Positions 1 to 64,000 of a stretch of DNA of 64,000 nucleotides are shown in pieces. The first letter of the stretch is position 1; every line of letters starts with the position of its first letter. Source of the DNA: Tolypothrix bouteillei VB521301 (GTDB lineage: Bacteria > Cyanobacteriota > Cyanobacteriia > Cyanobacteriales > Nostocaceae); NCBI RefSeq assembly GCF_000760695.4, contig NZ_JHEG04000001.1, positions 8,159,123 to 8,223,122 on the forward strand, given 5' to 3'. The position numbers and the translations under genes were made by a program. The notes beneath the pieces were generated by a model. The model was not told where the DNA came from and did not search any database. It saw only the letters and a list, made by a program, of their open reading frames with translations.

Positions 1-41
1 CAAAAACTAGACGCCTTAGGCAATTACTTAGAGGACAATAT

Positions 42-617
42 ATGCTCCGAGACTTAAAAAAAGAAATTTTCTATCCATACCCGCCCGAAAAGGTTTGGCA
101 AGTGCTTACCAACCGCCGTGCCTTGGCTGCATGGTTAATGGAAAATAATTTTGAGCCGCGAGTGGGGCATAAATTTCAATTTCAAGACTCTACATTGCCC
201 GGTCTAAATGAAAGTATTGATTGTGAAGTGATTGAATTAGATGAGCCAAACCGTCTTTCCTACACGTGGCAGGACAGATTTATGTCCCGACCTTCCACAG
301 TCACGTGGATTTTAGAACCACAGGAAGGAGGAACTCAATTGCGTTTGGAACACAAAATTCTACAATCGCTCCCTACAGAATCACCCCAACCAAAGTATTC
401 TCACACTGGTAATTTAAATCACCGATATGGAACAACTGCTTTAGCTTATATGCCTGAAACAAGAACTCAGGAATTGAGGGAACGAACTTCCACGTTTAAT
501 TCTTTATTAAATGGAGCGTTCGCAACAAGTCCAAATACAAGCGTAATCCTCACGTCATTTTTAAATAGCCGATGGGAACATAAACTGGAATCTCTGCTAC
601 AAATGGTTAGTTGCTAA
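42..617 (+). CDS. AHSA1/SRPBCC-family protein with internal extension
   Basis: Residues 1-108 read as an Activator-of-Hsp90-ATPase-1-like (SRPBCC) domain: an N-terminal strand followed by PPEKVWQVLT, an AAWLMENNFEP segment, LSYTWQD near 72-78 and GGTQLRLEHKIL at 97-108. The usual closing helix (here RWEHKLESLL, about 177-186) is present, but about 60 residues (110-172) of low-similarity, polar sequence separate it from the last strand. In ordinary family members these elements are nearly adjacent, so an insertion is likely. SRPBCC domains bind hydrophobic ligands in a helix-grip fold; the substrate is unknown. Heptamer repeats begin at the stop codon. The start is the first ATG, preceded by GAGG (AGAGGACAATAT). 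It could be a degenerate member rather than an active one. Confidence 0.7.
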   Translation: MLRDLKKEIFYPYPPEKVWQVLTNRRALAAWLMENNFEPRVGHKFQFQDSTLPGLNESIDCEVIELDEPNRLSYTWQDRFMSRPSTVTWILEPQEGGTQLRLEHKILQSLPTESPQPKYSHTGNLNHRYGTTALAYMPETRTQELRERTSTFNSLLNGAFATSPNTSVILTSFLNSRWEHKLESLLQMVSC

Positions 618-820
618 TGGCTAATGGCTAATGGCTAATTGTTATACCAATTCTAAGTGAAGTTACACATTAATTGCCCTCACTCTAGAAGAGTGGACGG
701 CAGTTGCTTCAACGGGGGGAGCGCACGCTTCGCAAACGCCAGTCCCCAGGGCGAGGGAAACCCGCCTACAGGGCTAGTCTCACCATTAGCCATTAGCCAT
801 TAGCCATTAGCAATTAGCAT
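613..820. repeat. Heptamer repeats (TAATGGC) flanking a 47-nt dispersed repeat
   Basis: TAATGGC-type short tandem repeats occupy 613-640 (plus sense) and 783-820 (as the complement). Between them, at about 738-784, is a sequence whose reverse complement aligns without gaps over 47 nt, with ten mismatches, to 14169-14215. That second site is also flanked by the same heptamers. No gene is visible here. Confidence 0.7.
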
Positions 821-824
821 TTTA

Positions 825-1667
825 TTAACTTTTTGCCAGTCGCCAAAACGCGATCGCAGCGCCAAAAATGCTAAAAGTACTGAGAAGAATATGAAGAATA
901 GGGATACTGGGAGCAGATGAAGAATATATTTCACCATTGGGCATTTTTGCCCCCTGAAGGTTAGCCGCCTCAAGATCTGCTTCTTGAAGGTTAACTCCCT
1001 CAAGAACCGATTGCGACAGATTAGCATACCACAGCTTGCTTTTCTGAATGCGTGCTGATGTAAGATCGGCTTGTGAAAGATCGGCTTGTGTAAAGTTGGC
1101 TTCCTGTAGGTTTGCTTGTCGTAGATTAGCTTGCCATAGCTTAGCTCCTGTTAAATTAGCTTGCTGAAGGCTACCTAAAACCGATAAATTGGCTTGCCAC
1201 AAGTTGGCTTTGGATAAGTTAGCTTGTCGCAGGTTGGCTTGCCAAAAGATAGCTCGCGATAAATTAGCTTGCACAAGATTGGCTTGGGATAGATCGGTTT
1301 TTTGAAGACTCGCCGATGATAAGTTTGCTTGGGAAAGCTTAGCTTTCTGAAGATTTGCAGATGAGAAATTAGCTTCTGACAAGTTAGCTTGTATCAAATC
1401 GGCTCCAGACAAATTAGCATTTTGAAAGTTAGCATACTGAAGGTTAGCTCCTGATAAAATAGTTCCTGATAAGTTGCTGTCCTGAAGATTGGCGTAATCC
1501 AGATCTGCTCCCTGTAGGTTAGCTTGCGATAAATTGCATTTAACACACTTTTTTGTTGTTAGTAGTTGCTGGATATGTATGGGATTTGCCGCATATACTG
1601 GAGTTGTGACTAGAGCCATACTACCGATTGCAACATTTAGATAAATTTTGAGTGAATTGTGTTTCAT
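825..1667 (-). CDS. Secreted pentapeptide-repeat protein with C-terminal membrane anchor
   Basis: The protein has 280 residues. A signal peptide (about 1-26, ending VYAAN) is followed by a CVKC pair near residues 41-44. Then come about 190 residues of A(N/D)LxX pentapeptide repeats (SQANLQGADL, LRQANLSKANL and so on), which fold as a right-handed quadrilateral beta-helix in known members. A hydrophobic segment near the C-terminus (ILHILLSTFSIFGAAIAFW) and a short basic tail suggest anchoring in a membrane. The CxxC just before the repeats is something I associate with exported cyanobacterial members. No enzymatic domain is visible and the function is unknown. The spacing to the upstream remnant is 108 bp, which leaves room for its own promoter. 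Confidence 0.85.
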   Translation of the reverse strand: MKHNSLKIYLNVAIGSMALVTTPVYAANPIHIQQLLTTKKCVKCNLSQANLQGADLDYANLQDSNLSGTILSGANLQYANFQNANLSGADLIQANLSEANFSSANLQKAKLSQANLSSASLQKTDLSQANLVQANLSRAIFWQANLRQANLSKANLWQANLSVLGSLQQANLTGAKLWQANLRQANLQEANFTQADLSQADLTSARIQKSKLWYANLSQSVLEGVNLQEADLEAANLQGAKMPNGEIYSSSAPSIPILHILLSTFSIFGAAIAFWRLAKS

Positions 1668-1775
1668 ATAATACTGAATTTTTAGAAAGCGGCTTGCTCG
1701 GTCAACAGTTTTTTAGTTTGCGTGCTTGCTTTGTTTGCGATCGGCTCCTTTAGCAGCTACTAGTACACTGAGTGC

Positions 1776-2189
1776 TTAGAGCACATGATGACTTTCTTCT
1801 ACTGTCATGGCAATTTCTCCGGCAAAATAATTGCAGGCTATTTGAAACTTATGGATTAAAGCATCGCGATCGCCTCGAACTACCAATTGCGCTAACTCAC
1901 TGTAAGTTGCTGACAATCTCTCAATGGCTTGCTGTCGTTCTGATGTTGCAAGCAAAATATCTGCTATCATTGATGCAAATTGAGTCAACGAGCGGCTAAC
2001 TAAACCAATTTCTAGACGGAACGTCGGGCTAGAGAAGTTAAGATTGCGAGGGAGATCGATCTTCTCTTGACTCGAGAAAATACCGAGACTCAATGCTGTA
2101 AAGTTGCGGATTGCCTGAATAGCGACCATAATTTTGTCGTGCTCTTGCGGTTCGCAGGCGATGAGGTTACCACCATCCTTTTCAATCAT
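1776..2189 (-). pseudogene. tyrA: Prephenate dehydrogenase (TyrA) C-terminal fragment
   Basis: The 137 residues match the C-terminal, all-helical dimerisation domain of E. coli-type TyrA: EHDKIMVAIQAIRNF, SSPTFRLEIGLVSR and MIADILLATSERQ line up with EHD..M..IQALRHF, SSPIYRLEL and YADIIM of the enterobacterial enzyme. The NAD-binding Rossmann domain, and the chorismate-mutase domain of the bifunctional form, are absent. There is no room for them: the porin stop codon lies 11 bp upstream. AAGG precedes the ATG by 7 nt, so the fragment could be translated from the porin transcript. On family knowledge it cannot be catalytic alone. E. coli-type tyrA is known from scytonemin-type clusters of Nostocales, and a DAHP synthase lies 15 kb away. 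A stand-alone regulatory domain is the alternative. Confidence 0.75.
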
Positions 2190-2200
2190 ATCTAATAGCC

Positions 2201-4819
2201 TTAGAAAGAAAACACTGTGCGGAGTGTACCTGTAAGAACGGTACCATTGCTTTCCTGATTGCCTGGGTTTGTAATGACTTGTATGACTGGGGCAATTTGA
2301 ATATTGTTGCTAATGGGATAGTTGTAAAAAGCTTCAAAATTAGTTTGAGTGGCATTACCAACATCACGAGATATAAAGGGCTGACCAACAGCAATACCTG
2401 CTTTAGCACCTCGCACAAATAGATCGGGAAAAGCCAGACCTAGCATCCAGTAAGTGGGGCTGATATCACCAAAACTTGTGTCTTTATAACTAGCATGACC
2501 GTAGCGTCCAAAGACACCAAATCGATCTGACAAAGCTAATTCAAAGTTGGCTCCAAAGACATTAAATTGTCCACCTAAAATATTACCAAAAGCATACTGG
2601 AGACGAACTGCAAAGTTTTTAGAGGGCGCATATTCTACTTCAGCTATCCCTTGATGGGGATCGCCAAAGAATCCCCCAGTACTACCTCCATTAGGGTAAA
2701 GAGTGTATCCTATTGGAAAAATACCAGGAACAAAGGAAGTCGAATCTCTTGAAGTTGGTTCATTAGCAGCCGCCGCTATATAACCTGCTCGTGCTGTAAA
2801 AGGACCATCGCCTGGGTTCCAACTAATGACAGCACCTGCACCCAAGCCCTGAACTGGAAACAAAAGATAGTTGTTAACAAATGCTTGAGTGGAAAAATCT
2901 AAAAAGCTGAGGTTGGCGTAGCGGTTTGTGTCTATGTAATCGCTAAGAACTATTTTTGGACCGAGGGAAAGAATTACGTTTTTAAGAGGAGAGAAAGTAT
3001 AGAAGAGACGGGAAATACCCAATTGTTCTACTGGAGGTTTTGCAGCAAAATCCAAAACGCTACCAAGGCTGGGTTCAAGAAATCCTGCAGCATTATCATC
3101 CGCACCATCGCTTCCTGCATCCAATCGGATTTTTAACAAATCAGAACCACTGAAACTCGTGTTAAAATCCAAAGCTGCTCGATAAACAAAGGTTGGATTG
3201 GGTTGTTTTGTCGTAATTTCTCTCCCTGTCACGTCAACAATGCGATCGCCACTAAAACTACCTCCCGTCACACCAAAGATGACTTGACCTGTTAACTTGG
3301 TTGTTGTTGAAAACTGGTTGGCTTGCAATTCAGAAGTACGAACCTCTAATGTGTCTACACGCCCTTGTAACTTAGTTAACTCAGCAGCAAACTCTTCCCG
3401 AAGGCGTTCTAAAATAGCTATATCATCACGGGAAATAGCGGGGGTATTCCCTTGTGCTACAAGCTCGTTGATTTGCTCAATTGTTGTTTGCAGTGCGTTG
3501 GCAAATTCATAACGAGTCAAGGCTCGGTTACCTCGAAATCCACCATTTGGATTGGTTTTATTAATACCATAGCGATCGTTTAAAGAATAAAGTGCTTGAA
3601 AAGCCCAATCAGATGGTTGGATATCATCCAGTTGACTGACGGGGGTCATATCAACTTCTGATATTTGCCGATCTTCTAGTTGACTGACAGGCGTTATCTC
3701 AACTTCTGCTATTTGTTGGTTATCTAAATCTCTGCGGTTGACTGTATCTATTTGTCTGGGAACAGTTTGTTCAATGGGAAGAACACTCGTATTGGGGGCT
3801 TCTCTTGTTGTCAGATCTAATGATAAATCTTTAGAGGAACTGGAAATGGGTTGTTCCTTTGAGTTTTTTTTTGGCTCTAATATGGTGTTATCTTTGTCTG
3901 TTGGGGTTGTGGTAGTAAGATCGGCAACGGAAGCTATATTATCTTTGGGTTCCCAAAGTTCAACTAATTCTAAGATAGTAGGTTTTTTTTCAGAAATTCC
4001 TTCTCTTGAACTACTACTGTATGGACGTAAAGAATAAGGCGCACTGAAAGTTTTTTCTGAATATATTTTTGTAGAAACTTGTGTAAAATCAAAAACTTCT
4101 TGAGTTGGTGAAGAGTTGACGATTGGAGATTCCTCCGAGAAGAATTTGACAGAATCAACAAGATTTTTTGCACGTAAAGAGTAAGGAAGAGAAGATTGAG
4201 ATGAAGATTTTTTTGTAGAATCAGCCATTTCGGATGATGATTTTAAAGGTTTGGAAGTCGTAGCAGTTTCTGAAAAGAATCTTACAGAATCATTAAGATT
4301 GGAAAATTGTGAGAAATTTTCTTTTGAATTCTTTCTTTTATATGGACGTAGAGAGTATGGAGATGAAGAAGATTCTAGATTTTTATTTTGTGGTGTAACT
4401 CTCCACTCACGATTCTTACTTTCTAAAGTTTTTGATTTTTCAATCATTAATTGTGCCAAACTTTTCGATTCAGTTTCTTGGATATTTTCTTCCTGGTTTC
4501 TTAACTCTATATTTGTAGGAGAAAATTTTTCATCTTTTTTATTGGAGCACGCTAAATTTGTGTTGGAAAATCCACAAGATATAACTGCTTCTGCGGTAAA
4601 AAGCTGATTTTGTTGAGATTTTTTTCGAGCATATATCACTGTTCTAGAAGGTGCTAATACCTTAGAAGGTAAATTTGTCTCGACAGCTAAAATTTTCTCA
4701 AAAGGAATGTTTTCAGGTATGTCTGTTTCGGCACGAGTTGGATGTTGTTGGGTAACTATACCAAGAAGACTTAAGCTACCAATAACAGATAAATTGGGAA
4801 AACGATGTCTTAAAGTCAT
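2201..4819 (-). CDS. Iron-uptake-type porin: SLH domain, coiled coil, OprB-like barrel
   Basis: The protein has 872 residues. A signal peptide (about 1-30, ending TRA) is followed by a long Ser/Lys-rich region (30-390). An S-layer-homology domain comes next (starting near residue 394 with IQPSDWAFQALYSL and including LTRYEFANAL). A short coiled coil follows (LREEFAAELTKLQGRVDTLE), and then an OprB/SomA-type beta-barrel to the terminal GTLRTVFSF. This is the architecture of major cyanobacterial outer-membrane porins, where SLH binds pyruvylated cell-wall polymer. Those are usually 500-600 residues, so the N-terminal extension is unusual. It carries three PYSLR motifs (154, 212, 261) and two DSV(R/K)FFSE motifs (177, 222), plus a tandem EVxxTPVSQLxD. 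The TyrA remnant follows in the same direction. Confidence 0.85.
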   Translation of the reverse strand: MTLRHRFPNLSVIGSLSLLGIVTQQHPTRAETDIPENIPFEKILAVETNLPSKVLAPSRTVIYARKKSQQNQLFTAEAVISCGFSNTNLACSNKKDEKFSPTNIELRNQEENIQETESKSLAQLMIEKSKTLESKNREWRVTPQNKNLESSSSPYSLRPYKRKNSKENFSQFSNLNDSVRFFSETATTSKPLKSSSEMADSTKKSSSQSSLPYSLRAKNLVDSVKFFSEESPIVNSSPTQEVFDFTQVSTKIYSEKTFSAPYSLRPYSSSSREGISEKKPTILELVELWEPKDNIASVADLTTTTPTDKDNTILEPKKNSKEQPISSSSKDLSLDLTTREAPNTSVLPIEQTVPRQIDTVNRRDLDNQQIAEVEITPVSQLEDRQISEVDMTPVSQLDDIQPSDWAFQALYSLNDRYGINKTNPNGGFRGNRALTRYEFANALQTTIEQINELVAQGNTPAISRDDIAILERLREEFAAELTKLQGRVDTLEVRTSELQANQFSTTTKLTGQVIFGVTGGSFSGDRIVDVTGREITTKQPNPTFVYRAALDFNTSFSGSDLLKIRLDAGSDGADDNAAGFLEPSLGSVLDFAAKPPVEQLGISRLFYTFSPLKNVILSLGPKIVLSDYIDTNRYANLSFLDFSTQAFVNNYLLFPVQGLGAGAVISWNPGDGPFTARAGYIAAAANEPTSRDSTSFVPGIFPIGYTLYPNGGSTGGFFGDPHQGIAEVEYAPSKNFAVRLQYAFGNILGGQFNVFGANFELALSDRFGVFGRYGHASYKDTSFGDISPTYWMLGLAFPDLFVRGAKAGIAVGQPFISRDVGNATQTNFEAFYNYPISNNIQIAPVIQVITNPGNQESNGTVLTGTLRTVFSF

Positions 4820-4825
4820 TTGTTT

Positions 4826-4962
4826 AATGATTAGTAGTTAGTGGTCGGTGGTTAGTGGTTAGTGGTTAGTAATTAGTTGTTATACCGCTGAGGTCTAATG
4901 ACTCATAACAAATGATTGCGACTGTAGTAAGCGACAAACGACAAACTACTAACCACTAACCT
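4826..4962. repeat. TTAGTGG-type degenerate short tandem repeats
   Basis: Runs of TTAGTGG/TTAGTAG heptamers occur at about 4830-4880, and their complement (CTAACCACTAAC) at about 4947-4962. They fill the gap between the porin start and the CopA stop. They belong to the short tandem repeat class seen at several other places in this window. Confidence 0.6.
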
Positions 4963-7321
4963 AAAAATAAATTTTGGGTTGAAATGTACGCAGGCGTAAG
5001 GCATTAGTAATGACGGAAAATGAACTAAAAGCCATTGCGGCTCCTGCAATAATTGGGTTTAGCAACCAACCGGTGAATGGAAAGAGAACTCCGGTAGCGA
5101 TGGGAATTCCAGCAAGGTTGTAAATGAAGGCAAAAAGCAGATTTTGGCGGATATTGCGAATAGTCGCACGGCTTAACTGAATTGCTGTGATAATTCCTTC
5201 TAAATCGCCCGATATGAGGGTAATATCGCTAGCGGCGATCGCAACATCTGTCCCGGTTCCTATGGCAATCCCAACATCTGCTTGTGCAAGGGCTGGTGCA
5301 TCATTAATCCCATCCCCTACCATAGCAACAATAGATTGGGGGAATGGGGTAGTCAGAGATGGGGGGAATAATTGTAAATCGACTCTTCCCCCTTTCTCTC
5401 GTTCCCCCTGTCTCCCGTTCCTCTCAGATTTCAGAGATTGAATGACTTGAGCTTTTTGATCGGGTCGCACTTCTGCAAACACTCTCTTGATACCCAGTTG
5501 TAGAGCAATTGCGATCGCAGATGCACGATTGTCTCCAGTCAGCATGATAACGTCTAAACCCATTTTTTGGAGTACTCTTACAACTTCTTTTGATGAAGGT
5601 TTTAAAGCATCAGAGATTCCAACTAAGCCTTGAATCGATCCATCTACCGCAATCCATACTAGGGTTTTACCTGCTGCTTCTAAAATGATTTTTTGTTTGT
5701 GGAATCTATATGTATTAATACCTTGTTCTTCTAGCCAACGTTGGGTTCCAATTTGAACCAAACAACCTGAAACTCCACCTTGAATACCCATCCCTGGATA
5801 TGCTTGGAAATTTCTGGCTCGCAGGGATTGAATTTTTACCGTATCAATACCTTGCGATTTTGCGTACTTGATTATTGCTTCAGCTAAGGGATGTTCGGAA
5901 TCTTGTTCTACCGCCGCAACCATTTGTAGAAGTTTAAGTTCGTTCTGGTCTTGGGTACCTTTAGCAGTAAAAAAGTCGGTCACAGTTGGCTTTCCCTCTG
6001 TGAGAGTTCCAGTTTTATCTAGCACAATCGTTTGTATTTTGTGCGCTAGTTCTAAACTTTCAGCTCCTTTAATTAAAATCCCATGTTCTGCACCTATGCC
6101 CGTTCCTACCATAACTGATGTCGGAGTTGCTAAACCTAAAGCGCAAGGGCATGCAATAATCAACACTCCTATTGCTGTTATTAAGGATAGGGTGAGGTTA
6201 CCGACAATACTAAACCAGACGAGAAATGTGATGCTCGCGATCGCGATAACTGCTGGTACAAACCATCCTGTCACTCGATCTGCCAGACGCTGAATTGGTG
6301 CTTTCGACGCTTGGGCTTCTTGCACTAGCTTCACGATTTGGGACAATACTGTATCGCGTCCCACTCGCGTTGCCTGGAATATTAACACACTGGTTTTGTT
6401 AATTGTAGCACCAATAACTTCATCTTGCGGTTGTTTTTTTACAGGCATACTTTCACCTGTAATCATAGCTTCATCCACAGAAGAAATTCCATCAATCACT
6501 TCTCCATCTACCGGAATTTTTTCTCCCGGACGTACCAAGATAACATCACCAACAGCTACTTCCTGAATTGGAATATTAATTTCTACGTTATCGCGGATAA
6601 TACAAGCAGTTTTGGGTTGCAACCCCATTAATTTACGTATAGATTCGTAGGTTTTACTTTTGGCATGATGTTCCAACAAACGACCTAACAAAATTAAAGT
6701 AATAACAACTGTAGCAGCTTCATAATATACATCAGTCATTAAACCATTAGATATAAATAAATCGGGAAAAAGCGTCACAAATAGGGAATAAAAATAAGCT
6801 GCACTCGTCCCTAAAACAACTAATGTATCCATTGTTGCTCTTCGACCTTTAAAAGCTTTCCATGCATTACGATAAAAGAAAGCACCGCACCAAAATTGTA
6901 CGGGAGTTGCTAACAGTAACTGTACCCAAGGATTGCTTAAGACTGTTGGAATAAAAGATAAGTGCAATCCCATCATATGTGGTAGCGATCCTAAAAAAAT
7001 TTGGATGCTGTGGATACTGGCAAATATCAACTTGCGTGTAAGGTTGCGTGACTTTGCCAAATAAGCTGCACTTTTTGCATCTTCTTCAACAGTATTTATG
7101 ACCTCATCTGATTGAGAGTAAGAAGAGTATCCAGCAGCATCGATCGCAGCTTGAATTTTTTCGAGATTTGTTCGCAACTTTTCGTATCGAACAGTAGCAA
7201 TTTCTGCAGCAAAGTTCACATTGCACTGCAATACTCCAGGTACAGAACGAATTGCTGCTTCAACACTTTGGGCGCAAGCAGCACAACTCATACCACTTAA
7301 TTTTAATGTGAGAGTTTCCAT
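4961..7321 (-). CDS. copA: Copper-translocating P1B-type ATPase (CopA/PacS/CtaA type)
   Basis: The protein has 786 residues. An N-terminal heavy-metal-associated domain carries GMSCAAC (C13, C16). Membrane helices follow, with the P1B Cu(I) motif CPC (C391-C393), the phosphorylation motif DKTGT (D435), SEHP at 475-478, TGDN at 596 and GDGINDAP at 669-676. It uses ATP to move Cu(I) out of the cytosol, or into thylakoids if of PacS type; the sequence does not decide which. Between the P-domain lysine region ([11 protein letters not shown]) and VAMVGDG, an extra 32 residues (about 632-663, DNA 5333-5428) are encoded by G/C-purine-skewed repeat-like DNA absent from normal family members. The frame stays open. 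An upstream AAAGGG lies about 10 nt before the ATG. The PepSY-type, HMA and cNMP-binding genes upstream on the same strand form a plausible metal operon. Confidence 0.93.
5333..5428 (-). repeat. In-frame repeat-like insertion inside copA
   Basis: On the plus strand this is CCCCCTTTCTC / GTTCCCCCTGTCTCCC-type pyrimidine-rich DNA. It resembles the intergenic tract at 15345-15385 (CCCCTTGTCTCCCTTGTC). It adds 32 residues to the CopA P-domain without breaking the frame. Confidence 0.6.
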
Positions 7322-7373
7322 GTGAGATTAACCCTTTGAATTTGATGTTATTAAGTAAATGAGTGACTGGGAA

Positions 7374-7395
7374 TTGGTGACCCTTTGGGTCACCA
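7374..7395. repeat. Perfect 9-bp hairpin between copA and PepSY gene
   Basis: TGGTGACCC, TTT, GGGTCACCA at 7375-7395. Outer bases (GTGACTGG on the left, CCAGTCAC on the right) can extend pairing imperfectly. There is no U-tract on the minus-strand (transcript) side, so it is not a convincing terminator. It lies in the 120-bp spacer of a same-strand gene pair and could be a processing or operator site. Confidence 0.45.
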
Positions 7396-7444
7396 GTCAC
7401 TGTATTATGCGTTCTTTCGGTACTCTTGCTAGCACAATAACTTA

Positions 7445-7732
7445 CTACTGTCTCTTGATATTTTTACGCCCAAATATCCGTAGCATGCTAAACCCTGTCA
7501 CCAGTAACCCTAACAATGCCAAACCACTTAAAGCTGAGTAAACTACATAACCAGAACCAAAAAAAATCTTCCCACTATGAATTTTTCGGATGAATTTAAC
7601 TGCAGTGTCAAAATGCATCTCTTCCAAAATGGGTGAAACAGTTCCAGTTAAAGCCATCAACATTAGAGGTATGGATACCATGATTGATAGTTGTCGATGG
7701 TATTTACGAAATAAAGATGAAACGGTTGCCAT
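7445..7732 (-). CDS. Small PepSY-type membrane protein
   Basis: The protein has 95 residues with two hydrophobic segments (about 17-33 and 60-85). The order is a basic N-terminus with FRKYHRQLS, a first helix with PLMLMALTGTVSPI, a soluble loop with IRKIHSGKIF, and a second helix ending in the basic tail RKNIKRQ. The HR(Q/W)LS helix and the later IHSG motif are features of PepSY-associated membrane proteins, many of which sit beside metal-uptake or reductase genes. It is much shorter than the three- to four-helix members, so it is either a minimal version or a remnant. GGAG lies 11 nt before the ATG. The position between copA and the HMA gene suggests a metal-related role; that is an inference. 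Confidence 0.65.
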   Translation of the reverse strand: MATVSSLFRKYHRQLSIMVSIPLMLMALTGTVSPILEEMHFDTAVKFIRKIHSGKIFFGSGYVVYSALSGLALLGLLVTGFSMLRIFGRKNIKRQ

Positions 7733-7764
7733 AAGTTATTTGGCTCCTTTAAGGGTGAAGAGTG

Positions 7765-7850
7765 AAGGGTGACGTATAAAGTATGAAGGTAAAGTATGAA
7801 GTATGAAGGGTAAAACTCATTTTTCATCCTTTATCCTTCATACTTGTTAA
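7765..7850. repeat. GTATGAAG-type short tandem repeats
   Basis: AGTATGAAGG/AAAGTATGAAG units on the left and their complement (CCTTCATACTT) on the right make a loose inverted array between two same-strand genes. The same units recur at about 16985-17045 and 20525-20545. Confidence 0.55.
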
Positions 7851-8041
7851 ATGGCAGGATAACCAATTCTGACTAGTGCTTGCCTAACTGTGAATTCTGA
7901 TACTTTTGTGGCAATACTTACAAGCTTTAGTCTTGGATCTGTGAGCACTGTAGCGTTAGGATCGATGGCTTGAATTGCTTTAGTAATCTTATCAGCACAG
8001 ACAGAACAAGCCATTTTTGGAATTGTTAATTGAAATGCCAT
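7847..8041 (-). CDS. CopZ/Atx1-like heavy-metal-associated domain protein
   Basis: This 64-residue single-domain protein has the beta-alpha-beta-beta-alpha-beta pattern of HMA metallochaperones. The metal-binding loop is MACSVC (C12, C15), preceded by the strand FQLTIPK. A late IGYP replaces the more usual GY motif. Such proteins carry Cu(I) to the N-terminal HMA domain of a CopA-type ATPase, encoded here 0.5 kb downstream on the same strand. The start is the only suitable ATG; the ribosome-binding site is weak. It lies 12 bp downstream of the cNMP-binding gene, so the two are probably co-transcribed. Zn or Hg as substrate cannot be excluded. Confidence 0.85.
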   Translation of the reverse strand: MAFQLTIPKMACSVCADKITKAIQAIDPNATVLTDPRLKLVSIATKVSEFTVRQALVRIGYPAI

Positions 8042-8053
8042 AGTTATGTATTT

Positions 8054-8590
8054 TTAGGATTGCGAACCGTCATCAAAACTAATGTCGTTGTATTTCAGGG
8101 AAACTGTATCTTGATAGACAAGCATAGCGGCTAAAGCTGTTTCAGCCTCACGCAAACGCTGTGCAATCAAATAACTAAAACTGCGCTTTAGAGCAATACC
8201 AAGATTAATATTTCCATCCATAAATCGGTGAAAAGCTTCAGAAGTCAACTCCCACACCAAACAAGATGTTGTCGCTACTACAGAAGATGAATGAGGTCTA
8301 CTCTCTAGAAAAGACATTTCACCAAAAATTGCAGGAGCCAGTGTACGCCGTAAAGTGACTTCTCGAAATTGGCTCAATTCATGTTCTGGTGCTAGTTTGC
8401 GAACTTGACAGACTCCTTCAAAAAGGATGAGAAGAATTGGCTCTGTAGTGCCTTCTTCAATCAATCTTTCGCCAGATTGAACTTTGCGTACTTTACCATG
8501 AGAAAACAGTTTTTGTCGCTGAGTTTGTGGTATAGAGAAAAAAGGCAGATCGTTGAATTGGTTGAGGGCATCAGTATCAATCGCATTCAT
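8054..8590 (-). CDS. Cyclic-nucleotide-binding-domain (Crp/Fnr-like) protein without HTH
   Basis: I chose the ATG at 8590 because GAGG lies 9 nt before it; an upstream in-frame start would add 12 residues. The 178 residues contain one cNMP-binding beta-roll: LPFFSIPQTQRQKL, SGERLIEEG, LILFEGVCQVRK, then IFGEMSFLESRPHSSSVVA, which is the phosphate-binding-cassette region with the usual FGE and R-x-x-(S/A) pattern, and the closing helix. The chain ends about 35 residues later without a winged-helix DNA-binding domain. It may therefore act through protein contact or be a truncated regulator. It is the first gene of the copper group and could regulate it; that is an inference. Confidence 0.75.
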   Translation of the reverse strand: MNAIDTDALNQFNDLPFFSIPQTQRQKLFSHGKVRKVQSGERLIEEGTTEPILLILFEGVCQVRKLAPEHELSQFREVTLRRTLAPAIFGEMSFLESRPHSSSVVATTSCLVWELTSEAFHRFMDGNINLGIALKRSFSYLIAQRLREAETALAAMLVYQDTVSLKYNDISFDDGSQS

Positions 8591-8966
8591 TTTTCTAATC
8601 CTCAAAAGGTGTTCGTGGATAAGCAAGTAGTTCTCTCAAGTCAGCTTTTCAGAACAGATTGTGGTTTCAGTTGTCTGAAACACACTTTTTGTCGTGCGAG
8701 TCTTTTGCGCTAAAACATCTATACAGTCTTCAACTTGGTGGGAAAACCCAGTTTCTCTAAAAGTGCAAAGTTTGCTTTTGTTGTTTTACAGACGCTTTAT
8801 ACACAACGTCTTAATTAAGAAACTAGGCTGTGTAAGATTAATGTACTGATGCTTTAGGAGAATCAAGGCTTCACAAGCCTGCAAAAATAAGCGATCGCTG
8901 GAAACTAGAAACTGCTAAAGAGGAATTTGAGAACAGTACAGTAATCAAATGTACTGAGTATTTAGG
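8591..8966. other. Gene-free 376-bp spacer
   Basis: It contains a small hairpin (AGGCTT CAC AAGCCT, about 8867-8881), a GCGATCGC site near 8892 and AT-rich DNA. It separates the copper group from the aromatic cluster, so it should hold the promoter of the cNMP gene and the end of the cluster transcript. No reading frame here resembles a protein. Confidence 0.5.
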
Positions 8967-9383
8967 CTAATACCGGACAATTTGACTTTTTGAGTTCGAT
9001 AAATTAGATCGAGTGTCAAAACTAACTGCACCAGGTCCGTATTGAACTATCATCAGCAATCCACCTAAAATAGCTAAGTTCTTCATAAATTGACCTAGCT
9101 GCATGGGATCGGAAAAATTGGTATGAAAAATCAGTGTAGCAGCAATGAGGAACAAAACTAGCACGATCGCTCCCCAACGAGCTTTATAACCCAGTAAAAC
9201 TGACGATCCAGCACCCAATTCTACCAAAATTGCACTCACTAAAAAGAAGCCTGTCTGAGGCATACCATAAGCAGCCATAAATTCTTGAGTAGCAACGGGA
9301 TGCAGAATTTTATTGACACCAGACTCGAGAAAAATCAAGGACAGGGAAGATCTTGCAACCAGAGATATGTACTTTTTGAGCAT
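8967..9383 (-). CDS. DoxX-family membrane protein
   Basis: The protein has 138 residues from the ATG at 9383, which has AAGG 5 nt upstream; a longer reading would need a TTG start. There are four hydrophobic helices. The first carries LARSSLSLIFLESGVNK-type sequence with the conserved GxxK, followed by MAAYGMP, VELGAGSSVLLGY, a third helix LVLFLIAATLIFH, and KNLAILGGLLMIVQYGPG. This is the DoxX/DoxD fold, named for terminal quinol oxidase subunits but also found as accessory membrane proteins near oxidoreductases. It is the last gene of the eight-gene minus-strand run and may supply redox or membrane functions to it; this is inference. Confidence 0.8.
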   Translation of the reverse strand: MLKKYISLVARSSLSLIFLESGVNKILHPVATQEFMAAYGMPQTGFFLVSAILVELGAGSSVLLGYKARWGAIVLVLFLIAATLIFHTNFSDPMQLGQFMKNLAILGGLLMIVQYGPGAVSFDTRSNLSNSKSQIVRY

Positions 9384-9488
9384 ATGAACCTTGAACAAGT
9401 TTTTAATTTGAGCGAGCCGGAAACATTGAGTTGTTCTACGATTTCATTGAACTCATCTTTAGGCAATACTTTGGGAAGAACAACGAGC

Positions 9489-10823
9489 TTACATGATGGA
9501 TTCTGTAGCGATCATTGCACTTATGTCAGATGTCACTGTAGGTTCTAAAATAGATGGTGGAGGATTAGAGATATCTCCAGCCGTACCCATGCTGGCGATA
9601 AAACTTTCAATTGCTGTGGGAGAAGTTGTTGTAAACATAAGTACCTCTGCAGGTAAAGTTCCTTGGTTTGTCAAAGCAAAGGATTTATCTTCAGGAAGTA
9701 AGACGTAGGTATTGGGAGTTGCAGTAAAGGATTGATCTTCCATCTCGAAGGTGACATTCCCCTCCAAAACAAAGAATCCTTTATCTGTAGGAGCAGAAAT
9801 TAAATCTTCATTGTCAGTACCGGGTGGAACATAAACATCAAAGAGTGAAAGTTTTCCTTCTGTGTCAGCAGCTGTAGCAACATAAGTATAAAGATCGCCT
9901 CCCAACCAGTACTTTTCACGTTGTTCGTTGTTGGGCTCTAATTTTGGTGTAGTTTCAGGTGTATCTCCATTCTTTAGAGTGTAAGAGCCATCGTCAGCAA
10001 AACTCAGAACAGCCTCATCTTGTAATAACCCAACAACAGCGCCATTTGTGGGGTTAGTAATAGTCAATCTCAAATCATCAGTTGTATTGGAAGAGATGGG
10101 AAGAGCTACTGTCTGAGTTCTCTGACCATCAGCAAAGTCAACTTCTACTGAGAGACCATTACTGAGAGCAAGTGTTGCACTGACCTCTCCTTCTGCTTCC
10201 CCAGGACGGAGTAAAGTAACTTGCGGATCGCCAGTCCTTGTTTTGTTGAATTCAGATGAGTGGAAGATAATTGAGTCTAATGTTTCTACACCATATTCGG
10301 CTAAAATACCTGAAAATCGATCTAAAGCCTCAGCAGGAGGGATTTCATTGGGGGGAGGGGATGTAACCGATCCGGGAACACCTATTTCTGCAAACGCTTG
10401 TTCCAAGCCTGCAGGAAAAACAAACTCTAAATGACGTGATGCTGTATCTCCCAAATTAAGAAATCCATGAGTATCATTTTGATGTTTGTAGATAAATGTT
10501 CCGGGAGTAGCAGTGACGACTTGGTCATTGAGTTGGTAAGAAACTTCTCCTTCAAGAATATATGCAAACTCGTTTTCTTGTCGGTGAATGTGGGGAAAAG
10601 GACCGCCCTGCGGTACTGTGTAAAAATCCAAGAGTGCATATTCCCCGTTAGTTTGCTCGCCAGTGGCGACAAAAGTCGGGTGATCGCCTACCAGCCAATA
10701 TCCAGGTCGATTTTGATCTGTAAGTATCAATGGTTCTTGAGAAGCGACTTGGGATGTCGCATCTTCAGTACCCGTATTTTGTTCCCCAGTATTTTCCTGG
10801 TTTAGCTCTGTTTCCGTATGCAT
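9489..10823 (-). CDS. Two-domain cupin protein (quercetin-dioxygenase-like)
   Basis: The protein has 444 residues. An N-terminal acidic tail precedes cupin 1 (about 40-165). This has the metal-site motif GGPFPHIHRQENEFAYILEG (two His and a Glu, as in G(X)5HXH(X)3-4E) and a second motif with YKHQNDTHGFLN. A linker region (about 180-285) carries an LTITNPTNG segment like small beta-sandwich repeats. Cupin 2 (about 300-435) has GFFVLEGNVTFEM but lacks the HxH of motif 1, so only the first cupin looks metal-competent. Bicupins of this form include quercetin 2,3-dioxygenases and related oxygenases or isomerases. AAGGAG lies 6 nt before the ATG. A role in the aromatic pathway is inferred from the neighbours. 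Confidence 0.75.
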   Translation of the reverse strand: MHTETELNQENTGEQNTGTEDATSQVASQEPLILTDQNRPGYWLVGDHPTFVATGEQTNGEYALLDFYTVPQGGPFPHIHRQENEFAYILEGEVSYQLNDQVVTATPGTFIYKHQNDTHGFLNLGDTASRHLEFVFPAGLEQAFAEIGVPGSVTSPPPNEIPPAEALDRFSGILAEYGVETLDSIIFHSSEFNKTRTGDPQVTLLRPGEAEGEVSATLALSNGLSVEVDFADGQRTQTVALPISSNTTDDLRLTITNPTNGAVVGLLQDEAVLSFADDGSYTLKNGDTPETTPKLEPNNEQREKYWLGGDLYTYVATAADTEGKLSLFDVYVPPGTDNEDLISAPTDKGFFVLEGNVTFEMEDQSFTATPNTYVLLPEDKSFALTNQGTLPAEVLMFTTTSPTAIESFIASMGTAGDISNPPPSILEPTVTSDISAMIATESIM

Positions 10824-10871
10824 AAAATTCTCCTTAGAATGGGTGGTGCAAAAAGTCTAATAGTTGATGTA

Positions 10872-11657
10872 CTACGCTTTTTGCAAAAACTCTGTGACAG
10901 TGGATATAAAACTGTCTTGCTGCTCAAACATCGGTAAATGACCGCAGTTTGGAAGTAAAGTGACTTGTGCTTGCTGGATTTGAGAGCAAAAATCTCGAGC
11001 ATAGTCTGAAGGTACAAGTCCATCTGACTCTCCCCAGACAATTAATGTAGGTGCTTGAATGTGGTTAATGCGATGTTTTAACCCCCAATTGGAAAATGGA
11101 ACAAGGAACTTTTTGGCAGTTGCAAAAGATCTCTGCTTTTGAGCTTCTAAATCGACTTGTGGCGTTTCCGATGTTGCAGTAGCGCGAGCGTGCTGAAATA
11201 CTTTGGAACTGGGATCGTGCCATAAAGCATTGACAAGTTTGTCTGGACTGACAGAAAAGAAGTCAAGCACTGGTAAATCTTCTCGGAAGAGACCAAGCGG
11301 GCTGACCAATACCAGTTTCTTAACTCGATTTGGGCAAAGAGCAGCGATTTCTGCTGCTAACATACCTCCAAAGGAATGACCGACTACACAGGCTGATTCA
11401 ATTTCTAGTTCGTCCATCAAGTCCTGGTAATAAAGCGCTAAGTCCACTGTATCGCTAAGGTGTTCTTCTCCCGTTGAAGGGCCAAAACCAGGATGCCAAG
11501 GAGCATATACCTGAAAATTCTGACTGAGAAGATTTAAATATTCTCCTGTTTGCAATCCACTCGCACTATGAAGATATAAGAGTGGAGTTCCAGAACCACC
11601 TTGCAGAAAGTTGATAGAGAATTTACCGTTTTGAAAATTGAGGATGCGGGATTCCAT
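10872..11657 (-). CDS. Alpha/beta hydrolase
   Basis: The ATG at 11657 has AAGGA about 10 nt upstream. An alternative ATG at 11693 overlaps the preceding gene's stop (ATGA) and would add 12 residues. The 261 residues show an alpha/beta-hydrolase fold: PLLYLHSASG (oxyanion region), the nucleophile elbow GHSFGG, the acid in VWGESDGLVP, and the histidine in NCGHLPMFEQ near the C-terminus. Esterases, C-C bond hydrolases (MhpC type) and lactonases share this pattern. Tight coupling to the FAD monooxygenase upstream suggests it acts on that enzyme's product. The substrate is not known. Confidence 0.85.
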   Translation of the reverse strand: MESRILNFQNGKFSINFLQGGSGTPLLYLHSASGLQTGEYLNLLSQNFQVYAPWHPGFGPSTGEEHLSDTVDLALYYQDLMDELEIESACVVGHSFGGMLAAEIAALCPNRVKKLVLVSPLGLFREDLPVLDFFSVSPDKLVNALWHDPSSKVFQHARATATSETPQVDLEAQKQRSFATAKKFLVPFSNWGLKHRINHIQAPTLIVWGESDGLVPSDYARDFCSQIQQAQVTLLPNCGHLPMFEQQDSFISTVTEFLQKA

Positions 11658-11689
11658 ATGAAAAGATTCCTTATTGTTAGTTAAGATTG

Positions 11690-12937
11690 TCATTGGTTGC
11701 GGGTCATCGATCGCTTCTTTACATGAGGTGGTGAAATGCCGTAAGCTAACAAGCTTGCAAGTAGGTTTCGCCAGAGCGGTAGGCGCATATAAAACGGTAG
11801 TTTGAATGTTCCTTCGGATTTGAGGGCTCTGACAGTAATTTGGCTCTGGATAAAAGATTGAAACGCCTGAATAATTTTTATGGATAGCTGGCGTTTGCGT
11901 TGTACTTGTGCTAAGTGAGTTAGCCTTAAATATCCTTCCTTAAGAGGTTCGCTGATGATATTTGATGCTACAACAGCGTCTTGAATTGCATAGTTAATGC
12001 CAACTCCACCAATAGGAGATAGTACGTGGGCAGCGTCACCAATCAAAAGTAATCCAGGGCGATACCATCGGGAAACACGACCTACTATAACTGTCAGTAG
12101 TGAAGCCTGCTTCCAATCTTTTAAATGCTCCACACGATCGCTAAACTCTGGCACAACTTCGACAAGAGACTTTTGCAATGCTTCTATACCGTTAGTCCGA
12201 AGTTGCTGGTAATAACCCTTAGGAATAATGTAACCAATTTGCCACTTGTCAGAGGTAGGCGTTACTGTCTGTACTAAAACACGACCACTCGAAAAGCGTG
12301 CCTTGAGACCTTTTGGCTCTTCCGGGTTTCGGGGTAAGCGAAACCACAAAATATCTATTGGTGGAGCCGCTTGAATAAGGTCTATACCTGCGAGTTGACG
12401 AATGTTAGAAAAACGACCATCTGCACCAACGGTTAATTCTGCTCGTACTTCATGCCATCCTCCTTGTCCGCGATAGCGAACTCCGCAAATCTTACCATGT
12501 TCTTCAATCAACTGCTGTACATTAGCGCCCATAACTAACTGGAAGTTAGGGTAACATTTTGCCTCAGCAATGATGAATTCTAGAAAATTGATCTGAGAAA
12601 TAATTGTGATGTAAGGGTGATGGCTCTTTAAATGACTGAAGTCGGCAAACGCGATCGCATCATGAGGAGTTACAAATTGAATTTGACCTGTTTTATTATG
12701 CGGAATTTCTTGAAGCAATCGGTCAACGAGACCAAGTTCTTCTACAATTTCCATGACTCCTGCATGAATTGTATCGCCTCGGAAGTCGCGATCGAAGTTT
12801 TTGTGCGCTTCTAGTAGCGTAACAGAAATTCCTTGACGTGCTAGGAGCAGTGCTAGAACCGCTCCTGCTGGACCACCTCCAACTATACAGCACGTTGTTT
12901 CTTGTATGTCAATAATGATACGTTCACTTATTTGCAT
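11690..12937 (-). CDS. FAD-dependent aromatic monooxygenase (UbiH/PHBH type)
   Basis: The protein has 415 residues. The N-terminal dinucleotide motif is CCIVGGGPAGAVLALLLAR. It is followed by LLEAHKNFDRDFRGDTIH, the DG motif (VGADGRFSNIRQ) and the second FAD motif LLIGDAAHVLSPIGGVGIN. These are the three signatures of group A flavoprotein hydroxylases, which use NAD(P)H and O2 to hydroxylate phenols or related rings. The C-terminus ends in a basic tail (KKRSMTRNQ), and its stop is within 4 nt of a possible start of the hydrolase gene, so translation may be coupled. The substrate is unknown. With DAHP synthase and a halogenase-like enzyme upstream, a shikimate-derived phenol is a reasonable guess. 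Confidence 0.88.
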   Translation of the reverse strand: MQISERIIIDIQETTCCIVGGGPAGAVLALLLARQGISVTLLEAHKNFDRDFRGDTIHAGVMEIVEELGLVDRLLQEIPHNKTGQIQFVTPHDAIAFADFSHLKSHHPYITIISQINFLEFIIAEAKCYPNFQLVMGANVQQLIEEHGKICGVRYRGQGGWHEVRAELTVGADGRFSNIRQLAGIDLIQAAPPIDILWFRLPRNPEEPKGLKARFSSGRVLVQTVTPTSDKWQIGYIIPKGYYQQLRTNGIEALQKSLVEVVPEFSDRVEHLKDWKQASLLTVIVGRVSRWYRPGLLLIGDAAHVLSPIGGVGINYAIQDAVVASNIISEPLKEGYLRLTHLAQVQRKRQLSIKIIQAFQSFIQSQITVRALKSEGTFKLPFYMRLPLWRNLLASLLAYGISPPHVKKRSMTRNQ

Positions 12938-12967
12938 ATCCGTTGTACGGAAAGTTAATTAGGAAAT

Positions 12968-13061
12968 TGTTAGTGGTTAGTGGCTAGTAGTTAATGGTTA
13001 GTAGCAACTAAAAAATTTTCTAACGACTAATTAATAACTAATAACAACCAACCGCTAACGT
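12968..13061. repeat. TTAGTGG/CTAATAA short tandem repeats
   Basis: The 124-bp spacer between the monooxygenase and threonine aldolase genes consists largely of GTTAGTGGTTAGTGG-type units and their inverse (CTAATTAATAACTAATAAC). No promoter can be distinguished. Confidence 0.55.
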
Positions 13062-14087
13062 TTACTGTGCAAGAATTTCACCCACTATTCCAGCTGCTAT
13101 TACGCAGTCATCTCGGGTAATATCAAGATGGGTAACGGCTCTAACGGCTCGCTTCCCTGAAGAACTCAAAAACACGCCGCGATCGCGTGCAGCAGCTACC
13201 AAAGTTGGAGCGTCAAGAACATCGGGTGCTAATTGAAACCAAATAATGTTTGTTTCTACCGTTACAGGATCGAGAACAATACCGGATGTCTCTGCTAACA
13301 TCTGAGCCAATAACTGAGCGTTGGCGTGATCGTCTGCCAATCGTTCTACATGATGCTTTAGCGCATACATACCAGCCGCAGCAAAAATTCCTACCTGCCT
13401 CATAGCACCGCCAAACATCTTCCGCAAACGATGGGCGCGATGAATTTGCTCTTTAGAACCGCAAACAACACTTCCCGCAGGTGCTCCCAAACCTTTAGAT
13501 AAGCAAAACGTGACGGTATCAAATGGTTCCGACCAGGTTTTGACAGTCACTCCACTCTTCACTTCAGCGTTAAAAATACGAGCGCCATCTAAGTGGAGTG
13601 ACATTCCATATTCGCGAGCAACAGATGCAGACAATCGCAACTCATTAATATCCCAAACCCATCCCCCACCACGGTTGTGGGTGTTTTCAAAAGCAACAAC
13701 AGTTGTTGGGCTTTGGTGATGGTTATCCGGTTTGTAACTAGCACTAACATCACGAGCGGTAAATCGACCATTGTTACCAACAGTTTGAAATTGCAAACCG
13801 TTGAGAGCAGCACCTGCACCGCCTTCATAAAGGTAACAATGACTACCTGTACCTATAATCACTTCATCACCAGGTTTGGTAAGCGCACCTAATGCGATTT
13901 GGTTTGCCATTGTACCTGTGGGAACAAACAATGCAGTTTCTTTACCCGTGAGATGGGTCGCATATTCCTCGATCTGGCGGACAGAAGGGTCTTCACCGTA
14001 CACATCATCACCAACTTTAGCAGAAGCCATAGCTTGACGCATGGCAGGAGTTGGCTGCGTTACTGTATCACTGCGGAGGTCAATCAT
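13062..14087 (-). CDS. ltaE: Low-specificity L-threonine aldolase family enzyme
   Basis: The protein has 341 residues, close to the bacterial family length. It is a PLP-dependent fold-type I enzyme. It opens with MIDLRSDTVTQPTPAMRQAM, has GDDVYGEDP, a stacking histidine at H83 (GSHCY), FENTHN at 134-139, the LDGAR motif at 167-171 and the Schiff-base lysine K198 in FCLSKGLGAP. The reaction is retro-aldol cleavage of beta-hydroxy amino acids to glycine and an aldehyde; family members also act on phenylserine-type substrates. TAATTGC heptamers run directly up to the start codon with no spacer and no Shine-Dalgarno sequence. It could be a housekeeping gene caught in the cluster, or it could supply or cleave a beta-hydroxy aromatic amino acid. 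Confidence 0.92.
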   Translation of the reverse strand: MIDLRSDTVTQPTPAMRQAMASAKVGDDVYGEDPSVRQIEEYATHLTGKETALFVPTGTMANQIALGALTKPGDEVIIGTGSHCYLYEGGAGAALNGLQFQTVGNNGRFTARDVSASYKPDNHHQSPTTVVAFENTHNRGGGWVWDINELRLSASVAREYGMSLHLDGARIFNAEVKSGVTVKTWSEPFDTVTFCLSKGLGAPAGSVVCGSKEQIHRAHRLRKMFGGAMRQVGIFAAAGMYALKHHVERLADDHANAQLLAQMLAETSGIVLDPVTVETNIIWFQLAPDVLDAPTLVAAARDRGVFLSSSGKRAVRAVTHLDITRDDCVIAAGIVGEILAQ

Positions 14088-14371
14088 AATTGCTAATTGC
14101 TAATTGCTAATTGCTAATTGCTAATGGCTAATGGCTAATGGCTAATGGTGAGTTCAGAGAAAGTAGGCGGTGAGACTAGTGCTGTAAGAAGGTTTCCTAC
14201 GTCCTGGGGACCAGCTTATAGCCCTTGCGGGCATAACCTGCAGCATCGTATAGCTTTTCCGTAAGGAGATACTTGTTTGCGTAGCGTACCGAAAGCATAG
14301 GGCTAGTGATTAGTGGCTATTAGCCATTAGCCATTAGCTATTAGCTATTAGCCATTAGCCATTAGCCTACT
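14088..14371. repeat. Composite repeat: heptamers around a dispersed 47-nt element
   Basis: TAATTGC then TAATGGC heptamers (14088-14148) come first. Then comes the 47-nt element (14169-14215) also found at 738-784, followed by a segment with GCGTAGCGTACCGAAAGC, and finally inverted TTAGCCA heptamers (about 14306-14368). The outer heptamers on the two sides are complementary, so the whole spacer can fold back. It interrupts the otherwise tight gene run. Confidence 0.65.
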
Positions 14372-15241
14372 TTAAATTCCCAATTCGTAGATAACAAAGC
14401 TTTGGTATTCCGGTGCATAGGAAGGACCAAAAACTTTCTTGGAAATTTGTCGGAAGTTACCGAGCCTAAACTCTTGCTCCACGATCAGTGGAGACATTTT
14501 ATGTTCAATACCTAACTCTGTAATTAGGTCATCGTGAGTTGCTCGCAGTTCATCAATTGCAACACCAATACAGTTGCGATCCATAGCGAAATCAACAACA
14601 TACCTGTACCACGTCCACAGTGCCTGCTGTCGGCGACGTTCGAGATCCAATGCTGCTTCTGGGATGTGACCCGTTTGCTGATAGTTCTCTACCTCTTCTG
14701 CAGTGGTTAAGATATACCCGTTTGCAATGTGGATCAATTCAGCATTAGCTATGCGTTTTTCGTGATGGTTTTTGCAATATTCTGGGCAAAACTCATCACC
14801 TACAATGATAACACCATCTTGATGTAATATTTGCTTGGCATGAGCCAAGTAATTTTTCGGAAGATGGTGATGTGCTCCCCAGGAAAGAACTATATCTACA
14901 GTTTCATTCCATTCTTCAAAAGAACCGGAGAACACTTTAGCATTAGTATCAGTTGCTAAACGACGTTCCAATTTAGCAACAATTTCTGGTTCATCCTCAT
15001 TTGCAATAAGTTCTATTTCAGGGAGACGTTTTGCTAACTTTGAAGCAAAATATCCGGTTCCGCAACCAACGTCAAATACGCGAATTGGTCGTCCCAATTT
15101 TTGAGCGTATTGTTTTATCAGCCTAATGATGTAAGCGTCACCTTCAGGAATTTGGGGATGCCCTTTACGCATTTGGGCTGCAACATCAATTTCCTCTGAC
15201 TTAACATCATCTAGAAGGTTGTCAGGTACAAAAACGGACAT
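14372..15241 (-). CDS. Class I SAM-dependent methyltransferase
   Basis: I set the start at 15241, where AAGGAG lies 7 nt before ATG. A longer reading would begin inside T/G-rich repeat DNA and add 33 unlikely Pro/Asn-rich residues. The 289 residues carry SAM motif I (VFDVGCGTGYFASKL), an acidic motif II (LIANEDEPE) and motif post-II (DIVLSWGAHHHL), then DGVIIVGDEF. The C-terminal 130 residues are charged and helical, with QQALWTWYRYVVDFAMDR, and may form a substrate cap. It is followed by the composite repeat and preceded by the halogenase gene. O-, N- or C-methylation of the pathway product is plausible. The exact class is not resolved. Confidence 0.82.
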   Translation of the reverse strand: MSVFVPDNLLDDVKSEEIDVAAQMRKGHPQIPEGDAYIIRLIKQYAQKLGRPIRVFDVGCGTGYFASKLAKRLPEIELIANEDEPEIVAKLERRLATDTNAKVFSGSFEEWNETVDIVLSWGAHHHLPKNYLAHAKQILHQDGVIIVGDEFCPEYCKNHHEKRIANAELIHIANGYILTTAEEVENYQQTGHIPEAALDLERRRQQALWTWYRYVVDFAMDRNCIGVAIDELRATHDDLITELGIEHKMSPLIVEQEFRLGNFRQISKKVFGPSYAPEYQSFVIYELGI

Positions 15242-15344
15242 GAGGAGACTCCTTAAATTTTTGCTTGGGGGATTGGGTATTGAGCGTTGGGGGTTGGGGG
15301 TTAGGGGATTGAGGGATAAAGGGATGAAAGGATTGGTCAAAATA

Positions 15345-15385
15345 TATTTCCCCTTGTCTCCCTTGTCTCCCTTATCCCCAGTCCC
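15345..15385. repeat. Pyrimidine-rich CCCTTGTCTCC tandem repeat
   Basis: CCCCTTGTCTCCCTTGTCTC and variants lie immediately downstream of the halogenase gene. The related G-rich tract at 15265-15315 is GGGATTGGGTATTGAG-like. It resembles the DNA inserted in copA at 5333-5428. Confidence 0.5.
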
Positions 15386-16839
15386 TAGACTCTAGCCTCT
15401 ACAGTTGCTAAACCTATGTTTGGCTTAGTAACAACATATACACCGTCAATAGCTCCTGCGGCTGAAAGTGAAAAGAAACCTTCTACTGCATTAAAGAAAT
15501 TATTTGTAGCTTGGATTGTAGAATCCGTAGCCTTGTCTTTTGATGCCAAAGCTTCTTTGTCCTGACGAAGGTTATGGTTATCTTTGATCCGCTTTGACAT
15601 CTCGTTGACAGCAAATTCGCTGACACCTTCTTGGGCATCGACTAAGTCTTCCACTCCAGACACTAGGTTTAAGAAAGCGAGTTTTAGATCGGCACCACTG
15701 AAATCGTGGCGGCTTAATTTTTGTGCTTCCCAAAAATAGGAATCTTTACCACGGTTCTGGTCGTAGAAAGCTGAGACAAACACGAGGAACCGCAGATATG
15801 CTTGCCGATAGCTCTTGTCATAAAATGTAGTGGCTTGTGCTTCGTCAATCTCACCGCGCTTAATGCTTGCGATACTTGCGGCTGCTAGGAGTGCGCTGTA
15901 AGTGGCAAGATGAACTCCACTTGATAAGAGCGGATCTAGGAAGCAAGCAGCATCTCCTGACATAAAGTAGCCCGGACCGGAGAAGTAGTCAGAGGTGTAA
16001 GAATAGTCTTGCTCGACTTTGACTTCTGATACTAACTGACCTGGTGCAACCATATCAGAGATAAGAGAGCATTCTTCAATGGCTTCTGAGTAAATATCTT
16101 CCAACTTCTTATTGCGTCTTTCTTTATAAATATCTTTGTGCATGACCACTCCGATACTCATAATCTCTTCATCCAAGGGGATTCCCCACAGCCAACCTTC
16201 TGGAATAGAACCGACTGCGATCGCTCCTTCTTGACCTTGAGGTAATCTTTGAACGTTCTTCCAATAACCCCATATAGCTATATTTTGGAATACGTTGTGG
16301 TTTCGGCGGTTTTTTAGATAGCGCGTTGACAAAACACCAGCACGACCTGAAGCATCAATGACGAAATCAAAAGAGATTTCTCCCGTCGCACCATTGGATT
16401 GAGACCAAGTAGCACTTTTTGGACGATTTTCATCAAAAGAGACTTGACGAATTTCGGTTCCCTCAAAAACTTTCACACCTTGGCTTTTAGAATGCTCTAA
16501 AAGCAAGTGGTCAAAGTCGGCACGACGAACTTGAAAGCTATAAGTATGGTCGCCACTGAGTTCTCCAAAATTGAGGCTCCACTTCTCTTTGCCCCACTCC
16601 AAATAGGCTCCGGGCTTGCGTTGAAATCCTTGGGCTTCAACTTTGTCCCGTACTCCAAGTAAATCAAATATTTCTAAAGCAGATGGCAAAAGCGATTCAC
16701 CAATATGATATCGGGGAAAAAAATCTCGTTCTAACAAAGTCACGTCAAAACCCTCGCGTGCTAATAAAGTCGCAGCAGTCGATCCAGCTGGTCCGCCACC
16801 GATGACTAAAATTTGAGTAGAATTTGGTATATTGGACAT
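15385..16839 (-). CDS. Flavin-dependent halogenase-type oxidoreductase (phenolic class)
   Basis: The protein has 484 residues. It starts with the FAD motif VIGGGPAGS (13-20). The halogenase signatures are present: a candidate catalytic lysine K75 in QRKPGAYLEWG, the WxWxIP motif (W216 L W G I P221) that disfavours monooxygenation, and FLDPLLSSG (300-308), the FxxPxxSxG tunnel motif of phenol or pyrrole halogenases such as PltA and CmlS. SGDAACF (294-300) is the second FAD contact. About 60 C-terminal residues beyond the core are Ala/Asp/Lys-rich. The predicted reaction is FADH2-, O2- and halide-dependent ring halogenation; a flavin reductase must come from elsewhere. AAGGAG precedes the ATG. 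A non-halogenating relative is possible, since some reductases share the fold. Confidence 0.8.
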   Translation of the reverse strand: MSNIPNSTQILVIGGGPAGSTAATLLAREGFDVTLLERDFFPRYHIGESLLPSALEIFDLLGVRDKVEAQGFQRKPGAYLEWGKEKWSLNFGELSGDHTYSFQVRRADFDHLLLEHSKSQGVKVFEGTEIRQVSFDENRPKSATWSQSNGATGEISFDFVIDASGRAGVLSTRYLKNRRNHNVFQNIAIWGYWKNVQRLPQGQEGAIAVGSIPEGWLWGIPLDEEIMSIGVVMHKDIYKERRNKKLEDIYSEAIEECSLISDMVAPGQLVSEVKVEQDYSYTSDYFSGPGYFMSGDAACFLDPLLSSGVHLATYSALLAAASIASIKRGEIDEAQATTFYDKSYRQAYLRFLVFVSAFYDQNRGKDSYFWEAQKLSRHDFSGADLKLAFLNLVSGVEDLVDAQEGVSEFAVNEMSKRIKDNHNLRQDKEALASKDKATDSTIQATNNFFNAVEGFFSLSAAGAIDGVYVVTKPNIGLATVEARV

Positions 16840-17029
16840 GACAGGATTCTTCTCCTTTATGGTTGTAGAGTTCTGAGAACAACGAATTCAGTTAACTTCT
16901 CCGTTAAGCAAGGCATGGCAAGCTTTTCTCCAAGGCTGTTAGAACCTTCCTGAATGGAGAAGTTTTATTTAGAGATGAACTGTGAAGTATAAAGTATGAA
17001 AGAATTAACAATCTTTTATTCTTAATCCT

Positions 17030-18076
17030 TCAAACTTTATCCTTTATCCTTTCAAAAGGATTCGCCAAATTGGGCAGATCCCGCATTAATTCCTCAAATC
17101 CTTCCCATGTTAGAGATTGAGGACCGTCAGAAAGGGCTTTGCCTGGGTTGGGATGAACTTCAATCATCACCGAATCAACACCAGCTGCTACAGATGCCTT
17201 CGCCATTGTTGGCACAAACTCCGATTTACCAGTAGCATGGCTGGGATCGACCATGATGGGCAGGTGTGTGAGCGATCGCAAAACCGGAATTGCAGATATA
17301 TCAAAAATATTGCGGGTGTATTGGCGATCGAAACTGCGGATACCGCGTTCGCACAGAATGACATTGGGATTACCAGCCGCCAAAATGTACTCGGCTGACA
17401 TCAACCATTCTTCAATGGTAGCTGACAATCCGCGCTTCAAAAGAATTGGCTTGCCAGTAGCACCAATCTTCTTAAGAAGTGAGAAGTTTTGCATATTGCG
17501 AGCACCAACCTGCAACACATCTGCGACAAATGCAACTTTCTCTATATCAGTTGTATCCATCACTTCTGTAATGATTCCCAATCCAGTGGCTTCTCGTGCT
17601 TTATCTAAGAGTAATAATGCACTCTCTCCATGACCTTGGAAAGCATAAGGGGAGGTACGGGGTTTGTACGCCCCTCCTCGAAGAAATTTAGCTCCGGCAG
17701 CTTTCACTCTCCGGGCTGTTTCTACAATCATCTCCTCATTTTCTACAGAACAAGGTCCCGCTACAACAACCAAAGGATGGTTTTGACCAAAACTGACAGA
17801 GCCATTTGGGGTGGGTACAACCACGTCAGTCGGTTGATAAGAGTGAAATTCTAGAGAAGCTCGTTTGAAAGGCTTTTTTACCCGGACAACCTGCTCAATG
17901 CAGGGGCTCAAATTTTGAATTTGTACCGGGTCAATCTCCGCTGTTTCACCTATTAAACCAATCACCACTTTGTGCTGACCTATTGATTTTTCGGGAGTGA
18001 TATTCCAACTGCGGATTTCTTTAATGATTCGTTCAATTTCTTCTGATGGGCTACCAGATTTCATGACGACGATCAT
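17030..18076 (-). CDS. aroF: 3-deoxy-7-phosphoheptulonate (DAHP) synthase, type I-beta
   Basis: The protein has 348 residues. An N-terminal ferredoxin-like regulatory domain (1-90; MIVVMKSGSPSEEIERI) precedes the TIM barrel. Barrel motifs include VVVAGPCSVEN, GAKFLRGGAYKPRTSPYAFQG, VGARNMQNF, KPILLKRG, ILCERGIRSFD and PIMVDPSHATG. These residues bind PEP, erythrose 4-phosphate and the metal. It makes DAHP, the first shikimate-pathway intermediate. AAGGAGG lies 10 nt before the ATG. Because it heads a run containing a halogenase, methyltransferase and hydroxylase, it may be a dedicated copy that boosts aromatic supply, as DAHP synthases do in the scytonemin cluster. It could instead be the main cellular enzyme. 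Confidence 0.95.
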   Translation of the reverse strand: MIVVMKSGSPSEEIERIIKEIRSWNITPEKSIGQHKVVIGLIGETAEIDPVQIQNLSPCIEQVVRVKKPFKRASLEFHSYQPTDVVVPTPNGSVSFGQNHPLVVVAGPCSVENEEMIVETARRVKAAGAKFLRGGAYKPRTSPYAFQGHGESALLLLDKAREATGLGIITEVMDTTDIEKVAFVADVLQVGARNMQNFSLLKKIGATGKPILLKRGLSATIEEWLMSAEYILAAGNPNVILCERGIRSFDRQYTRNIFDISAIPVLRSLTHLPIMVDPSHATGKSEFVPTMAKASVAAGVDSVMIEVHPNPGKALSDGPQSLTWEGFEELMRDLPNLANPFERIKDKV

Positions 18077-18885
18077 AGATAAGAATCCTCCTTAAATAAC
18101 AGCATCTTATGGTCTTCCGTGGTTCAGTTGTTACTATTTGTTTTTATCTCCTCACCCTTTTTCTTTGTCTTCTAAAGCTTACTGTAGTTAAAAAGCGCTT
18201 GCCAACAGTCTATCTTTTGAAAAGTAACAATTCTTTCGCTAATGTTTAATTTAAAACACAATCAATGATAATTGCGATTGTTCCGGAAATCATATAGATG
18301 TTTAGTATTGTGCATTAAGAATTTGATTTATAGGAATCCTAAATTACTCAAGAAAAATGGTAGCGTTGGCAAAGCCAATCACAGTTTCTTGGCGGGCTTT
18401 AGACATCCCTCCAGGTATTTCAAGAAAAAATAAGATTCCTCTATGTTATTAAAGTGGTTTAAATTGATAACATCTGGAAAGAAATCGGAAATATAATTTT
18501 TTTTAATAAAAGAATATTAAAAGATTAGAATAAAATTTTAAAACGAAGGCAGAAGTACGCTCGCTACTAGAGCAGAAGGCAATTAGGTGGGGATTTAAAC
18601 CCGCACCTAATTGAAGACCGCGCCTCTTGGAGATTATGGCGCTTGATTTAAACCCGTTGCTCCCGAAGGTCGCGCAGAGGATCTACGGTATCAGGCAGAA
18701 GGGATTTATCACTTCTGCCCTCTGCCCTTCTTGTTAATTTTTGGCTTTAGGTTGAAATTTCTTTTGATTTTTTTAAGAATTTAAAATTTCTGCATATTTC
18801 AAATGCATGAGAGAAACGCATAAATTCGATCGGTAGGGGCGCAATACCGCCGCGCCCCCAGAACTAAGTGTATTTCGCACAAGAG
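18077..18885. other. 809-bp region without a supported gene
   Basis: It lies between the divergent-side end of the aromatic cluster and the regulator. The first 250 bp upstream of the DAHP synthase is AT-rich and is the likely promoter of the whole cluster. From about 18540 to 18740 there are repeat-like pieces (AGGCAGAAG, GATTTAAACCCG twice, and AGGTGGGGATTTAAACCCGC with an imperfect inverse CACCTAATT). A GGGGCGC-rich segment follows near 18835. No RNA gene was recognised. Confidence 0.5.
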
Positions 18886-19854
18886 CTAACCGTTTTGTCT
18901 CTCTTGCGTGTATTGGGCTTTGTACTGAGCAAGCTGTGTCCTTCTCCAAGCTTGGGGAGTTGTTCCATGATACTGGCGAAACTGGCGAAAGAAATGAACT
19001 GTGTGATAATACCCAACTTGGGCTGCGATTTCTTCGACTCTTTCATTAGTTTCCAACAGTAAGGAACGTGCTGCTGCCATTCGCCGCTCGATAATCCACC
19101 CTTGTACAGTTTGTCCTGTTTGCCGTCTCACAAGATTAGTGAGATAAGCCGGAGAATAACCTACAGCTCCTGCGACATCACTCAAAGTGATCTGTTGATT
19201 GTAGTTCGCCTCAATGAAGCGGAAGACCTCTCTCAATTCTGGCTCGGATGGCAGAATTGACTGGGGCTCGTCCGATTTCATGGCTTTATTGGGTGAGAAG
19301 TTTTGCTTTGCACAAAGGGCTCCTGTGTTCTTAGAACCAGAGTATAGAAAAGTGCCAGTAGATGTTTCGCCGGTTGGAGCAACTGCGTTCGTCAAAGACG
19401 TGCCGCAACTATCGCCTGTGGGCTTTTCTGTTACTGATGTGGGTACTGTTCCATATAACTTTTGCAGGAAGCTTTGCCTCTGCAGGCGAGTTGCGATCGC
19501 TTTGAGTAATTCGTCTAATGTACAAGGTTTTGTGATGTAATCATCTGCTCCCAATTCCATACCTTTGCGGATATCAGTGCGACTGACTTTAGCGGTGACA
19601 AAGATAAAAGGAATAATTGCTGTGGCTGGATCTTGGCGTAATGCCATTAAAACTCTAAAACCATCGAGTTTCGGCACTAAAACTTCGCTGATGATTAGAT
19701 CGGGTAACTCTTGTTGTGCTCTTTGAACTGCGATCGCACCGTTTTCAGCACTAATCGCATGGAAACCTTCAGCTTTTAGGCATGAAAGAAAAAGTTTTCG
19801 GGTTTCTGCTTTATTTTCAATCACTAAAATCTTTTTCACCGTTTCCTTTGCCAT
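18886..19854 (-). CDS. AraC-type response regulator with atypical receiver
   Basis: The protein has 322 residues. A receiver domain (about 8-125) is followed by a variable linker rich in Thr/Gly/Asn, then an AraC/XylS double helix-turn-helix (about 205-310: ITLSDVAGAVGYSPAYLTNLVRR, read as LSDVAGAVGYSPAYLTN, and VEEIAAQVGYYHTVHFFRQF). The receiver keeps YITKP but has Glu at the usual phospho-Asp position (E57 in LIISEVLVP), and Asn in place of the second acidic residue at the N-terminal pocket (E13 N14). It therefore probably works without phosphorylation, perhaps constitutively on or controlled otherwise. It is transcribed toward the aromatic cluster and lies 0.8 kb upstream of it, so it is a candidate regulator. 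No cognate kinase is adjacent. Confidence 0.88.
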   Translation of the reverse strand: MAKETVKKILVIENKAETRKLFLSCLKAEGFHAISAENGAIAVQRAQQELPDLIISEVLVPKLDGFRVLMALRQDPATAIIPFIFVTAKVSRTDIRKGMELGADDYITKPCTLDELLKAIATRLQRQSFLQKLYGTVPTSVTEKPTGDSCGTSLTNAVAPTGETSTGTFLYSGSKNTGALCAKQNFSPNKAMKSDEPQSILPSEPELREVFRFIEANYNQQITLSDVAGAVGYSPAYLTNLVRRQTGQTVQGWIIERRMAAARSLLLETNERVEEIAAQVGYYHTVHFFRQFRQYHGTTPQAWRRTQLAQYKAQYTQERQNG

Positions 19855-22081
19855 CCAAATACGGGTTTATGGACAATTCACAGGTGTACAGTGACAAACC
19901 ACTTGGTAGAGTGACAAGTTACCAAAAGAAAGGTAGAGGGCAGATGGCAGAGGGCAGAAGGTTGATATTGTAAGATTTCATACAAAAGCAAGTCTTCTGT
20001 GCTCTGCCAAAGGGTGTAGCGTCCCTGAATTGATTTAGGTCGAAAAATAATAGAGTGCAAACTTTATTAAATCCCTCACATTTATACATGGGGATTCCCT
20101 TCTGCCACGCCACTTGCTTTATGCCGGGAAACCCGTCCACCGCAGTGGCTCCTCTGCCGTCGTACTTCTGCCTTCTTACTTTATAATGTAGTGCTTTCCC
20201 AATATGAAAAATAAAGTCTAAAAGATGAAGAACTAAGCGTAAAAAAGTGCTATTGCCAGCACAAGTACCCGAACTTATTCTGGTAGCACGCAGAATATAC
20301 AATCTAAGTTTTAAACCCATAGCAGTCGTCACAATAGGGAGACAGTCACAAAAACATTCTCGACTACAGCAACGCGCTACCGTAGAAACTTGTGTTATCT
20401 CCTGCAAAGGAGCTAAGCACGTAGGATATCCGAAGGACATGGGGCGAAGTTGGGATCGAGGAAAACCTTTCAGCCGACTTCTCCGTGCAAAGCGCTGCCT
20501 CCCGAATTCATTCATAGGGTTGACTTCATACTTCATACTTCAGACGTTATTTTTGAGGTCACTTAGGTTATGGTTGTGCAAAATACCAAGGCAACCCAAA
20601 AAAGATTGCCAAAATATTGGTTGTCATTTCACCGCAAATCTTTGCTCCGAGCAGATTATGCTCTTGCAGAACTTCCCAGGAAGGGGCAGACTCGTTGCGC
20701 GTCCGGTGTTCTCTTTGGTGCGCCGTGTAAAGCCTCTTCCAATCAACCCAGTCATGCGAAAAACGTTATGTCTGGGTTAAGAACTGTTTCGAGATGCACG
20801 TTTGCAAAGACGCAAATTATTGCGTCTCTACTTAGGCTTGCTCAACCTACCTAGTTTCGGTAACTCTGGGGCTGGCGAGCACCCTAAAGGCAGGAACACA
20901 AACATTTCCCCAAACACAGTCCCAGCAGGACTGGGGCTGGTTAGGTCGTGTGAACCCAGAACAGCCAATATGATAATTTGCAAGGGGTTTGCAGCCTAAC
21001 AAGTAAATCCCTGACTGGTAGAACACTGTCAATCCGTACAGATACCTCCATAAATTTAAGATTTAGCTTTTGTATCTGTAGAGGACGGACTTATTTGTTA
21101 CATCCATCAAACCAATCACTACTTTCCCTGGTTAAATAAGATTTCTGTTGCGGTAAGATTTGCCACACCAGAAGATTTGACGGAGCTGCTTAATTCCCTT
21201 CGAGAGGATACCAGATTTCGTAATAACACACAAGTAAGACGCTCCAGAATGTAGTGGTGTAAATAGTATTGGATTTGATTGATACTAACTTCACATCATA
21301 TCATTCGTTACACCCATACAAAGTAACTAAAAAGCAAAAGTCAGGAGTTGCGGACTTTCTACTCCAAATATTTAACCAGTGCTAGTTCGTAAGTGTGACA
21401 CACCAAAAGCTATACCCGTAAATAAATTTAACAAAGACTTTATATTAAGTTAAGTGAATGTAACGAGGACACACAGCAAGAAGCAGAGGAGATTTATTCA
21501 TATTTCTTTGTAATTTTTGTAATACAGCCAGGACGCCCGTACCACAGAATCGCAGTTTGTTTCTAAAGCTTGAAAACTACTGTATTTTTTTACAGTTCTC
21601 ATGATTGACATTTAAGCTTTTACTTAAATATAATGTTTATAGTTAAGTAAAAGCTTAACTATATTTAGAGTTTGCAATTGAGGCTAGCTATTTGAAGCTA
21701 GAACTTACGCATAGCTTCCCTTTTTAAGGGACAGTGCATGCACAAATCGAGTTTACCCCCTTAATCCCCTGAGGTATTCAGAAATAAAAAATTAAATTTC
21801 TCTTTACGATGGAGGGTCAGGGGTGAGGTAAAACTAACGCTCAATCCTCAGTGCGTTAACTATGGCAATCCTATTTGAGATCCGAACAAGGAGGACAAGG
21901 AAGAGGTGTTTGTCGCTCCTACACGGATTGCTATATTTCAGATTTATGTGTACACCGTAGTTTTTTTAAGGGGGTTTGGAGGAAACTGCAACACCTGAAA
22001 ACCCCAAAATACCCTTAAGCCTACGGAAGTCAGTTCTTAAAGTGTCTCTACATCCGTCAGATAAGCTTTGGAGTAAAAAAT
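19855..22081. other. 2.2-kb gene-poor region with repeat fragments
   Basis: No reading frame here has convincing protein character; those present are rich in Arg/Cys/Ser and end in tract-encoded residues. Recognisable pieces include an AGAGGGCAGATGGCAGAGGGCAGAAGG run (19933 onward). A CCACCGCAGTGGCTCCTC element (20137-20154) recurs at 52302-52319, followed in both places by ACTTCTGCCTT. TACTTCATACTTCA lies near 20527, a small hairpin AGTCC/GGACT near 20920, and a perfect 16-bp inverted repeat at 21612-21658. The last 150 bp should contain the clpP promoter. Confidence 0.5.
21612..21658. repeat. Perfect 16-bp inverted repeat, 15-nt loop
   Basis: The left arm TTAAGCTTTTACTTAA (21612-21627) is exactly complementary to the right arm TTAAGTAAAAGCTTAA (21643-21658). 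Each arm is itself near-palindromic at its ends (TTAAG/CTTAA). It lies 424 bp upstream of clpP in non-coding DNA. It could be an operator, a transposon-derived element or a cruciform-prone site. Confidence 0.75.
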
Positions 22082-22735
22082 ATGAGTTCCACTAATTTCA
22101 ACATTCCGATTGTGATTCAACCTTCAGACAAAGGGGAGAGAGCCTTTGACATTTATTCTCGTTTGCTAGCAGAGCGCATTGTTTTTTTAAAAAGCGAAGT
22201 GACTGATGAGATAGCTAATTTAATTGTTGCTCAATTGCTATTTCTTGATGCTGAAGATCCAGAGCGGGATGTATTCTTGTACATCAATAGCCCTGGGGGC
22301 TCGGTCACAGCAGGAATGGCAATTTACGATACTATGAATCAAATTCGTGCTGAAGTATGTACTGTCTGTGTTGGTTTTGCAGCTTCGATGGGTGCATTTT
22401 TGCTGTCTTCTGGAGCAAAAAGTAAAAGATATGCTTTACCCAATGCTCGGATTATGATTCATCAGCCTTCAGGGGGGGTTCAAGGTGCAGCGAGTGACAT
22501 TGAGGTAGCGGCTAGGGAAATTTTGCACACCAAACAAACTATCAACAAGATATTGGCAGCCAATACCAACCAATCTTTAGAGAAGATTGAACGAGATTTA
22601 GAACGAGACTTTTTTATGAGTGCGGAAGAAGCAAAAATCTACGGATTAGTGGATAGCGTTATTTTGAAGACACCAACATCTGCTCTAGATTCCACTCATT
22701 CTGTAACCGATCGGTATTTACTCAACGGGCATTAG
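22082..22735 (+). CDS. clpP: ATP-dependent Clp protease proteolytic subunit
   Basis: This 217-residue serine protease of the ClpP family has its catalytic triad visible: S102 in GFAASMG, H127 in IMIHQPSGG, and D176 in [20 protein letters not shown] (68-76) is the conserved strand near the active site. The protein forms a tetradecameric barrel fed by ClpC/ClpX. GGAG lies 8 nt before the ATG. Cyanobacteria carry several clpP paralogues; the sequence alone does not tell me which this is. No clpX is adjacent, so it is not the clpP2-clpX operon. Confidence 0.96.
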
Positions 22736-22876
22736 ATATAGGAGTGAAAAGCAATGTAGAGACCTACCGTGGCATTTTTATCTGTATAAAAATGTTCCTT
22801 AGAAAACCCCTATAGTCTCTCCTTACTAATGGAGACAGCGTTGGCTCTTGACAAACAAATGATATTGGAGGTTTTG

Positions 22877-23914
22877 ATGAAAATTTTAGTGATTGGCGGT
22901 ACAAATTTTATTGGTCCCCATGTTGTTCGCCATTTGTGTCATTTGGGTCATGAGGTAACTGTATTTCATCGGGGAGAAACGATGGCTGAATTACCGACAA
23001 ATGTACATCACATTCTTGGCGATCGCCATCACCTTCAAGAATTCAAAAGCCAGTTTGAGGAAATGGCACCTCACATTGTAGTGGATATGATTTTATTCAC
23101 CGAACAACACGCTGTGGAACTCATGAACACTTTTAAAGGAATTGCCAAGCGTGTTGTTGCTATTAGCAGTATAGACGTATACCGCGCATACAGTGTTCTT
23201 TTAGGGAAGGAGTCTGAAGTCATTTCAGTACCACTGACAGAAACTTCTCCATTACGCCAACAACTTTATCCTTTTCGGGAAATGCCTGACAGACCCCTCA
23301 ATACACCAATAGATTACGAAAAGATTTTAGTGGAACAAGTCGTCATGTCAGAACCCACTTTACCTGGAACAATCGTAAGACTGCCAATGGTTTACGGTCC
23401 TAAAGATCCCCGCCACCGTTTACATCCTTATCTTCAAAGAATAGATGATAACCGCCCTGTTATTGTGTTAGAAAAAAGCTTTGCCCTGTGGCGTGGTTCT
23501 TATGGATATGTCGAAAATGCGGCATACGCAATAGCTTTAGCAGCCTGTCACGAGCCAGCTGTAGGTCGCATTTATCACGTTGCGGACCGAGAAGCCTTGA
23601 GCGAAGCTGAACGCATAGACAGAGTGGGTCGATTGACAGGATGGCAAGGTCAGGTTTTAGTTGTACCCAAAGAAAAGCTTCCAACCGAATGGAAATTAAC
23701 AGTTAACACAAAACAACATTGGTTAATAGACTCAACTCGTATTCGTGAGGAATTAGGATATCAGGAACTGGTATCTCCAGATGAAGCACTGTTGCAAACC
23801 ATTCGCTGGGAGCAAGCCAATCCTCCACAAGACCCTCATCCGTTAGCGTTTCCTTCATTGCTTGATTACGCAACCGAAGATGCAATACGGTCACAAGTAA
23901 GCAGTTACAACTAA
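22877..23914 (+). CDS. NAD-dependent epimerase/dehydratase (extended-SDR-like)
   Basis: I start it at the ATG at 22877 with GGAGG 5 nt upstream; upstream in-frame ATGs would add 16 residues before the Rossmann strand. The 345 residues begin MKILVIGGTNFIGPHVVRHL, an extended-SDR NAD(P) motif (GGTxxxG). A serine-rich active-site strand (VVAISSIDVYRAY) follows, with a YEK (DYEKILVEQVV) supplying the Tyr and Lys, then RLPMVYGPKDP and the C-terminal substrate domain with IYHVADREALSEAE. It probably modifies an NDP-sugar or similar, substrate unknown. It lies 140 bp after clpP. Confidence 0.88.
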   Translation: MKILVIGGTNFIGPHVVRHLCHLGHEVTVFHRGETMAELPTNVHHILGDRHHLQEFKSQFEEMAPHIVVDMILFTEQHAVELMNTFKGIAKRVVAISSIDVYRAYSVLLGKESEVISVPLTETSPLRQQLYPFREMPDRPLNTPIDYEKILVEQVVMSEPTLPGTIVRLPMVYGPKDPRHRLHPYLQRIDDNRPVIVLEKSFALWRGSYGYVENAAYAIALAACHEPAVGRIYHVADREALSEAERIDRVGRLTGWQGQVLVVPKEKLPTEWKLTVNTKQHWLIDSTRIREELGYQELVSPDEALLQTIRWEQANPPQDPHPLAFPSLLDYATEDAIRSQVSSYN

Positions 23915-24466
23915 CTAATTCTTGTTTGCCAGAATACTACAAGATCGCTGACTTCTTATAGCACAAAATGAGTTAATGGAGGTGATATCTCTCTCCTACC
24001 AAAAAATCCTGTTTTCCTCTCGTCCCCAAGCTCCACCTGGTAATGAAGTCTGCAAAGCTCTACCTCGCGTGGCAAATAGGTAAAGGAAACAGACCCTGGG
24101 ACTCCTATTGGGTTTTTGAAATATAGCTAGGGTGGGAAATGTTAACTAAAAACCTTATTTGATTGGCATTTCCCACCCTACCGTATTTGGCAATTTTCAT
24201 AAATCATTAATGATTCCTATATAAGAATAAAACAATCAAAAACAGTAGCTTGAAATACTATTCATCAAAACTTGAAACTTTTTAAACAATAACATTAAAA
24301 TTAAATCATATCAATTTATACCATTATTTTTAAATAGCTTTTCTAAAGAGAAAAAATAAATATTCTCCGGAGTGCTAAACAAGTTATCGAATAAAAGAAT
24401 GGAAGAGAGACACTTTTAACCTTACATAACAAAGTGGCTCATTTTTAACTAAATAAGTAAAAAATT
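23915..24466. other. 552-bp spacer with two repeat elements
   Basis: A degenerate copy of the GTTCCCAGGCT-type repeat lies at about 24015-24075 (CTCGTCCCCAAGCTCCACCT). A perfect 14-bp inverted repeat (TAGGGTGGGAAATG at 24128-24141, CATTTCCCACCCTA at 24167-24180, 25-nt loop) may be a small non-autonomous element or the epimerase terminator. The last 250 bp is AT-rich and lies upstream of the next gene. Confidence 0.55.
24128..24180. repeat. Perfect 14-bp inverted repeat with 25-nt loop
   Basis: TAGGGTGGGAAATG and its exact complement CATTTCCCACCCTA bracket AT-rich DNA. The arms lie 214 bp after the epimerase stop, too far for an obvious terminator, and there is no U-tract. Confidence 0.7.
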
Positions 24467-25072
24467 ATGCATAAAATTATTCATTGGTTTAGCGCATCCG
24501 CTATTCAGGCGTTTGCGTTTGTATCTATTGTTGCCATAGCACAAGAAATTCCCATTTCACCACAACAAAAAAACACACCAAAAATTTGTTCTTTTAATAC
24601 TGTAGAAAATTTATTGCCTCCCATAGCAAGCCAACAAAGTAGTTCTCTATTTGCCTATCTTGGACAACAAGGTTTTGTACAAGACTCAGATGGTTCTTGG
24701 GTTTGTTATGTCAGTGATTCTAAAAAAGAATGGCGTTACTATACCTTATTTAAAGTACAACAAATAGGAGAAAAACTCATTGCAACTTCTTTTATAGAGA
24801 ATGGTAACTGGATAGACGGACAAGAAACCCGAAGTTTAGACTTATTTATGACGTTAATTGAAAAACATATACGTACAACTGATGGAAATCGTCAAAGTAT
24901 ACGCAACTATCTAGCAACTTTTATTTCTTTAGTTAAGCAAGGTAAAGTTCCACCTTTACCGCGTGGTTATCTTTTTGACCAACCACATCGCGGATTTGTG
25001 TCCTATCATTCCCTAACGAGTGGTAAATTCCAAGGTACGGCAATTACAATAAATATCAATATTTTGAAATAG
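24467..25072 (+). CDS. Secreted protein of unknown function
   Basis: The protein has 201 residues. The N-terminus (HKIIHWFSASAIQAFAFVSIVAIAQ, as a short basic start then a hydrophobic run) is a likely signal peptide with cleavage near residue 25. The mature part is mixed polar with two cysteines (C43 in PKICSFN and C86 in GSWVCYVS) that could form one disulphide, a WVCYVSDSKKEWRYYTLFK strand region, and GYLFDQPHRGFVSY near the C-terminus. I do not recognise the family. There is no clear Shine-Dalgarno sequence. Heptamer repeats begin right at the stop codon. Confidence 0.75.
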   Translation: MHKIIHWFSASAIQAFAFVSIVAIAQEIPISPQQKNTPKICSFNTVENLLPPIASQQSSSLFAYLGQQGFVQDSDGSWVCYVSDSKKEWRYYTLFKVQQIGEKLIATSFIENGNWIDGQETRSLDLFMTLIEKHIRTTDGNRQSIRNYLATFISLVKQGKVPPLPRGYLFDQPHRGFVSYHSLTSGKFQGTAITININILK

Positions 25073-25130
25073 CTAATGGCTAATGGCTAATGGCTATTAG
25101 CTAATAGCCATTAGTTATTAGCCATTAGTA
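25069..25130. repeat. TAATGGC heptamers forming an inverted pair
   Basis: TAGCTAATGGCTAATGGC units run into the complementary TAGCCATTAGTTATTAGCCATTAG. They sit between two convergent genes and overlap the last codons of the downstream minus-strand kinase gene. The array may act as a bidirectional terminator. Confidence 0.6.
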
Positions 25131-27094
25131 TGTAAAACAAGCTGTAAATTACTTAACAGTTCGTCTAACGAAAAAGGTTTTGGTAAAACAGTTGTGACAT
25201 TATCTTTTAAAAATTTTAGCATCTCATGGTTTGACCCAAGTCCGCTAAAACCAACTATCTTAATTGTTGGATTTATCTTTCTTAGAATACGGATCGTTGT
25301 TGGACCATCCATGGAAGGCATCATCATATCAATCAAGACAACATTGATTTCGCGTATATGTTGCGTGTATAGAGCGATCGCCTCCATCCCATCTCGAGCC
25401 ACTAAGACTTTATAAGCATTTCTTTCTAACAAAGTTTTAGTCATTTCTCGAATTGAATCGTCATCATCAACTACAAGAATAAGTTCTCCATGTCCTAGTG
25501 GCAAATCGTCTTTATCTATTGTTAAGAGACTGTTGATTTCTAACGTTTGTTTGACTGGTAAATAAATCTGAAATTCTGCTCCTTTTCTTACCTCACTTGT
25601 CACACTCACAAATCCACCGTGGCTTTTCACAATACCCATCACTGTGGACAATCCAAGCCCCGTACCTTGACCAACTTCTTTTGTTGTGAAAAATGGTTCA
25701 AAAATTCTATCTATGATTTCTTTGGGAATGCCTATCCCCGTGTCAGATATAGAGATTGCAACATAAGGTCCTACTTTAGCATCAATATTTTTGCGCGTAC
25801 ATTGAACATCCACCCAAACGTTTTTTGCAGAAATCCGTAAAGTCCCACCTACTGGCATTGCATCGCGAGCATTGATACAGAGATTCATGATAACTTGGTG
25901 AAGTTGAGTTGCATCACCATAAATACTCCAGATATTTGGTTTTGGAATATCTAAAATGATATTGATCGATTTAGGAAATGATTGTTTGACAATCTGCTCA
26001 ATTTCCAAAATTAAATGCCTAACCTGTAAAGTAGCAAATTGAATTTCACTCCCTTGTGAAAAGTACAATACCTGTTTGACTAAATCTGCTGCCCGTCTGA
26101 CGTTGTTTTCCAATAAAGCACTCCATTGCCGACTTTGCTCATCGAGCATTTTAGTTTCTAACAGTTGAATTATCATCATCATTGGGGTTAGGGTATTGTT
26201 GAGATCGTGAGCGATCCCACTGGCTAGTGTTCCCAAACTTTCCATGCGTTGCGCTTGCAAAAATTGTGCTTCAAGTTGTTTCTTCTCTGTTATATTTGTG
26301 TTGACGGTCAAGATGGAATTAGGCTGTCCTTCCACATTATTTATCAATGTCCATCGACTAGCAACAATAATTGAGTGACCTGCTTTTGTAACTTGGTGTA
26401 ACTCACCTTGCCAAGAGCCAACAACAGCTAAACTTTGTTGGATATTATCAAGTTGGGAAAGAGTTTCCGATCTATATAAAACTTCACGAGAGTCTCTGCC
26501 AATGGCTTCTTCAGACGTCCACCCATAAAGATGTTCGGCCCCCTTATTCCAGTAACGGATGAGGTTGCATGCATCCCGAACAAAAATTGCATCTGTAGTA
26601 ATATCAAGTAATGCGGCTTGTTCTTGGATTTTTTTTTCTGCTTGCTGGCGATCGTGAATTTCTGTTTCCAAACGTGTATTTTGTTCTTTAAGTCTTTTAG
26701 TTAAATTTCTCAAGCTGAGATGAATTTTGACTCTTGCTAAAACTTCTTCATTTTCTAGTGGTTTGGTAATGTAATCGACAGCTCCAAGATTTAAACCCTT
26801 CACCTTGTCTGCTTTTTGTGATGATGCTGTCAGAAAAATGATAGGGATATCTTGAGTTGCTATATTGCTCTTCAAACGACAGCAAGTTTCAAAGCCATTC
26901 ATAACTGGCATTACAACATCTAACAATATCAGATCTGGGTAAGCTGTTTCTGCTATCTGTATTGCACTTTCCCCATCATCAGCTACTAAAACTTGAAAAC
27001 CAGCATCTGATAGTAAAGCCAGTAATATCTGTAAGTTGATAGGATTGTCATCAACAATAAGAATCGTGTTTTTTTCTTGATTGCTAAAATTCAT
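25118..27094 (-). CDS. Hybrid sensor: REC-PAS-HisKA-HATPase-REC
   Basis: The protein has 658 residues with no membrane segment, so it is cytosolic. Domains in order are: receiver 1 (10-125, phospho-Asp D59 in LILLDVVMP), a coiled coil, PAS (about 155-275, DAIFVRDACNLIRYWNKGAE), HisKA with H296 in SGIAHDLNN, HATPase_c (about 390-515, with NLCINARDAM, DTGIGIP and GTGLGLSTV), and receiver 2 (about 535-655, D589 in VLIDMMMP). The HDLNN box is that of phosphorelay kinases of the HPK4 class. AGAGGATAC precedes the ATG. No dedicated output partner is adjacent. The cue is unknown. Confidence 0.95.
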   Translation of the reverse strand: MNFSNQEKNTILIVDDNPINLQILLALLSDAGFQVLVADDGESAIQIAETAYPDLILLDVVMPVMNGFETCCRLKSNIATQDIPIIFLTASSQKADKVKGLNLGAVDYITKPLENEEVLARVKIHLSLRNLTKRLKEQNTRLETEIHDRQQAEKKIQEQAALLDITTDAIFVRDACNLIRYWNKGAEHLYGWTSEEAIGRDSREVLYRSETLSQLDNIQQSLAVVGSWQGELHQVTKAGHSIIVASRWTLINNVEGQPNSILTVNTNITEKKQLEAQFLQAQRMESLGTLASGIAHDLNNTLTPMMMIIQLLETKMLDEQSRQWSALLENNVRRAADLVKQVLYFSQGSEIQFATLQVRHLILEIEQIVKQSFPKSINIILDIPKPNIWSIYGDATQLHQVIMNLCINARDAMPVGGTLRISAKNVWVDVQCTRKNIDAKVGPYVAISISDTGIGIPKEIIDRIFEPFFTTKEVGQGTGLGLSTVMGIVKSHGGFVSVTSEVRKGAEFQIYLPVKQTLEINSLLTIDKDDLPLGHGELILVVDDDDSIREMTKTLLERNAYKVLVARDGMEAIALYTQHIREINVVLIDMMMPSMDGPTTIRILRKINPTIKIVGFSGLGSNHEMLKFLKDNVTTVLPKPFSLDELLSNLQLVLHTNG

Positions 27095-27958
27095 TGTATC
27101 CTCTAAAAATTGATTTAAAAAATTGTTGGTCGATCTTGAAATTGATAATAATTCTATCTAGCAAGTAGCGATAGAAGTTGCAAAAATCGGAGAGGTCCCT
27201 ATTGAGACCACTACTATGCCACCTATGGCAAATGCAGGCACTTGCTATTCAATTAATTTCTGTCAACTACCTCAGTTATGTATTCATTACGCAACTGAAA
27301 GTTAAAATACTTAACGTAAAGTAAATTTAATTGAAGTAATTGCTTACATATAAGTTTCATTTAAGTTACATTCTTTCATTGATATTTTATTCATGAAGGC
27401 ATAGCTATGTCACTACACACCTGAAGGATACTTCCCCCTAGAGCTATCTCTCGTTTCTCGATCTCGGCGTCTCTAGCATTGGATCGAGAAGAAGAGCCTA
27501 ACCTATCATTCGCTAACAGCACCCTTTAGACTGTACATTCGCTCATTTTTGAAGAGAGAGAGGAATTAATGCCTGACTGGGTAAGGAAAAAACCTTACAG
27601 AGGAGCTAATTGTGCTGATAGCATGTAATACGTAGGAAAAAATGGACGAGAGTAACGATGTAATACATGGAGGAATGAATTCGTTTATGAGGGTGTTATA
27701 TGTGTATAAGAACAAAAAAGTCTTACACTGAACAATAAACTCGTACCCTAGACAATAAAGTCCTACACTAAAACCCTACGAAAAAAGGCACTGCTTCGCT
27801 GCCTTTGAGTGTAAAACCCTTTGTTTGTTAAAAGGAAATTCAGGTAAATCTAGGTGAGAACTTTATTGTCACTGGTGATTTCTGCCAGTAGTATCGCACT
27901 GAGTGGTGCTGATAGTGTGGCAACGTTATTATTGGTAGCAGTATTGTTACGTAATAAT
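27095..27958. other. 864-bp spacer with iteron-like repeats and a hairpin
   Basis: It holds the kinase promoter region on the left. A CTCGATCTCGG / GGATCGAGAAGAAG patch lies near 27460. Three 20-bp direct repeats lie at 27717-27776, and a hairpin AAAGGCA-loop-TGCCTTT at 27784-27806. From 27854 a GTG-started in-frame extension of the next gene (hydrophobic, SLVISASSIALSGADSVATL) is possible; I favour the ATG at 27959. Confidence 0.5.
27717..27776. repeat. Three 20-bp direct repeats (iteron-like)
   Basis: AAAGTCTTACACTGAACAAT, AAACTCGTACCCTAGACAAT and AAAGTCCTACACTAAAACCC follow each other with no spacer. The consensus is AAAGTCNTACACTARACAAT. Such spacing is typical of plasmid iterons or of TnsB-type transposase sites. 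A decayed primase-like gene lies 0.85 kb downstream. Confidence 0.6.
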
Positions 27959-28588
27959 ATGCCGCAGCAAGAAATTCTGATTGGAGACCTCATTAGTCGT
28001 TATGCCGCTGGCGAAAGAAACTTTAGTGAAGTCATTATAGAGACCCCTTTTCCCCAAACCTCCTCTTGGGAACTCGGACATTTCAGAGGTTTGGATTTGA
28101 GTGGCATTATTTTGCGTAACAGCAGTATAAGATGGATCGCGATTTACATGGACGGAGTAATTCTGCGCGGGGCTGATTTGACCGACGTTGATTTGGGTGA
28201 GTCCAACTTCGAGGGGGCTGATTTGAGTAATGCCATTTTGCGGGAAACCAAATACTTCCAATCGGCTTTTAATGGTGCTAATCTCAGTGGAGCCGATTTG
28301 ACAGGAGCTGAGTTGGTTGACAGTGGGTTCATTGGGGTTAACCTCTGCGGAGCTAACTTTACCAATGCAAGAATCGATGATATTACGTTCGCTTGCAACA
28401 ACTTGAACAAGGCTATTTTCAATGGAGCTAGGTTGAAAAATGTTCTGTTTGACGAAGCCAAGTTGGTGCGGACCGACTTCCGTGGAGCCGACTTCGGAAA
28501 GGACAAACGTGGAGCCTCTGGGGTAAGATTCCGAGATTGTTGTTTTGGGAAAACCCTCATGCCTGATGGCAGTGTGCGTGGTAGCTGA
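27959..28588 (+). CDS. Pentapeptide-repeat protein
   Basis: The protein has 209 residues from the ATG at 27959; a GTG at 27854 would add 35 hydrophobic residues. The N-terminus has ISRYAAGERNFSEV, the short helical cap often preceding cytosolic pentapeptide domains. Repeats follow from about residue 45 (GLDLSGIIL, GADLTDVDLGESNFEGADL, GANLSGADLTGAEL, CGANFTNARI, FRGADFGKDKRGA). It ends TLMPDGSVRGS, a common C-terminal motif of cyanobacterial pentapeptide proteins. No partner domain is present and the function is unknown. A short second copy of its start (GLDLNGIIL) reappears at 29123 after a decayed gene. Confidence 0.8.
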   Translation: MPQQEILIGDLISRYAAGERNFSEVIIETPFPQTSSWELGHFRGLDLSGIILRNSSIRWIAIYMDGVILRGADLTDVDLGESNFEGADLSNAILRETKYFQSAFNGANLSGADLTGAELVDSGFIGVNLCGANFTNARIDDITFACNNLNKAIFNGARLKNVLFDEAKLVRTDFRGADFGKDKRGASGVRFRDCCFGKTLMPDGSVRGS

Positions 28589-28604
28589 AGCAAATAAGCC
28601 TTCT

Positions 28605-29122
28605 TTAGAGAAATCTGACTCAGCCAAGAGTTACCAAAAAGGTGGTGGTGGAGCAATCGATTTGGTGATGTACGTCAACGGCTGTCAGTTCAATGAAGCA
28701 GTGGCATGGCTGCGCGATCGCTTCGCTTCGGGTCTAGAGGAATGCTTAAAGCACCTACTCACGACGCCAGGATGCAAGCCATTGAGATTGCCCAAACAGA
28801 ACCAACATCACAGTGCATACCACCTGCTGTTGACTCAAGTCAGCGGTCCTTAGTACAGCAATACCTCATCCAACAAAAGGAACTGCCAGCAAACATGGTG
28901 CAAGCTCTCCACGGTCCGGGGTTGGTTTATGTTGAATTCAACCAAAATGCTGTATTCAGAATGCGATCGCTCACAGAAGAAACCACCGGAGCTTTCTTGC
29001 GCGGCACCAGGGGGGAGCATACTAAAATCTTATTCTTTGCTAGGAAAATCGATATTTATCAGAAGGGTACCGCAGTTGAGGTGAACGAGGTCGTCGAATT
29101 TGGTGATTTGGGCTTCTGCTAG
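28605..29122 (+). pseudogene. Decayed CHC2/Toprim (DUF3991-type) primase-like gene
   Basis: Two fragments in different frames resemble one protein family. The first (about 28629-28735) reads GGGGAIDLVMYVNGCQF and EAVAWLRDRF, the zinc-finger-primase-like segment. The second (about 28790-29110) reads QQYLIQQKELPANMVQALH, GLVYVEFNQNAVF and GAFLRGTRGE, typical of the toprim-containing second half. The frame change lies near 28740-28780. Both ends are missing, and the sequence after RGTRGE is not family-like. Genes of this type are usual on cyanobacterial plasmids and integrated elements. With the iteron-like repeats upstream this points to a lost mobile element. Confidence 0.65.
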
Positions 29123-29350
29123 CTGTCCGGTTTGGATTTGAATGGAATTATTCTGGTACGCGCTAATCTCGCTGGGGCTAAGTTGGTGGATGTTATGTTC
29201 ATGGAACGCACTTATTCACAAGCTTTAGCTTGCGAAAGAGAAGTGTATGCGATCGGTTCAAAAAACTTTATATTTCTGTTTGCTCTCGGCATGGCGACCT
29301 TACCTAATGCTATAGTTCAAGTGCAATGGCTTTTCAATCCGAAATTTTAA
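29123..29350 (+). pseudogene. Pentapeptide-repeat gene fragment
   Basis: The first 25 codons read LSGLDLNGIIL and VRANLAGAKLVDVMF, matching the pentapeptide pattern and the FRGLDLSGIIL region of the gene at 27959. The remaining 45 codons lose the pattern. It lies directly after the primase-like remnant, as if the remnant had been inserted into, or recombined between, pentapeptide sequences. Confidence 0.5.
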
Positions 29351-29453
29351 ATGCCAAACGAGTATAACTTCTTAAGTCATTGTTAAAACTGTGTTAATCC
29401 ACACGGTACTTAGCAAACATTTAAAAACAACAGCAATATTCGGGTAAACAGAC

Positions 29454-32400
29454 ATGGCTAAAAGTATTTACGCACTGCTTGTCGGTATCGATAGATACGA
29501 CCCTAACTCAGTTTCTCCAGTCCCTTCATTACAGGGGTGCGTTAATGATATTGCAGCAGCGCAAGAATATCTTGAAGAGCGCACAAAAGATGGTGAATGG
29601 CAATTGATAGAACCATTGATTTTGAAGAACGAACAAGCCACTCGCGAAGCAATTATTCAAGGCTTTAAGGATCATCTGTGCAAGGCTGACAGCAGTGATG
29701 TTGTGTTTTTCTACTATGCAGGTCATGGGGGTCAAGAAAAAGCACCAGAGGAATTTTGGGTTTTAGAACCAGACCGTTTGAATGAAAGTTTGATTTGCTA
29801 TGATAGCCGTACAGCGAATGGGAAAGACCTTGCAGATAAAGAGTTATCTTACCTGATCTCTCTTGTGGCAAAGAAAGACCCTCATGTCTTGATTGTGCTT
29901 GATTGCTGTCACTCTGGTTCGGGAACGAGAGATTTAGCACCAGATGTGAAAGTTCGTCGCGCCTCTGTAGATAATCGAGAGCGAGATTTGAAGAGCTATC
30001 TGTTTTATGAAGACCAAAAAGCATTGGATGAGATATTAACGTCCTCTCGTAATTTGGACGAGCAGAAAAAGACGACTGGTGTTGTTTTACCACCAAGAGG
30101 TAAGCATATTATGTTTTCTGCTTGTAGGGATTATGAGTTGGCTAAAGAGTACAAAGGAGATCGAGGTGAACCAAGAGGCGTTTTTTCTTACTTTTTGATG
30201 CAAACACTCCAACGGACTAATGGTAAAATCACCTACCGAGACTTAGCCAGAAATATTAATGCGATCGTTAGTGGTAAAGTTAAGGAACAATCGCCGCAAG
30301 TTGACGCAACCAATCCCGAGGAGCTAGACCAGCCTTTCTTAGGCGGTGCAATTGGCGATCGCGATGTGTTTTTTGCCCTAACTTATAACAGAAATGAGAA
30401 TGGTTGGCTTATTGATGGTGGTGGACTCCACGGTCTGAGAGTTTCTCAAGAGACAGAAACTCTACTCGCAATTTTTCCCTTAACAGCTAATTCCGAAGAG
30501 TTACGCAACCTTGATGCTGCTTTGGGCGAAGCAAAAGTCACTAAAGTATTTCCTCAACGAAGTAAAGTACAAATTACTAAGGGTGAAGAAAAGTTATCGG
30601 AAAAAGAAAGTTATAAGGCTGTAGCGATCGGCTTACCACTTCCGCCTTTAAAAGTTTACTTTAAGACTGATGAAAGTGATGCTGTCGGTATAGAACTAGC
30701 ACGGAAAACATTACAAACATCTGGACTGAAAAATCAGCCTTCATTATATGTGCGTGAAGTCGAGCAAGCCGCAGATGCAAATTACTATTTAGCTGCCAAT
30801 AAGAATCAGTATTGGATTTTACAACGTGAAGACTTAAGCCCTGCGATCGCTCCCATTCCAGAAGCTTCAAATGGAGAAAGTTACACATCCGAAATGGCGT
30901 CTGCACTCGTGACGCGTCTAGAGCATATCGCCCGTTGGAAGAATGTTTTAGATCTCTCCACTCCTGCAACGAGCCGAATTAAACCTGATGATGTAGAGAT
31001 GTCTATTACAATTGTTTCCGGAAAGAAAGAGTCGCCATCAAGTTCAGAATTGCGCGTAGAGTATACCCATGACAGTAATAACAATGAGTGGCTTGGCCCA
31101 GTTCTTCAAGTCAGATTGACAAATCGTAGTTTTAAAACTCTCTACGCCAATGTCGTACTTCTCTCAGAAGATTACGCAATCAATGCTGACTTATTTGAGG
31201 AAAAAAGCAGTATCCGGTTAGCACCAAGCGATAGTGGAGGAAGTTCATCTGTAGAAAGTGAACTCACTTTCTATATACCAGAGGCATTTTTAGAACAGGG
31301 AATTACAGAGTATAAAGATATTTTCAAATTGATTGTCTGTACCACAGAATTTAATGCAAGTTTGCTGCAGCAAGATGGATTGAACCCTCCCCCAAGAAAT
31401 CGTTCGACAGAACAGTATGGCGGAACATTGGATCGGTTGTTAGATGGAGTGCATACGCGTAATGCTGTGAGAGCGCAAGGGACTTATGATGATTGGATGA
31501 CAAAAGAAATTACAGTCACTCTCATAAAACCGCAAGATGCCAAACCAATTAAATCTCATAGTAGTACTTCATTACAAGATGGTTTGGTTGAGGTACAACC
31601 CCATCCCAGTTTGCGTGCTAAGGTGAATTTGACTACAGTACCCCAAGCGAGTCGGGATTTGGGTAACCTAATTTTGCCTGCGATCCTGCGTCAAGAACCT
31701 CGAGTTACCCAATCTTTTGCATTTACTAGTAGTCGAGGAAGCGATCCGGGATTGAGTGCAATAGAGTTAAGCGATATTGAAGACTATACTGTTGTCAACA
31801 AAGATGCTCCTTTGACGATAGTGATTGATAAAGAAATAACAGAGAATGAATACCTCCTACCATTTGCTTACGATAGCGAGGATAAGTTTTTCTTACCTTT
31901 AGGACGGGGCATAAGAACGGAAAATGGCAAAACAGAAATTGTTTTGGAACGTTTGCCCAAACCAAGTACAACCAGTCGTAGTTTGCAAGGTTCTGTCAAA
32001 ATTTTCTTGGAAAAAGTTGCCCATCAAAAGTTAGGAAGACCTTACAATTACCCCCTACTCAGTTCTGTAGCAAGCATTGACGATAAAGATAAGGTGACTT
32101 ACGAAGCGAACAAGGAGACAATTAAAGGACAAGTTGCCCAAGCGCAAAAAATTGTTCTCTTCATTCATGGCATTCTTGGTAGTACACAACGCAGCCTCTC
32201 CTCCATTAACAAAGCTAAAGTTACAGTTAACGGGCAAGATCGGACTTTAAAAGAACACTATGACTTAGTGTTGGCTTTTGATTACGAAAATCTTCAAACC
32301 ACTATTGAAGAAAATGCAAAACTTTTAGGACAGCGGTTGCAAGAAATTGGCTTGGGACCAAATCATGGTAAAGAATTACACATAGTAGCTCACTCTATGG

Positions 32401-32990
32401 GTGGTTTGATAGCTCGATGGTTTATTGAGCAAGAAGGTGGCAACCAAGTTGTACAACACTTAGTGATGTTAGGCACGCCAAATGCGGGTTCCCCCTGGCC
32501 TAGCATTCAAGATTGGGTATTTACAGCCCTTAGTTTTGGGTTGAATCAACTTTCAGCCGTTGTTTGGCCGACAAGAATTGTGGCTGTGTTACTTGAACTT
32601 TTAGAAAATAACGATCTTTCTTTGGAGCAAATGCATCCGGAATCTGAATTTTTCAAAGCGATCGCATTGTCTGAGGACCCCCACGTTCCTTACACAATTA
32701 TTGCAGGTGACAGGTCATTGATATCGGGTATTTCAGAAGAGAAATCCGGTCAATTGCATCGATTAATGCAAAAGCTATTTGGTAAAGCAGTGGATAAAGC
32801 TATTGATTTAGCGTTCTTTCAGCAACCCAACGATCTTGCAGTCAGTTTGGCTAGTATTACAAGTGTAACGAGTGACAGAACACCCCCACCGAGAATATTA
32901 GAACCATATACTGCATGCGATCACGTAACTTACTTTACTGTGCCCTCAGGGTTAGCAGCTCTATCAGAAGCACTGTCTCCCAAGCACTAA
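29454..32990 (+). CDS. Caspase-like (C14) protease fused to a C-terminal lipase-type hydrolase
   Basis: The protein has 1178 residues. An N-terminal caspase/metacaspase-like domain (1-300) carries the dyad H91 (YYAGHGGQ) and C152 (LDCCHSG). The middle 500 residues are beta-rich without a motif I recognise. The C-terminal domain (about 895-1170) is an alpha/beta hydrolase of PGAP1/lipase type: oxyanion VLFIHGILG and nucleophile S981 in AHSMGG, followed by MLGTPNAGSPW. No signal peptide is present. Bacterial caspase-like proteins typically cut after Arg/Lys and are linked to programmed death or immunity; a lipase effector would attack membranes. That the protease controls the lipase is inference. 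It is monocistronic, with a repeat element downstream. Confidence 0.85.
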   Translation: MAKSIYALLVGIDRYDPNSVSPVPSLQGCVNDIAAAQEYLEERTKDGEWQLIEPLILKNEQATREAIIQGFKDHLCKADSSDVVFFYYAGHGGQEKAPEEFWVLEPDRLNESLICYDSRTANGKDLADKELSYLISLVAKKDPHVLIVLDCCHSGSGTRDLAPDVKVRRASVDNRERDLKSYLFYEDQKALDEILTSSRNLDEQKKTTGVVLPPRGKHIMFSACRDYELAKEYKGDRGEPRGVFSYFLMQTLQRTNGKITYRDLARNINAIVSGKVKEQSPQVDATNPEELDQPFLGGAIGDRDVFFALTYNRNENGWLIDGGGLHGLRVSQETETLLAIFPLTANSEELRNLDAALGEAKVTKVFPQRSKVQITKGEEKLSEKESYKAVAIGLPLPPLKVYFKTDESDAVGIELARKTLQTSGLKNQPSLYVREVEQAADANYYLAANKNQYWILQREDLSPAIAPIPEASNGESYTSEMASALVTRLEHIARWKNVLDLSTPATSRIKPDDVEMSITIVSGKKESPSSSELRVEYTHDSNNNEWLGPVLQVRLTNRSFKTLYANVVLLSEDYAINADLFEEKSSIRLAPSDSGGSSSVESELTFYIPEAFLEQGITEYKDIFKLIVCTTEFNASLLQQDGLNPPPRNRSTEQYGGTLDRLLDGVHTRNAVRAQGTYDDWMTKEITVTLIKPQDAKPIKSHSSTSLQDGLVEVQPHPSLRAKVNLTTVPQASRDLGNLILPAILRQEPRVTQSFAFTSSRGSDPGLSAIELSDIEDYTVVNKDAPLTIVIDKEITENEYLLPFAYDSEDKFFLPLGRGIRTENGKTEIVLERLPKPSTTSRSLQGSVKIFLEKVAHQKLGRPYNYPLLSSVASIDDKDKVTYEANKETIKGQVAQAQKIVLFIHGILGSTQRSLSSINKAKVTVNGQDRTLKEHYDLVLAFDYENLQTTIEENAKLLGQRLQEIGLGPNHGKELHIVAHSMGGLIARWFIEQEGGNQVVQHLVMLGTPNAGSPWPSIQDWVFTALSFGLNQLSAVVWPTRIVAVLLELLENNDLSLEQMHPESEFFKAIALSEDPHVPYTIIAGDRSLISGISEEKSGQLHRLMQKLFGKAVDKAIDLAFFQQPNDLAVSLASITSVTSDRTPPPRILEPYTACDHVTYFTVPSGLAALSEALSPKH

Positions 32991-32997
32991 CCCGCAC

Positions 32998-33137
32998 TCG
33001 GCGATCGGCAAACTTCGCATACCTCGATCCGGTGGCTCCGCCTGGGAATGCCTTACAGGGGGCTCCGCCTCCAGTGGAGCGCCCTGCAGAGCCTCGCCGA
33101 CTGTGTTCCCTGGTAGAACCAGGGAACGAGAGTGGGT
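32998..33137. repeat. GTTCCC-type dispersed palindromic repeat, copy 1
   Basis: GGTGGCTCCGCCTGGGAATGCC is followed by a GGCTCCGCCTCC palindrome and a perfect hairpin GTTCCCTGG (33105-33113), TAGAA, CCAGGGAAC (33119-33127), then GAGAG. It is related to 48543-48660 and 63260-63338. Confidence 0.7.
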
Positions 33138-33249
33138 AGTGCGTTCACTTACCCAGCAAAATTAATGCGATGGACCGTTAGAGCGCCACTTGTATCGGCA
33201 TTAGTTAAGTCAGAACCGTACAATATCACAATCTTTTATCAAGTCAGTT

Positions 33250-34092
33250 TTACTGCCGAGCATTTTCTCTCACAATTTCTACATCTAGTTCTAAAAATTC
33301 TGCAATTTGCTCAATGCTTAAGCCTAACCTCATGAGTTTGGGAATCGTCTCTAACTTTGTCACTAATACACCTTCCTCAAAACCTTCTTGCTTACCTTCT
33401 TGCTTACCTTCTTGCTTACCTTCTTGCTTACCTTCTTGCTTACCTTCCAGATAAACTCTACTTTTTTTTAAAGAATCTAAATTCAGCATCACTTCAAGTT
33501 CCTCCCGACTCAAGTTAGCAAACTTATCAATCACTACTGCTTTAATAAATTCTAAAACCTTTTCCTCTAAAGTGGCATCAGTAAGTTCTTGTTGAGCTTG
33601 ACGGAGCAACTGTCTGGCAAGTTCTCCAGTTTTCTCCTGGCTTTTATTTTCGACTATTAAACGCATCACTCCCACAGCTAGAGATTGGTTGGGAGTTTTT
33701 GCCAGTTCATCCAAATAAAAACGATGTAAATTCGATAGGACAAAATTCAAGTATCTCGGAAAATTACCTTCATTACTTTTTGTGTCATAAATGACAACAG
33801 CATACCATTCGTCATTGGGAGGTTGATATTGAGTTAGATAAAGAACGATTTTGGCAACAAATTGATTGTAGAAATTATCATCTTTATAAGACTGAGCCTC
33901 AATAAAATAAATTGGTTCGTTCAGATAAATTTCAGAAGTTGAGAGCAACCCATCTAAACGAAATCCTCTCTGTTTAATTTCTGGAGCGCTGAATTTATAG
34001 ATGCTTGTATCTTTACCTGATTGACCGATAAGTTCAAAAAACAATTCAGGTATCTCTTTAAAAATTTCATAGAAAAGTGGATCGGCAGTCAT
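33250..34092 (-). CDS. DUF2887/Rpn-like PD-(D/E)XK-family protein
   Basis: The protein has 280 residues. It starts with the typical DPLFYEIFKEIPELFFELIG and has FRLDGLL (conserved Asp), then PIYFIEAQSYKD (the E-x-Q of the nuclease-like core), FYNQFVAKIVLYL and YAVVIYD. This family is related to Rpn recombination-promoting nucleases and is abundant in cyanobacteria; activity is unproven. Near residue 220 there are five exact KQEG/GKQE units (DNA 33383-33442) followed by GFEEG and a C-terminal helix pair (LRLGLSIEQIAEFLELDVE). It lies 85 bp downstream of the caspase-STAND gene on the same strand. Confidence 0.82.
   Translation of the reverse strand: MTADPLFYEIFKEIPELFFELIGQSGKDTSIYKFSAPEIKQRGFRLDGLLSTSEIYLNEPIYFIEAQSYKDDNFYNQFVAKIVLYLTQYQPPNDEWYAVVIYDTKSNEGNFPRYLNFVLSNLHRFYLDELAKTPNQSLAVGVMRLIVENKSQEKTGELARQLLRQAQQELTDATLEEKVLEFIKAVVIDKFANLSREELEVMLNLDSLKKSRVYLEGKQEGKQEGKQEGKQEGKQEGFEEGVLVTKLETIPKLMRLGLSIEQIAEFLELDVEIVRENARQ
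33383..33442 (-). repeat. Five exact 12-bp tandem repeats coding KQEG
   Basis: CCTTCTTGCTTA on the plus strand is repeated five times without change, encoding EGKQ repeats in the DUF2887 protein. Copy number can be expected to vary by slippage without breaking the frame. Confidence 0.9.
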
Positions 34093-34177
34093 GTAGTTCT
34101 TAATAAGAAATTGTGGTTTTCTTAGTTTAAGATCATTTATTTTTATTTCTTAAAAAGTATTTTCTTATAGTAAAAAG

Positions 34178-37100
34178 TTAATGCTGCCACTGCAGGGCAG
34201 CAATTTCAGGAGTGAGGTTGAGGGTAGGATTAAGTTCAACAGCTTGTTGAAACTTGGCAATTGCTAGAGCAAAATTTCTCAAGCGGGCTAAATCGTTACC
34301 TTGTCTGATAAGAATCAGTGCTAAATCTGTGTTGCTCAAAGTCTCTGTCAAATTAACCCCAATAGTGTATTTAACAACATCTATTTCCGGATTCTCTGAA
34401 ATCAGATGATACATTAAACGTCTACAGCACACTTCAAGCCAAGCCCGCCAACCGCCCTGCCACAAGCGCACCATACCATCAGTGCCTCCACTCACAATTG
34501 TCTTGCCATTGGTACTAATAGCAACAGATATGACAGAACCTTCATGCCCGTATAATGGTTTGCCAAAAGAGTTACCATCTGTGTCCCACAGGCGTACTGT
34601 ACCGTCAGATCCTCCACTCACAATCATCTTGCGATCGCTACTTATAGCAACGGACATCACAGAACCTTCATGTCCGCGTAACGGTTTGCCAATAGGGTTA
34701 CCATCGGTGTCCCACAAGCGCACCGTACCATCAGCGCTTCCACTGACAATTATCTTGTTATCAGTGCTAATAGAAACAGCATTGACAAAATATTCATGCC
34801 CGTTTAGAGGCAGACCGATAGGGTTGCCTGCAATGTCCCACAAGCGTACTGTATTATCAGTACTACCACTAATAATTATTTTAGCATCAGTACTAATTGC
34901 AACAGATTTGACATAACCTTTATGTCCGCGCAACGGTTTGCCAATTGATTTACCGATGCTACTCCACAAACGTATCGTCTTGTCGTCACTGCCACTCACA
35001 ATTATCTTACCTTTAGTGCTAATTGCAACGGAATTTACACAACGTTCGTGTCCGCGTAAGGGTTTACCAATAGGATTGCCGGAGATATCCCACAATCGCA
35101 CCGTACTATCAGTACTACCACTGATAATTATTTTACCATTAGTGCTAACTGCAACGGCATTAACGGAATTCTCGTGTCCTCGCAAAGGATGGAGGATAGG
35201 ATGACTTTTGCTATTCCACAAACGTATGGTACTGTCAGCACTGCCACTAATAATTATCTTGCGATCGCCATGAATAGCAACAGCATTCACACAATCTCCG
35301 TGTCCGCGTAACGGTTCATCAATGGAGTTGTTAGAGATATCCCACAAGCGAACCGTTTTATCATCACTGCCACTGACGATTATCTTACCATCCGTAGCGA
35401 TCGCAACAGAATTCACAAAAGACTCATGACCGTGTAGTGGTATGCCAATAGAATTGCCAGAGATATCCCACACGCGTACTGTGCGATCGGCACTACCAGT
35501 CACAATCATTTTGCCATCAGTACTAATAGCAACAGCATTGACATAAGCTTCATGTCCCCGCAAAGGTTTAGCGATTGGGTTGTTAGATATGTCCCATAAA
35601 CGTACCGTGCCATGCTGACTGCCAGTGACAATGACTGGCTCATTACTATTATTAAAAATTACAGATATAATACTATCTTTATATCCCCATAAAGGTTCGC
35701 CAATCGGATTGCCACGCTTATCCCACAAACGGATAGTCTCATCAGCACCAACGCTGACTATAGTCTTACCATCATCACTCACAGTTACTCTCTTGACATA
35801 ATCCTTATGTCCGCGTAGCGGTTTGCACTTAAGATTACCCGCACTATCCCACAAGCGAACAACTTTGTCATCGCCTCCACTCACAATCGTTTTGCTATCA
35901 GTACTAATAGCAACAGTTCTCACAGAACCTTGATGCCCAAGTATTGGTTTGCCCACAGGATTTCCATCTACATCCCACAGGCGTACCGTGCCATCTTTAC
36001 TGCCACTGACAATGATTTTACCATCGGTACTGATGGCAACAGAACTGACATAACCCAAATGCCCCCGTAATGGTTTACCGATAGGATTGCCCGTGCAATC
36101 CCACAACCGAACTGTACCGTCATCACTACCACTGACAATCATCTTGCAATCGGCAGCAATTGCAACAGATATCACAGATCTCTCATGTCCCCAGCATTTA
36201 TTCGACACTCGGGCTGTGTTCGTGACAGTTAGTAAATTAGCCTGAATGGAAGTGAGAATCTTATCTGGTAATTTCTCTAAATTCTGACCTATTAACTCTA
36301 TCGATCGCTTGAGAGCTTCTGAAGGCTGATTTGGTAGTAGACTCAAAACTTTCTCTGCTTCTTCTGGTAGTGTTGCTTCAATGAGCGCCTGCTCTTTCTC
36401 CGCAAGTGCCCGTTCTAAAAAAGCAACTCTTTCTTTTTCTTGTTGCTCGAACTCGCGTTTCTTTCGACTCTCCTCAATAAATTCCAACGCCAAACTATCC
36501 AACAACCCAAGGTGAAGGTAATTTTCCAAATAATCTTCTGCTTCCACCAATCTCGCTTCTTGAAGGAGATAATTTTCCGGTTTACCTCTTCTTGCCCATT
36601 CTTTAGCTTCTGATTCTATCTTACGTTCTATCTCCATTGCTGCTCGATACTCTCTTATCCAGTCGTGCAGCTTTTGCCAATGACGAATGAGGGCTTCATG
36701 GGCAATATCCAAAATAACATCACCAGGTTTTGATGCTGTATCTGTCGTAATCAATCGCGTCTCTGGTGCCGCTAACTTTTGAATCACTTTTTCCAAAAGA
36801 AGATCTTCTGTCTGCTGTTTGCTGGCTAAATCGTATTTGTGTATTCGTCTGCGCGTGTTGGCAATATCACCTAAATAAGTAAGTTCTAAAAAGATCCGCT
36901 TGGCAACCAATTGTTCTTCTTCAGAAAGAGATTCATAAACTTCATCAGCTCGTTTTTCCAGCGCCTTTTCCACACCACCAATGTTATAGTAATCGGACAG
37001 CGTCCATCGCTTTAAAGGTCGCTTTTTCCAAAGTTCTGTCAGCGCATACTGCAATAGGGGTAAGCCTCCGGCTTCTCCTTTGACATCTGCAATCATCTTC

Positions 37101-38503
37101 TCAACCAGTGGATTCTCGATCTCTATGCCTGCTTGTTCGGCTGGTTTGGTAATCGCTTCCCTTAACTCTTCCGGCTTCATGGGCATGACTCTCACCAAAT
37201 TCCGGTCGATTTTTGTTACCAATCCACCATATTCCTGTTCTGCACAGTTGCCTTGGAAATCCGCTCGCATAATCAGTATCAGGCAAAGTTTATTCCCCAA
37301 TCGATTGACTGCGCTTATCAAACATTCAAAAAATTGTTGTCGCTCGTCGAGATTTTGGCACAGGGTAAAAACTTCTTCAAATTGATCGATGGTGAGCACC
37401 ACGCGAGGTGCTTGAATATCTGAAATCTTTGCGATGAAATCTTCTGGTGCGATTGTTGGCTTTAACAGAACCTCTGCTAAACTTTGAAGCGGATACTCGC
37501 CTGGGGTAAATGGTTTGTAGATTTGCCATTGCTCGCTACCCGGTATTTTCTCACCTAAATACAGTTGATAGAGTAACCCTGCTCTGACAACAGAGGATTT
37601 GCCACTTCCTGATGCTCCAAGCACTGCTAGAAAATTGCTCTTTTCTATCTTGTCTAACAGATGTGAAGTTAATTGCGAGCGCCCGTAGAAAAAATCGGGG
37701 TCTGTTGATTGTTCTGGGGCTTCCGGATTGAAATCAAAATATTCCAATCCTTTGTAAGGGCAGATTTGACCTCGCACTCCCTTTATGCCAGTCAGAATAA
37801 TGGCGCTACCTGTATTGCTAAAAGCGGGATGCTGTGGCGCAGTTGTCCTCATTGCCCGTCTCACGAACTCTGTTAAGGTATAATTTGTCACCCAGCCATC
37901 TTCTCTCTGCTTGGGATCGAGTCCTTGTAGGAGAGCGTTTGTCAGTTCTCCATATTCTCCTAACTCCTGCCCGTATGCTAACTCAAAATCTCGAGACGCA
38001 GCTATGTAACAGCGATCGCGTCTTTTTTTCACTTCCGATAAATTTGTTTCTAGAAAATTTAATAACTCGCCACTGTAACAGCAATCAAGCCAAACAATCT
38101 GTTGCTTTACTGGACTGCTTGCTAATATTTCCCGTAAATCTCTAACTGAAAAGCCCCATCTGTCCCCTTCTGGATCTGCTTCACTGGTAGCCAAAAAACT
38201 TTGTATATTATGATTCTCTCCCTTAAGCAAACCATGTCCCGCAAAATACAATAACGCTGTATTAGCAATTATGTGACTTTTCGGGTGAAAAAGCCGCTTA
38301 ATCGCTTCTTCGAGTTCTTGTTTCTGTAGTAATTCCTTCGGACTGACTTCCCGTTTCCCTGTCTGAGAAGGCAAACGCTGCACCTCAAAATCCCCATAAT
38401 CCTCTAGAAGTCGTGCTATCGCTTCTGCATCCTTTGCAGGTTGCGAGAGATTCTTCATATAAGGGTACCGATTAATACCAACAACCAGGGCTTCCCGCTT
38501 CAT
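34178..38503 (-). CDS. Caspase-like / STAND NTPase / 14x WD40 protein
   Basis: The protein has 1441 residues. The caspase-like domain (1-240) has the dyad H90 (FAGHGLL) and C142 (LDCCYSG). The STAND NTPase module (about 245-740, nSTAND1-like) starts at CPYKGLEYF and has Walker A GASGSGKSS (296-304), Walker B VVLTIDQFEEVF, and a coiled, charged region. Fourteen WD40 repeats of about 41 residues follow, each with GH...VAIS-DGK-IVSGS-D-TVRLWD, enough for two seven-bladed propellers. The C-terminal 80 residues are helical with TPR-like NDLARLRNFALAIAKFQQA. The likely logic is ligand sensing by the propellers, NTPase oligomerisation and protease activation. Repeats 5 and 10 are the least regular. 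The gene is divergent from two orphan genes. Confidence 0.9.
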   Translation of the reverse strand: MKREALVVGINRYPYMKNLSQPAKDAEAIARLLEDYGDFEVQRLPSQTGKREVSPKELLQKQELEEAIKRLFHPKSHIIANTALLYFAGHGLLKGENHNIQSFLATSEADPEGDRWGFSVRDLREILASSPVKQQIVWLDCCYSGELLNFLETNLSEVKKRRDRCYIAASRDFELAYGQELGEYGELTNALLQGLDPKQREDGWVTNYTLTEFVRRAMRTTAPQHPAFSNTGSAIILTGIKGVRGQICPYKGLEYFDFNPEAPEQSTDPDFFYGRSQLTSHLLDKIEKSNFLAVLGASGSGKSSVVRAGLLYQLYLGEKIPGSEQWQIYKPFTPGEYPLQSLAEVLLKPTIAPEDFIAKISDIQAPRVVLTIDQFEEVFTLCQNLDERQQFFECLISAVNRLGNKLCLILIMRADFQGNCAEQEYGGLVTKIDRNLVRVMPMKPEELREAITKPAEQAGIEIENPLVEKMIADVKGEAGGLPLLQYALTELWKKRPLKRWTLSDYYNIGGVEKALEKRADEVYESLSEEEQLVAKRIFLELTYLGDIANTRRRIHKYDLASKQQTEDLLLEKVIQKLAAPETRLITTDTASKPGDVILDIAHEALIRHWQKLHDWIREYRAAMEIERKIESEAKEWARRGKPENYLLQEARLVEAEDYLENYLHLGLLDSLALEFIEESRKKREFEQQEKERVAFLERALAEKEQALIEATLPEEAEKVLSLLPNQPSEALKRSIELIGQNLEKLPDKILTSIQANLLTVTNTARVSNKCWGHERSVISVAIAADCKMIVSGSDDGTVRLWDCTGNPIGKPLRGHLGYVSSVAISTDGKIIVSGSKDGTVRLWDVDGNPVGKPILGHQGSVRTVAISTDSKTIVSGGDDKVVRLWDSAGNLKCKPLRGHKDYVKRVTVSDDGKTIVSVGADETIRLWDKRGNPIGEPLWGYKDSIISVIFNNSNEPVIVTGSQHGTVRLWDISNNPIAKPLRGHEAYVNAVAISTDGKMIVTGSADRTVRVWDISGNSIGIPLHGHESFVNSVAIATDGKIIVSGSDDKTVRLWDISNNSIDEPLRGHGDCVNAVAIHGDRKIIISGSADSTIRLWNSKSHPILHPLRGHENSVNAVAVSTNGKIIISGSTDSTVRLWDISGNPIGKPLRGHERCVNSVAISTKGKIIVSGSDDKTIRLWSSIGKSIGKPLRGHKGYVKSVAISTDAKIIISGSTDNTVRLWDIAGNPIGLPLNGHEYFVNAVSISTDNKIIVSGSADGTVRLWDTDGNPIGKPLRGHEGSVMSVAISSDRKMIVSGGSDGTVRLWDTDGNSFGKPLYGHEGSVISVAISTNGKTIVSGGTDGMVRLWQGGWRAWLEVCCRRLMYHLISENPEIDVVKYTIGVNLTETLSNTDLALILIRQGNDLARLRNFALAIAKFQQAVELNPTLNLTPEIAALQWQH

Positions 38504-38697
38504 GGCAAAGTAAATTTAAGGTGATGTTGAATATATTTTGATACAAATTTTTACAGAGAAACATCAAGTTTTTGGGGGTATGTCAAAATCTTTCCTTTCT
38601 CTGTCAAGCGTACAATTACTTTATTGGTGCTTGCGTTTTCCGGAATCCTTATAATTATGGATGTATCTCCGTGTTGATTCTTGATATTATTATACTT

Positions 38698-39156
38698 ATG
38701 TCTGCTAATACAACACTACTTGCTCTACTACTAGTTCTGAAGGACTTTGATGTTACCTTGACTCCTTCTGAAAACACTGAATTAGAAACGATTGGGGAGC
38801 AACTTGCTCTCGACTTTCCCCAACGCTGGAATGATATTCAAGAACGCTTGATGAAATTAATTTCATCAAACACTTCTCTATATCAGCGCTATCAGGCGAC
38901 TAAAGCTAAGCTGGAAATCATGGACAGTCATCTTTTAGCTTCCTTATTACCGAATAAGGGTGAGCTAGAGAAGGAGCTAGTAACTAATAGTAAGCGTGAA
39001 GTACGCGGTTATAAACCGCCTAGGTTGGCTAAGCCTGACAGTGGTAATGAAATAGTCAACGATATTGTTGTCCCCATTTTAAGAAGTGATGAGCCATCTG
39101 AAAAAGCCAAGCAACTTAGCTTTCTTGAGCGTCTTCAGAAAAAACTTTACCAATGA
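38698..39156 (+). CDS. Small helical protein of unknown function
   Basis: The best start is the ATG at 38698 (MSANTTLLALLLVLKDFD); a longer frame runs back to 38572 but its 42 extra residues are Cys/Tyr/Ile-rich and unlikely. There is no clear Shine-Dalgarno sequence. The 152 residues are predominantly helical and charged, with LTPSENTELETIGEQLALDFPQ broken as TPSENTELE and EQLALDFPQRW, and a lysine-rich C-terminus ending LQKKLYQ. I do not recognise a family. It might be an adaptor (effector-associated) domain for the caspase-STAND protein transcribed divergently from 38503; that is speculation. The next gene starts 23 bp downstream. Confidence 0.6.
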   Translation: MSANTTLLALLLVLKDFDVTLTPSENTELETIGEQLALDFPQRWNDIQERLMKLISSNTSLYQRYQATKAKLEIMDSHLLASLLPNKGELEKELVTNSKREVRGYKPPRLAKPDSGNEIVNDIVVPILRSDEPSEKAKQLSFLERLQKKLYQ

Positions 39157-39179
39157 TCTAATTTATACTTACCCATTTC

Positions 39180-40604
39180 ATGGCTCATCTAGTCTATCCC
39201 ACTGTCGATTTGTTTCTCTATGACTTGCGAGATGCACTCGGACATAGTACTGCACAACTAGAAGAAAATCGTCAGTCGTTCTTTCAAAAATTACCAACAA
39301 ATATTCATTTTTCAATTCAAGAGAAAGATGAAGAGATCCAAGTTGAATTGGAAGCTGATTTTGTAGAATTACTTGGTGACAAACAAATAACACCTTTAGA
39401 TTTAAAATCTCCAGATTATGAAGGATATTATTATCCAGTACGGTTGAGCGATACTTATGGGCTATTAGTAGATTGTTCGATTGCCGATCGCATTGCTCTT
39501 TATCCAATTAGTAGCATCAAAACTTTACGCAACCTGATTTTCCAAAGCATAAACTATCAAGAAGCAAATTTAGGGGAAACCTGGTTAGTGTCTGGTAGTC
39601 TTTCAAAGACGACTGCTCCAGAACAGTCTGAAATGATTGCTCGCGAATGCTATCAAAACTTAATTCCTAACGCTAACTGGCAGAATAATTTGCAGGGTAA
39701 AGGTCAGATTTTAGGAGGATGTATCTTTGAATTGCGCCAAGAGAATTTTAGAAAATTAGGGTCTCCTGTCACTATAGAAGATAGAATTGAAGACAATCAT
39801 CATGTTATAATTATCATTTATCCTGATGAAGTTACAGCAGAAAAATCGGGAGAATTGATTGATGATTGGTTGCGATTATTTTGTTATAGAAGTAAAATTA
39901 TTTGGGCGTATAATGAAAGCAGAAAAATAAAGACATATTTAAAAAAAGATTTTGTTGAGATTCAGGATTTTATCTTATTTTTAAGAAAAAAAGAATCAGA
40001 AAAAATTACTTTGAAGCAGCTTCAGAAAAATTTAGGTAGAGTTGAAAATTTATTTTCTCAATATACAATTGATTTAAATTATCTAGATTATCAATCTAAT
40101 ACTATTGAAGTTAATCTGTACAATTATTCCCAACGATTGAAGACTATATTGGAAAACTCAACTGCCGGGGGAATTCAAAGCGATTTAGAGTTTTTGAAGA
40201 AATTTAGTCAGCAAGTACAAGAAAAATATTTGCGGCAGCTACAAAAAGATTATCATAATTTGAGTAAGGGCTTAGAAATGTTAAATATCGCAGTCAATTT
40301 TATACGCGTTGAAGTAGAAGTCAATCGTGCGCGAAGTGCTCAAAATTTCCAAAATACTATTGCTATTATTGGTGTGGGATTGACTGCAGGTTCGATGGTT
40401 GCATCTTTAGAAAAACTGGGAGAAGGGAATACAGATCCACTCAGTATTCTCCTTAGCAAATATATAGGAAATCCAACACCAAAACCGTGGTGGTTCGATC
40501 CAGCTATTCCATTTCTATACGGAATTGGTGTAGCGATCGCAGCAGCCGTATTGACTTGGGTGGCAATTTACTTATGGGGTTCTACAAGTCACAGACAAGG
40601 TTAA
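39180..40604 (+). CDS. Membrane-anchored protein of unknown function
   Basis: The protein has 474 residues. The N-terminal 230 residues are globular and acidic, with repeated mixed strands. The middle (about 270-390) is a long charged helical/coiled-coil region (LKQLQKNLGRVENLF, EFLKKFSQQVQEKYLRQL). The C-terminus has two hydrophobic segments: NTIAIIGVGLTAGSMVAS (about 395-412) and FLYGIGVAIAAAVLTWVAIYLW (split as FLYGIGVAIAA and VLTWVAIYLW). This order resembles CorA-like or other effector topologies where a soluble head is tied to the membrane by a late hairpin. I cannot name the family. It is probably co-transcribed with the gene ending at 39156, and its stop overlaps the DUF1823 stop by 4 bp. 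Confidence 0.75.
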   Translation: MAHLVYPTVDLFLYDLRDALGHSTAQLEENRQSFFQKLPTNIHFSIQEKDEEIQVELEADFVELLGDKQITPLDLKSPDYEGYYYPVRLSDTYGLLVDCSIADRIALYPISSIKTLRNLIFQSINYQEANLGETWLVSGSLSKTTAPEQSEMIARECYQNLIPNANWQNNLQGKGQILGGCIFELRQENFRKLGSPVTIEDRIEDNHHVIIIIYPDEVTAEKSGELIDDWLRLFCYRSKIIWAYNESRKIKTYLKKDFVEIQDFILFLRKKESEKITLKQLQKNLGRVENLFSQYTIDLNYLDYQSNTIEVNLYNYSQRLKTILENSTAGGIQSDLEFLKKFSQQVQEKYLRQLQKDYHNLSKGLEMLNIAVNFIRVEVEVNRARSAQNFQNTIAIIGVGLTAGSMVASLEKLGEGNTDPLSILLSKYIGNPTPKPWWFDPAIPFLYGIGVAIAAAVLTWVAIYLWGSTSHRQG

Positions 40605-40966
40605 GATGTCTGCTGCATAAAACTTAGCAACCAGTTTGCAGCCGTTGCTCTGCGAGTTTGTCGGGGTCCAAACTCTCCAATTTTATAACCTTTAAAGCCT
40701 AGTTTTTCCTTTAAGAGTTGTTTGTTCTCTGGTGGAATCGAACGAGTCAGCTTGACTGTTGCAGGGCGACTTTCAATAAAATTAGGTGGTTCGGGATACT
40801 CATCCCGCCACTCGGGTGTAACTTGTGTGTTATCCCACTGTTTGGTTGACGAGTCATAGCGATAGCCCAAAAAGTGCCAGACTAACTGATTGACTGTAGC
40901 GTCATCAATTTCTTCGTTGAGAATTGCCCAAATAGTTTCTGTTGTCAGAGATGGCAAATTAGACAT
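40601..40966 (-). CDS. DUF1823 family protein
   Basis: The 121 residues have the conserved cyanobacterial/plastid DUF1823 pattern: LTTETIWAILNEEIDDATVN (shortened), LVWHFLGYRYD, W(D/R)...EYPEPPNFI, RPATVKLTRSIPPENKQLLKE (as RPATVKLTRSIPPE) and LGFKGYKIGEF near the C-terminus. The function is unknown; the family is nearly universal in cyanobacteria. It is convergent with the preceding plus-strand gene, sharing four bases. Confidence 0.9.
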   Translation of the reverse strand: MSNLPSLTTETIWAILNEEIDDATVNQLVWHFLGYRYDSSTKQWDNTQVTPEWRDEYPEPPNFIESRPATVKLTRSIPPENKQLLKEKLGFKGYKIGEFGPRQTRRATAANWLLSFMQQTS

Positions 40967-41037
40967 AGATACCTAAACAATTCAAAATTGCGATAATAAA
41001 CAAAGTAGGCTGAAATGTATCAAACCCTAACTAGTTA

Positions 41038-41334
41038 ATGCAGAATACCACACCGCAGTCAAAGCAAGTTCGCGCCCACGTATTTATTTCTGGGAGAGTT
41101 CAAGGGGTAGGTTATCGCTATGCTACCGTGGAAACTGCCACCCAACTCAGATTAACGGGTTGGGTGCGGAATCTCCCTAATGGGGACGTAGAAGCAGTTT
41201 TTGAAGGAACTCAGGAGGTAGTAGATGAGATAATTCGTTGGTGTTATGAAGGCCCACCAGCTGCTATGGTGAAAGATGTGCATATAGAATACGAACAACC
41301 GGAAGGGCTGCAAGGATTTCAAGTGAGGCGCTAG
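41038..41334 (+). CDS. acyP: Acylphosphatase
   Basis: The 98 residues carry the signature GRVQGVGYRY (catalytic Arg in the phosphate loop) and GWVRNLPNGDVEAVFEG with the catalytic Asn. The fold is the ferredoxin-like beta-alpha-beta. It hydrolyses the carboxyl-phosphate bond of acyl phosphates. The start is the first ATG. The gene is single and convergent with pxcA, whose stop lies 11 bp away. Confidence 0.95.
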   Translation: MQNTTPQSKQVRAHVFISGRVQGVGYRYATVETATQLRLTGWVRNLPNGDVEAVFEGTQEVVDEIIRWCYEGPPAAMVKDVHIEYEQPEGLQGFQVRR

Positions 41335-41344
41335 TACAACTCTT

Positions 41345-42637
41345 TTACTCGTTCATATCTTTATATGTGGCTAGCGCGGAAGGAGACAACCGACTGAGAT
41401 AGCGGAAGATCCAGTACTTGAATATAGTATCTAAAATTACGGGAAAAGTGGCAATAAATAAAGATATCAAGCTTTGATTGGCTGGAAGTCCGAGATGTTT
41501 CGCAAAACTATCTAGAATCACCTCCCATCCATGAGGTGAGTGAAAACCTACAAATGTATCCGTGAATAAGATAATTAAAAAAGCTTTAGCACTATCACTT
41601 AAACCATAAATGATATTATCTAAAAAAGCTTTTACGACAAGAATTTCTTTCTGACTTGTAACAATAACTAAAGCAAAAGCAATCAGCGCTAATAAATCAG
41701 CAAAAATATTGCTAATAGCACTATTAGTTTTTGCTTGAAATTCCTCAACAAGTTCGTGCGCCTTCTCTTTGACTTGGTGCTCTATTGACTCCGGAGAAAT
41801 AGGCGGTGCTTGAGAGATGAAATGTTGAAATTGAAGCTTTTTTTCAAAATTCTTTAATTCTTTAAAAGCTTCTTCTTCCATCTCAGAGTTAAGAAAAATT
41901 TGATTTGGAGTTTCGCCTCTTACTCTTGCAATAATAGGTTCTATCAAAGGTTTAGAGAAATGCTGAGTTAGCATTGGTATAATGACTAACAACAGTAAAA
42001 ATCTAACTGCCATTCTTGTTCTATTTTGAGAAATACGAAAATTTCTCACAAATTTTGCTTCAGCTTCTGGAGAAAAATCTTCTTGAATTCTACTGAAGGT
42101 TCTGCCAATAGTTCTAGGTAAAAGCCCTGATTTATTAAAAGCAGATTCAACCCTCATCTCAGTTCCTTGAGATGAAGTTATTGGATTTTCAATAACATTA
42201 CTAACTTCTAAAGAATTTTGTGGTTTTAATACTATATTGCGATCGCTGGCTTGTGTTGGCTTTTCTTGTCTGTAAGTATACTGATCTAGTATTTCATCAA
42301 TAAACTGTAGCTTTTCCAAAAAGCTAGCATTGGAAGTGTTTAAAACCGAATTACCTATCTGAAATTCTGTTAATCTTAATTTAATGATAATAAGGTTTTT
42401 TTCTAATTGTACCTGCCAATAAGACATGGCAGTTTCAGAATAATTTCCCGTTGCGGAAGATATTTTCTTTCCAGCAAAGTGTTCGACTTCAAGATTTCTT
42501 ATGGTTTGAGCCGCCCGATAAGCTTCTACAAGTGCTCTTTCTGGTGTACCTGTCAGCCATCGGTAGATAAATTGCAAATGTTCTTGAATTTTTTCTTTAA
42601 AAACCACTGTCTTTTTCTTCAAAAAATAATCTTTCAT
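41345..42637 (-). CDS. pxcA: PxcA/CemA-family proton extrusion protein
   Basis: The protein has 430 residues. A soluble N-terminal half includes LTGTPERALVEAYRAAQ (a family hallmark) and NFRISQNRTRMAVRFLL, leading into the first membrane helix (LLLLVIIPMLTQHF). There are three further helices (ADLLALIAFALVIV, FLIILFTDTFVGFHSPHGWE, SLISLFIATFPVILD) and the YLSRLSPSALATY tail. PxcA takes part in light-induced Na+-dependent proton extrusion at the cytoplasmic membrane and is related to chloroplast CemA. The FHSPHGWE segment is a conserved motif. No partner genes are adjacent. Confidence 0.93.
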   Translation of the reverse strand: MKDYFLKKKTVVFKEKIQEHLQFIYRWLTGTPERALVEAYRAAQTIRNLEVEHFAGKKISSATGNYSETAMSYWQVQLEKNLIIIKLRLTEFQIGNSVLNTSNASFLEKLQFIDEILDQYTYRQEKPTQASDRNIVLKPQNSLEVSNVIENPITSSQGTEMRVESAFNKSGLLPRTIGRTFSRIQEDFSPEAEAKFVRNFRISQNRTRMAVRFLLLLVIIPMLTQHFSKPLIEPIIARVRGETPNQIFLNSEMEEEAFKELKNFEKKLQFQHFISQAPPISPESIEHQVKEKAHELVEEFQAKTNSAISNIFADLLALIAFALVIVTSQKEILVVKAFLDNIIYGLSDSAKAFLIILFTDTFVGFHSPHGWEVILDSFAKHLGLPANQSLISLFIATFPVILDTIFKYWIFRYLSRLSPSALATYKDMNE

Positions 42638-42890
42638 GAGAATATTTATGGATTTAGGTATGCATTTGAGGTTGTTGAGTTAATTTTCAAGTCAACAATA
42701 GCAGATGAGAGAGCCCAAAAAACGGAACAGATAAACTCTAATTTTTAAGGCGATCGCCCATCTCCAAGAATTTTACACATTGTAAATACCTTCAGGGCTT
42801 ACCGTACTAGTCTGACAGTATTGGTAGAATTGATTCATGGATAACGCAAGTTCATCCAAGAACTTACCTACACTTGCTTCCAACACATCT

Positions 42891-43067
42891 TTACCTGCTC
42901 ATTCCAGCAAAACCGAATTGAGGATGTGTTTTTTCCAGTAGTGCTTCTACTGTTGGTGCAAACGCATTAGCAAATAGCCGTGGAAGACTTTGGGCGTCTC
43001 GACGCGCAATACTTTCTCTGAGTTTTTGCTCTAATTCAACTGACAACTGCAAGGTAATAGTCGTCAT
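42891..43067 (-). CDS. Small 58-residue protein, possible ribbon-helix-helix antitoxin-like
   Basis: The frame starts ATG ACG ACT ATT ACC and reads TTITLQLSVELEQKLRESIAR, then DAQSLPRLFANAFAPTVEALL, ending GMSR before TAA. A short strand followed by two helices is the pattern of RHH antitoxin DNA-binding domains. A second short frame (42780-42885) downstream reads FLDELALSMNQFYQYC, so the original gene may have been longer and frameshifted. No toxin gene is next to it. Confidence 0.45.
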   Translation of the reverse strand: MTTITLQLSVELEQKLRESIARRDAQSLPRLFANAFAPTVEALLEKTHPQFGFAGMSR

Positions 43068-43305
43068 CTTTTATCAATGCAGGTAAACTACTTTTTATGT
43101 TATCAGGGTTATTGAGTGTATTTCCCAGTCCCCAGTCCTCAGACCAGTTCCTTTTTGCACCCACTTCTTAAAAGAAGATAATTGGCTACATTACACACAG
43201 CAATCTAAATCTAGCATTAGTATTGTGAGCGCGATACGCCTTAAGGGGTTAAGCTTTGCTTATTGCTCTTTCCCTACCCTCAGAAAGTTCAGATAACATC
43301 AGATT

Positions 43306-44502
43306 ATGAAACTCAGCCTGTGCATGATTGTCAAAAACGAACAAACAACGCTTCCTAAATGTCTGAGTAGCGTTAAGAACCTTGTTGATGAGATGGTTGT
43401 GTTAGACACAGGTTCAACAGATAATACTCCACAAATCGCTAAAAAATTTGGTGCTGAGGTACACCATTTTGAATGGTGCAATGACTTTAGTGCTGCTCGC
43501 AATGAAGCTTTAAAATATGTGACAGGTGATTGGGTTCTTGTACTTGACGCAGATGAATCTCTCACCCAAAAAATAGTACCGCAGTTAAAAGAAGCTATAC
43601 AAAGGGAAGAATACCTGCTTATTAACCTGGTACGCCACGAAGTTGGTGCAGAACAATCTCCTTATTCCTTGGTTTCTCGCCTATTCCGCAAGCATCCTGA
43701 AATCTCCTTTTCTCGCCCTTACCACGCTTTGGTAGATGATAGTGTATCTACGCTGATCGATAAAGAACCGCATTGGCAAATTGGTTACTTGGAAGGAGTT
43801 GCCATTTTACATACAGGATATCAAAAAGATACTATAGCCCGACAGAATAAATTTGCTAAAGCACAAGCAGCAATGGAGAAGTTTTTTGCTGCTCATCCTA
43901 ACGATCCCTATGTTTGTAGTAAATTGGGTGCAGTTTATGTAGAACAAGGCAAAGTCATACAAGGAGTAGAGTTGCTAGCGCGAGGAGTTGCTTCTGCTGA
44001 AGAGAACTACGATATTTTGTACGAACTTTATTACCATTTGGGTATTGCTTACAGTCGGCTGCAAAATACCAGACAGGCGATCGCTCACTATCAAGCTGCT
44101 ATCAAATTACCTATTTATCCAATCCTAAAATTAGGAGCATATAACAATCTGGGTGCTCTGTTCAAAGCATCTGGAGATCTAAATGGTGCAAAAATAGCTT
44201 ATGAAACAGCTTTAAAAATCGATCCCAGTTTTACAATAGGATACTATAATCTTGGCATGACATTAAAAGCAATGAATTTGCTCAAAGACGCGATCGCAGC
44301 TTATCAAAAAGCCATTCAATTAAATCCTAAATATGCCGAAGCTTACCAAAACCTGGGAGTTGTGCTATTAAAACTAGGCTATGTAGAAGATAGTTTAACT
44401 GCTTTTAGATCTGCGATCGCACTTCACGAACAACACAATCCCGAAGAGGCAAAACGACTGCGCCAAGGTTTGAAAGAGATGGGATTGATGGCTAATAGCT
44501 AG
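43306..44502 (+). CDS. GT2 glycosyltransferase fused to TPR repeats
   Basis: The protein has 398 residues. The N-terminal GT-A domain begins LSLCMIVKNEQTTLPKCL, with VVLDTGSTDNT (nucleotide-binding Asp) and DADE (D81-x-D83, metal site). From about residue 190 on there are TPR units (KLGAVYVEQGKVIQGVELLARG, split here by the repeat YNLGMTLKAMNLLKDAIAAYQKA, and AYQNLGVVLLKLGYVEDS). This is the SunS/WaaE-like family with a TPR tail common in cyanobacteria; the acceptor may be protein or envelope glycan. There is no strong Shine-Dalgarno sequence. Heptamer repeats follow the stop directly. Confidence 0.88.
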   Translation: MKLSLCMIVKNEQTTLPKCLSSVKNLVDEMVVLDTGSTDNTPQIAKKFGAEVHHFEWCNDFSAARNEALKYVTGDWVLVLDADESLTQKIVPQLKEAIQREEYLLINLVRHEVGAEQSPYSLVSRLFRKHPEISFSRPYHALVDDSVSTLIDKEPHWQIGYLEGVAILHTGYQKDTIARQNKFAKAQAAMEKFFAAHPNDPYVCSKLGAVYVEQGKVIQGVELLARGVASAEENYDILYELYYHLGIAYSRLQNTRQAIAHYQAAIKLPIYPILKLGAYNNLGALFKASGDLNGAKIAYETALKIDPSFTIGYYNLGMTLKAMNLLKDAIAAYQKAIQLNPKYAEAYQNLGVVLLKLGYVEDSLTAFRSAIALHEQHNPEEAKRLRQGLKEMGLMANS

Positions 44503-44575
44503 TAGCTATTTGCTGCTAGCTAATGGTAGGCTGGCCATTAGCCATTAGCCATTAGCCATTAGCTATTAGTAATTA
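44497..44575. repeat. TAGCTAATGGC heptamers between convergent genes
   Basis: TAGCTAGTAGC and TAATGG units on the left and TTAGCCA units (four in a row) on the right, separated by TAGGCTGGCC. They sit between the convergent GT2 and aspC stops and overlap the last codon of aspC. Confidence 0.65.
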
Positions 44576-45742
44576 ACCAGTCACTAATTTTACAAACCTT
44601 TCCAATCTGTCCATTCCCTTTTCAATTGTTGCCATATCCGTAGCATAGGAAAGGCGAATGTTATCATCAGCACCAAAGGCTATTCCTGGAATAACTGCAA
44701 CTTGCTCTTTCTCTAGCAAGGCGTTACAGAAATCCAGAGATTTTAGCCCTGTTTTGCTAATATCGGGAAATAGGTAGAAAGCGCCATCAGGTTTGATACA
44801 GGTGAGTCCGGGAATTGCATTTAGTCTTTCCAACATCACCTGTCGCCGTTGTGCGAAACCTTGGCGCATTTGTTCGACACAGTCTTGGGAACTTTCCAAA
44901 GCTGCGATCGCACCATATTGAGCAAAAGTACATACATTAGATGTACTGTGGCTTTGAATGGTAATCGTTGCTTTCATCAAATCGAGAGGTCCTGCCAAGT
45001 ATCCTATGCGCCATCCTGTCATGGAGTAAGCTTTGGCAAAACCATTACTAATAATGGTTCGAGCAAAAATTTCTTCTCCTACCGAACCAATACTGACGTG
45101 TTTTGCACCGTCATAAAGAATCTTTTCGTAAATCTCGTCAGAAACGACAAGGATATCTTTCTCAACGACTATCTCGGCTATTGCTTTGATTTCATCTGGG
45201 GTATAAACCATCCCTGTAGGATTGGATGGCGAGTTGAGAATTAATAACTTCGTCTTGGGGGTAATCGCTTTACGTAACTGTTCGGGAGTAATTTTATAAC
45301 CCGTAGAAGCATCTGTAGAAACGATGACTGAAACCCCATCTGCAAGCGTTACCATCTCAGGATAGCTTAACCAATAAGGTGCAGGAATAATAACCTCATC
45401 ACCTGATTCAATCAGCGCAAGTATCAAATTGAACAGAGAATGTTTCCCACCATTAGTGACAATGACATTTTCTGCTTTGTAATCCAAACCGTTATCAGTT
45501 TTAAGCTTGCGGGCAATAGCTTCTCTTAACTTTGGTTCTCCTGCGGCTGGTCCATACTTAGTCTTACCATCATCTAGGGCTTTTTGTGCAGCAGCCTTGA
45601 CGTGCGCCGGACTGTCATAATCTGGTTCTCCTGCGCTAAAACTACAAACATCTATACCCTCTGCCTTCATCGCCTTGGCTTTTGCAGCGATGGCTAAGGT
45701 TATGGAAGGCGTTACCTGACTCACTCGTCCTGCAAGCTTCAT
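44573..45742 (-). CDS. aspC: Class I/II aspartate aminotransferase
   Basis: I start it at the ATG at 45742, giving the usual [20 protein letters not shown] beginning and 389 residues; a TTG start six codons upstream is less likely. PLP-fold motifs are [30 protein letters not shown] (Asn and Pro loop), [10 protein letters not shown] and the Schiff-base lysine K237 in [17 protein letters not shown]. Enzymes of this subgroup (I-gamma) transfer amino groups between aspartate and 2-oxoglutarate, and in cyanobacteria some also act on prephenate. The spacer upstream is shared with the RTX gene. Confidence 0.93.
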
Positions 45743-46177
45743 CGTTACTTTATTAGGCAAATTCTTACCTATTAAAGGATATACCAGAAACTTTATCGAT
45801 TTTTGTCTTTTAATAATTCCTTTTGTAAGCTGGTTGTAGATGTTAGTACATTTAAACTATTTTGCTGGGGGTAATGCTTTGCGCTCCAACCTCTAAGATC
45901 GGGTTCGCCTAAGTAATGACGATAAGAATGAAGCGGAGATTGGGAGACGCGGCGACACGCTTAATTTTTAATCGTAAGCCATTATCCGAACACGATATAA
46001 CCAGCGATCGCTAAACCAAAATTTTATTGTTAAGAACTTTAACAATTTTTTGACACCTGCGTAAATCTATTTACAGCCTCCGTTAAGTTAATGAGGGTTT
46101 AAATCGGAGGTAAACTTCTGATGGAACCTAAACTTACCTAGTACAGATCGACACACACTTTTTTAGGAGAAAATAAC
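45743..46177. other. 435-bp divergent intergenic region
   Basis: It lies between the divergent aspC and RTX-repeat genes, so it holds both promoters. A GCGATCGC site lies at about 46003. AT-rich DNA follows. AGGAG (46161-46165) lies 12 nt before the RTX start. Nothing else was recognised. Confidence 0.5.
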
Positions 46178-46735
46178 ATGACTGTCATTGACGGTACTTC
46201 TGGAAACGATACACTTTACGGGACTGAATTTGCGGATAGCATCTACGCTTACGGAGGGGATGATACTGTTTACGCTTATGCGGGAGACGATACCGTTTAC
46301 GCTGGTGCTGGCAACGATTACATTGACGGATTAGATGGCAACGACACCATTTATGGTGAAGCTGGTAACGATACGTTACTAGGTTACAACGGTAATGACT
46401 TCCTCAGTGGTGGTAGTGGGAATGACACCATTTATGGTGAAGCAGGCGATGACACCATAGTTGGCGGTTATGGCCAAGATACACTCTGGGGAGGTGCTGG
46501 AGCAGATAAATTTGTCTTCAACAACTTGTATGAAGGCATTGACGTTATCAAAGACTTCGAGTGGACTGAAGGAGACAAAATTCTGGTTTCCGAGGCTGGA
46601 TTTGGTGCTTGGTCTAATAACGACTTTAGCTATGACAGCTCAACTGGTGGTTTGTTCTTCCTTAATGTTCAGTTTGCCACGATTGAAAACAAACCTGCTG
46701 CTTTCTCTACCAATCTTGATATTCAACTCGTCTAA
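46178..46735 (+). CDS. RTX (haemolysin-type calcium-binding repeat) protein
   Basis: The protein has 185 residues. GGxGxDxxx nonapeptide repeats fill residues 8-110 (for example YGGDDTVYA, GAGNDYIDG, LDGNDTIYG, GSGNDTIYG, GGAGADKFVF). They form a calcium-bound beta-roll. The tail (FVFNNLYEGIDVIKDFEWTEGDKIL broken as GIDVIKDF and EGDKILVS) is the peptidase-M10-like C-terminal cap common in type I-secreted proteins. There is no N-terminal signal. Secretion through an HlyB/D/TolC-type machine is expected for the class. The ATG follows AGGAG. It lies 2.2 kb from the exported-protein array, but the exporter there has a double-glycine peptidase, so it is probably not its own exporter. Confidence 0.9.
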   Translation: MTVIDGTSGNDTLYGTEFADSIYAYGGDDTVYAYAGDDTVYAGAGNDYIDGLDGNDTIYGEAGNDTLLGYNGNDFLSGGSGNDTIYGEAGDDTIVGGYGQDTLWGGAGADKFVFNNLYEGIDVIKDFEWTEGDKILVSEAGFGAWSNNDFSYDSSTGGLFFLNVQFATIENKPAAFSTNLDIQLV

Positions 46736-46939
46736 TCTTACTGCAACGCAGTTCTCTTTATATGCGAGTGGCTCACCAATCTACTTTCCATCTAAGGAAA
46801 ATTCACGACCAAAAGGGGTAGATAGAGTAGAAAATCTTTTCTTTTCCTTGCTTTTTACAGCAATCGTTGCATTTTATTCAACCGCTTGACTGCCAATTTT
46901 ATAGGTCAAGAATGAAATTTTCCAAGAAAGTAGTTTATT

Positions 46940-46968
46940 CCCACCGTCTTGCACGGGTGGGATTTTTT
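46940..46968 (+). terminator. Intrinsic terminator of the RTX gene
   Basis: The stem is CCCACC (46940-46945) with GGTGGG (46956-46961) and loop GTCTTGCACG, followed by ATTTTTT. It is 0.2 kb after the stop, close to where the minus-strand AAA gene ends (46967). Confidence 0.8.
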
Positions 46969-48403
46969 ATGTTTGTTCGCTACTGCTCAAACGCATCTGA
47001 AAATACTGTCGGTACAAATTACAACGAGGTTGTACTTGATTGCCAGAAAGTTTTACTAATCCCATACTTTGTAACTGATAAGCGGATATAGGTTCTATTT
47101 GTACGGGATGAGTTGTATCAATCACTTGTTGAAAAGCAGCTGCTAATTTGGGACGTTCTTGCAAATCTAACCAATATTTCCATAAATGAGGGCGGTAAAT
47201 ACCAGCTTCAGTCGGTGCTTCCGCTAAAAGTCGATCTACTGTTATCTCCGGATGACCTTTAAGATGAGCAAAAGCTAATTCTAGCAGGTAGGGGTGCCCT
47301 CCTAATAATTCCATTAATTGTACAACTGAATTTGTAGCCATTTCAAGCCCGTGTTGCTGAGACAATGCTAAGACTTGCTCTTGAGTAAACTCAGTCAACT
47401 CAATGGGTAACCCGACATTAAAGGGGGATTGATTAATATTGAGTTGAATGTAAACGTCTGTTGAATGTAGGATAGCTAATCGTAGTTTTTGCCAAAGCCT
47501 GCGACTTCTTGCCTTTTCATACCAAGAACGCAATAACCCAAAAAAGTCTTCGTAAATTTCAGGATAGGGAAAAAGTAAATCCACATCATCCAAACAAAGC
47601 ACAAGGGGGTTTTCCAGTTCAGTTAAGAGATACTCCTCAAAATACGTTGTACAACTGACTTTAGAACCCATACCTTCTTCATCCCAATATTCATCCAATT
47701 CTGTAGGTAACCGAAGTTCGCGACTAATATTTATGCAAAACCAACGCAAGAACTTATTCAGGTTAGTGAAATGTATGCTCCGATCTGCCAGTTTAAAACT
47801 CAAGTAAACAACATGATAATCTTCTTGTTCTGTCACTTGACTCAAAACTCTGGTCATCAAGTATGTTTTCCCCATGAGACTCGGGGCTTTGATCCGAATG
47901 AGAGAACCTGGTTGTAAAAGATGTTCGTAGCAGAGCGCTTCTATAGGAGGACGCTCCACATAAACTTCCATTTGTGCAACTTCGTTCCTCCCTGCTTGAC
48001 TGCGTTCTTGGTGAATTTGCGTATTTTGTTCTAGATAGTCTTCTCGATCGCTAGCAATGTTTCTAGAAGTCTGTTTGTTCTCTTTTTTTCTTGCTGAGAC
48101 TGGTAAATCTTGATTGACTGCACCGTAAGATGGTTTCTCCCAATACCTTTTTAAAGCTTCCTTAAAATTACTTTTCTTAACTTTTTCTCCCAAAGCATCA
48201 CTTAATAGTTTCCAAAACTTGGGCGCTACATCCTGACTAATGTAAGTTGTAGCATATTGTTGTTTGGCAGCAATTGTGTCATAATCCTCACGGTTCCACG
48301 CTCCCTTCAAAATTACAATTTCAAGATCTGTTAATTTTCTGTTGAATTTTGAATGTATAACTTGATTAGCCGTTTCAATAGCTTCGTTTAAATTAAATTC
48401 CAT
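46967..48403 (-). CDS. vMAP-type N-terminal domain plus AAA-like ATPase
   Basis: The protein has 478 residues. The first 90 residues (MEFNLNEAIETANQVIHSKF, LTDLEIVILKGAWNRED, YATTYISQDVAPKFWKLLSDALG in part) match the helix-turn-helix-like N-terminal domain of cyanobacterial vWA-MoxR-associated proteins. A charged linker (100-150) leads to a P-loop NTPase: Walker A IKAPSLMGKTYLM, Walker B VLCLDDVDLLF, then LRLAILHSTDVYI and a helical lid (LSQQHGLEM, LLGGHPYLLELAFAHL). Such AAA-like (PF14516-type) proteins are thought to be signalling NTPases fused to effectors; here there is no effector domain. It is not obviously linked to the exported-protein array 0.5 kb away. Confidence 0.85.
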   Translation of the reverse strand: MEFNLNEAIETANQVIHSKFNRKLTDLEIVILKGAWNREDYDTIAAKQQYATTYISQDVAPKFWKLLSDALGEKVKKSNFKEALKRYWEKPSYGAVNQDLPVSARKKENKQTSRNIASDREDYLEQNTQIHQERSQAGRNEVAQMEVYVERPPIEALCYEHLLQPGSLIRIKAPSLMGKTYLMTRVLSQVTEQEDYHVVYLSFKLADRSIHFTNLNKFLRWFCINISRELRLPTELDEYWDEEGMGSKVSCTTYFEEYLLTELENPLVLCLDDVDLLFPYPEIYEDFFGLLRSWYEKARSRRLWQKLRLAILHSTDVYIQLNINQSPFNVGLPIELTEFTQEQVLALSQQHGLEMATNSVVQLMELLGGHPYLLELAFAHLKGHPEITVDRLLAEAPTEAGIYRPHLWKYWLDLQERPKLAAAFQQVIDTTHPVQIEPISAYQLQSMGLVKLSGNQVQPRCNLYRQYFQMRLSSSEQT

Positions 48404-48740
48404 AGTTCGTTTGAAAATAAGAATTTTTATCGCCAGAGCAGATATAGCTACAAGAGCTTGGGTTGATAACGCAATACTAGTGTTACATATAGCAATCTTA
48501 GTGGTTCACCGCATTAATTCTGATGAGTCAACCAATTTTTCCTCTCTTGTTCCGGTAGCTGAGCCTGGGAATACCTCCTTTGGCAGTTCCGCCTCCTGTA
48601 CTGCGAGGCGGAGCCTCGCGTAATGCATTCCTAGGCTGAGCCTAGGAACGAGAGAAACGAGAGAATGACAACTCAGTCCTACTCTGCACAATTAATGCGA
48701 TAAACCCATAGGTTTTAAAGCTCAAATTGGGAGGCTAATC
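48404..48740. other. Spacer between the AAA gene and the array, mostly repeat DNA
   Basis: After about 130 bp of AT-rich promoter-like DNA for the AAA gene, a dispersed palindromic element (48543-48660) fills the middle. The last 80 bp lead into the upstream block of the exported-protein array. Confidence 0.55.
48543..48660. repeat. GTTCCC-type dispersed palindromic repeat, copy 2
   Basis: It begins TTGTTCCGGTAGCTGAGCCTGGGAA, shown here by TGAGCCTGGGAA. Perfect palindromes GCGAGGC GGA GCCTCGC (48603-48619) and TTCCTAGGCT G AGCCTAGGAA (48628-48648) follow, ending ACGAGAG. It shares its layout with 33 kb and 63 kb elements. Confidence 0.75.
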
Positions 48741-48920
48741 TGAATTTACCTGAATTTCCTGACTTTTTCTAACCTGTTGGAATAGAAATTAATTTAGACA
48801 CTCCTGAATTTAGCTAAACTCTTTTCCAAAAGCATAAATCATACTAACAATAGAAAGCAACAAACAAGCTTTCCAACAAAAAAACTAAAAACTCAAACCA
48901 GAAAAATTAAGGAGTCAAAA
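48739..48920 (+). promoter_or_regulatory. Upstream block A of the array (duplicated before the exporter gene)
   Basis: CCTGAATTTCCTGACTTTTT, then AACCT, a second CTGAATTTAGCTAAACT, then AATCATACTAACAATAGAAAGC as the lead-in to the first stem-loop (GAAAGC at 48853-48858, GCTTTC at 48868-48873). The block at 52491-52617 matches it in the same order with few changes. AAGGAG sits 8 nt before the first start. It probably contains the promoter and 5' untranslated region; no transcription start is known. Confidence 0.6.
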
Positions 48921-49316
48921 ATGTCTACTTCTATTTCTCAAGCACAACTGTTTACTGAAATGACTGCAGAAGAAGGAGCAACCCTCAGCGGTGGAACCAC
49001 TCAAGTTAATCTCAAATATTTTCAAATCTACGACACTCAAGAATGGCCTCAAGATGAACCTTACTTAAAAGTTGATGGCAAAACAATTTGGTCTAAAGAT
49101 GGTGCTGGTGTTGGCATTCATACTGTGAACAAAAGATTCAATATCAGTGGTACCTCTGATACACTGTCTCTTTGGGAAAACGATTCTTGGCCAAGTAATG
49201 ATGAATTTTTAGGAGAAAACAAAATCTATTCTTGGCAAAGAGGAACAGATTTGGAACTCTCTTTCACCAGGGAAGGCGCTAATTACAAACTTGTCTACGA
49301 TGTTTACTCTGTTTAA
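48921..49316 (+). CDS. Double-glycine-leader exported protein, isoform A, copy 1
   Basis: The protein has 131 residues. Residues 1-25 form a class II-type leader: MTAEEGATLSGG at -12 to -1, with Glu at -8, Leu at -4, Gly-Gly at -2/-1, and Met at the -12 hydrophobic position. The mature 106 residues start TTQVNLKYF, have no Cys, and carry DEPYLKVDGKTIW and LWENDSWPSNDEFLG, which resemble the strand pair and acidic loop of C2 domains. The predicted product is a beta-sandwich protein, released by the C39 exporter encoded at 52687. It differs from copies 2 and 3 of isoform A by one silent change (Ser23 AGC/AGT). AAGGAG lies 8 nt before the start. A bacteriocin, an adhesin and a calcium-binding surface protein are all possible. 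Confidence 0.8.
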   Translation: MSTSISQAQLFTEMTAEEGATLSGGTTQVNLKYFQIYDTQEWPQDEPYLKVDGKTIWSKDGAGVGIHTVNKRFNISGTSDTLSLWENDSWPSNDEFLGENKIYSWQRGTDLELSFTREGANYKLVYDVYSV

Positions 49317-49396
49317 AGTAGGTTAATTTCTAGTTTCTCAAGCCATCAACTTACTAGAGTAAATTCTACACAACCAATTCTCAAACATACTAACGC

Positions 49397-49418
49397 TGGA
49401 AAGCTAACAGGCTTTCCA
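49397..49418 (+). promoter_or_regulatory. Inter-gene stem-loop preceding isoform B copy 1
   Basis: TGGAAAGC TAACAG GCTTTCCA, an 8-bp perfect stem, preceded by CATACTAACGC. Equivalent stem-loops lie at 49940-49961, 50482-50503, 51025-51046 and 51567-51588. Shorter versions lie at 48853-48873 and 52595-52617. So all seven genes have one, 45-70 nt before the start codon. None has a U-tract. Confidence 0.75.
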
Positions 49419-49463
49419 ACGAAAAACCCAAAAACTCAAACCAGAAAAATTAAGGAGTCAAAA

Positions 49464-49859
49464 ATGTCTACTTCTATTTCTCAAGCACAACTGTTTACTG
49501 AAATGACTGCAGAAGAAGGAGCAACCCTCAGTGGTGGAACTGCCCGAGTTAACCTCAAATATTTTCAAATCTACGACACGCAAGAATGGCCTCGAGATGA
49601 ACCTTACTTAAAAGTTGATGGCAAAACGATTTGGTCTAAAGATGGTGCTGGTGTTGGTTATCATGATGTTGGCAAAACATTTGATATCAGTGGTACCTCT
49701 GATACACTGTCTCTTTGGGAAAATGATTCTTGGCCAAGTAATGATGAATTTTTAGGAGAAAACAAAATTTATTCTTGGCAAAGAGGAACAGATTTGGAAC
49801 TCTCTTTCACTAGGGAAGGCGCTAATTACAAACTTGTCTATGATGTTTACTCTGTTTAA
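49464..49859 (+). CDS. Double-glycine-leader exported protein, isoform B, copy 1
   Basis: The leader (1-25) is identical to isoform A, and there are eight differences in the mature part: A27, R28, R44, Y66, D68, G70, T72 and D74. Five of them are alternate residues in one segment (GYHDVGKTFDIS against GIHTVNKRFNIS), while the residues between (H67, V69, K71, F73, I75) are unchanged. This is what a beta-strand with one exposed, varying face would show. The remaining mature sequence, including the acidic NDSWPSNDEFLG loop, is unchanged. The net charge differs only slightly. The same ribosome-binding site precedes the start. Confidence 0.8.
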   Translation: MSTSISQAQLFTEMTAEEGATLSGGTARVNLKYFQIYDTQEWPRDEPYLKVDGKTIWSKDGAGVGYHDVGKTFDISGTSDTLSLWENDSWPSNDEFLGENKIYSWQRGTDLELSFTREGANYKLVYDVYSV

Positions 49860-50005
49860 AGTAGGTTAATTTCTAGTTTCTCAAGCCATCAACTTACTAG
49901 AGTAAATTCTACACAACCAATTCTCAAATATACTAACGCTGGAAAGCTAACAGGCTTTCCAACAAAAACTCAAAAACTCAAACCAAAACAATTAAGGAGT
50001 CAAAA

Positions 50006-50401
50006 ATGTCTACTTCTATTTCTCAAGCACAACTGTTTACTGAAATGACTGCAGAAGAAGGAGCAACCCTCAGTGGTGGAACCACTCAAGTTAATCTCAA
50101 ATATTTTCAAATCTACGACACTCAAGAATGGCCTCAAGATGAACCTTACTTAAAAGTTGATGGCAAAACAATTTGGTCTAAAGATGGTGCTGGTGTTGGC
50201 ATTCATACTGTGAACAAAAGATTCAATATCAGTGGTACCTCTGATACACTGTCTCTTTGGGAAAACGATTCTTGGCCAAGTAATGATGAATTTTTAGGAG
50301 AAAACAAAATCTATTCTTGGCAAAGAGGAACAGATTTGGAACTCTCTTTCACCAGGGAAGGCGCTAATTACAAACTTGTCTACGATGTTTACTCTGTTTA
50401 A
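50006..50401 (+). CDS. Double-glycine-leader exported protein, isoform A, copy 2
   Basis: It encodes a protein identical to copy 1 of isoform A. Its upstream spacer differs slightly from that of the B genes (AATATACTAACGC and CAAAACAATTAAGGAG). It sits exactly 1085 bp after copy 1, and together with the following B gene forms the second dimer. Confidence 0.8.
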   Translation: MSTSISQAQLFTEMTAEEGATLSGGTTQVNLKYFQIYDTQEWPQDEPYLKVDGKTIWSKDGAGVGIHTVNKRFNISGTSDTLSLWENDSWPSNDEFLGENKIYSWQRGTDLELSFTREGANYKLVYDVYSV

Positions 50402-50548
50402 AGTAGGTTAATTTCTAGTTTCTCAAGCCATCAACTTACTAGAGTAAATTCTACACAACCAATTCTCAAACATACTAACGCTGGAAAGCTAACAGGCTTT
50501 CCAACGAAAAACCCAAAAACTCAAACCAGAAAAATTAAGGAGTCAAAA

Positions 50549-50944
50549 ATGTCTACTTCTATTTCTCAAGCACAACTGTTTACTGAAATGACTGCAGAAG
50601 AAGGAGCAACCCTCAGTGGTGGAACTGCCCGAGTTAACCTCAAATATTTTCAAATCTACGACACGCAAGAATGGCCTCGAGATGAACCTTACTTAAAAGT
50701 TGATGGCAAAACGATTTGGTCTAAAGATGGTGCTGGTGTTGGTTATCATGATGTTGGCAAAACATTTGATATCAGTGGTACCTCTGATACACTGTCTCTT
50801 TGGGAAAATGATTCTTGGCCAAGTAATGATGAATTTTTAGGAGAAAACAAAATTTATTCTTGGCAAAGAGGAACAGATTTGGAACTCTCTTTCACTAGGG
50901 AAGGCGCTAATTACAAACTTGTCTATGATGTTTACTCTGTTTAA
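50549..50944 (+). CDS. Double-glycine-leader exported protein, isoform B, copy 2
   Basis: It encodes a protein identical to B copy 1 and sits 1085 bp after it. By eye I see no nucleotide differences from B copy 1 in the coding region, so the duplication is recent or kept uniform by gene conversion. Confidence 0.8.
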   Translation: MSTSISQAQLFTEMTAEEGATLSGGTARVNLKYFQIYDTQEWPRDEPYLKVDGKTIWSKDGAGVGYHDVGKTFDISGTSDTLSLWENDSWPSNDEFLGENKIYSWQRGTDLELSFTREGANYKLVYDVYSV

Positions 50945-51090
50945 AGTAGGTTAATTTCTAGTTTCTCAAGCCATCAACTTACTAGAGTAAATTCTACACA
51001 ACCAATTCTCAAATATACTAACGCTGGAAAGCTAACAGGCTTTCCAACAAAAACTCAAAAACTCAAACCAAAACAATTAAGGAGTCAAAA

Positions 51091-51486
51091 ATGTCTACTT
51101 CTATTTCTCAAGCACAACTGTTTACTGAAATGACTGCAGAAGAAGGAGCAACCCTCAGTGGTGGAACCACTCAAGTTAATCTCAAATATTTTCAAATCTA
51201 CGACACTCAAGAATGGCCTCAAGATGAACCTTACTTAAAAGTTGATGGCAAAACAATTTGGTCTAAAGATGGTGCTGGTGTTGGCATTCATACTGTGAAC
51301 AAAAGATTCAATATCAGTGGTACCTCTGATACACTGTCTCTTTGGGAAAACGATTCTTGGCCAAGTAATGATGAATTTTTAGGAGAAAACAAAATCTATT
51401 CTTGGCAAAGAGGAACAGATTTGGAACTCTCTTTCACCAGGGAAGGCGCTAATTACAAACTTGTCTACGATGTTTACTCTGTTTAA
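51091..51486 (+). CDS. Double-glycine-leader exported protein, isoform A, copy 3
   Basis: It is identical at protein level to A copies 1 and 2, and by eye at DNA level to copy 2. It is the first half of the third dimer. Confidence 0.8.
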   Translation: MSTSISQAQLFTEMTAEEGATLSGGTTQVNLKYFQIYDTQEWPQDEPYLKVDGKTIWSKDGAGVGIHTVNKRFNISGTSDTLSLWENDSWPSNDEFLGENKIYSWQRGTDLELSFTREGANYKLVYDVYSV

Positions 51487-51633
51487 AGTAGGTTAATTTC
51501 TAGTTTCTCAAGCCATCAACTTACTAGAGTAAATTCTACACAACCAATTCTCAAACATACTAACGCTGGAAAGCTAACAGGCTTTCCAACGAAAAACCCA
51601 AAAACTCAAACCAGAAAAATTAAGGAGTCAAAA

Positions 51634-52029
51634 ATGTCTACTTCTATTTCTCAAGCACAACTGTTTACTGAAATGACTGCAGAAGAAGGAGCAACCCTCA
51701 GTGGTGGAACTGCCCGAGTTAACCTCAAATATTTTCAAATCTACGACACGCAAGAATGGCCTCGAGATGAACCTTACTTAAAAGTTGATGGCAAAACGAT
51801 TTGGTCTAAAGATGGTGCTGGTGTTGGTTATCATGATGTTGGCAAAACATTTGATATCAGTGGTACCTCTGATACACTGTCTCTTTGGGAAAATGATTCT
51901 TGGCCAAGTAATGATGAATTTTTAGGAGAAAACAAAATTTATTCTTGGCAAAGAGGAACAGATTTGGAACTCTCTTTCACTAGGGAAGGCGCTAATTACA
52001 AACTTGTCTATGATGTTTACTCTGTTTAA
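51634..52029 (+). CDS. Double-glycine-leader exported protein, isoform B, copy 3
   Basis: It is identical at protein level to B copies 1 and 2. Sequence similarity to the other units stops right after its stop codon: the usual AGTAGGTTAATTTC trailer is replaced by ATTTAGAACATAACATTGG. This marks the right edge of the amplification. A strong stem-loop follows. Confidence 0.8.
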   Translation: MSTSISQAQLFTEMTAEEGATLSGGTARVNLKYFQIYDTQEWPRDEPYLKVDGKTIWSKDGAGVGYHDVGKTFDISGTSDTLSLWENDSWPSNDEFLGENKIYSWQRGTDLELSFTREGANYKLVYDVYSV

Positions 52030-52057
52030 ATTTAGAACATAACATTGGTGTTTTAAT

Positions 52058-52086
52058 AAACTCGGTATTTGTCCAATACCGGGTTT
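52058..52086 (+). terminator. Strong stem-loop after the array
   Basis: AAACTCGGTATT (52058-52069) pairs with AATACCGGGTTT (52075-52086) across a 5-nt loop, with one G-T wobble. It lies 28 bp after the last array gene. There is no clear U-tract, so it may stabilise the transcript end or stop polymerase with help. Confidence 0.65.
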
Positions 52087-52490
52087 ATCAATCTGTAAAA
52101 TCCACGTAAAAAGTTTTTAATTTTTGTATTTATTTTAACTTAAATATACTGACTCTAGTAGATATCGGCTGAAATCGTGTAACCTTTAGTAATGGCTTAT
52201 ATTACAAGCTTTTGCTTTTTCTGCCATGCTACTTACTGTAGCCTGTGAAACCACGCACAGCAATCGCTCATGGGTAAACTACCCAAGAGCGCGTTGCCTC
52301 ACCACCGCAGTGGCTCCTCCGGACTTCTGCCTTTTTGTACTAAATCCCTACGCACTACTTGTCGAAAAGAGCGTTTTTTTCCTCCCCTGCACAAAGGTGC
52401 AACCCCTGCACCCCTGCTTGTCTCACTCGACAATTTTCTCAGCCCTTGCAGTATTGAATCCCTACGAGGAAGCAGGGCAAACCTAAACTT
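52087..52490. other. 404-bp spacer between array and exporter
   Basis: It contains a repeat element shared with 20137-20154 (CCACCGCAGTGGCTCCTC, at 52302-52319) and short C/T-rich pieces (CCCTGCACAAAGGTGCAACC, AATCCCTACGAGG). Reading frames here are Pro/Ser-rich and not protein-like. Confidence 0.5.
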
Positions 52491-52686
52491 CCCTGAATTT
52501 TCTGACTTTTTCTGACCTATGGAACCAAAAATGAATTGAGCAGCTTCTGAATTTAGCTCAACTTCTATACAAAATTATCAATCATACTAACAATAGAAAG
52601 CAGTCAAAAAGCTTTCTGGCATAGAATTCACAATCTTACCGAAAATTTCCCAAATATTTTTTGGACACCAATACTTATTATCAATT
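52491..52686 (+). promoter_or_regulatory. Upstream block B before the exporter gene
   Basis: CCCTGAATTTTCTGACTTTT, then CTGACCT, CTGAATTTAGCTCAACT and ATCATACTAACAATAGAAAGC, then stem AGAAAGC (52595-52601) and GCTTTCT (52611-52617). The order and most bases match 48751-48873. A shared regulator or common transcript-stability element for array and exporter is the simplest reading. Unlike the array genes, there is no Shine-Dalgarno sequence before the exporter ATG. Confidence 0.6.
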
Positions 52687-54873
52687 ATGAAATATCAAGT
52701 TGTTCTACAACACAGCGAAGAAGACTGCGGTGCTGCTTGTATTGCCAGTATTGCCAAATATTACGGACGTACTTTTGCCATCAGTCGGGTGCGGGAAGCC
52801 GTGGGAACTGGTTCGCGAGGCACTTCTTTACTGGGTTTGAAACGGGGTGCAGACGCACTGGGGTTTAATGCTCGTCAGGTAAAAGCTAATCCTGAAATGC
52901 TTGAGCGTTTAAACGAAGTCCCTTTACCCGCAATTATTCATTGGAAAGGATATCACTGGGTTGTATTGTACGGTCAAAAAGGGAAAAAATACATTGTTGC
53001 TGACCCCAGTCTTGGTATGCGTTACCTCACTCGTAAAGAGTTAATGACGGGTTGGATTAATGGTGTCATGCTCTTGCTAGAACCAGACTACAGCCGTTTT
53101 CTAGAACAACCAGAAGATAAAATTGGTGGTTTTGGACGTTTTCTTGCCCGTACTTGGCCTTATCGCTTTATTCTTGCTCAGGCAATTGGTATTAATATAG
53201 CTATCGGTCTTCTCTCCCTCGCTTCTCCCTTAATGATGCAGTTACTAACTGATGATGTGTTGGTGAGGGGAGATACTCAATTGCTAACAACGGTGGCAAT
53301 TGGGGTTATTACTATGAATTTTATTAGGAGCGCGATCGCATTAGTACAATCCCACCTCATCGGTCACTTTGGTCAGCGCTTGCAATTCGGGTTAATTTTA
53401 GAATACGGACGCAAACTTTTACACTTACCCCTGTCATATTTTGAAGGGCGTCGCAGTGGGGAAGTTGTCAGCCGCATTTCTGATGTCAATGCCATCAATG
53501 CTCTTGTATCCCAAATTGTTCTCGGTTTACCCAGCCAATTCTTTATCGCTGTGGTTTCCTTGGGAATTATGCTGTTCTACAGTTGGCAACTATCCATAGC
53601 TTCCTTTGTTGCATTTCTTATCTTGACTTGCATTAATCTGCTTTTTGTCCCAATGATGCGGAATAAAACCCGCAAATCTATCGTTTTACGAACAGAAAAT
53701 CAAGGTTTTCTTGTAGAAACTTTTCGTGGCGTCCAAGTGCTAAAAACAACCCAAGCAACTCCCCAAGCGTGGGAAGAGTATCAAACAAATTACGGTCGCC
53801 TTGCAAACCTAGGGTGGAGTACGATGAAACTGGGGTTATACAGTGGTACTATCACCAGTCTGATTTCCACATTCACCAATATTGCCTTACTTTGGATAGG
53901 AAGTTATTTAGTTATCAACCATACCCTAACCATTGGTCAACTCTTAATGTTCAATGGTATGAGCGGTAACTTTCTCGGTTTCTTAAGTTCGGCAATTGGC
54001 TTAGTTGATAAATTTATTACCGCACAAGTTGTTATTCAGCGCCTGACAGAAGTTATTGACGCCACTGCAGAAGACGAAAACGACTTCAAAAAACCGTGGG
54101 TTCAAATTCCCAGTAATGCAGATATCACTTGCACCAACCTCAACTTCCACCATGCGGGTAGAGTAGACCTACTGCAAGACTTTTCTCTCACTATCCCCGG
54201 CGGTCAAGTCATTGCTTTAGTTGGTAAATCAGGTTGTGGCAAAAGCACTTTAGCTAAATTAATAACTGCTTTATATCAGACTCAATCGGGTAATGTCTCT
54301 TATGGCATATACAACCAACAAGACCTATCTTTAGAATGCTTGCGACAGCAAATCGTTCTCGTACCTCAAGAAGCACACTTTTGGAGCCGCTCAATTATTG
54401 ACAACTTCCGCTTCAGTTATCCCAACATTACTTTTGAACAAATTGTACAAGCTTGCCAAATTGCTGGTGCAGATGAATTTATCAACAAACTACCTGATAA
54501 ATATCAAACAGTTTTAGGAGAATTTGGGGCAAATCTTTCCGGCGGACAAAAGCAAAGATTGGCTATAGCTAGAGCAATAGCAACCGATCCCCCCGTACTT
54601 ATTTTAGATGAATCAACTGGTGCTCTTGACCCAGTTAGCGAAGCCGAAGTATTAGATAAACTGTTACACCACCGACGCGGTAAAACCACAATTACGATCA
54701 GCCATCGCCCCAAAGTCATTGAAAGATCTGATTGGATTGTAGTCCTCGAACAAGGTCGCTTAAAAATCCAAGGAACTCCAGAATACCTCCGACAAATCCC
54801 TGGCGAACACCTACACTTCCTAGAAGATGTTAGCACTCAAAGGTCATTGTTAGCAGCGATCGGCGAGCAGTAA
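52687..54873 (+). CDS. C39 peptidase-containing ABC exporter (PCAT)
   Basis: The protein has 728 residues. The N-terminal C39 peptidase (1-135) has Q8, C14 (EEDCGAACIAS), H90 (GYHWVVLYG) and D106 (ADPSLG), the complete oxyanion-triad set, so it should cleave after Gly-Gly. A six-helix ABC membrane domain follows (about 165-430). The nucleotide-binding domain has Walker A GKSGCGKST (513-521), signature LSGGQKQR (617-624), Walker B LILDEST and the switch His (ISHRPK). It should process the leader of the six array proteins and export them, with the HlyD protein downstream and a TolC-type channel elsewhere. There is no Shine-Dalgarno sequence. Confidence 0.95.
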   Translation: MKYQVVLQHSEEDCGAACIASIAKYYGRTFAISRVREAVGTGSRGTSLLGLKRGADALGFNARQVKANPEMLERLNEVPLPAIIHWKGYHWVVLYGQKGKKYIVADPSLGMRYLTRKELMTGWINGVMLLLEPDYSRFLEQPEDKIGGFGRFLARTWPYRFILAQAIGINIAIGLLSLASPLMMQLLTDDVLVRGDTQLLTTVAIGVITMNFIRSAIALVQSHLIGHFGQRLQFGLILEYGRKLLHLPLSYFEGRRSGEVVSRISDVNAINALVSQIVLGLPSQFFIAVVSLGIMLFYSWQLSIASFVAFLILTCINLLFVPMMRNKTRKSIVLRTENQGFLVETFRGVQVLKTTQATPQAWEEYQTNYGRLANLGWSTMKLGLYSGTITSLISTFTNIALLWIGSYLVINHTLTIGQLLMFNGMSGNFLGFLSSAIGLVDKFITAQVVIQRLTEVIDATAEDENDFKKPWVQIPSNADITCTNLNFHHAGRVDLLQDFSLTIPGGQVIALVGKSGCGKSTLAKLITALYQTQSGNVSYGIYNQQDLSLECLRQQIVLVPQEAHFWSRSIIDNFRFSYPNITFEQIVQACQIAGADEFINKLPDKYQTVLGEFGANLSGGQKQRLAIARAIATDPPVLILDESTGALDPVSEAEVLDKLLHHRRGKTTITISHRPKVIERSDWIVVLEQGRLKIQGTPEYLRQIPGEHLHFLEDVSTQRSLLAAIGEQ

Positions 54874-54935
54874 ATCTTAGAGTTTTGCTAGTTTCCTACA
54901 GTGTAAAAGCTTGCACAATCCAAAATCTAAAGTCC

Positions 54936-54963
54936 AAAATCTAAAATCTAAAATCTAAAATCT
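54936..54963. repeat. AAAATCT heptamers abutting the hlyD start
   Basis: Four exact AAAATCT heptamers end one base before the ATG at 54965. They occupy the place of a ribosome-binding site; none is visible. Degenerate units extend to about 54917. Confidence 0.8.
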
Positions 54964-54964
54964 T

Positions 54965-56470
54965 ATGATTAGCCACTTCAAATCCGATTCTCTATCCTTC
55001 ACCCAAGAAAACGATTTTCTGCCCCCCATGAGTCGCTGGACAACCTACGGTGGAATGTTCATCTTAGGTGTCATATGTTTAGCAGTTCCAGTTGCTTCTG
55101 TTAGTAAATATAAAGAGGTTGTTAAAACAGAAGCTGTTATCCGTCCAGCAGGTGAACTGCGAATTGTTCAAGCAGCAACAGAAGGTCAAATTATAGGAAT
55201 TTCAGTTCAAGAAAATCAACCTATTAAAAAAGGAGATGTTATAGCCACTATTGACGACTCCCGCCTGCAAACTAAAAAAAGTCAACTGCAAAGCAGTATT
55301 CAACAAGCAAAGTTACAACTTTTTCAAATTAACTCCCAAATTCGCGCTCTCAACAATCAAATCCATGCTGAAACTGACCGTATAAACCGCACTATTGCTT
55401 CTGCTGAAGCTGAACTGAGTGGGCGCGTTCGATCGTACCAAGATAAAAGAATGACTACTGTTGCAGAAGTTCAAGAAGCTGAAGCAAATGTTGGCATCTC
55501 TGAAGAGGATTTACGCAAGGCTCATGCAGAGTTAAGATCGGCGCAAGCAAATTTAAATGCGGCTAGGTCAGCTTTGATAGCTGCACGCTCCAAACAAAAT
55601 CGATATGAAATGGCGGCTAAAGTAGGAGCGCTATCAAAAGACCAGTTAGAAGAAGCACAACTCGCTGCTAGCCAACAAGAACAAGCAGTGGAAGGACACA
55701 AAGCAGCTGTTGAAGCACAAAAACAAACTATTGCTCGCCTCGAACAAGCTGTTTCTGCGTCTATTGCTAGAAGCCAAAAAGTAAAAGTCGCTTTAAATCC
55801 CAGCCAATCAGAAATCGCGATCGCAACAGAACGTATTGCCCAAGAAAAAGCAGCCGGAAAAGCTAGCTTGGCTACATTGGATAAAGAACGCCAAGCTCTG
55901 ATAGCACAAAGGATTGAAGCCCAAAAACAGTTAGATCGCGATGTCCGCGAATTGCAACAAGTGGGAATGGATATCAGACAAACAATTATCACAGCCCCAT
56001 CTGACGGGACTATCTTCAAACTCAGCTTGCGGAACTCCAGTCAAACCGTGCGCTCGGGAGAAGAAATTGCCCAAATTGCTCCGAGCAACTCAAAACTAGT
56101 CGCTAAGAGTTCGGTCAGTGCAGAGGAAGTGAGTAAAGTCAAAGTTGGCCAACAAGTTCACCTGCGGATATCTGCGTGTCCTCATCCAGATTACGGTACT
56201 CTAAAAGGAAAAGTCACAGCTATTTCTCCAGATGCCATCTCCCCTCAAGCCCAAGGTGCTAACTCCAATAGTGGCACTACAGCTAGCAAGATGGTAACGG
56301 GTGGTGCTTTCTACGAGGTTAGTATAGAACCAGAAAACTTGGTGCTAGCTCAAGGCAAAAGTCAATGCCTCATAACTTTGGGCATGCAAGGCAGAGCAGA
56401 TATTATCTCTCGAGAAGAAACTGTATTACAATTCTTCATGAGAAAGGCAAAATTAATTGCTGATTTTTAA
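54965..56470 (+). CDS. HlyD-family periplasmic adaptor (membrane fusion protein)
   Basis: The protein has 501 residues. A short cytosolic N-terminus is followed by one membrane helix (about 26-44, YGGMFILGVICLAVP). The lipoyl half-motif (EGQIIGISVQENQPIKKGD, in part) comes next. A long Ala/Gln/Glu-rich coiled-coil hairpin (about 90-330) follows, then the second lipoyl half (TIITAPSDGTIF) and a beta-barrel domain (VGQQVHLRISACPHPDYG). It links the C39 exporter to an outer-membrane channel. It lies 91 bp downstream of the exporter and is very likely in the same operon. No tolC-like gene is in the window. Confidence 0.93.
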   Translation: MISHFKSDSLSFTQENDFLPPMSRWTTYGGMFILGVICLAVPVASVSKYKEVVKTEAVIRPAGELRIVQAATEGQIIGISVQENQPIKKGDVIATIDDSRLQTKKSQLQSSIQQAKLQLFQINSQIRALNNQIHAETDRINRTIASAEAELSGRVRSYQDKRMTTVAEVQEAEANVGISEEDLRKAHAELRSAQANLNAARSALIAARSKQNRYEMAAKVGALSKDQLEEAQLAASQQEQAVEGHKAAVEAQKQTIARLEQAVSASIARSQKVKVALNPSQSEIAIATERIAQEKAAGKASLATLDKERQALIAQRIEAQKQLDRDVRELQQVGMDIRQTIITAPSDGTIFKLSLRNSSQTVRSGEEIAQIAPSNSKLVAKSSVSAEEVSKVKVGQQVHLRISACPHPDYGTLKGKVTAISPDAISPQAQGANSNSGTTASKMVTGGAFYEVSIEPENLVLAQGKSQCLITLGMQGRADIISREETVLQFFMRKAKLIADF

Positions 56471-56659
56471 AATATTTTGCAGCAATTGTAAGTAGGTAGA
56501 TGGCTTACAGCAATTGCACTACTATTTAATTTGTACGGGTATAGTACGCCTTCAATGCTAAAATCATAATTAAATATACTTGCCATATTGCCAAAGAGTT
56601 GGATTCTTAAAGAAAGTTTTGAGTTGGATTGAGATAGCTATTGTATTTCCTATGAAACT

Positions 56660-59101
56660 ATGCCTAAAGTCCTTAAATATGCGATCGCTTTTACACATAC
56701 ATTAACAGTATGTTTTGTCAATATTGTCTCTGAAAACTGTGTATCGGCTCAGATTAATCCAGATGAAACTTTAGGGTCAGAACGCTCATCGCTCGCGCCA
56801 AATGTTGGAATTAGACAAGGAGTGAGAGGCGATCGCATAGACGGGGGAGCAATACGAGGTAGCAATCTTTTTCATAGTTTTCAAGAATTTAATATTAACG
56901 AAGGGCAAAGAGTTTATTTTAACAATCCCGCAGGAATTACAAACATTATTACTCGAGTCACAGGCACTAAACTCTCAAACATTTTAGGAACATTAGGTGT
57001 CAATGGCAGTGCAAATTTATTTTTCATCAATCCCAATGGGATGATTTTTGGTCAAAATGCCAGATTAGATATCCAAGGGTCATTCATTGCAAGTACTGCT
57101 AGTGGTCTGAACTTTGCCGATAATACGCAATTCAGTGCAACAGCTTCCCAAAACTCTCCCTTGCTAACCGTTAGCGTTCCAATTGGTTTGCAATTTACAA
57201 GCAATTCCCAAGGAATTTTAGTTCGGGGAAATGGTCGAGGTTTAAGGAGACAGGAGAATCCAATCATTGATACAAATAATGCTTTACGCACGCAACCCGA
57301 TCGAACGCTAGCTCTAGTAGGTGGAGATGTCACTTTTGAAGGTGGGACATTGAAAACTGCAGGAGGAAGAATCGAGTTGGGTAGCGTTGCGGGTACTGGT
57401 AATGTCAGTTTGACTGCTGTGCAAAAAGGTTTTTCTTTAGGTTATGAAGGTGTTGCTAATTTTGGAGATATTCAACTGTCCGGAGCCACAGCAATTGATG
57501 CTAGTGGCGAGGGTGGCGGTGAGATTGAAATCAGAGGCAAAAGAGTAGTGCTTCGGGAGGGTTCGCAAATTGAAGCGACTCGCTTGGAAAAGGGCTTTGG
57601 CGGAAAGTTGACCGTAACCGCTTCAGATCTAGTAGAACTCGGCGGGACAACTGCTGACAATCTTGGAGATAACCGACGATTTCCCAGTTCCCTGTCTGTT
57701 GACAATCGAAAAGTCGGGGACATCCCTGGGGAACTGACAATCAACACCAGACAATTGATTATCCGACCGGGAGGACGAATATCAGCTAGCAATGCAGGTC
57801 AAGGAAAGGGAGGCAATATAACGGTCAATGCTGCTGATTCTGTGGAATTGATTGGTATTTTCAACGCCATGGGAGGGCTGCGTTCTAGTGGCATATCCGT
57901 ACAGACAACAGGTTCTGGAGACGCAGGAAATTTAGCTATCAACACTAAAAATTTGGTGATTCGGGATGGAGCAGAACTCTCTGCGTCTACCTTTAGTGCA
58001 GGTAATGGGGGAAGTGTAGAAATCAATGCCTCAGATTCTGTGGAATTGTTCAATACAAACGGGCAAATTCGCAGCAGAATAGTAGCCGAAGTGGGCAGAG
58101 ATTTGAGAGAAGTTAACCGACAGGGAGAATCTGATTCTCCTACGGGACAAGGTGGAAATCTAACAATTAGAACCAGAAACTTGACTGTGAGAGATGGCGC
58201 AGTAGTGACTGTAAGTAGTAGAAGTGAAAATGCTAGAGCTCAAGGTGCAGGTACTTTAGACGTAACAGCTCGATCCGTTCGTTTGGATAATAAAGGACAA
58301 ATTACTGCAGCTACTGCTTCCGGTCAGGGAGGAAATATTACACTACAAGTGCAAGATATCTTGCTTTTACGCCGTAATAGTTTAATATCCACCACAGCAG
58401 GTTCAGCACAAGCAGGAGGAGATGGAGGAAACATTAACATTAATACAAATTTCATCGTAGCTGTCTCCAATGAAAATAGCGATATCACCGCCAATGCTTT
58501 TAGTGGGAGTGGCGGTAATGTGAAAATTACAGCCCAAAGTATTTTTGGGTTAGAACCACGCAGCCGAGAACAACTCCAAACTTTATTGGGAACGAGTCAA
58601 GCTGGCGATACAGATCCGAGTCGGCTGCTCAGTAATGACATCACTGCTATTTCACAAGAAAACCCTTCTTTAAGCGGTCAGATTACCATCAACACGCCTG
58701 ACGTTGACCCTTCCAAAATGTTGGTTGAATTGCCAATGGATATCGTCGATGTCAGTGGATTAATTCGTCAGGACCTTTGTGTTGCAGCCGATCGCGGAAG
58801 TAAATTTACCATAACCGGACGTGGAGGTTTACCTCCTTCTCCTCATGAAACCCTCAATCCTGATGCTGGGTGGGAAGATTGGCGCATCGTACAGCCACAG
58901 GCTTTATCTGAAAAAACAGAGAGTGCAAGAAATTATCAACCAAATTCAAAAGAACTTCAACCTATAAATATTATTGAAGCTCAAGGTTGGGTTATGAGTG
59001 CAAATGGTACGGTGGTTCTCACAGCTCAGCCTGCTGTCGTGACACCTCAAGGAACTTGGCTATCTCCTTTAGATTGTCAGCGGTTGAGGGCAAACTTATG
59101 A
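56660..59101 (+). CDS. Two-partner-secretion-type filamentous haemagglutinin protein
   Basis: The protein has 813 residues. A signal peptide (1-30) is followed by a TPS/haemagglutination domain (about 32-155) with NLFHSFQEFNI, FNNPAGITNIITRVTG in part, and the hallmark FFINPNGMIFG (N124-G127). Then comes a right-handed beta-helix-like repeat region with many GGNI/AGNL-x-INT and VRDGA turns (about 270-640). A C-terminal region with VSGLIRQDLCVAADRGSKF has conserved Cys and is common in cyanobacterial members. It is predicted to be exported across the outer membrane by an FhaC-like partner; none is in the window. The stop overlaps the next start (ATGA). Confidence 0.9.
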   Translation: MPKVLKYAIAFTHTLTVCFVNIVSENCVSAQINPDETLGSERSSLAPNVGIRQGVRGDRIDGGAIRGSNLFHSFQEFNINEGQRVYFNNPAGITNIITRVTGTKLSNILGTLGVNGSANLFFINPNGMIFGQNARLDIQGSFIASTASGLNFADNTQFSATASQNSPLLTVSVPIGLQFTSNSQGILVRGNGRGLRRQENPIIDTNNALRTQPDRTLALVGGDVTFEGGTLKTAGGRIELGSVAGTGNVSLTAVQKGFSLGYEGVANFGDIQLSGATAIDASGEGGGEIEIRGKRVVLREGSQIEATRLEKGFGGKLTVTASDLVELGGTTADNLGDNRRFPSSLSVDNRKVGDIPGELTINTRQLIIRPGGRISASNAGQGKGGNITVNAADSVELIGIFNAMGGLRSSGISVQTTGSGDAGNLAINTKNLVIRDGAELSASTFSAGNGGSVEINASDSVELFNTNGQIRSRIVAEVGRDLREVNRQGESDSPTGQGGNLTIRTRNLTVRDGAVVTVSSRSENARAQGAGTLDVTARSVRLDNKGQITAATASGQGGNITLQVQDILLLRRNSLISTTAGSAQAGGDGGNININTNFIVAVSNENSDITANAFSGSGGNVKITAQSIFGLEPRSREQLQTLLGTSQAGDTDPSRLLSNDITAISQENPSLSGQITINTPDVDPSKMLVELPMDIVDVSGLIRQDLCVAADRGSKFTITGRGGLPPSPHETLNPDAGWEDWRIVQPQALSEKTESARNYQPNSKELQPINIIEAQGWVMSANGTVVLTAQPAVVTPQGTWLSPLDCQRLRANL

Positions 59102-61866
59102 AGTCTAATGAAAAGATTAAAGTTGCTCAGTTACCCAATTTGTTGAAGCAGTTGGGAATTTTGCCGAGCTCTAGGAAGTCACGTATTTTGCAGCTTATTA
59201 ATAAGAACAGAAAAATTCTTCAAATTATTTTGCTTGCGGCTTTAAGCGTCATCTTTAGCCTGCACAGTCCAATATTGTTTTCTGCTATCGCACAGCAACC
59301 TGGAGTCACTCAGCAATCTGCGATCGCATTAATGCAAGCAGGTAAAAAAAACTACGAAGAAGGATTGTTTGCTGAAGCAACAAAAACATTACAACAAGCA
59401 GTACAAATATACGCAGCAACAGGGGAGACTCTCAACCAAGCTCAAGCACTCAGTTTTGCTTCTTTAGCTCAACACAAATTAGGGCAATTTCAAGCAGCAG
59501 AAAATTCTATTCATAATAGTTTATCTTTGTTAAAAAGCTTGCCCGAACGTAAAGATACAATCCAAGTTCGTGCTTTAACTTTGAACGCTCAAGCACATTT
59601 ACAATTGGCTAAAGGCAATGCTGAAACTGCTCTGGAATCTTGGCAAAATGCAGAAAAACTTTACAGGCAAATTCGCGATCGCTTGGGGATTCTTGGGAGT
59701 CTACTCAATCAAGCTTTGGCACTACAAGTTTTAGGTCTTTCCCGTCGCGCCGATCGAACAATTGCTCAAGTAGAACAAGAAATTTATCAAGAAACCGACC
59801 CCTCTTTCAAATTTGCTAGTTTGCTAAATCTCGGTCAAATTCGCCGTCAAGGAAGAGATTTGGAACAATCGCAGAAAATTTTACAGATGGGGCTAGAAGT
59901 AGCTCAAAAAATGCGATCGCCTGAATTTCAAAGTAAAGTTTTATTGAGTTTGGGCAATACTGAAATAGCTCTAGCGAAAAATGCAAAAGCATTAAAAAAT
60001 GAAGAAAATTTTCAGACTTACACTCAGAAAGCTTTAAATGACTATCAACAAGCAGCTAATATTGCCATCTCACAACAGATAAAAGTTCAAGCAAAAATTA
60101 ACCAATTTTCGATATTGCTGGAAAATCAGCAATATTCCTCTTTTCCAGTTTTGCTACCACAAATTAGCAGTTCTTTAGAGAGATTACCTAAGAGCAGATC
60201 TTCCATATATGCACGCGTACATTTTGCCAAAAATTTAATCCAATGGTTACAAGAAAGTAAAGAACCAAAAAACAAAAAGGATATAACTCAAATATTAAAT
60301 ACTGCTATCGATCAAGCTAGAAGTTTAACAGATCGAAGAGCAGAATCATATGCTTTGGGTACGCTTGGTGAGTTATATGAAAAAACTTTAGACGAGTCAA
60401 AGGCAATTGAATTAACTCAATCAGCTTTAGCGATCGCTCAGGCGACAAATGCACCAGATATTGCCTATCGCTGGCAGTGGCAAATGGGGCGGTTGCTTCA
60501 AAAGCAAGCAGAGACAACGCATCGCAGCAAAAATGCTGACGCTCAAGCAGTAAGTTACTACACTCAAGCTTTTAAGACTCTTAATAATTTACGGGGCGAT
60601 TTAGTCGTCCTCAGTCCCGAAGTACAATTTTCCTTCCGAGAAACTGTAGAACCAGTCTACCGACAGTTAGTCGATTTACTTTTGCGAGATCCAAATCCCA
60701 ATCGCGATCGTTTGATTCAAGCCCGTGACGTTATGGAAGCACTCCAGCTAGCAGAACTCGATAACTTTTTTGGCGATGCTTGTGCTAAACCAGAACAAGT
60801 CAAAATTGACGATCTCGATCCCCATGCAGCTGTTATCTATCCAATTATTTTGCCAGACCGTTTGGAAGTGGTTATCAAATTACCAGGCACCGATAACTTA
60901 CGTCATTACGGTCATCAAAATGTTTCTAACACTCAAGTAGACGAAGCAGTCACACGACTGCGACAATCTTTAAAAAGACGCAGCATCAGCCCCAACCAGA
61001 TAAAAAAAGAAGCTCAACAAATTTATAATTGGTTGATTAAACCTTTTGAAACTGAATTAGAAAATACCAAAAATCGAGAGGAAAGCAAGGTAAAAAATTT
61101 GATATTTGTTCTAGATGGTTCGTTGCGTAATTTACCTATGGCAGTTCTCCATGATGGAACAAGATACCTTATAGAAAGATACGCCGTGAGTGTTACTTCT
61201 GGTTTGCAACTGCTCGAACCCAAACCACTTCATAGAGAATCGCTAAGTGTTTTAGTAGGAGGTGCTACAGATGCTCCCAGTTTTGAAAAGGAAGGTTTAG
61301 GAGCCATAAATAATGTAGCGGTAGAACTAGAGGGCGTCAAGCAAAAAGTTCTGCACACTCAAATGTTGGAAAACCAAAAATTTCTCCAACAAAATATCGA
61401 ACAACAAATTAATTCTAAACCCTATAATATCGTTCACTTGGCAACTCACGGGAAATTCAGTTCAAATCCAGAGCAAACTTTCATTTTAGATTGGCAAAAA
61501 CGTATCAAAGTTAAGGATTTTGATAACTTACTGAACCTAGATTTTCAAAGGCGTACTAAACCAATCGAATTACTCATTCTTAGCGCTTGCGAGACAGCTA
61601 CAGGAGACAATCGAGCAGCTTTAGGGCTAGCAGGAGTCGCACTCAAAGCAGGCGCACGCAGTACATTAGCTAGCTTGTGGCAAGTCAATGATGCCTCAAC
61701 TGCTCAATTTATGATTAAGTTATATCAAGAACTGAATAATCCTCAAATCATGAAAGCAGAAGCATTACGAAATGTCCAGCGTGCTTTCCTAACAGAGTTT
61801 TCTAGCACGGATTATAACCGACCTTATCATTGGGCATCGTTTATTCTTGTAGGAAATTGGCTGTAA
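59098..61866 (+). CDS. TPR-CHAT caspase-fold protein
   Basis: I start it at the ATG at 59098, which overlaps the preceding stop (ATGA); the frame upstream lies within the haemagglutinin gene and is not protein-like. The protein has 922 residues. A membrane or signal segment (about 40-65, IILLAALSVIFSLHSPIL) is followed by TPR-like helices (about 70-520). The C-terminal CHAT domain (about 600-922) has H784 (LATHGKF) and C831 (LSACETATG), then GVALKAGARSTLASLWQVND. CHAT proteins are caspase relatives and many are TPR-linked. A role in processing or controlling the secreted partner is inferred from coupling. Confidence 0.92.
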   Translation: MKSNEKIKVAQLPNLLKQLGILPSSRKSRILQLINKNRKILQIILLAALSVIFSLHSPILFSAIAQQPGVTQQSAIALMQAGKKNYEEGLFAEATKTLQQAVQIYAATGETLNQAQALSFASLAQHKLGQFQAAENSIHNSLSLLKSLPERKDTIQVRALTLNAQAHLQLAKGNAETALESWQNAEKLYRQIRDRLGILGSLLNQALALQVLGLSRRADRTIAQVEQEIYQETDPSFKFASLLNLGQIRRQGRDLEQSQKILQMGLEVAQKMRSPEFQSKVLLSLGNTEIALAKNAKALKNEENFQTYTQKALNDYQQAANIAISQQIKVQAKINQFSILLENQQYSSFPVLLPQISSSLERLPKSRSSIYARVHFAKNLIQWLQESKEPKNKKDITQILNTAIDQARSLTDRRAESYALGTLGELYEKTLDESKAIELTQSALAIAQATNAPDIAYRWQWQMGRLLQKQAETTHRSKNADAQAVSYYTQAFKTLNNLRGDLVVLSPEVQFSFRETVEPVYRQLVDLLLRDPNPNRDRLIQARDVMEALQLAELDNFFGDACAKPEQVKIDDLDPHAAVIYPIILPDRLEVVIKLPGTDNLRHYGHQNVSNTQVDEAVTRLRQSLKRRSISPNQIKKEAQQIYNWLIKPFETELENTKNREESKVKNLIFVLDGSLRNLPMAVLHDGTRYLIERYAVSVTSGLQLLEPKPLHRESLSVLVGGATDAPSFEKEGLGAINNVAVELEGVKQKVLHTQMLENQKFLQQNIEQQINSKPYNIVHLATHGKFSSNPEQTFILDWQKRIKVKDFDNLLNLDFQRRTKPIELLILSACETATGDNRAALGLAGVALKAGARSTLASLWQVNDASTAQFMIKLYQELNNPQIMKAEALRNVQRAFLTEFSSTDYNRPYHWASFILVGNWL

Positions 61867-61878
61867 TTTTGCAGACAC

Positions 61879-62253
61879 TTAACGAACAAGCTGCATGCGC
61901 TTGATTGAGGTGACTGTTCGGCTTTTACCGCAGGGCTCAGCACTCTGACAATCATTAACCTTTCCCGGTCCGTAAAATAAGCGCACTTTCTTATTTAAAT
62001 AAGTTTTTTCCTTTGCACAAATATCGTAAGATGCGTAAAGTCCTTGGTATTTTTTTCTCTTGCTATCTATTAAATCCACATAGCACGAAATATCACCGTT
62101 GGTAATACCCGTGACTGTGGCAATTTGAGGCAATTTAGTTGTTTGCTGTGCTTGAACAACAGAGGTGTTGGCAAAAATACTAATAGTAGAAGCTGCAAAA
62201 ACACTAATAGAGAATCCTATGGCCGATATATGAGATATTTTTTTGACTTTCAT
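61879..62253 (-). CDS. Secreted protein of unknown function
   Basis: I favour the ATG at 62253 (KVKKISHISAIGFSIS), which gives a typical signal peptide ending VVQAQQ near residue 36; the longer frame adds 14 residues before it. The 124 residues have a mature portion with four cysteines (SCYVD, DICAKE, NDCQSAEPC), likely two disulphides, and a basic end. I do not recognise the family. It is convergent with the CHAT gene, 12 bp apart. Confidence 0.7.
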   Translation of the reverse strand: MKVKKISHISAIGFSISVFAASTISIFANTSVVQAQQTTKLPQIATVTGITNGDISCYVDLIDSKRKKYQGLYASYDICAKEKTYLNKKVRLFYGPGKVNDCQSAEPCGKSRTVTSIKRMQLVR

Positions 62254-62362
62254 AATTTTCTGTTTTTGAAATAACATGACTGTAAACGCATACACATTGC
62301 CAAGCGATACATTTATTTACGAATTATTCAATCTCCATACTTAAAAGTTGGAGATTAACGAC

Positions 62363-63175
62363 TTACCGATCGGAGATCGCTGTCACGCTACCAACAATAG
62401 GCTCTTGTACAATTTTTCCCAGGTTAACATTTTCAGCATTTAACAGTTCTCTCCAAACACTCTGAAGATTGGGATTTTGTGGTTCTTTTAAGCGCAGTTG
62501 GGCTAATTCTGTTAATGTCTCCAACCAAATACCGTGTTTGGCGTAGACAGCAATTCTTTCTAGAGGTGTTTTTGCTGTATCTAACTCCTTTTGAAGTTCA
62601 GATGATGCTGAGACTCGTTGTACGACTCCAGTTAAGGAAGCTGGTGTCAGTGATTCGCTCTTGGAGGTTGCACTCGGACAGTTAATATCTACATACCAAC
62701 GGTATTCTTTACCAACTGCTAAAGGTGGAACGCTTGACGGTAAACTGACACTGACAATACCGGGTGTTGCATTTAATTTAAAACGAGTGCGATAAACGTC
62801 TGTATCACCATCTTGCAAGACAAACTCGCCATCATTCACTTCCTCAGAAGTATAAGGAACATAAATCCAGAGAGTAGGATGTTCTTTTGTGGTTAATTTT
62901 AAGTTATGACTGCCTGCTAGACGAGTCAGTGGAGGCTTGTTTTTTTTAGCAAGGCAATCTCCTCGGCTTCCCGTACCGTCATTTGTTGGAGGCGTTCCCC
63001 GATCGGGTGGATCGTTGTGTGGTGGGATAAAACGAATTTTTGTCTGAGATGCTTTATTTGTAATTATTTGGGTTTGTGCTTGTGCTTGTGAGGGTAGGGA
63101 AACGAGATTCCAGCCACATATTACCCAAGGTAGAATCAATAACTGTTTTAACTGTAATTTCTGTAATTCTTTCAT
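62363..63175 (-). CDS. DUF928 family protein
   Basis: The ATG at 63175 gives a signal peptide (LLILPWVICGWNLVSLPSQAQA in part); another start is at 63193. The 270 residues have the DUF928 pattern: PPDRGTPPTNDGTGSRGDC, then LTTKEHPTLWIYVPYTSE in part, EFVLQDGD, PPLAVGKEYRWYVDINC and LERIAVYAKHGIWLETLTEL in part. The family is exported, cyanobacterial and of unknown function; I recall it being found next to CHAT, TPS and CHASE2 genes, as here. It is separated by 109 bp from the gene downstream. Confidence 0.9.
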   Translation of the reverse strand: MKELQKLQLKQLLILPWVICGWNLVSLPSQAQAQTQIITNKASQTKIRFIPPHNDPPDRGTPPTNDGTGSRGDCLAKKNKPPLTRLAGSHNLKLTTKEHPTLWIYVPYTSEEVNDGEFVLQDGDTDVYRTRFKLNATPGIVSVSLPSSVPPLAVGKEYRWYVDINCPSATSKSESLTPASLTGVVQRVSASSELQKELDTAKTPLERIAVYAKHGIWLETLTELAQLRLKEPQNPNLQSVWRELLNAENVNLGKIVQEPIVGSVTAISDR

Positions 63176-63259
63176 ATGGGAATAATATTGCATCTCACGC
63201 TAACCGCAATAACTTGAACTACAAATTTAAATTATCTGATTCCGGACTTCTCGTCTGTC

Positions 63260-63338
63260 GTTCCCAGGCAGTCACGAACTGCTTTATATTAAGAGGCAGA
63301 GCCTCTAAAGAAGGTATTTCCAGCCAGAGCTTGGGAAC
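63260..63338. repeat. GTTCCC-type dispersed palindromic repeat, copy 3
   Basis: The ends are GTTCCCAGGC (63260-63269) and GCTTGGGAAC (63329-63338), with an inner palindrome AGAGGC AGA GCCTCT at 63292-63306, and GAG after the right end. It lies between DUF928 and CHASE2. Confidence 0.75.
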
Positions 63339-63446
63339 GAGGTGCGGGAGGAAATATCGATGACACCTCTTTACCAAATTTCTAAGATCCCCGACTGCTC
63401 CCATAAGTCAGGGATCTTGTAGGCTCAATAGTTTTTAAATAAACTC

Positions 63447-64000
63447 TTAATCGATCGATTGAAAATTTGTTTTGAATCGTACAGTATAAATAATTACTAA
63501 TCCACTAGCAGTTACTATCAAAGCAAAAGCAGATGGAACTAATGGCAACCAAGCGCCCTGTAACACTAATAAACCCCAACAACTGCCGTATAAAACTGTA
63601 ATTGCGATCGCTTCTCCTAGTAGAATGCTTGCAGGTGACCTAAAAGACCAAGCGATCGCACCCCCGACTAATGACCAAAGCCCAATCCAGAGAATTTCTA
63701 GTGGTTTTGGCAACCACCAAATTAACGGTCTGCGATCCAATACACTGCTGAGAAGTTGACTGACCATATGTGCTTGAATTTCCAAACCAGTCAAACTTCG
63801 TACTGACCCTTGACCTCTACCAGAGGTTGTGCGCCAACGATGGTCGTTAAAACTGGGATCGGTTGTACCAATGAGAACGATGCGATCTTTGGCTAAATTG
63901 GGGTTGAATCCATCACTCAGTACTTCTTGCAGGGTAACTTTTCGAGCAATAGGTTCGGCGGCGCGGTAATTGAGCAATATTTGATGCCCGCTAGTATTAA
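63447..64000 (-). CDS. CHASE2-domain protein, C-terminal part (runs off the window)
   Basis: The reading frame continues beyond position 64000 without a start (upstream codons read NTSGHQILLNYRAAEP), so only the last 184 codons are here. KDRIVLIGTTDPSFNDHRWRT and GLEIQAHMVSQLLS are the end of a CHASE2 extracytoplasmic sensor. Three membrane helices follow (LWSLVGGAIAW, AIAITVLYGSCWGLLVLQ, PSAFALIVTASGLVIIYTV), and the protein then ends in FQSID with no kinase or cyclase domain. In cyanobacteria CHASE2 is often joined to CHAT-type proteins; this one acts without a cytosolic output. Confidence 0.88.
   Translation of the reverse strand, partial: NTSGHQILLNYRAAEPIARKVTLQEVLSDGFNPNLAKDRIVLIGTTDPSFNDHRWRTTSGRGQGSVRSLTGLEIQAHMVSQLLSSVLDRRPLIWWLPKPLEILWIGLWSLVGGAIAWSFRSPASILLGEAIAITVLYGSCWGLLVLQGAWLPLVPSAFALIVTASGLVIIYTVRFKTNFQSID

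Follow-up and report, generated by a model that had tools for sequence, protein, structure and literature searches.

Predicted C2-fold proteins with double-glycine leaders as putative cargo of a C39 peptidase transporter in the cyanobacterium Tolypothrix bouteillei

What is exported by a transporter with a C39 peptidase domain when the genes in front of it encode proteins of more than one hundred residues? The question was raised by an array of six open reading frames (ORFs) in Tolypothrix bouteillei VB521301. The stretch of DNA analyzed, called the window throughout the paper, comprises 64,000 nucleotides of a 9.49-Mb contig; the genome consists of two contigs. The array, the genes for the C39 peptidase-containing ABC transporter (PCAT) and its adaptor, and a repeated upstream element were located as follows.

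48796..48875, + strand: upstream element R1 of cargo gene 1, containing the inverted repeat GAAAGC...GCTTTC (82.3 bits, training row)
48921..49316, + strand: cargo gene 1, variant A, with double-glycine (GG) leader (codons 1-25) and predicted C2-fold mature chain (26-131) (ORF; leader read from the sequence; fold from the model and a structure search)
49354..49418, + strand: upstream element before cargo gene 2 (55.7 bits, training row)
49464..49859, + strand: cargo gene 2, variant B (ORF, sequence comparison)
49897..49961, + strand: upstream element before cargo gene 3 (53.4 bits, training row)
50006..50401, + strand: cargo gene 3, variant A (ORF, sequence comparison)
50439..50503, + strand: upstream element before cargo gene 4 (55.7 bits, equal to the gene 2 training row)
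50549..50944, + strand: cargo gene 4, variant B (ORF, sequence comparison)
50982..51046, + strand: upstream element before cargo gene 5 (53.4 bits, equal to the gene 3 training row)
51091..51486, + strand: cargo gene 5, variant A (ORF, sequence comparison)
51524..51588, + strand: upstream element before cargo gene 6 (55.7 bits, equal to the gene 2 training row)
51634..52029, + strand: cargo gene 6, variant B (ORF, sequence comparison)
52539..52618, + strand: upstream element before the PCAT gene (84.3 bits, training row)
52687..54873, + strand: PCAT, C39 peptidase and ABC transporter, short type (Pfam; active-site residues)
54965..56470, + strand: HlyD-type adaptor (HlyD_3, E 8.3e-19)

The initial annotation of this DNA had described six nearly identical genes, with no mention of alternating variants, a C2 fold or an upstream element. 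Six genes of 131 codons each were indeed present, with a start-to-start spacing of 543/542 bp, but they represented two alternating variants instead of six equal copies: genes 1, 3 and 5 encode variant A, genes 2, 4 and 6 variant B. Over the 396 nt of coding DNA the A copies differed by at most 1 nt and the B copies by none, while A and B shared 372 positions and differed at 24. At the protein level this amounted to 8 amino-acid differences, each of them located in the mature part. No difference was seen between spacers of the same kind. Given the near-zero divergence within each variant and the identical spacers, the array consists of a 1085-bp A-B pair in triplicate, and judged by its sequence this triplicated pair is either recent or kept uniform. 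The closest named proteins came from Scytonema.

The cargo leader carries G25/G24 at positions -1/-2, L22 at -4 and E18 at -8, exactly the class II double-glycine leader proposed before, and we regard it as well supported. The same holds for the transporter, for which an intact Q8/C14/H90/D106 peptidase followed by an HlyD adaptor had been noted: all four catalytic residues were present, and Pfam detected Peptidase_C39 (E 2.1e-35), ABC_membrane and ABC_tran in one chain. An N-terminal C39 domain with Gln, Cys, His and Asp joined to a TMD and an NBD identifies the protein as a PCAT, and since the C39 domain starts at residue 2 and the preceding domain is absent, it belongs to the short type. 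The cutoffs of two NCBIfam transporter models were missed, those of bacteriocin_ABC TIGR01193 (407.4 versus 523.85 bits) and NHLM_micro_ABC1 TIGR03796 (413.5 versus 853.3 bits). Genes for TolC-type outer-membrane proteins occur elsewhere in the genome. Cleavage and export of the cargo appear probable; the leader residues fit the -1/-2 Gly and -4 Leu positions. The known substrate of PCAT1 is a precursor of 90 residues whose cargo region is unstructured (PMC6959990), so a precursor of 131 residues is not far outside the known range. As reported earlier, no modification or immunity gene was recognized in the ORFs between about 43 and 62 kb; the Pfam scan near the array covered eight ORFs, two of them the cargo variants, with the ORFs at 43306 and 44573 on the flank outside this set.

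What, then, is the cargo? The mature chain of 106 amino acids (12.3 kDa, pI about 4.6) contains no Cys and was modeled with a pLDDT of 94.7 as an all-beta protein, a predicted eight-strand sandwich, in agreement with the former description of a Cys-free, beta-rich part of about 106 residues. A fold search with this model retrieved proteins with C2 domains in all 50 PDB matches listed, with moderate TM-scores of 0.39-0.64 over the model and a high Foldseek rmsd. The predicted model also has the C2 topology. The C2 domain is a calcium-and-membrane module familiar above all from animals and plants; it has been described as typically eukaryotic and as usually found inside the cell. At the sequence level the cargo gave no Pfam or NCBIfam match at E 1, PF00168 (C2) included, and the best relative stayed below the PF00168 gathering score (19.3 versus 22 bits). 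The family profile searched against PDB sequences yielded chance-level matches only, no C2 entry among them, and Pfam found no HemolysinCabind match, i.e., no RTX nonapeptide repeats, in the cargo. On the strength of the model, a single C2 domain is well supported as the fold of the mature chain, and an exported protein of this fold is highly probable.

The model places a first loop at residues 38-45 (DTQEWPQD) between strands 1 and 2 and a third loop at residues 86-95 (ENDSWPSNDE) between strands 5 and 6, which we take to correspond in position to calcium loops 1 and 3 of type II C2 domains. Residue 86 is Glu where Asp is usual in C2 domains. The Asp cluster of loops 1 and 3 is optional in many C2 domains. 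In the window protein both loop tips carry Trp-Pro, and D38, D45, E86, D88 and D94 are candidate Ca2+ ligands, their positions being assigned by analogy with the C2 loops. Among 121 aligned bodies an acidic residue was found at position 45 in 116 of 116 and at 86 in 119 of 120 cases; at 88, 94 and 95 it was found in 57%, 38% and 65% of the residues aligned there. The loop-3 acids are missing from many Chamaesiphon-type paralogues, which speaks against taking calcium binding as a property of the whole family. For the window protein itself the analogy makes Ca2+ binding plausible.

The five closest sequences (the two window variants and P0003-P0005, with P0006 excluded) vary within both loops only at 38 (Asp/Glu), 44 and 92. 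A different picture emerged for the strand at residues 65-74, in which all five even positions and one of the five odd positions vary; further variable places were strand 1 and residues 76-79. Variants A and B differ at residues 27, 28, 44, 66, 68, 70, 72 and 74, so that the loops are identical except for residue 44 and five of the eight differences fall on one face of strand 4, with synonymous changes in the same strand at 65, 69 and 73. This alternation is as given by a true beta strand with one side buried and the other exposed. The exposed face may be diversified for partner binding; relaxed constraint would give the same strand pattern, and five sequences cannot decide between the two.

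Is the transporter bound to this type of cargo? A close PCAT (E 1e-200) was found in 213 of 388 genomes, and among the matches listed the identities fell into two bands, 76-82% and up to 72%, besides the window's own 100%. From the upper band 47 loci, the window among them, were retrieved, and from the lower band a selection of 17. An HlyD-like gene was present in 45 of the 47 upper-band stretches, the two exceptions stopping at a contig end; in L109 it is separate from the PCAT gene and on the opposite strand. Using the leader pattern, 38 GG-leader ORFs were found in 22 of the 47 upper-band loci (median mature length 98) and 23 in 9 of the 17 lower-band loci (median 60). Counted over all ORFs of at most 400 amino acids, the total of 61 compares with 7.2 per shuffle; at least one match, that in L090, looks like chance. 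No ORF fitted the pattern in 25 of the 47 close-PCAT stretches, some of which were ended by contig ends. The mature bodies beside these PCATs belong to several unrelated families: C2 bodies (in 8 loci, with 16 ORFs to which the window contributes 6), a second family (11 ORFs in 9 loci) without Pfam match in the members scanned, a beta/gamma-crystallin body in L042 and a weak one in L087, a body with a sub-threshold bacterial SH3 match in L096, and further bodies. A PCAT tree of 64 rows was built by a quick method, and for the label count 8 C2 rows were set against 8 second-family rows with 48 rows uncounted. The C2 label required 5 changes, at least 3 of them forced by well-supported branches, which is no fewer than for shuffled labels (216 of 500 shuffles were as low). 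Such label changes suggest that cargo was exchanged between transporters rather than inherited jointly with them. The locus had been interpreted as a dedicated export system for an unmodified protein. The PCAT/HlyD system and an apparently unmodified cargo remain; as a description of this kind of transporter, "dedicated" has to be rejected, because close PCATs (75-82% identity) stand beside several unrelated bodies.

The cargo family itself is not restricted to T. bouteillei. Profile A1, comprising leader and body, matched 20 of 388 genomes of the order at E 0.01 (own genome included, some matches being leader-only), and profile A2, run on a sample of 386 genomes from the phylum, matched 11 at E 1e-5 (own genome included, one leader-only). 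In an A1 scan of genome contigs of named organisms 17 stretches fitted a pattern, none of which was confirmed. The initial annotation had asked whether homologues always lie beside PCAT genes, and had counted homologues of the same body without leader and exporter as evidence against its reading; this objection applies in part. Most homologues were leadered: 106 of the 111 proteins collected fit the GG-leader pattern, and 105 match a body profile that was itself trained on part of the first 13 of them. Yet relatives of the body without leader exist (P0011-P0013, L043, L044), hence the body also occurs apart from the PCAT export route; a further relative, L045, has a signal-peptide-like N-terminus. 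PCAT and HlyD genes adjoin in 6 of the 10 other GG-leader C2 cargo loci fetched. In L035 the stretch contains HlyD, while the PCAT, interrupted by stop codons, is located just beyond it; three loci (L036, L039, L040) have neither nearby.

Array and transporter also share the upstream element. The inverted repeat GAAAGC-N-GCTTTC occurs 7 times in the window versus 0.06 expected, preceding the six cargo genes and the PCAT gene, and at 16 places genome-wide versus 1 for the reversed pattern. The upstream block, including a conserved 5' part, also precedes cargo genes in other genera. At E 1e-3 model R1, built from ten sites, matched 8 of 388 genomes, 5 of which had sites scoring above 60 bits; among the 47 close-PCAT loci strong copies were confined to the window, L038, L046, L113 and L115. 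With 5 of 388 genomes and 5 of 47 loci the strong element is no general mark of these transporters. All 11 sites above 60 bits, 8 of them training rows, are followed by a GG-leader gene at 33-45 nt or by a PCAT at 68, 72 or 131 nt. Two of the three non-training sites belong to one locus of genome G272 that also supplied training rows; one precedes a PCAT there, the other a Cys-rich GG precursor. The third lies in the own genome on the second replicon (contig C2, 454,739 bp), 37 nt 5' of a 118-residue ORF that combines the leader LFQELGNEVAAICTGG with a beta/gamma-crystallin body. This orphan body reached the gathering score of PF00030 (48.7 versus 25 bits, E 8.2e-13) and contains two motifs of the form N-D-x-x-S-S; the beta/gamma-crystallin family is known for Ca2+ binding. 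No PCAT or HlyD relative was found within 15 kb around it, and a second crystallin of the same genome (L180) is leaderless. The 18 sites below 56 bits comprised 5 of the window's own, 2 near GG-precursor-like ORFs and 11 without; 11 of the 13 outside the array thus had neither a GG-leader gene nor a PCAT behind. From the shared element we infer that array, transporter and orphan crystallin form one co-regulated regulon across both replicons.

As to the nature of the element, one of 7 stem pairs covaried, so a structured RNA is not claimed, and Rfam gave nothing up to E 1 for 48000-57000. An ordinary sigma-70 promoter was rejected with 5 promoter-like sites versus 8.6 in shuffles, i.e., fewer, and a terminator with 4 terminator-like sites versus 3.1 by chance, all on the minus strand.

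Parts of this arrangement have been described before. The group III cyanobacterial clusters of Wang 2011 share the PCAT without CAP_ED domain, the HlyD gene and the GG-leader array (PMC3140520), and the window likewise combines a short-type PCAT, HlyD and GG-leader genes. The precursors reported there measure 28-164 amino acids overall and 29-129 in group III; the cargo was taken as bacteriocin precursor with a poorly conserved core, and the sections consulted name no folded domain of known fold (PMC3140520). A tested analogue is known in EbfG1-4 and PteB of Synechococcus elongatus, a GG-leader gene array whose products are exported by a C39 transporter, where peptides in mass spectrometry fit processing after GG and the proteins locate to matrix and surface (PMC4997328, PMC9981879). 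The likeness lies in the arrangement; mature EbfG proteins measure 6-7 kDa, have no known domain and in three cases form amyloid, in contrast to the 12.3-kDa predicted C2 domain of the window (PMC4997328, PMC9981879). With PF00168 the cargo shares the predicted eight-strand sandwich, acidic residues in the candidate calcium loops and hydrophobic loop tips; it differs as a bacterial, sub-Pfam single domain with an export leader. A cyanobacterial C2 domain inside an enzyme is known from syNOS, with C2 domains called "typically not found in prokaryotes" (PMC12922734). The type I-secreted RTX proteins follow the same logic of unfolded export and Ca2+-driven folding outside, with low cytoplasmic and high external calcium (PMC3034196), but use an uncleaved C-terminal signal and carry RTX repeats, unlike a cargo with N-terminal leader and C39 transporter. 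A literature search covering titles and abstract openings of the matches listed, with few subscription journals, found nothing on C2 or crystallin as PCAT cargo. Both the gene layout and GG-leader genes as long as 164 amino acids had been described already; the novelty lies in the cargo.

We propose, with a probability of roughly 55%, that the array encodes exported, calcium-dependent surface or matrix C2 proteins of a modular PCAT system. The C39 domain of the neighboring PCAT would recognize the 25-residue leader and cut after G25, and the 106-residue chain would leave the cell by way of the PCAT, the HlyD adaptor and a TolC-like channel whose gene lies elsewhere. In the calcium-poor cytoplasm the mature chain would probably be poorly folded. 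Outside, Ca2+ bound at D38/D45 and E86/D88/D94 would fix the fold, by analogy with C2 loops 1 and 3 and with RTX proteins. The Trp-Pro loop tips could then bind a lipid or polymer surface, the A/B face of strand 4 could contact a partner, and the protein would serve in the sheath, the matrix or at the cell surface. For the calcium-dependent surface function taken by itself the chances are about even; a surface or matrix role is suggested by the EbfG analogy and the fold.

Three other readings were weighed against this proposal, two of which, antagonist and cell-cell signal, had been offered beside a surface layer component from the beginning. Two genes of a relative (L159, L166) have the upstream element in common with a PCAT and resemble Cys-rich precursors of the lanthipeptide type. 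If the window proteins were bacteriocins, their C2-fold mature chains would attack rival cell membranes, with export giving self-protection, and Trp at the C2 tips could insert into membranes. Cyanobacterial PCAT/HlyD clusters have in fact been classed as putative bacteriocin clusters (PMC3140520). We nevertheless consider bacteriocins unlikely: no immunity gene was recognized nearby, the pI of about 4.6 is acidic, a lone C2-like domain has no added toxic part, and in the sources consulted those cyanobacterial GG proteins whose role has been tested belong to the matrix (PMC4997328, PMC9981879). A secreted signal read by neighboring cells like a quorum peptide is very improbable. Gram-positive PCATs do export signaling peptides (PMC10986499) and two variants could stand for two words, but a stable 106-residue domain in six gene copies, with no adjacent receptor or regulator recognized, fits poorly. 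For antagonist and signal positive evidence is thus lacking, and the surface/matrix option is favored.

The remaining reading keeps the matrix and dispenses with calcium, the C2-shaped sandwich being a stable scaffold of a structural or amyloid-like protein. It draws on the amyloid formed by EbfG1-3 (PMC9981879) and on the loss of the loop-3 acids in many paralogues. Against it stand the strong conservation of both loops between the window protein and its nearest relatives and the second cargo with the same upstream element, a beta/gamma-crystallin with two N-D-x-x-S-S motifs from a family known to bind Ca2+. We give it little weight.

A calcium-dependent surface or matrix C2 protein thus remains our preferred reading, and a wider one may tentatively be built on it. 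The GG leader, in some genomes together with the shared element, would act as a shipping label for swapped bodies including C2 and beta/gamma-crystallin, PCATs would be exporters of adhesins whose folding is triggered by Ca2+, and the near-constant calcium end of A and B combined with one diversified strand face would provide partner or self/non-self specificity. Overall, the findings suggest that PCATs ship whole folded domains, beyond short antibiotic peptides, and in some genomes the cis-element points to unlinked cargo genes. If true, the annotation of many "bacteriocin exporter" C39 clusters would change, and a Ca2+-dependent route for building the cyanobacterial sheath or biofilm would be suggested.

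The array is flanked in the window by two further stretches:
46178-46735, a small RTX-repeat protein of 185 aa (HemolysinCabind, E 1.2e-43), encoded 2 kb upstream of the array;
56660-61866, a gene for a TPS-domain (two-partner secretion) exoprotein and a TPR-CHAT gene, immediately 3' of the adaptor gene.
The RTX-repeat product is a further predicted calcium-binding protein of secreted type near the array.

The same genome contains a second PCAT (L128, G000:C1:2736600-2750600; identity 62-63%), which is accompanied by its own, shorter genes with double-glycine (GG) leaders, the mature part comprising 55-56 aa. An orphan gene for a GG-leader beta/gamma-crystallin with the motifs NDETSS and NDSISS was found on the second replicon (G000:C2:211408-211881, L165 1501-1974), and the upstream element of the array also precedes this gene. 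In L022 (1003-1782) a single chain carries a beta/gamma-crystallin domain and also matches the profile of the C2-like body.

The GG-leader C2-like family showed a big expansion of paralogues (P0014-P0111), many of them from Chamaesiphon, Calothrix or metagenomes, and in many the loop-3 acids are degenerate. A second large GG-leader cargo family comprised 11 ORFs in 9 loci (L037, L080, L082, L093, L094, L095, L103, L110 and L113); no Pfam match was obtained for the members scanned.

In a relative's genome, locus L113 (G272:C148) encodes two Cys-rich GG precursors, their sites read as L159 and L166, with a leader which we take to be lanthipeptide-like. The upstream element is common to both precursors, a beta-type cargo and a PCAT, all within this one locus. 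This sharing links putative modified, lanthipeptide-like peptides with unmodified domains.
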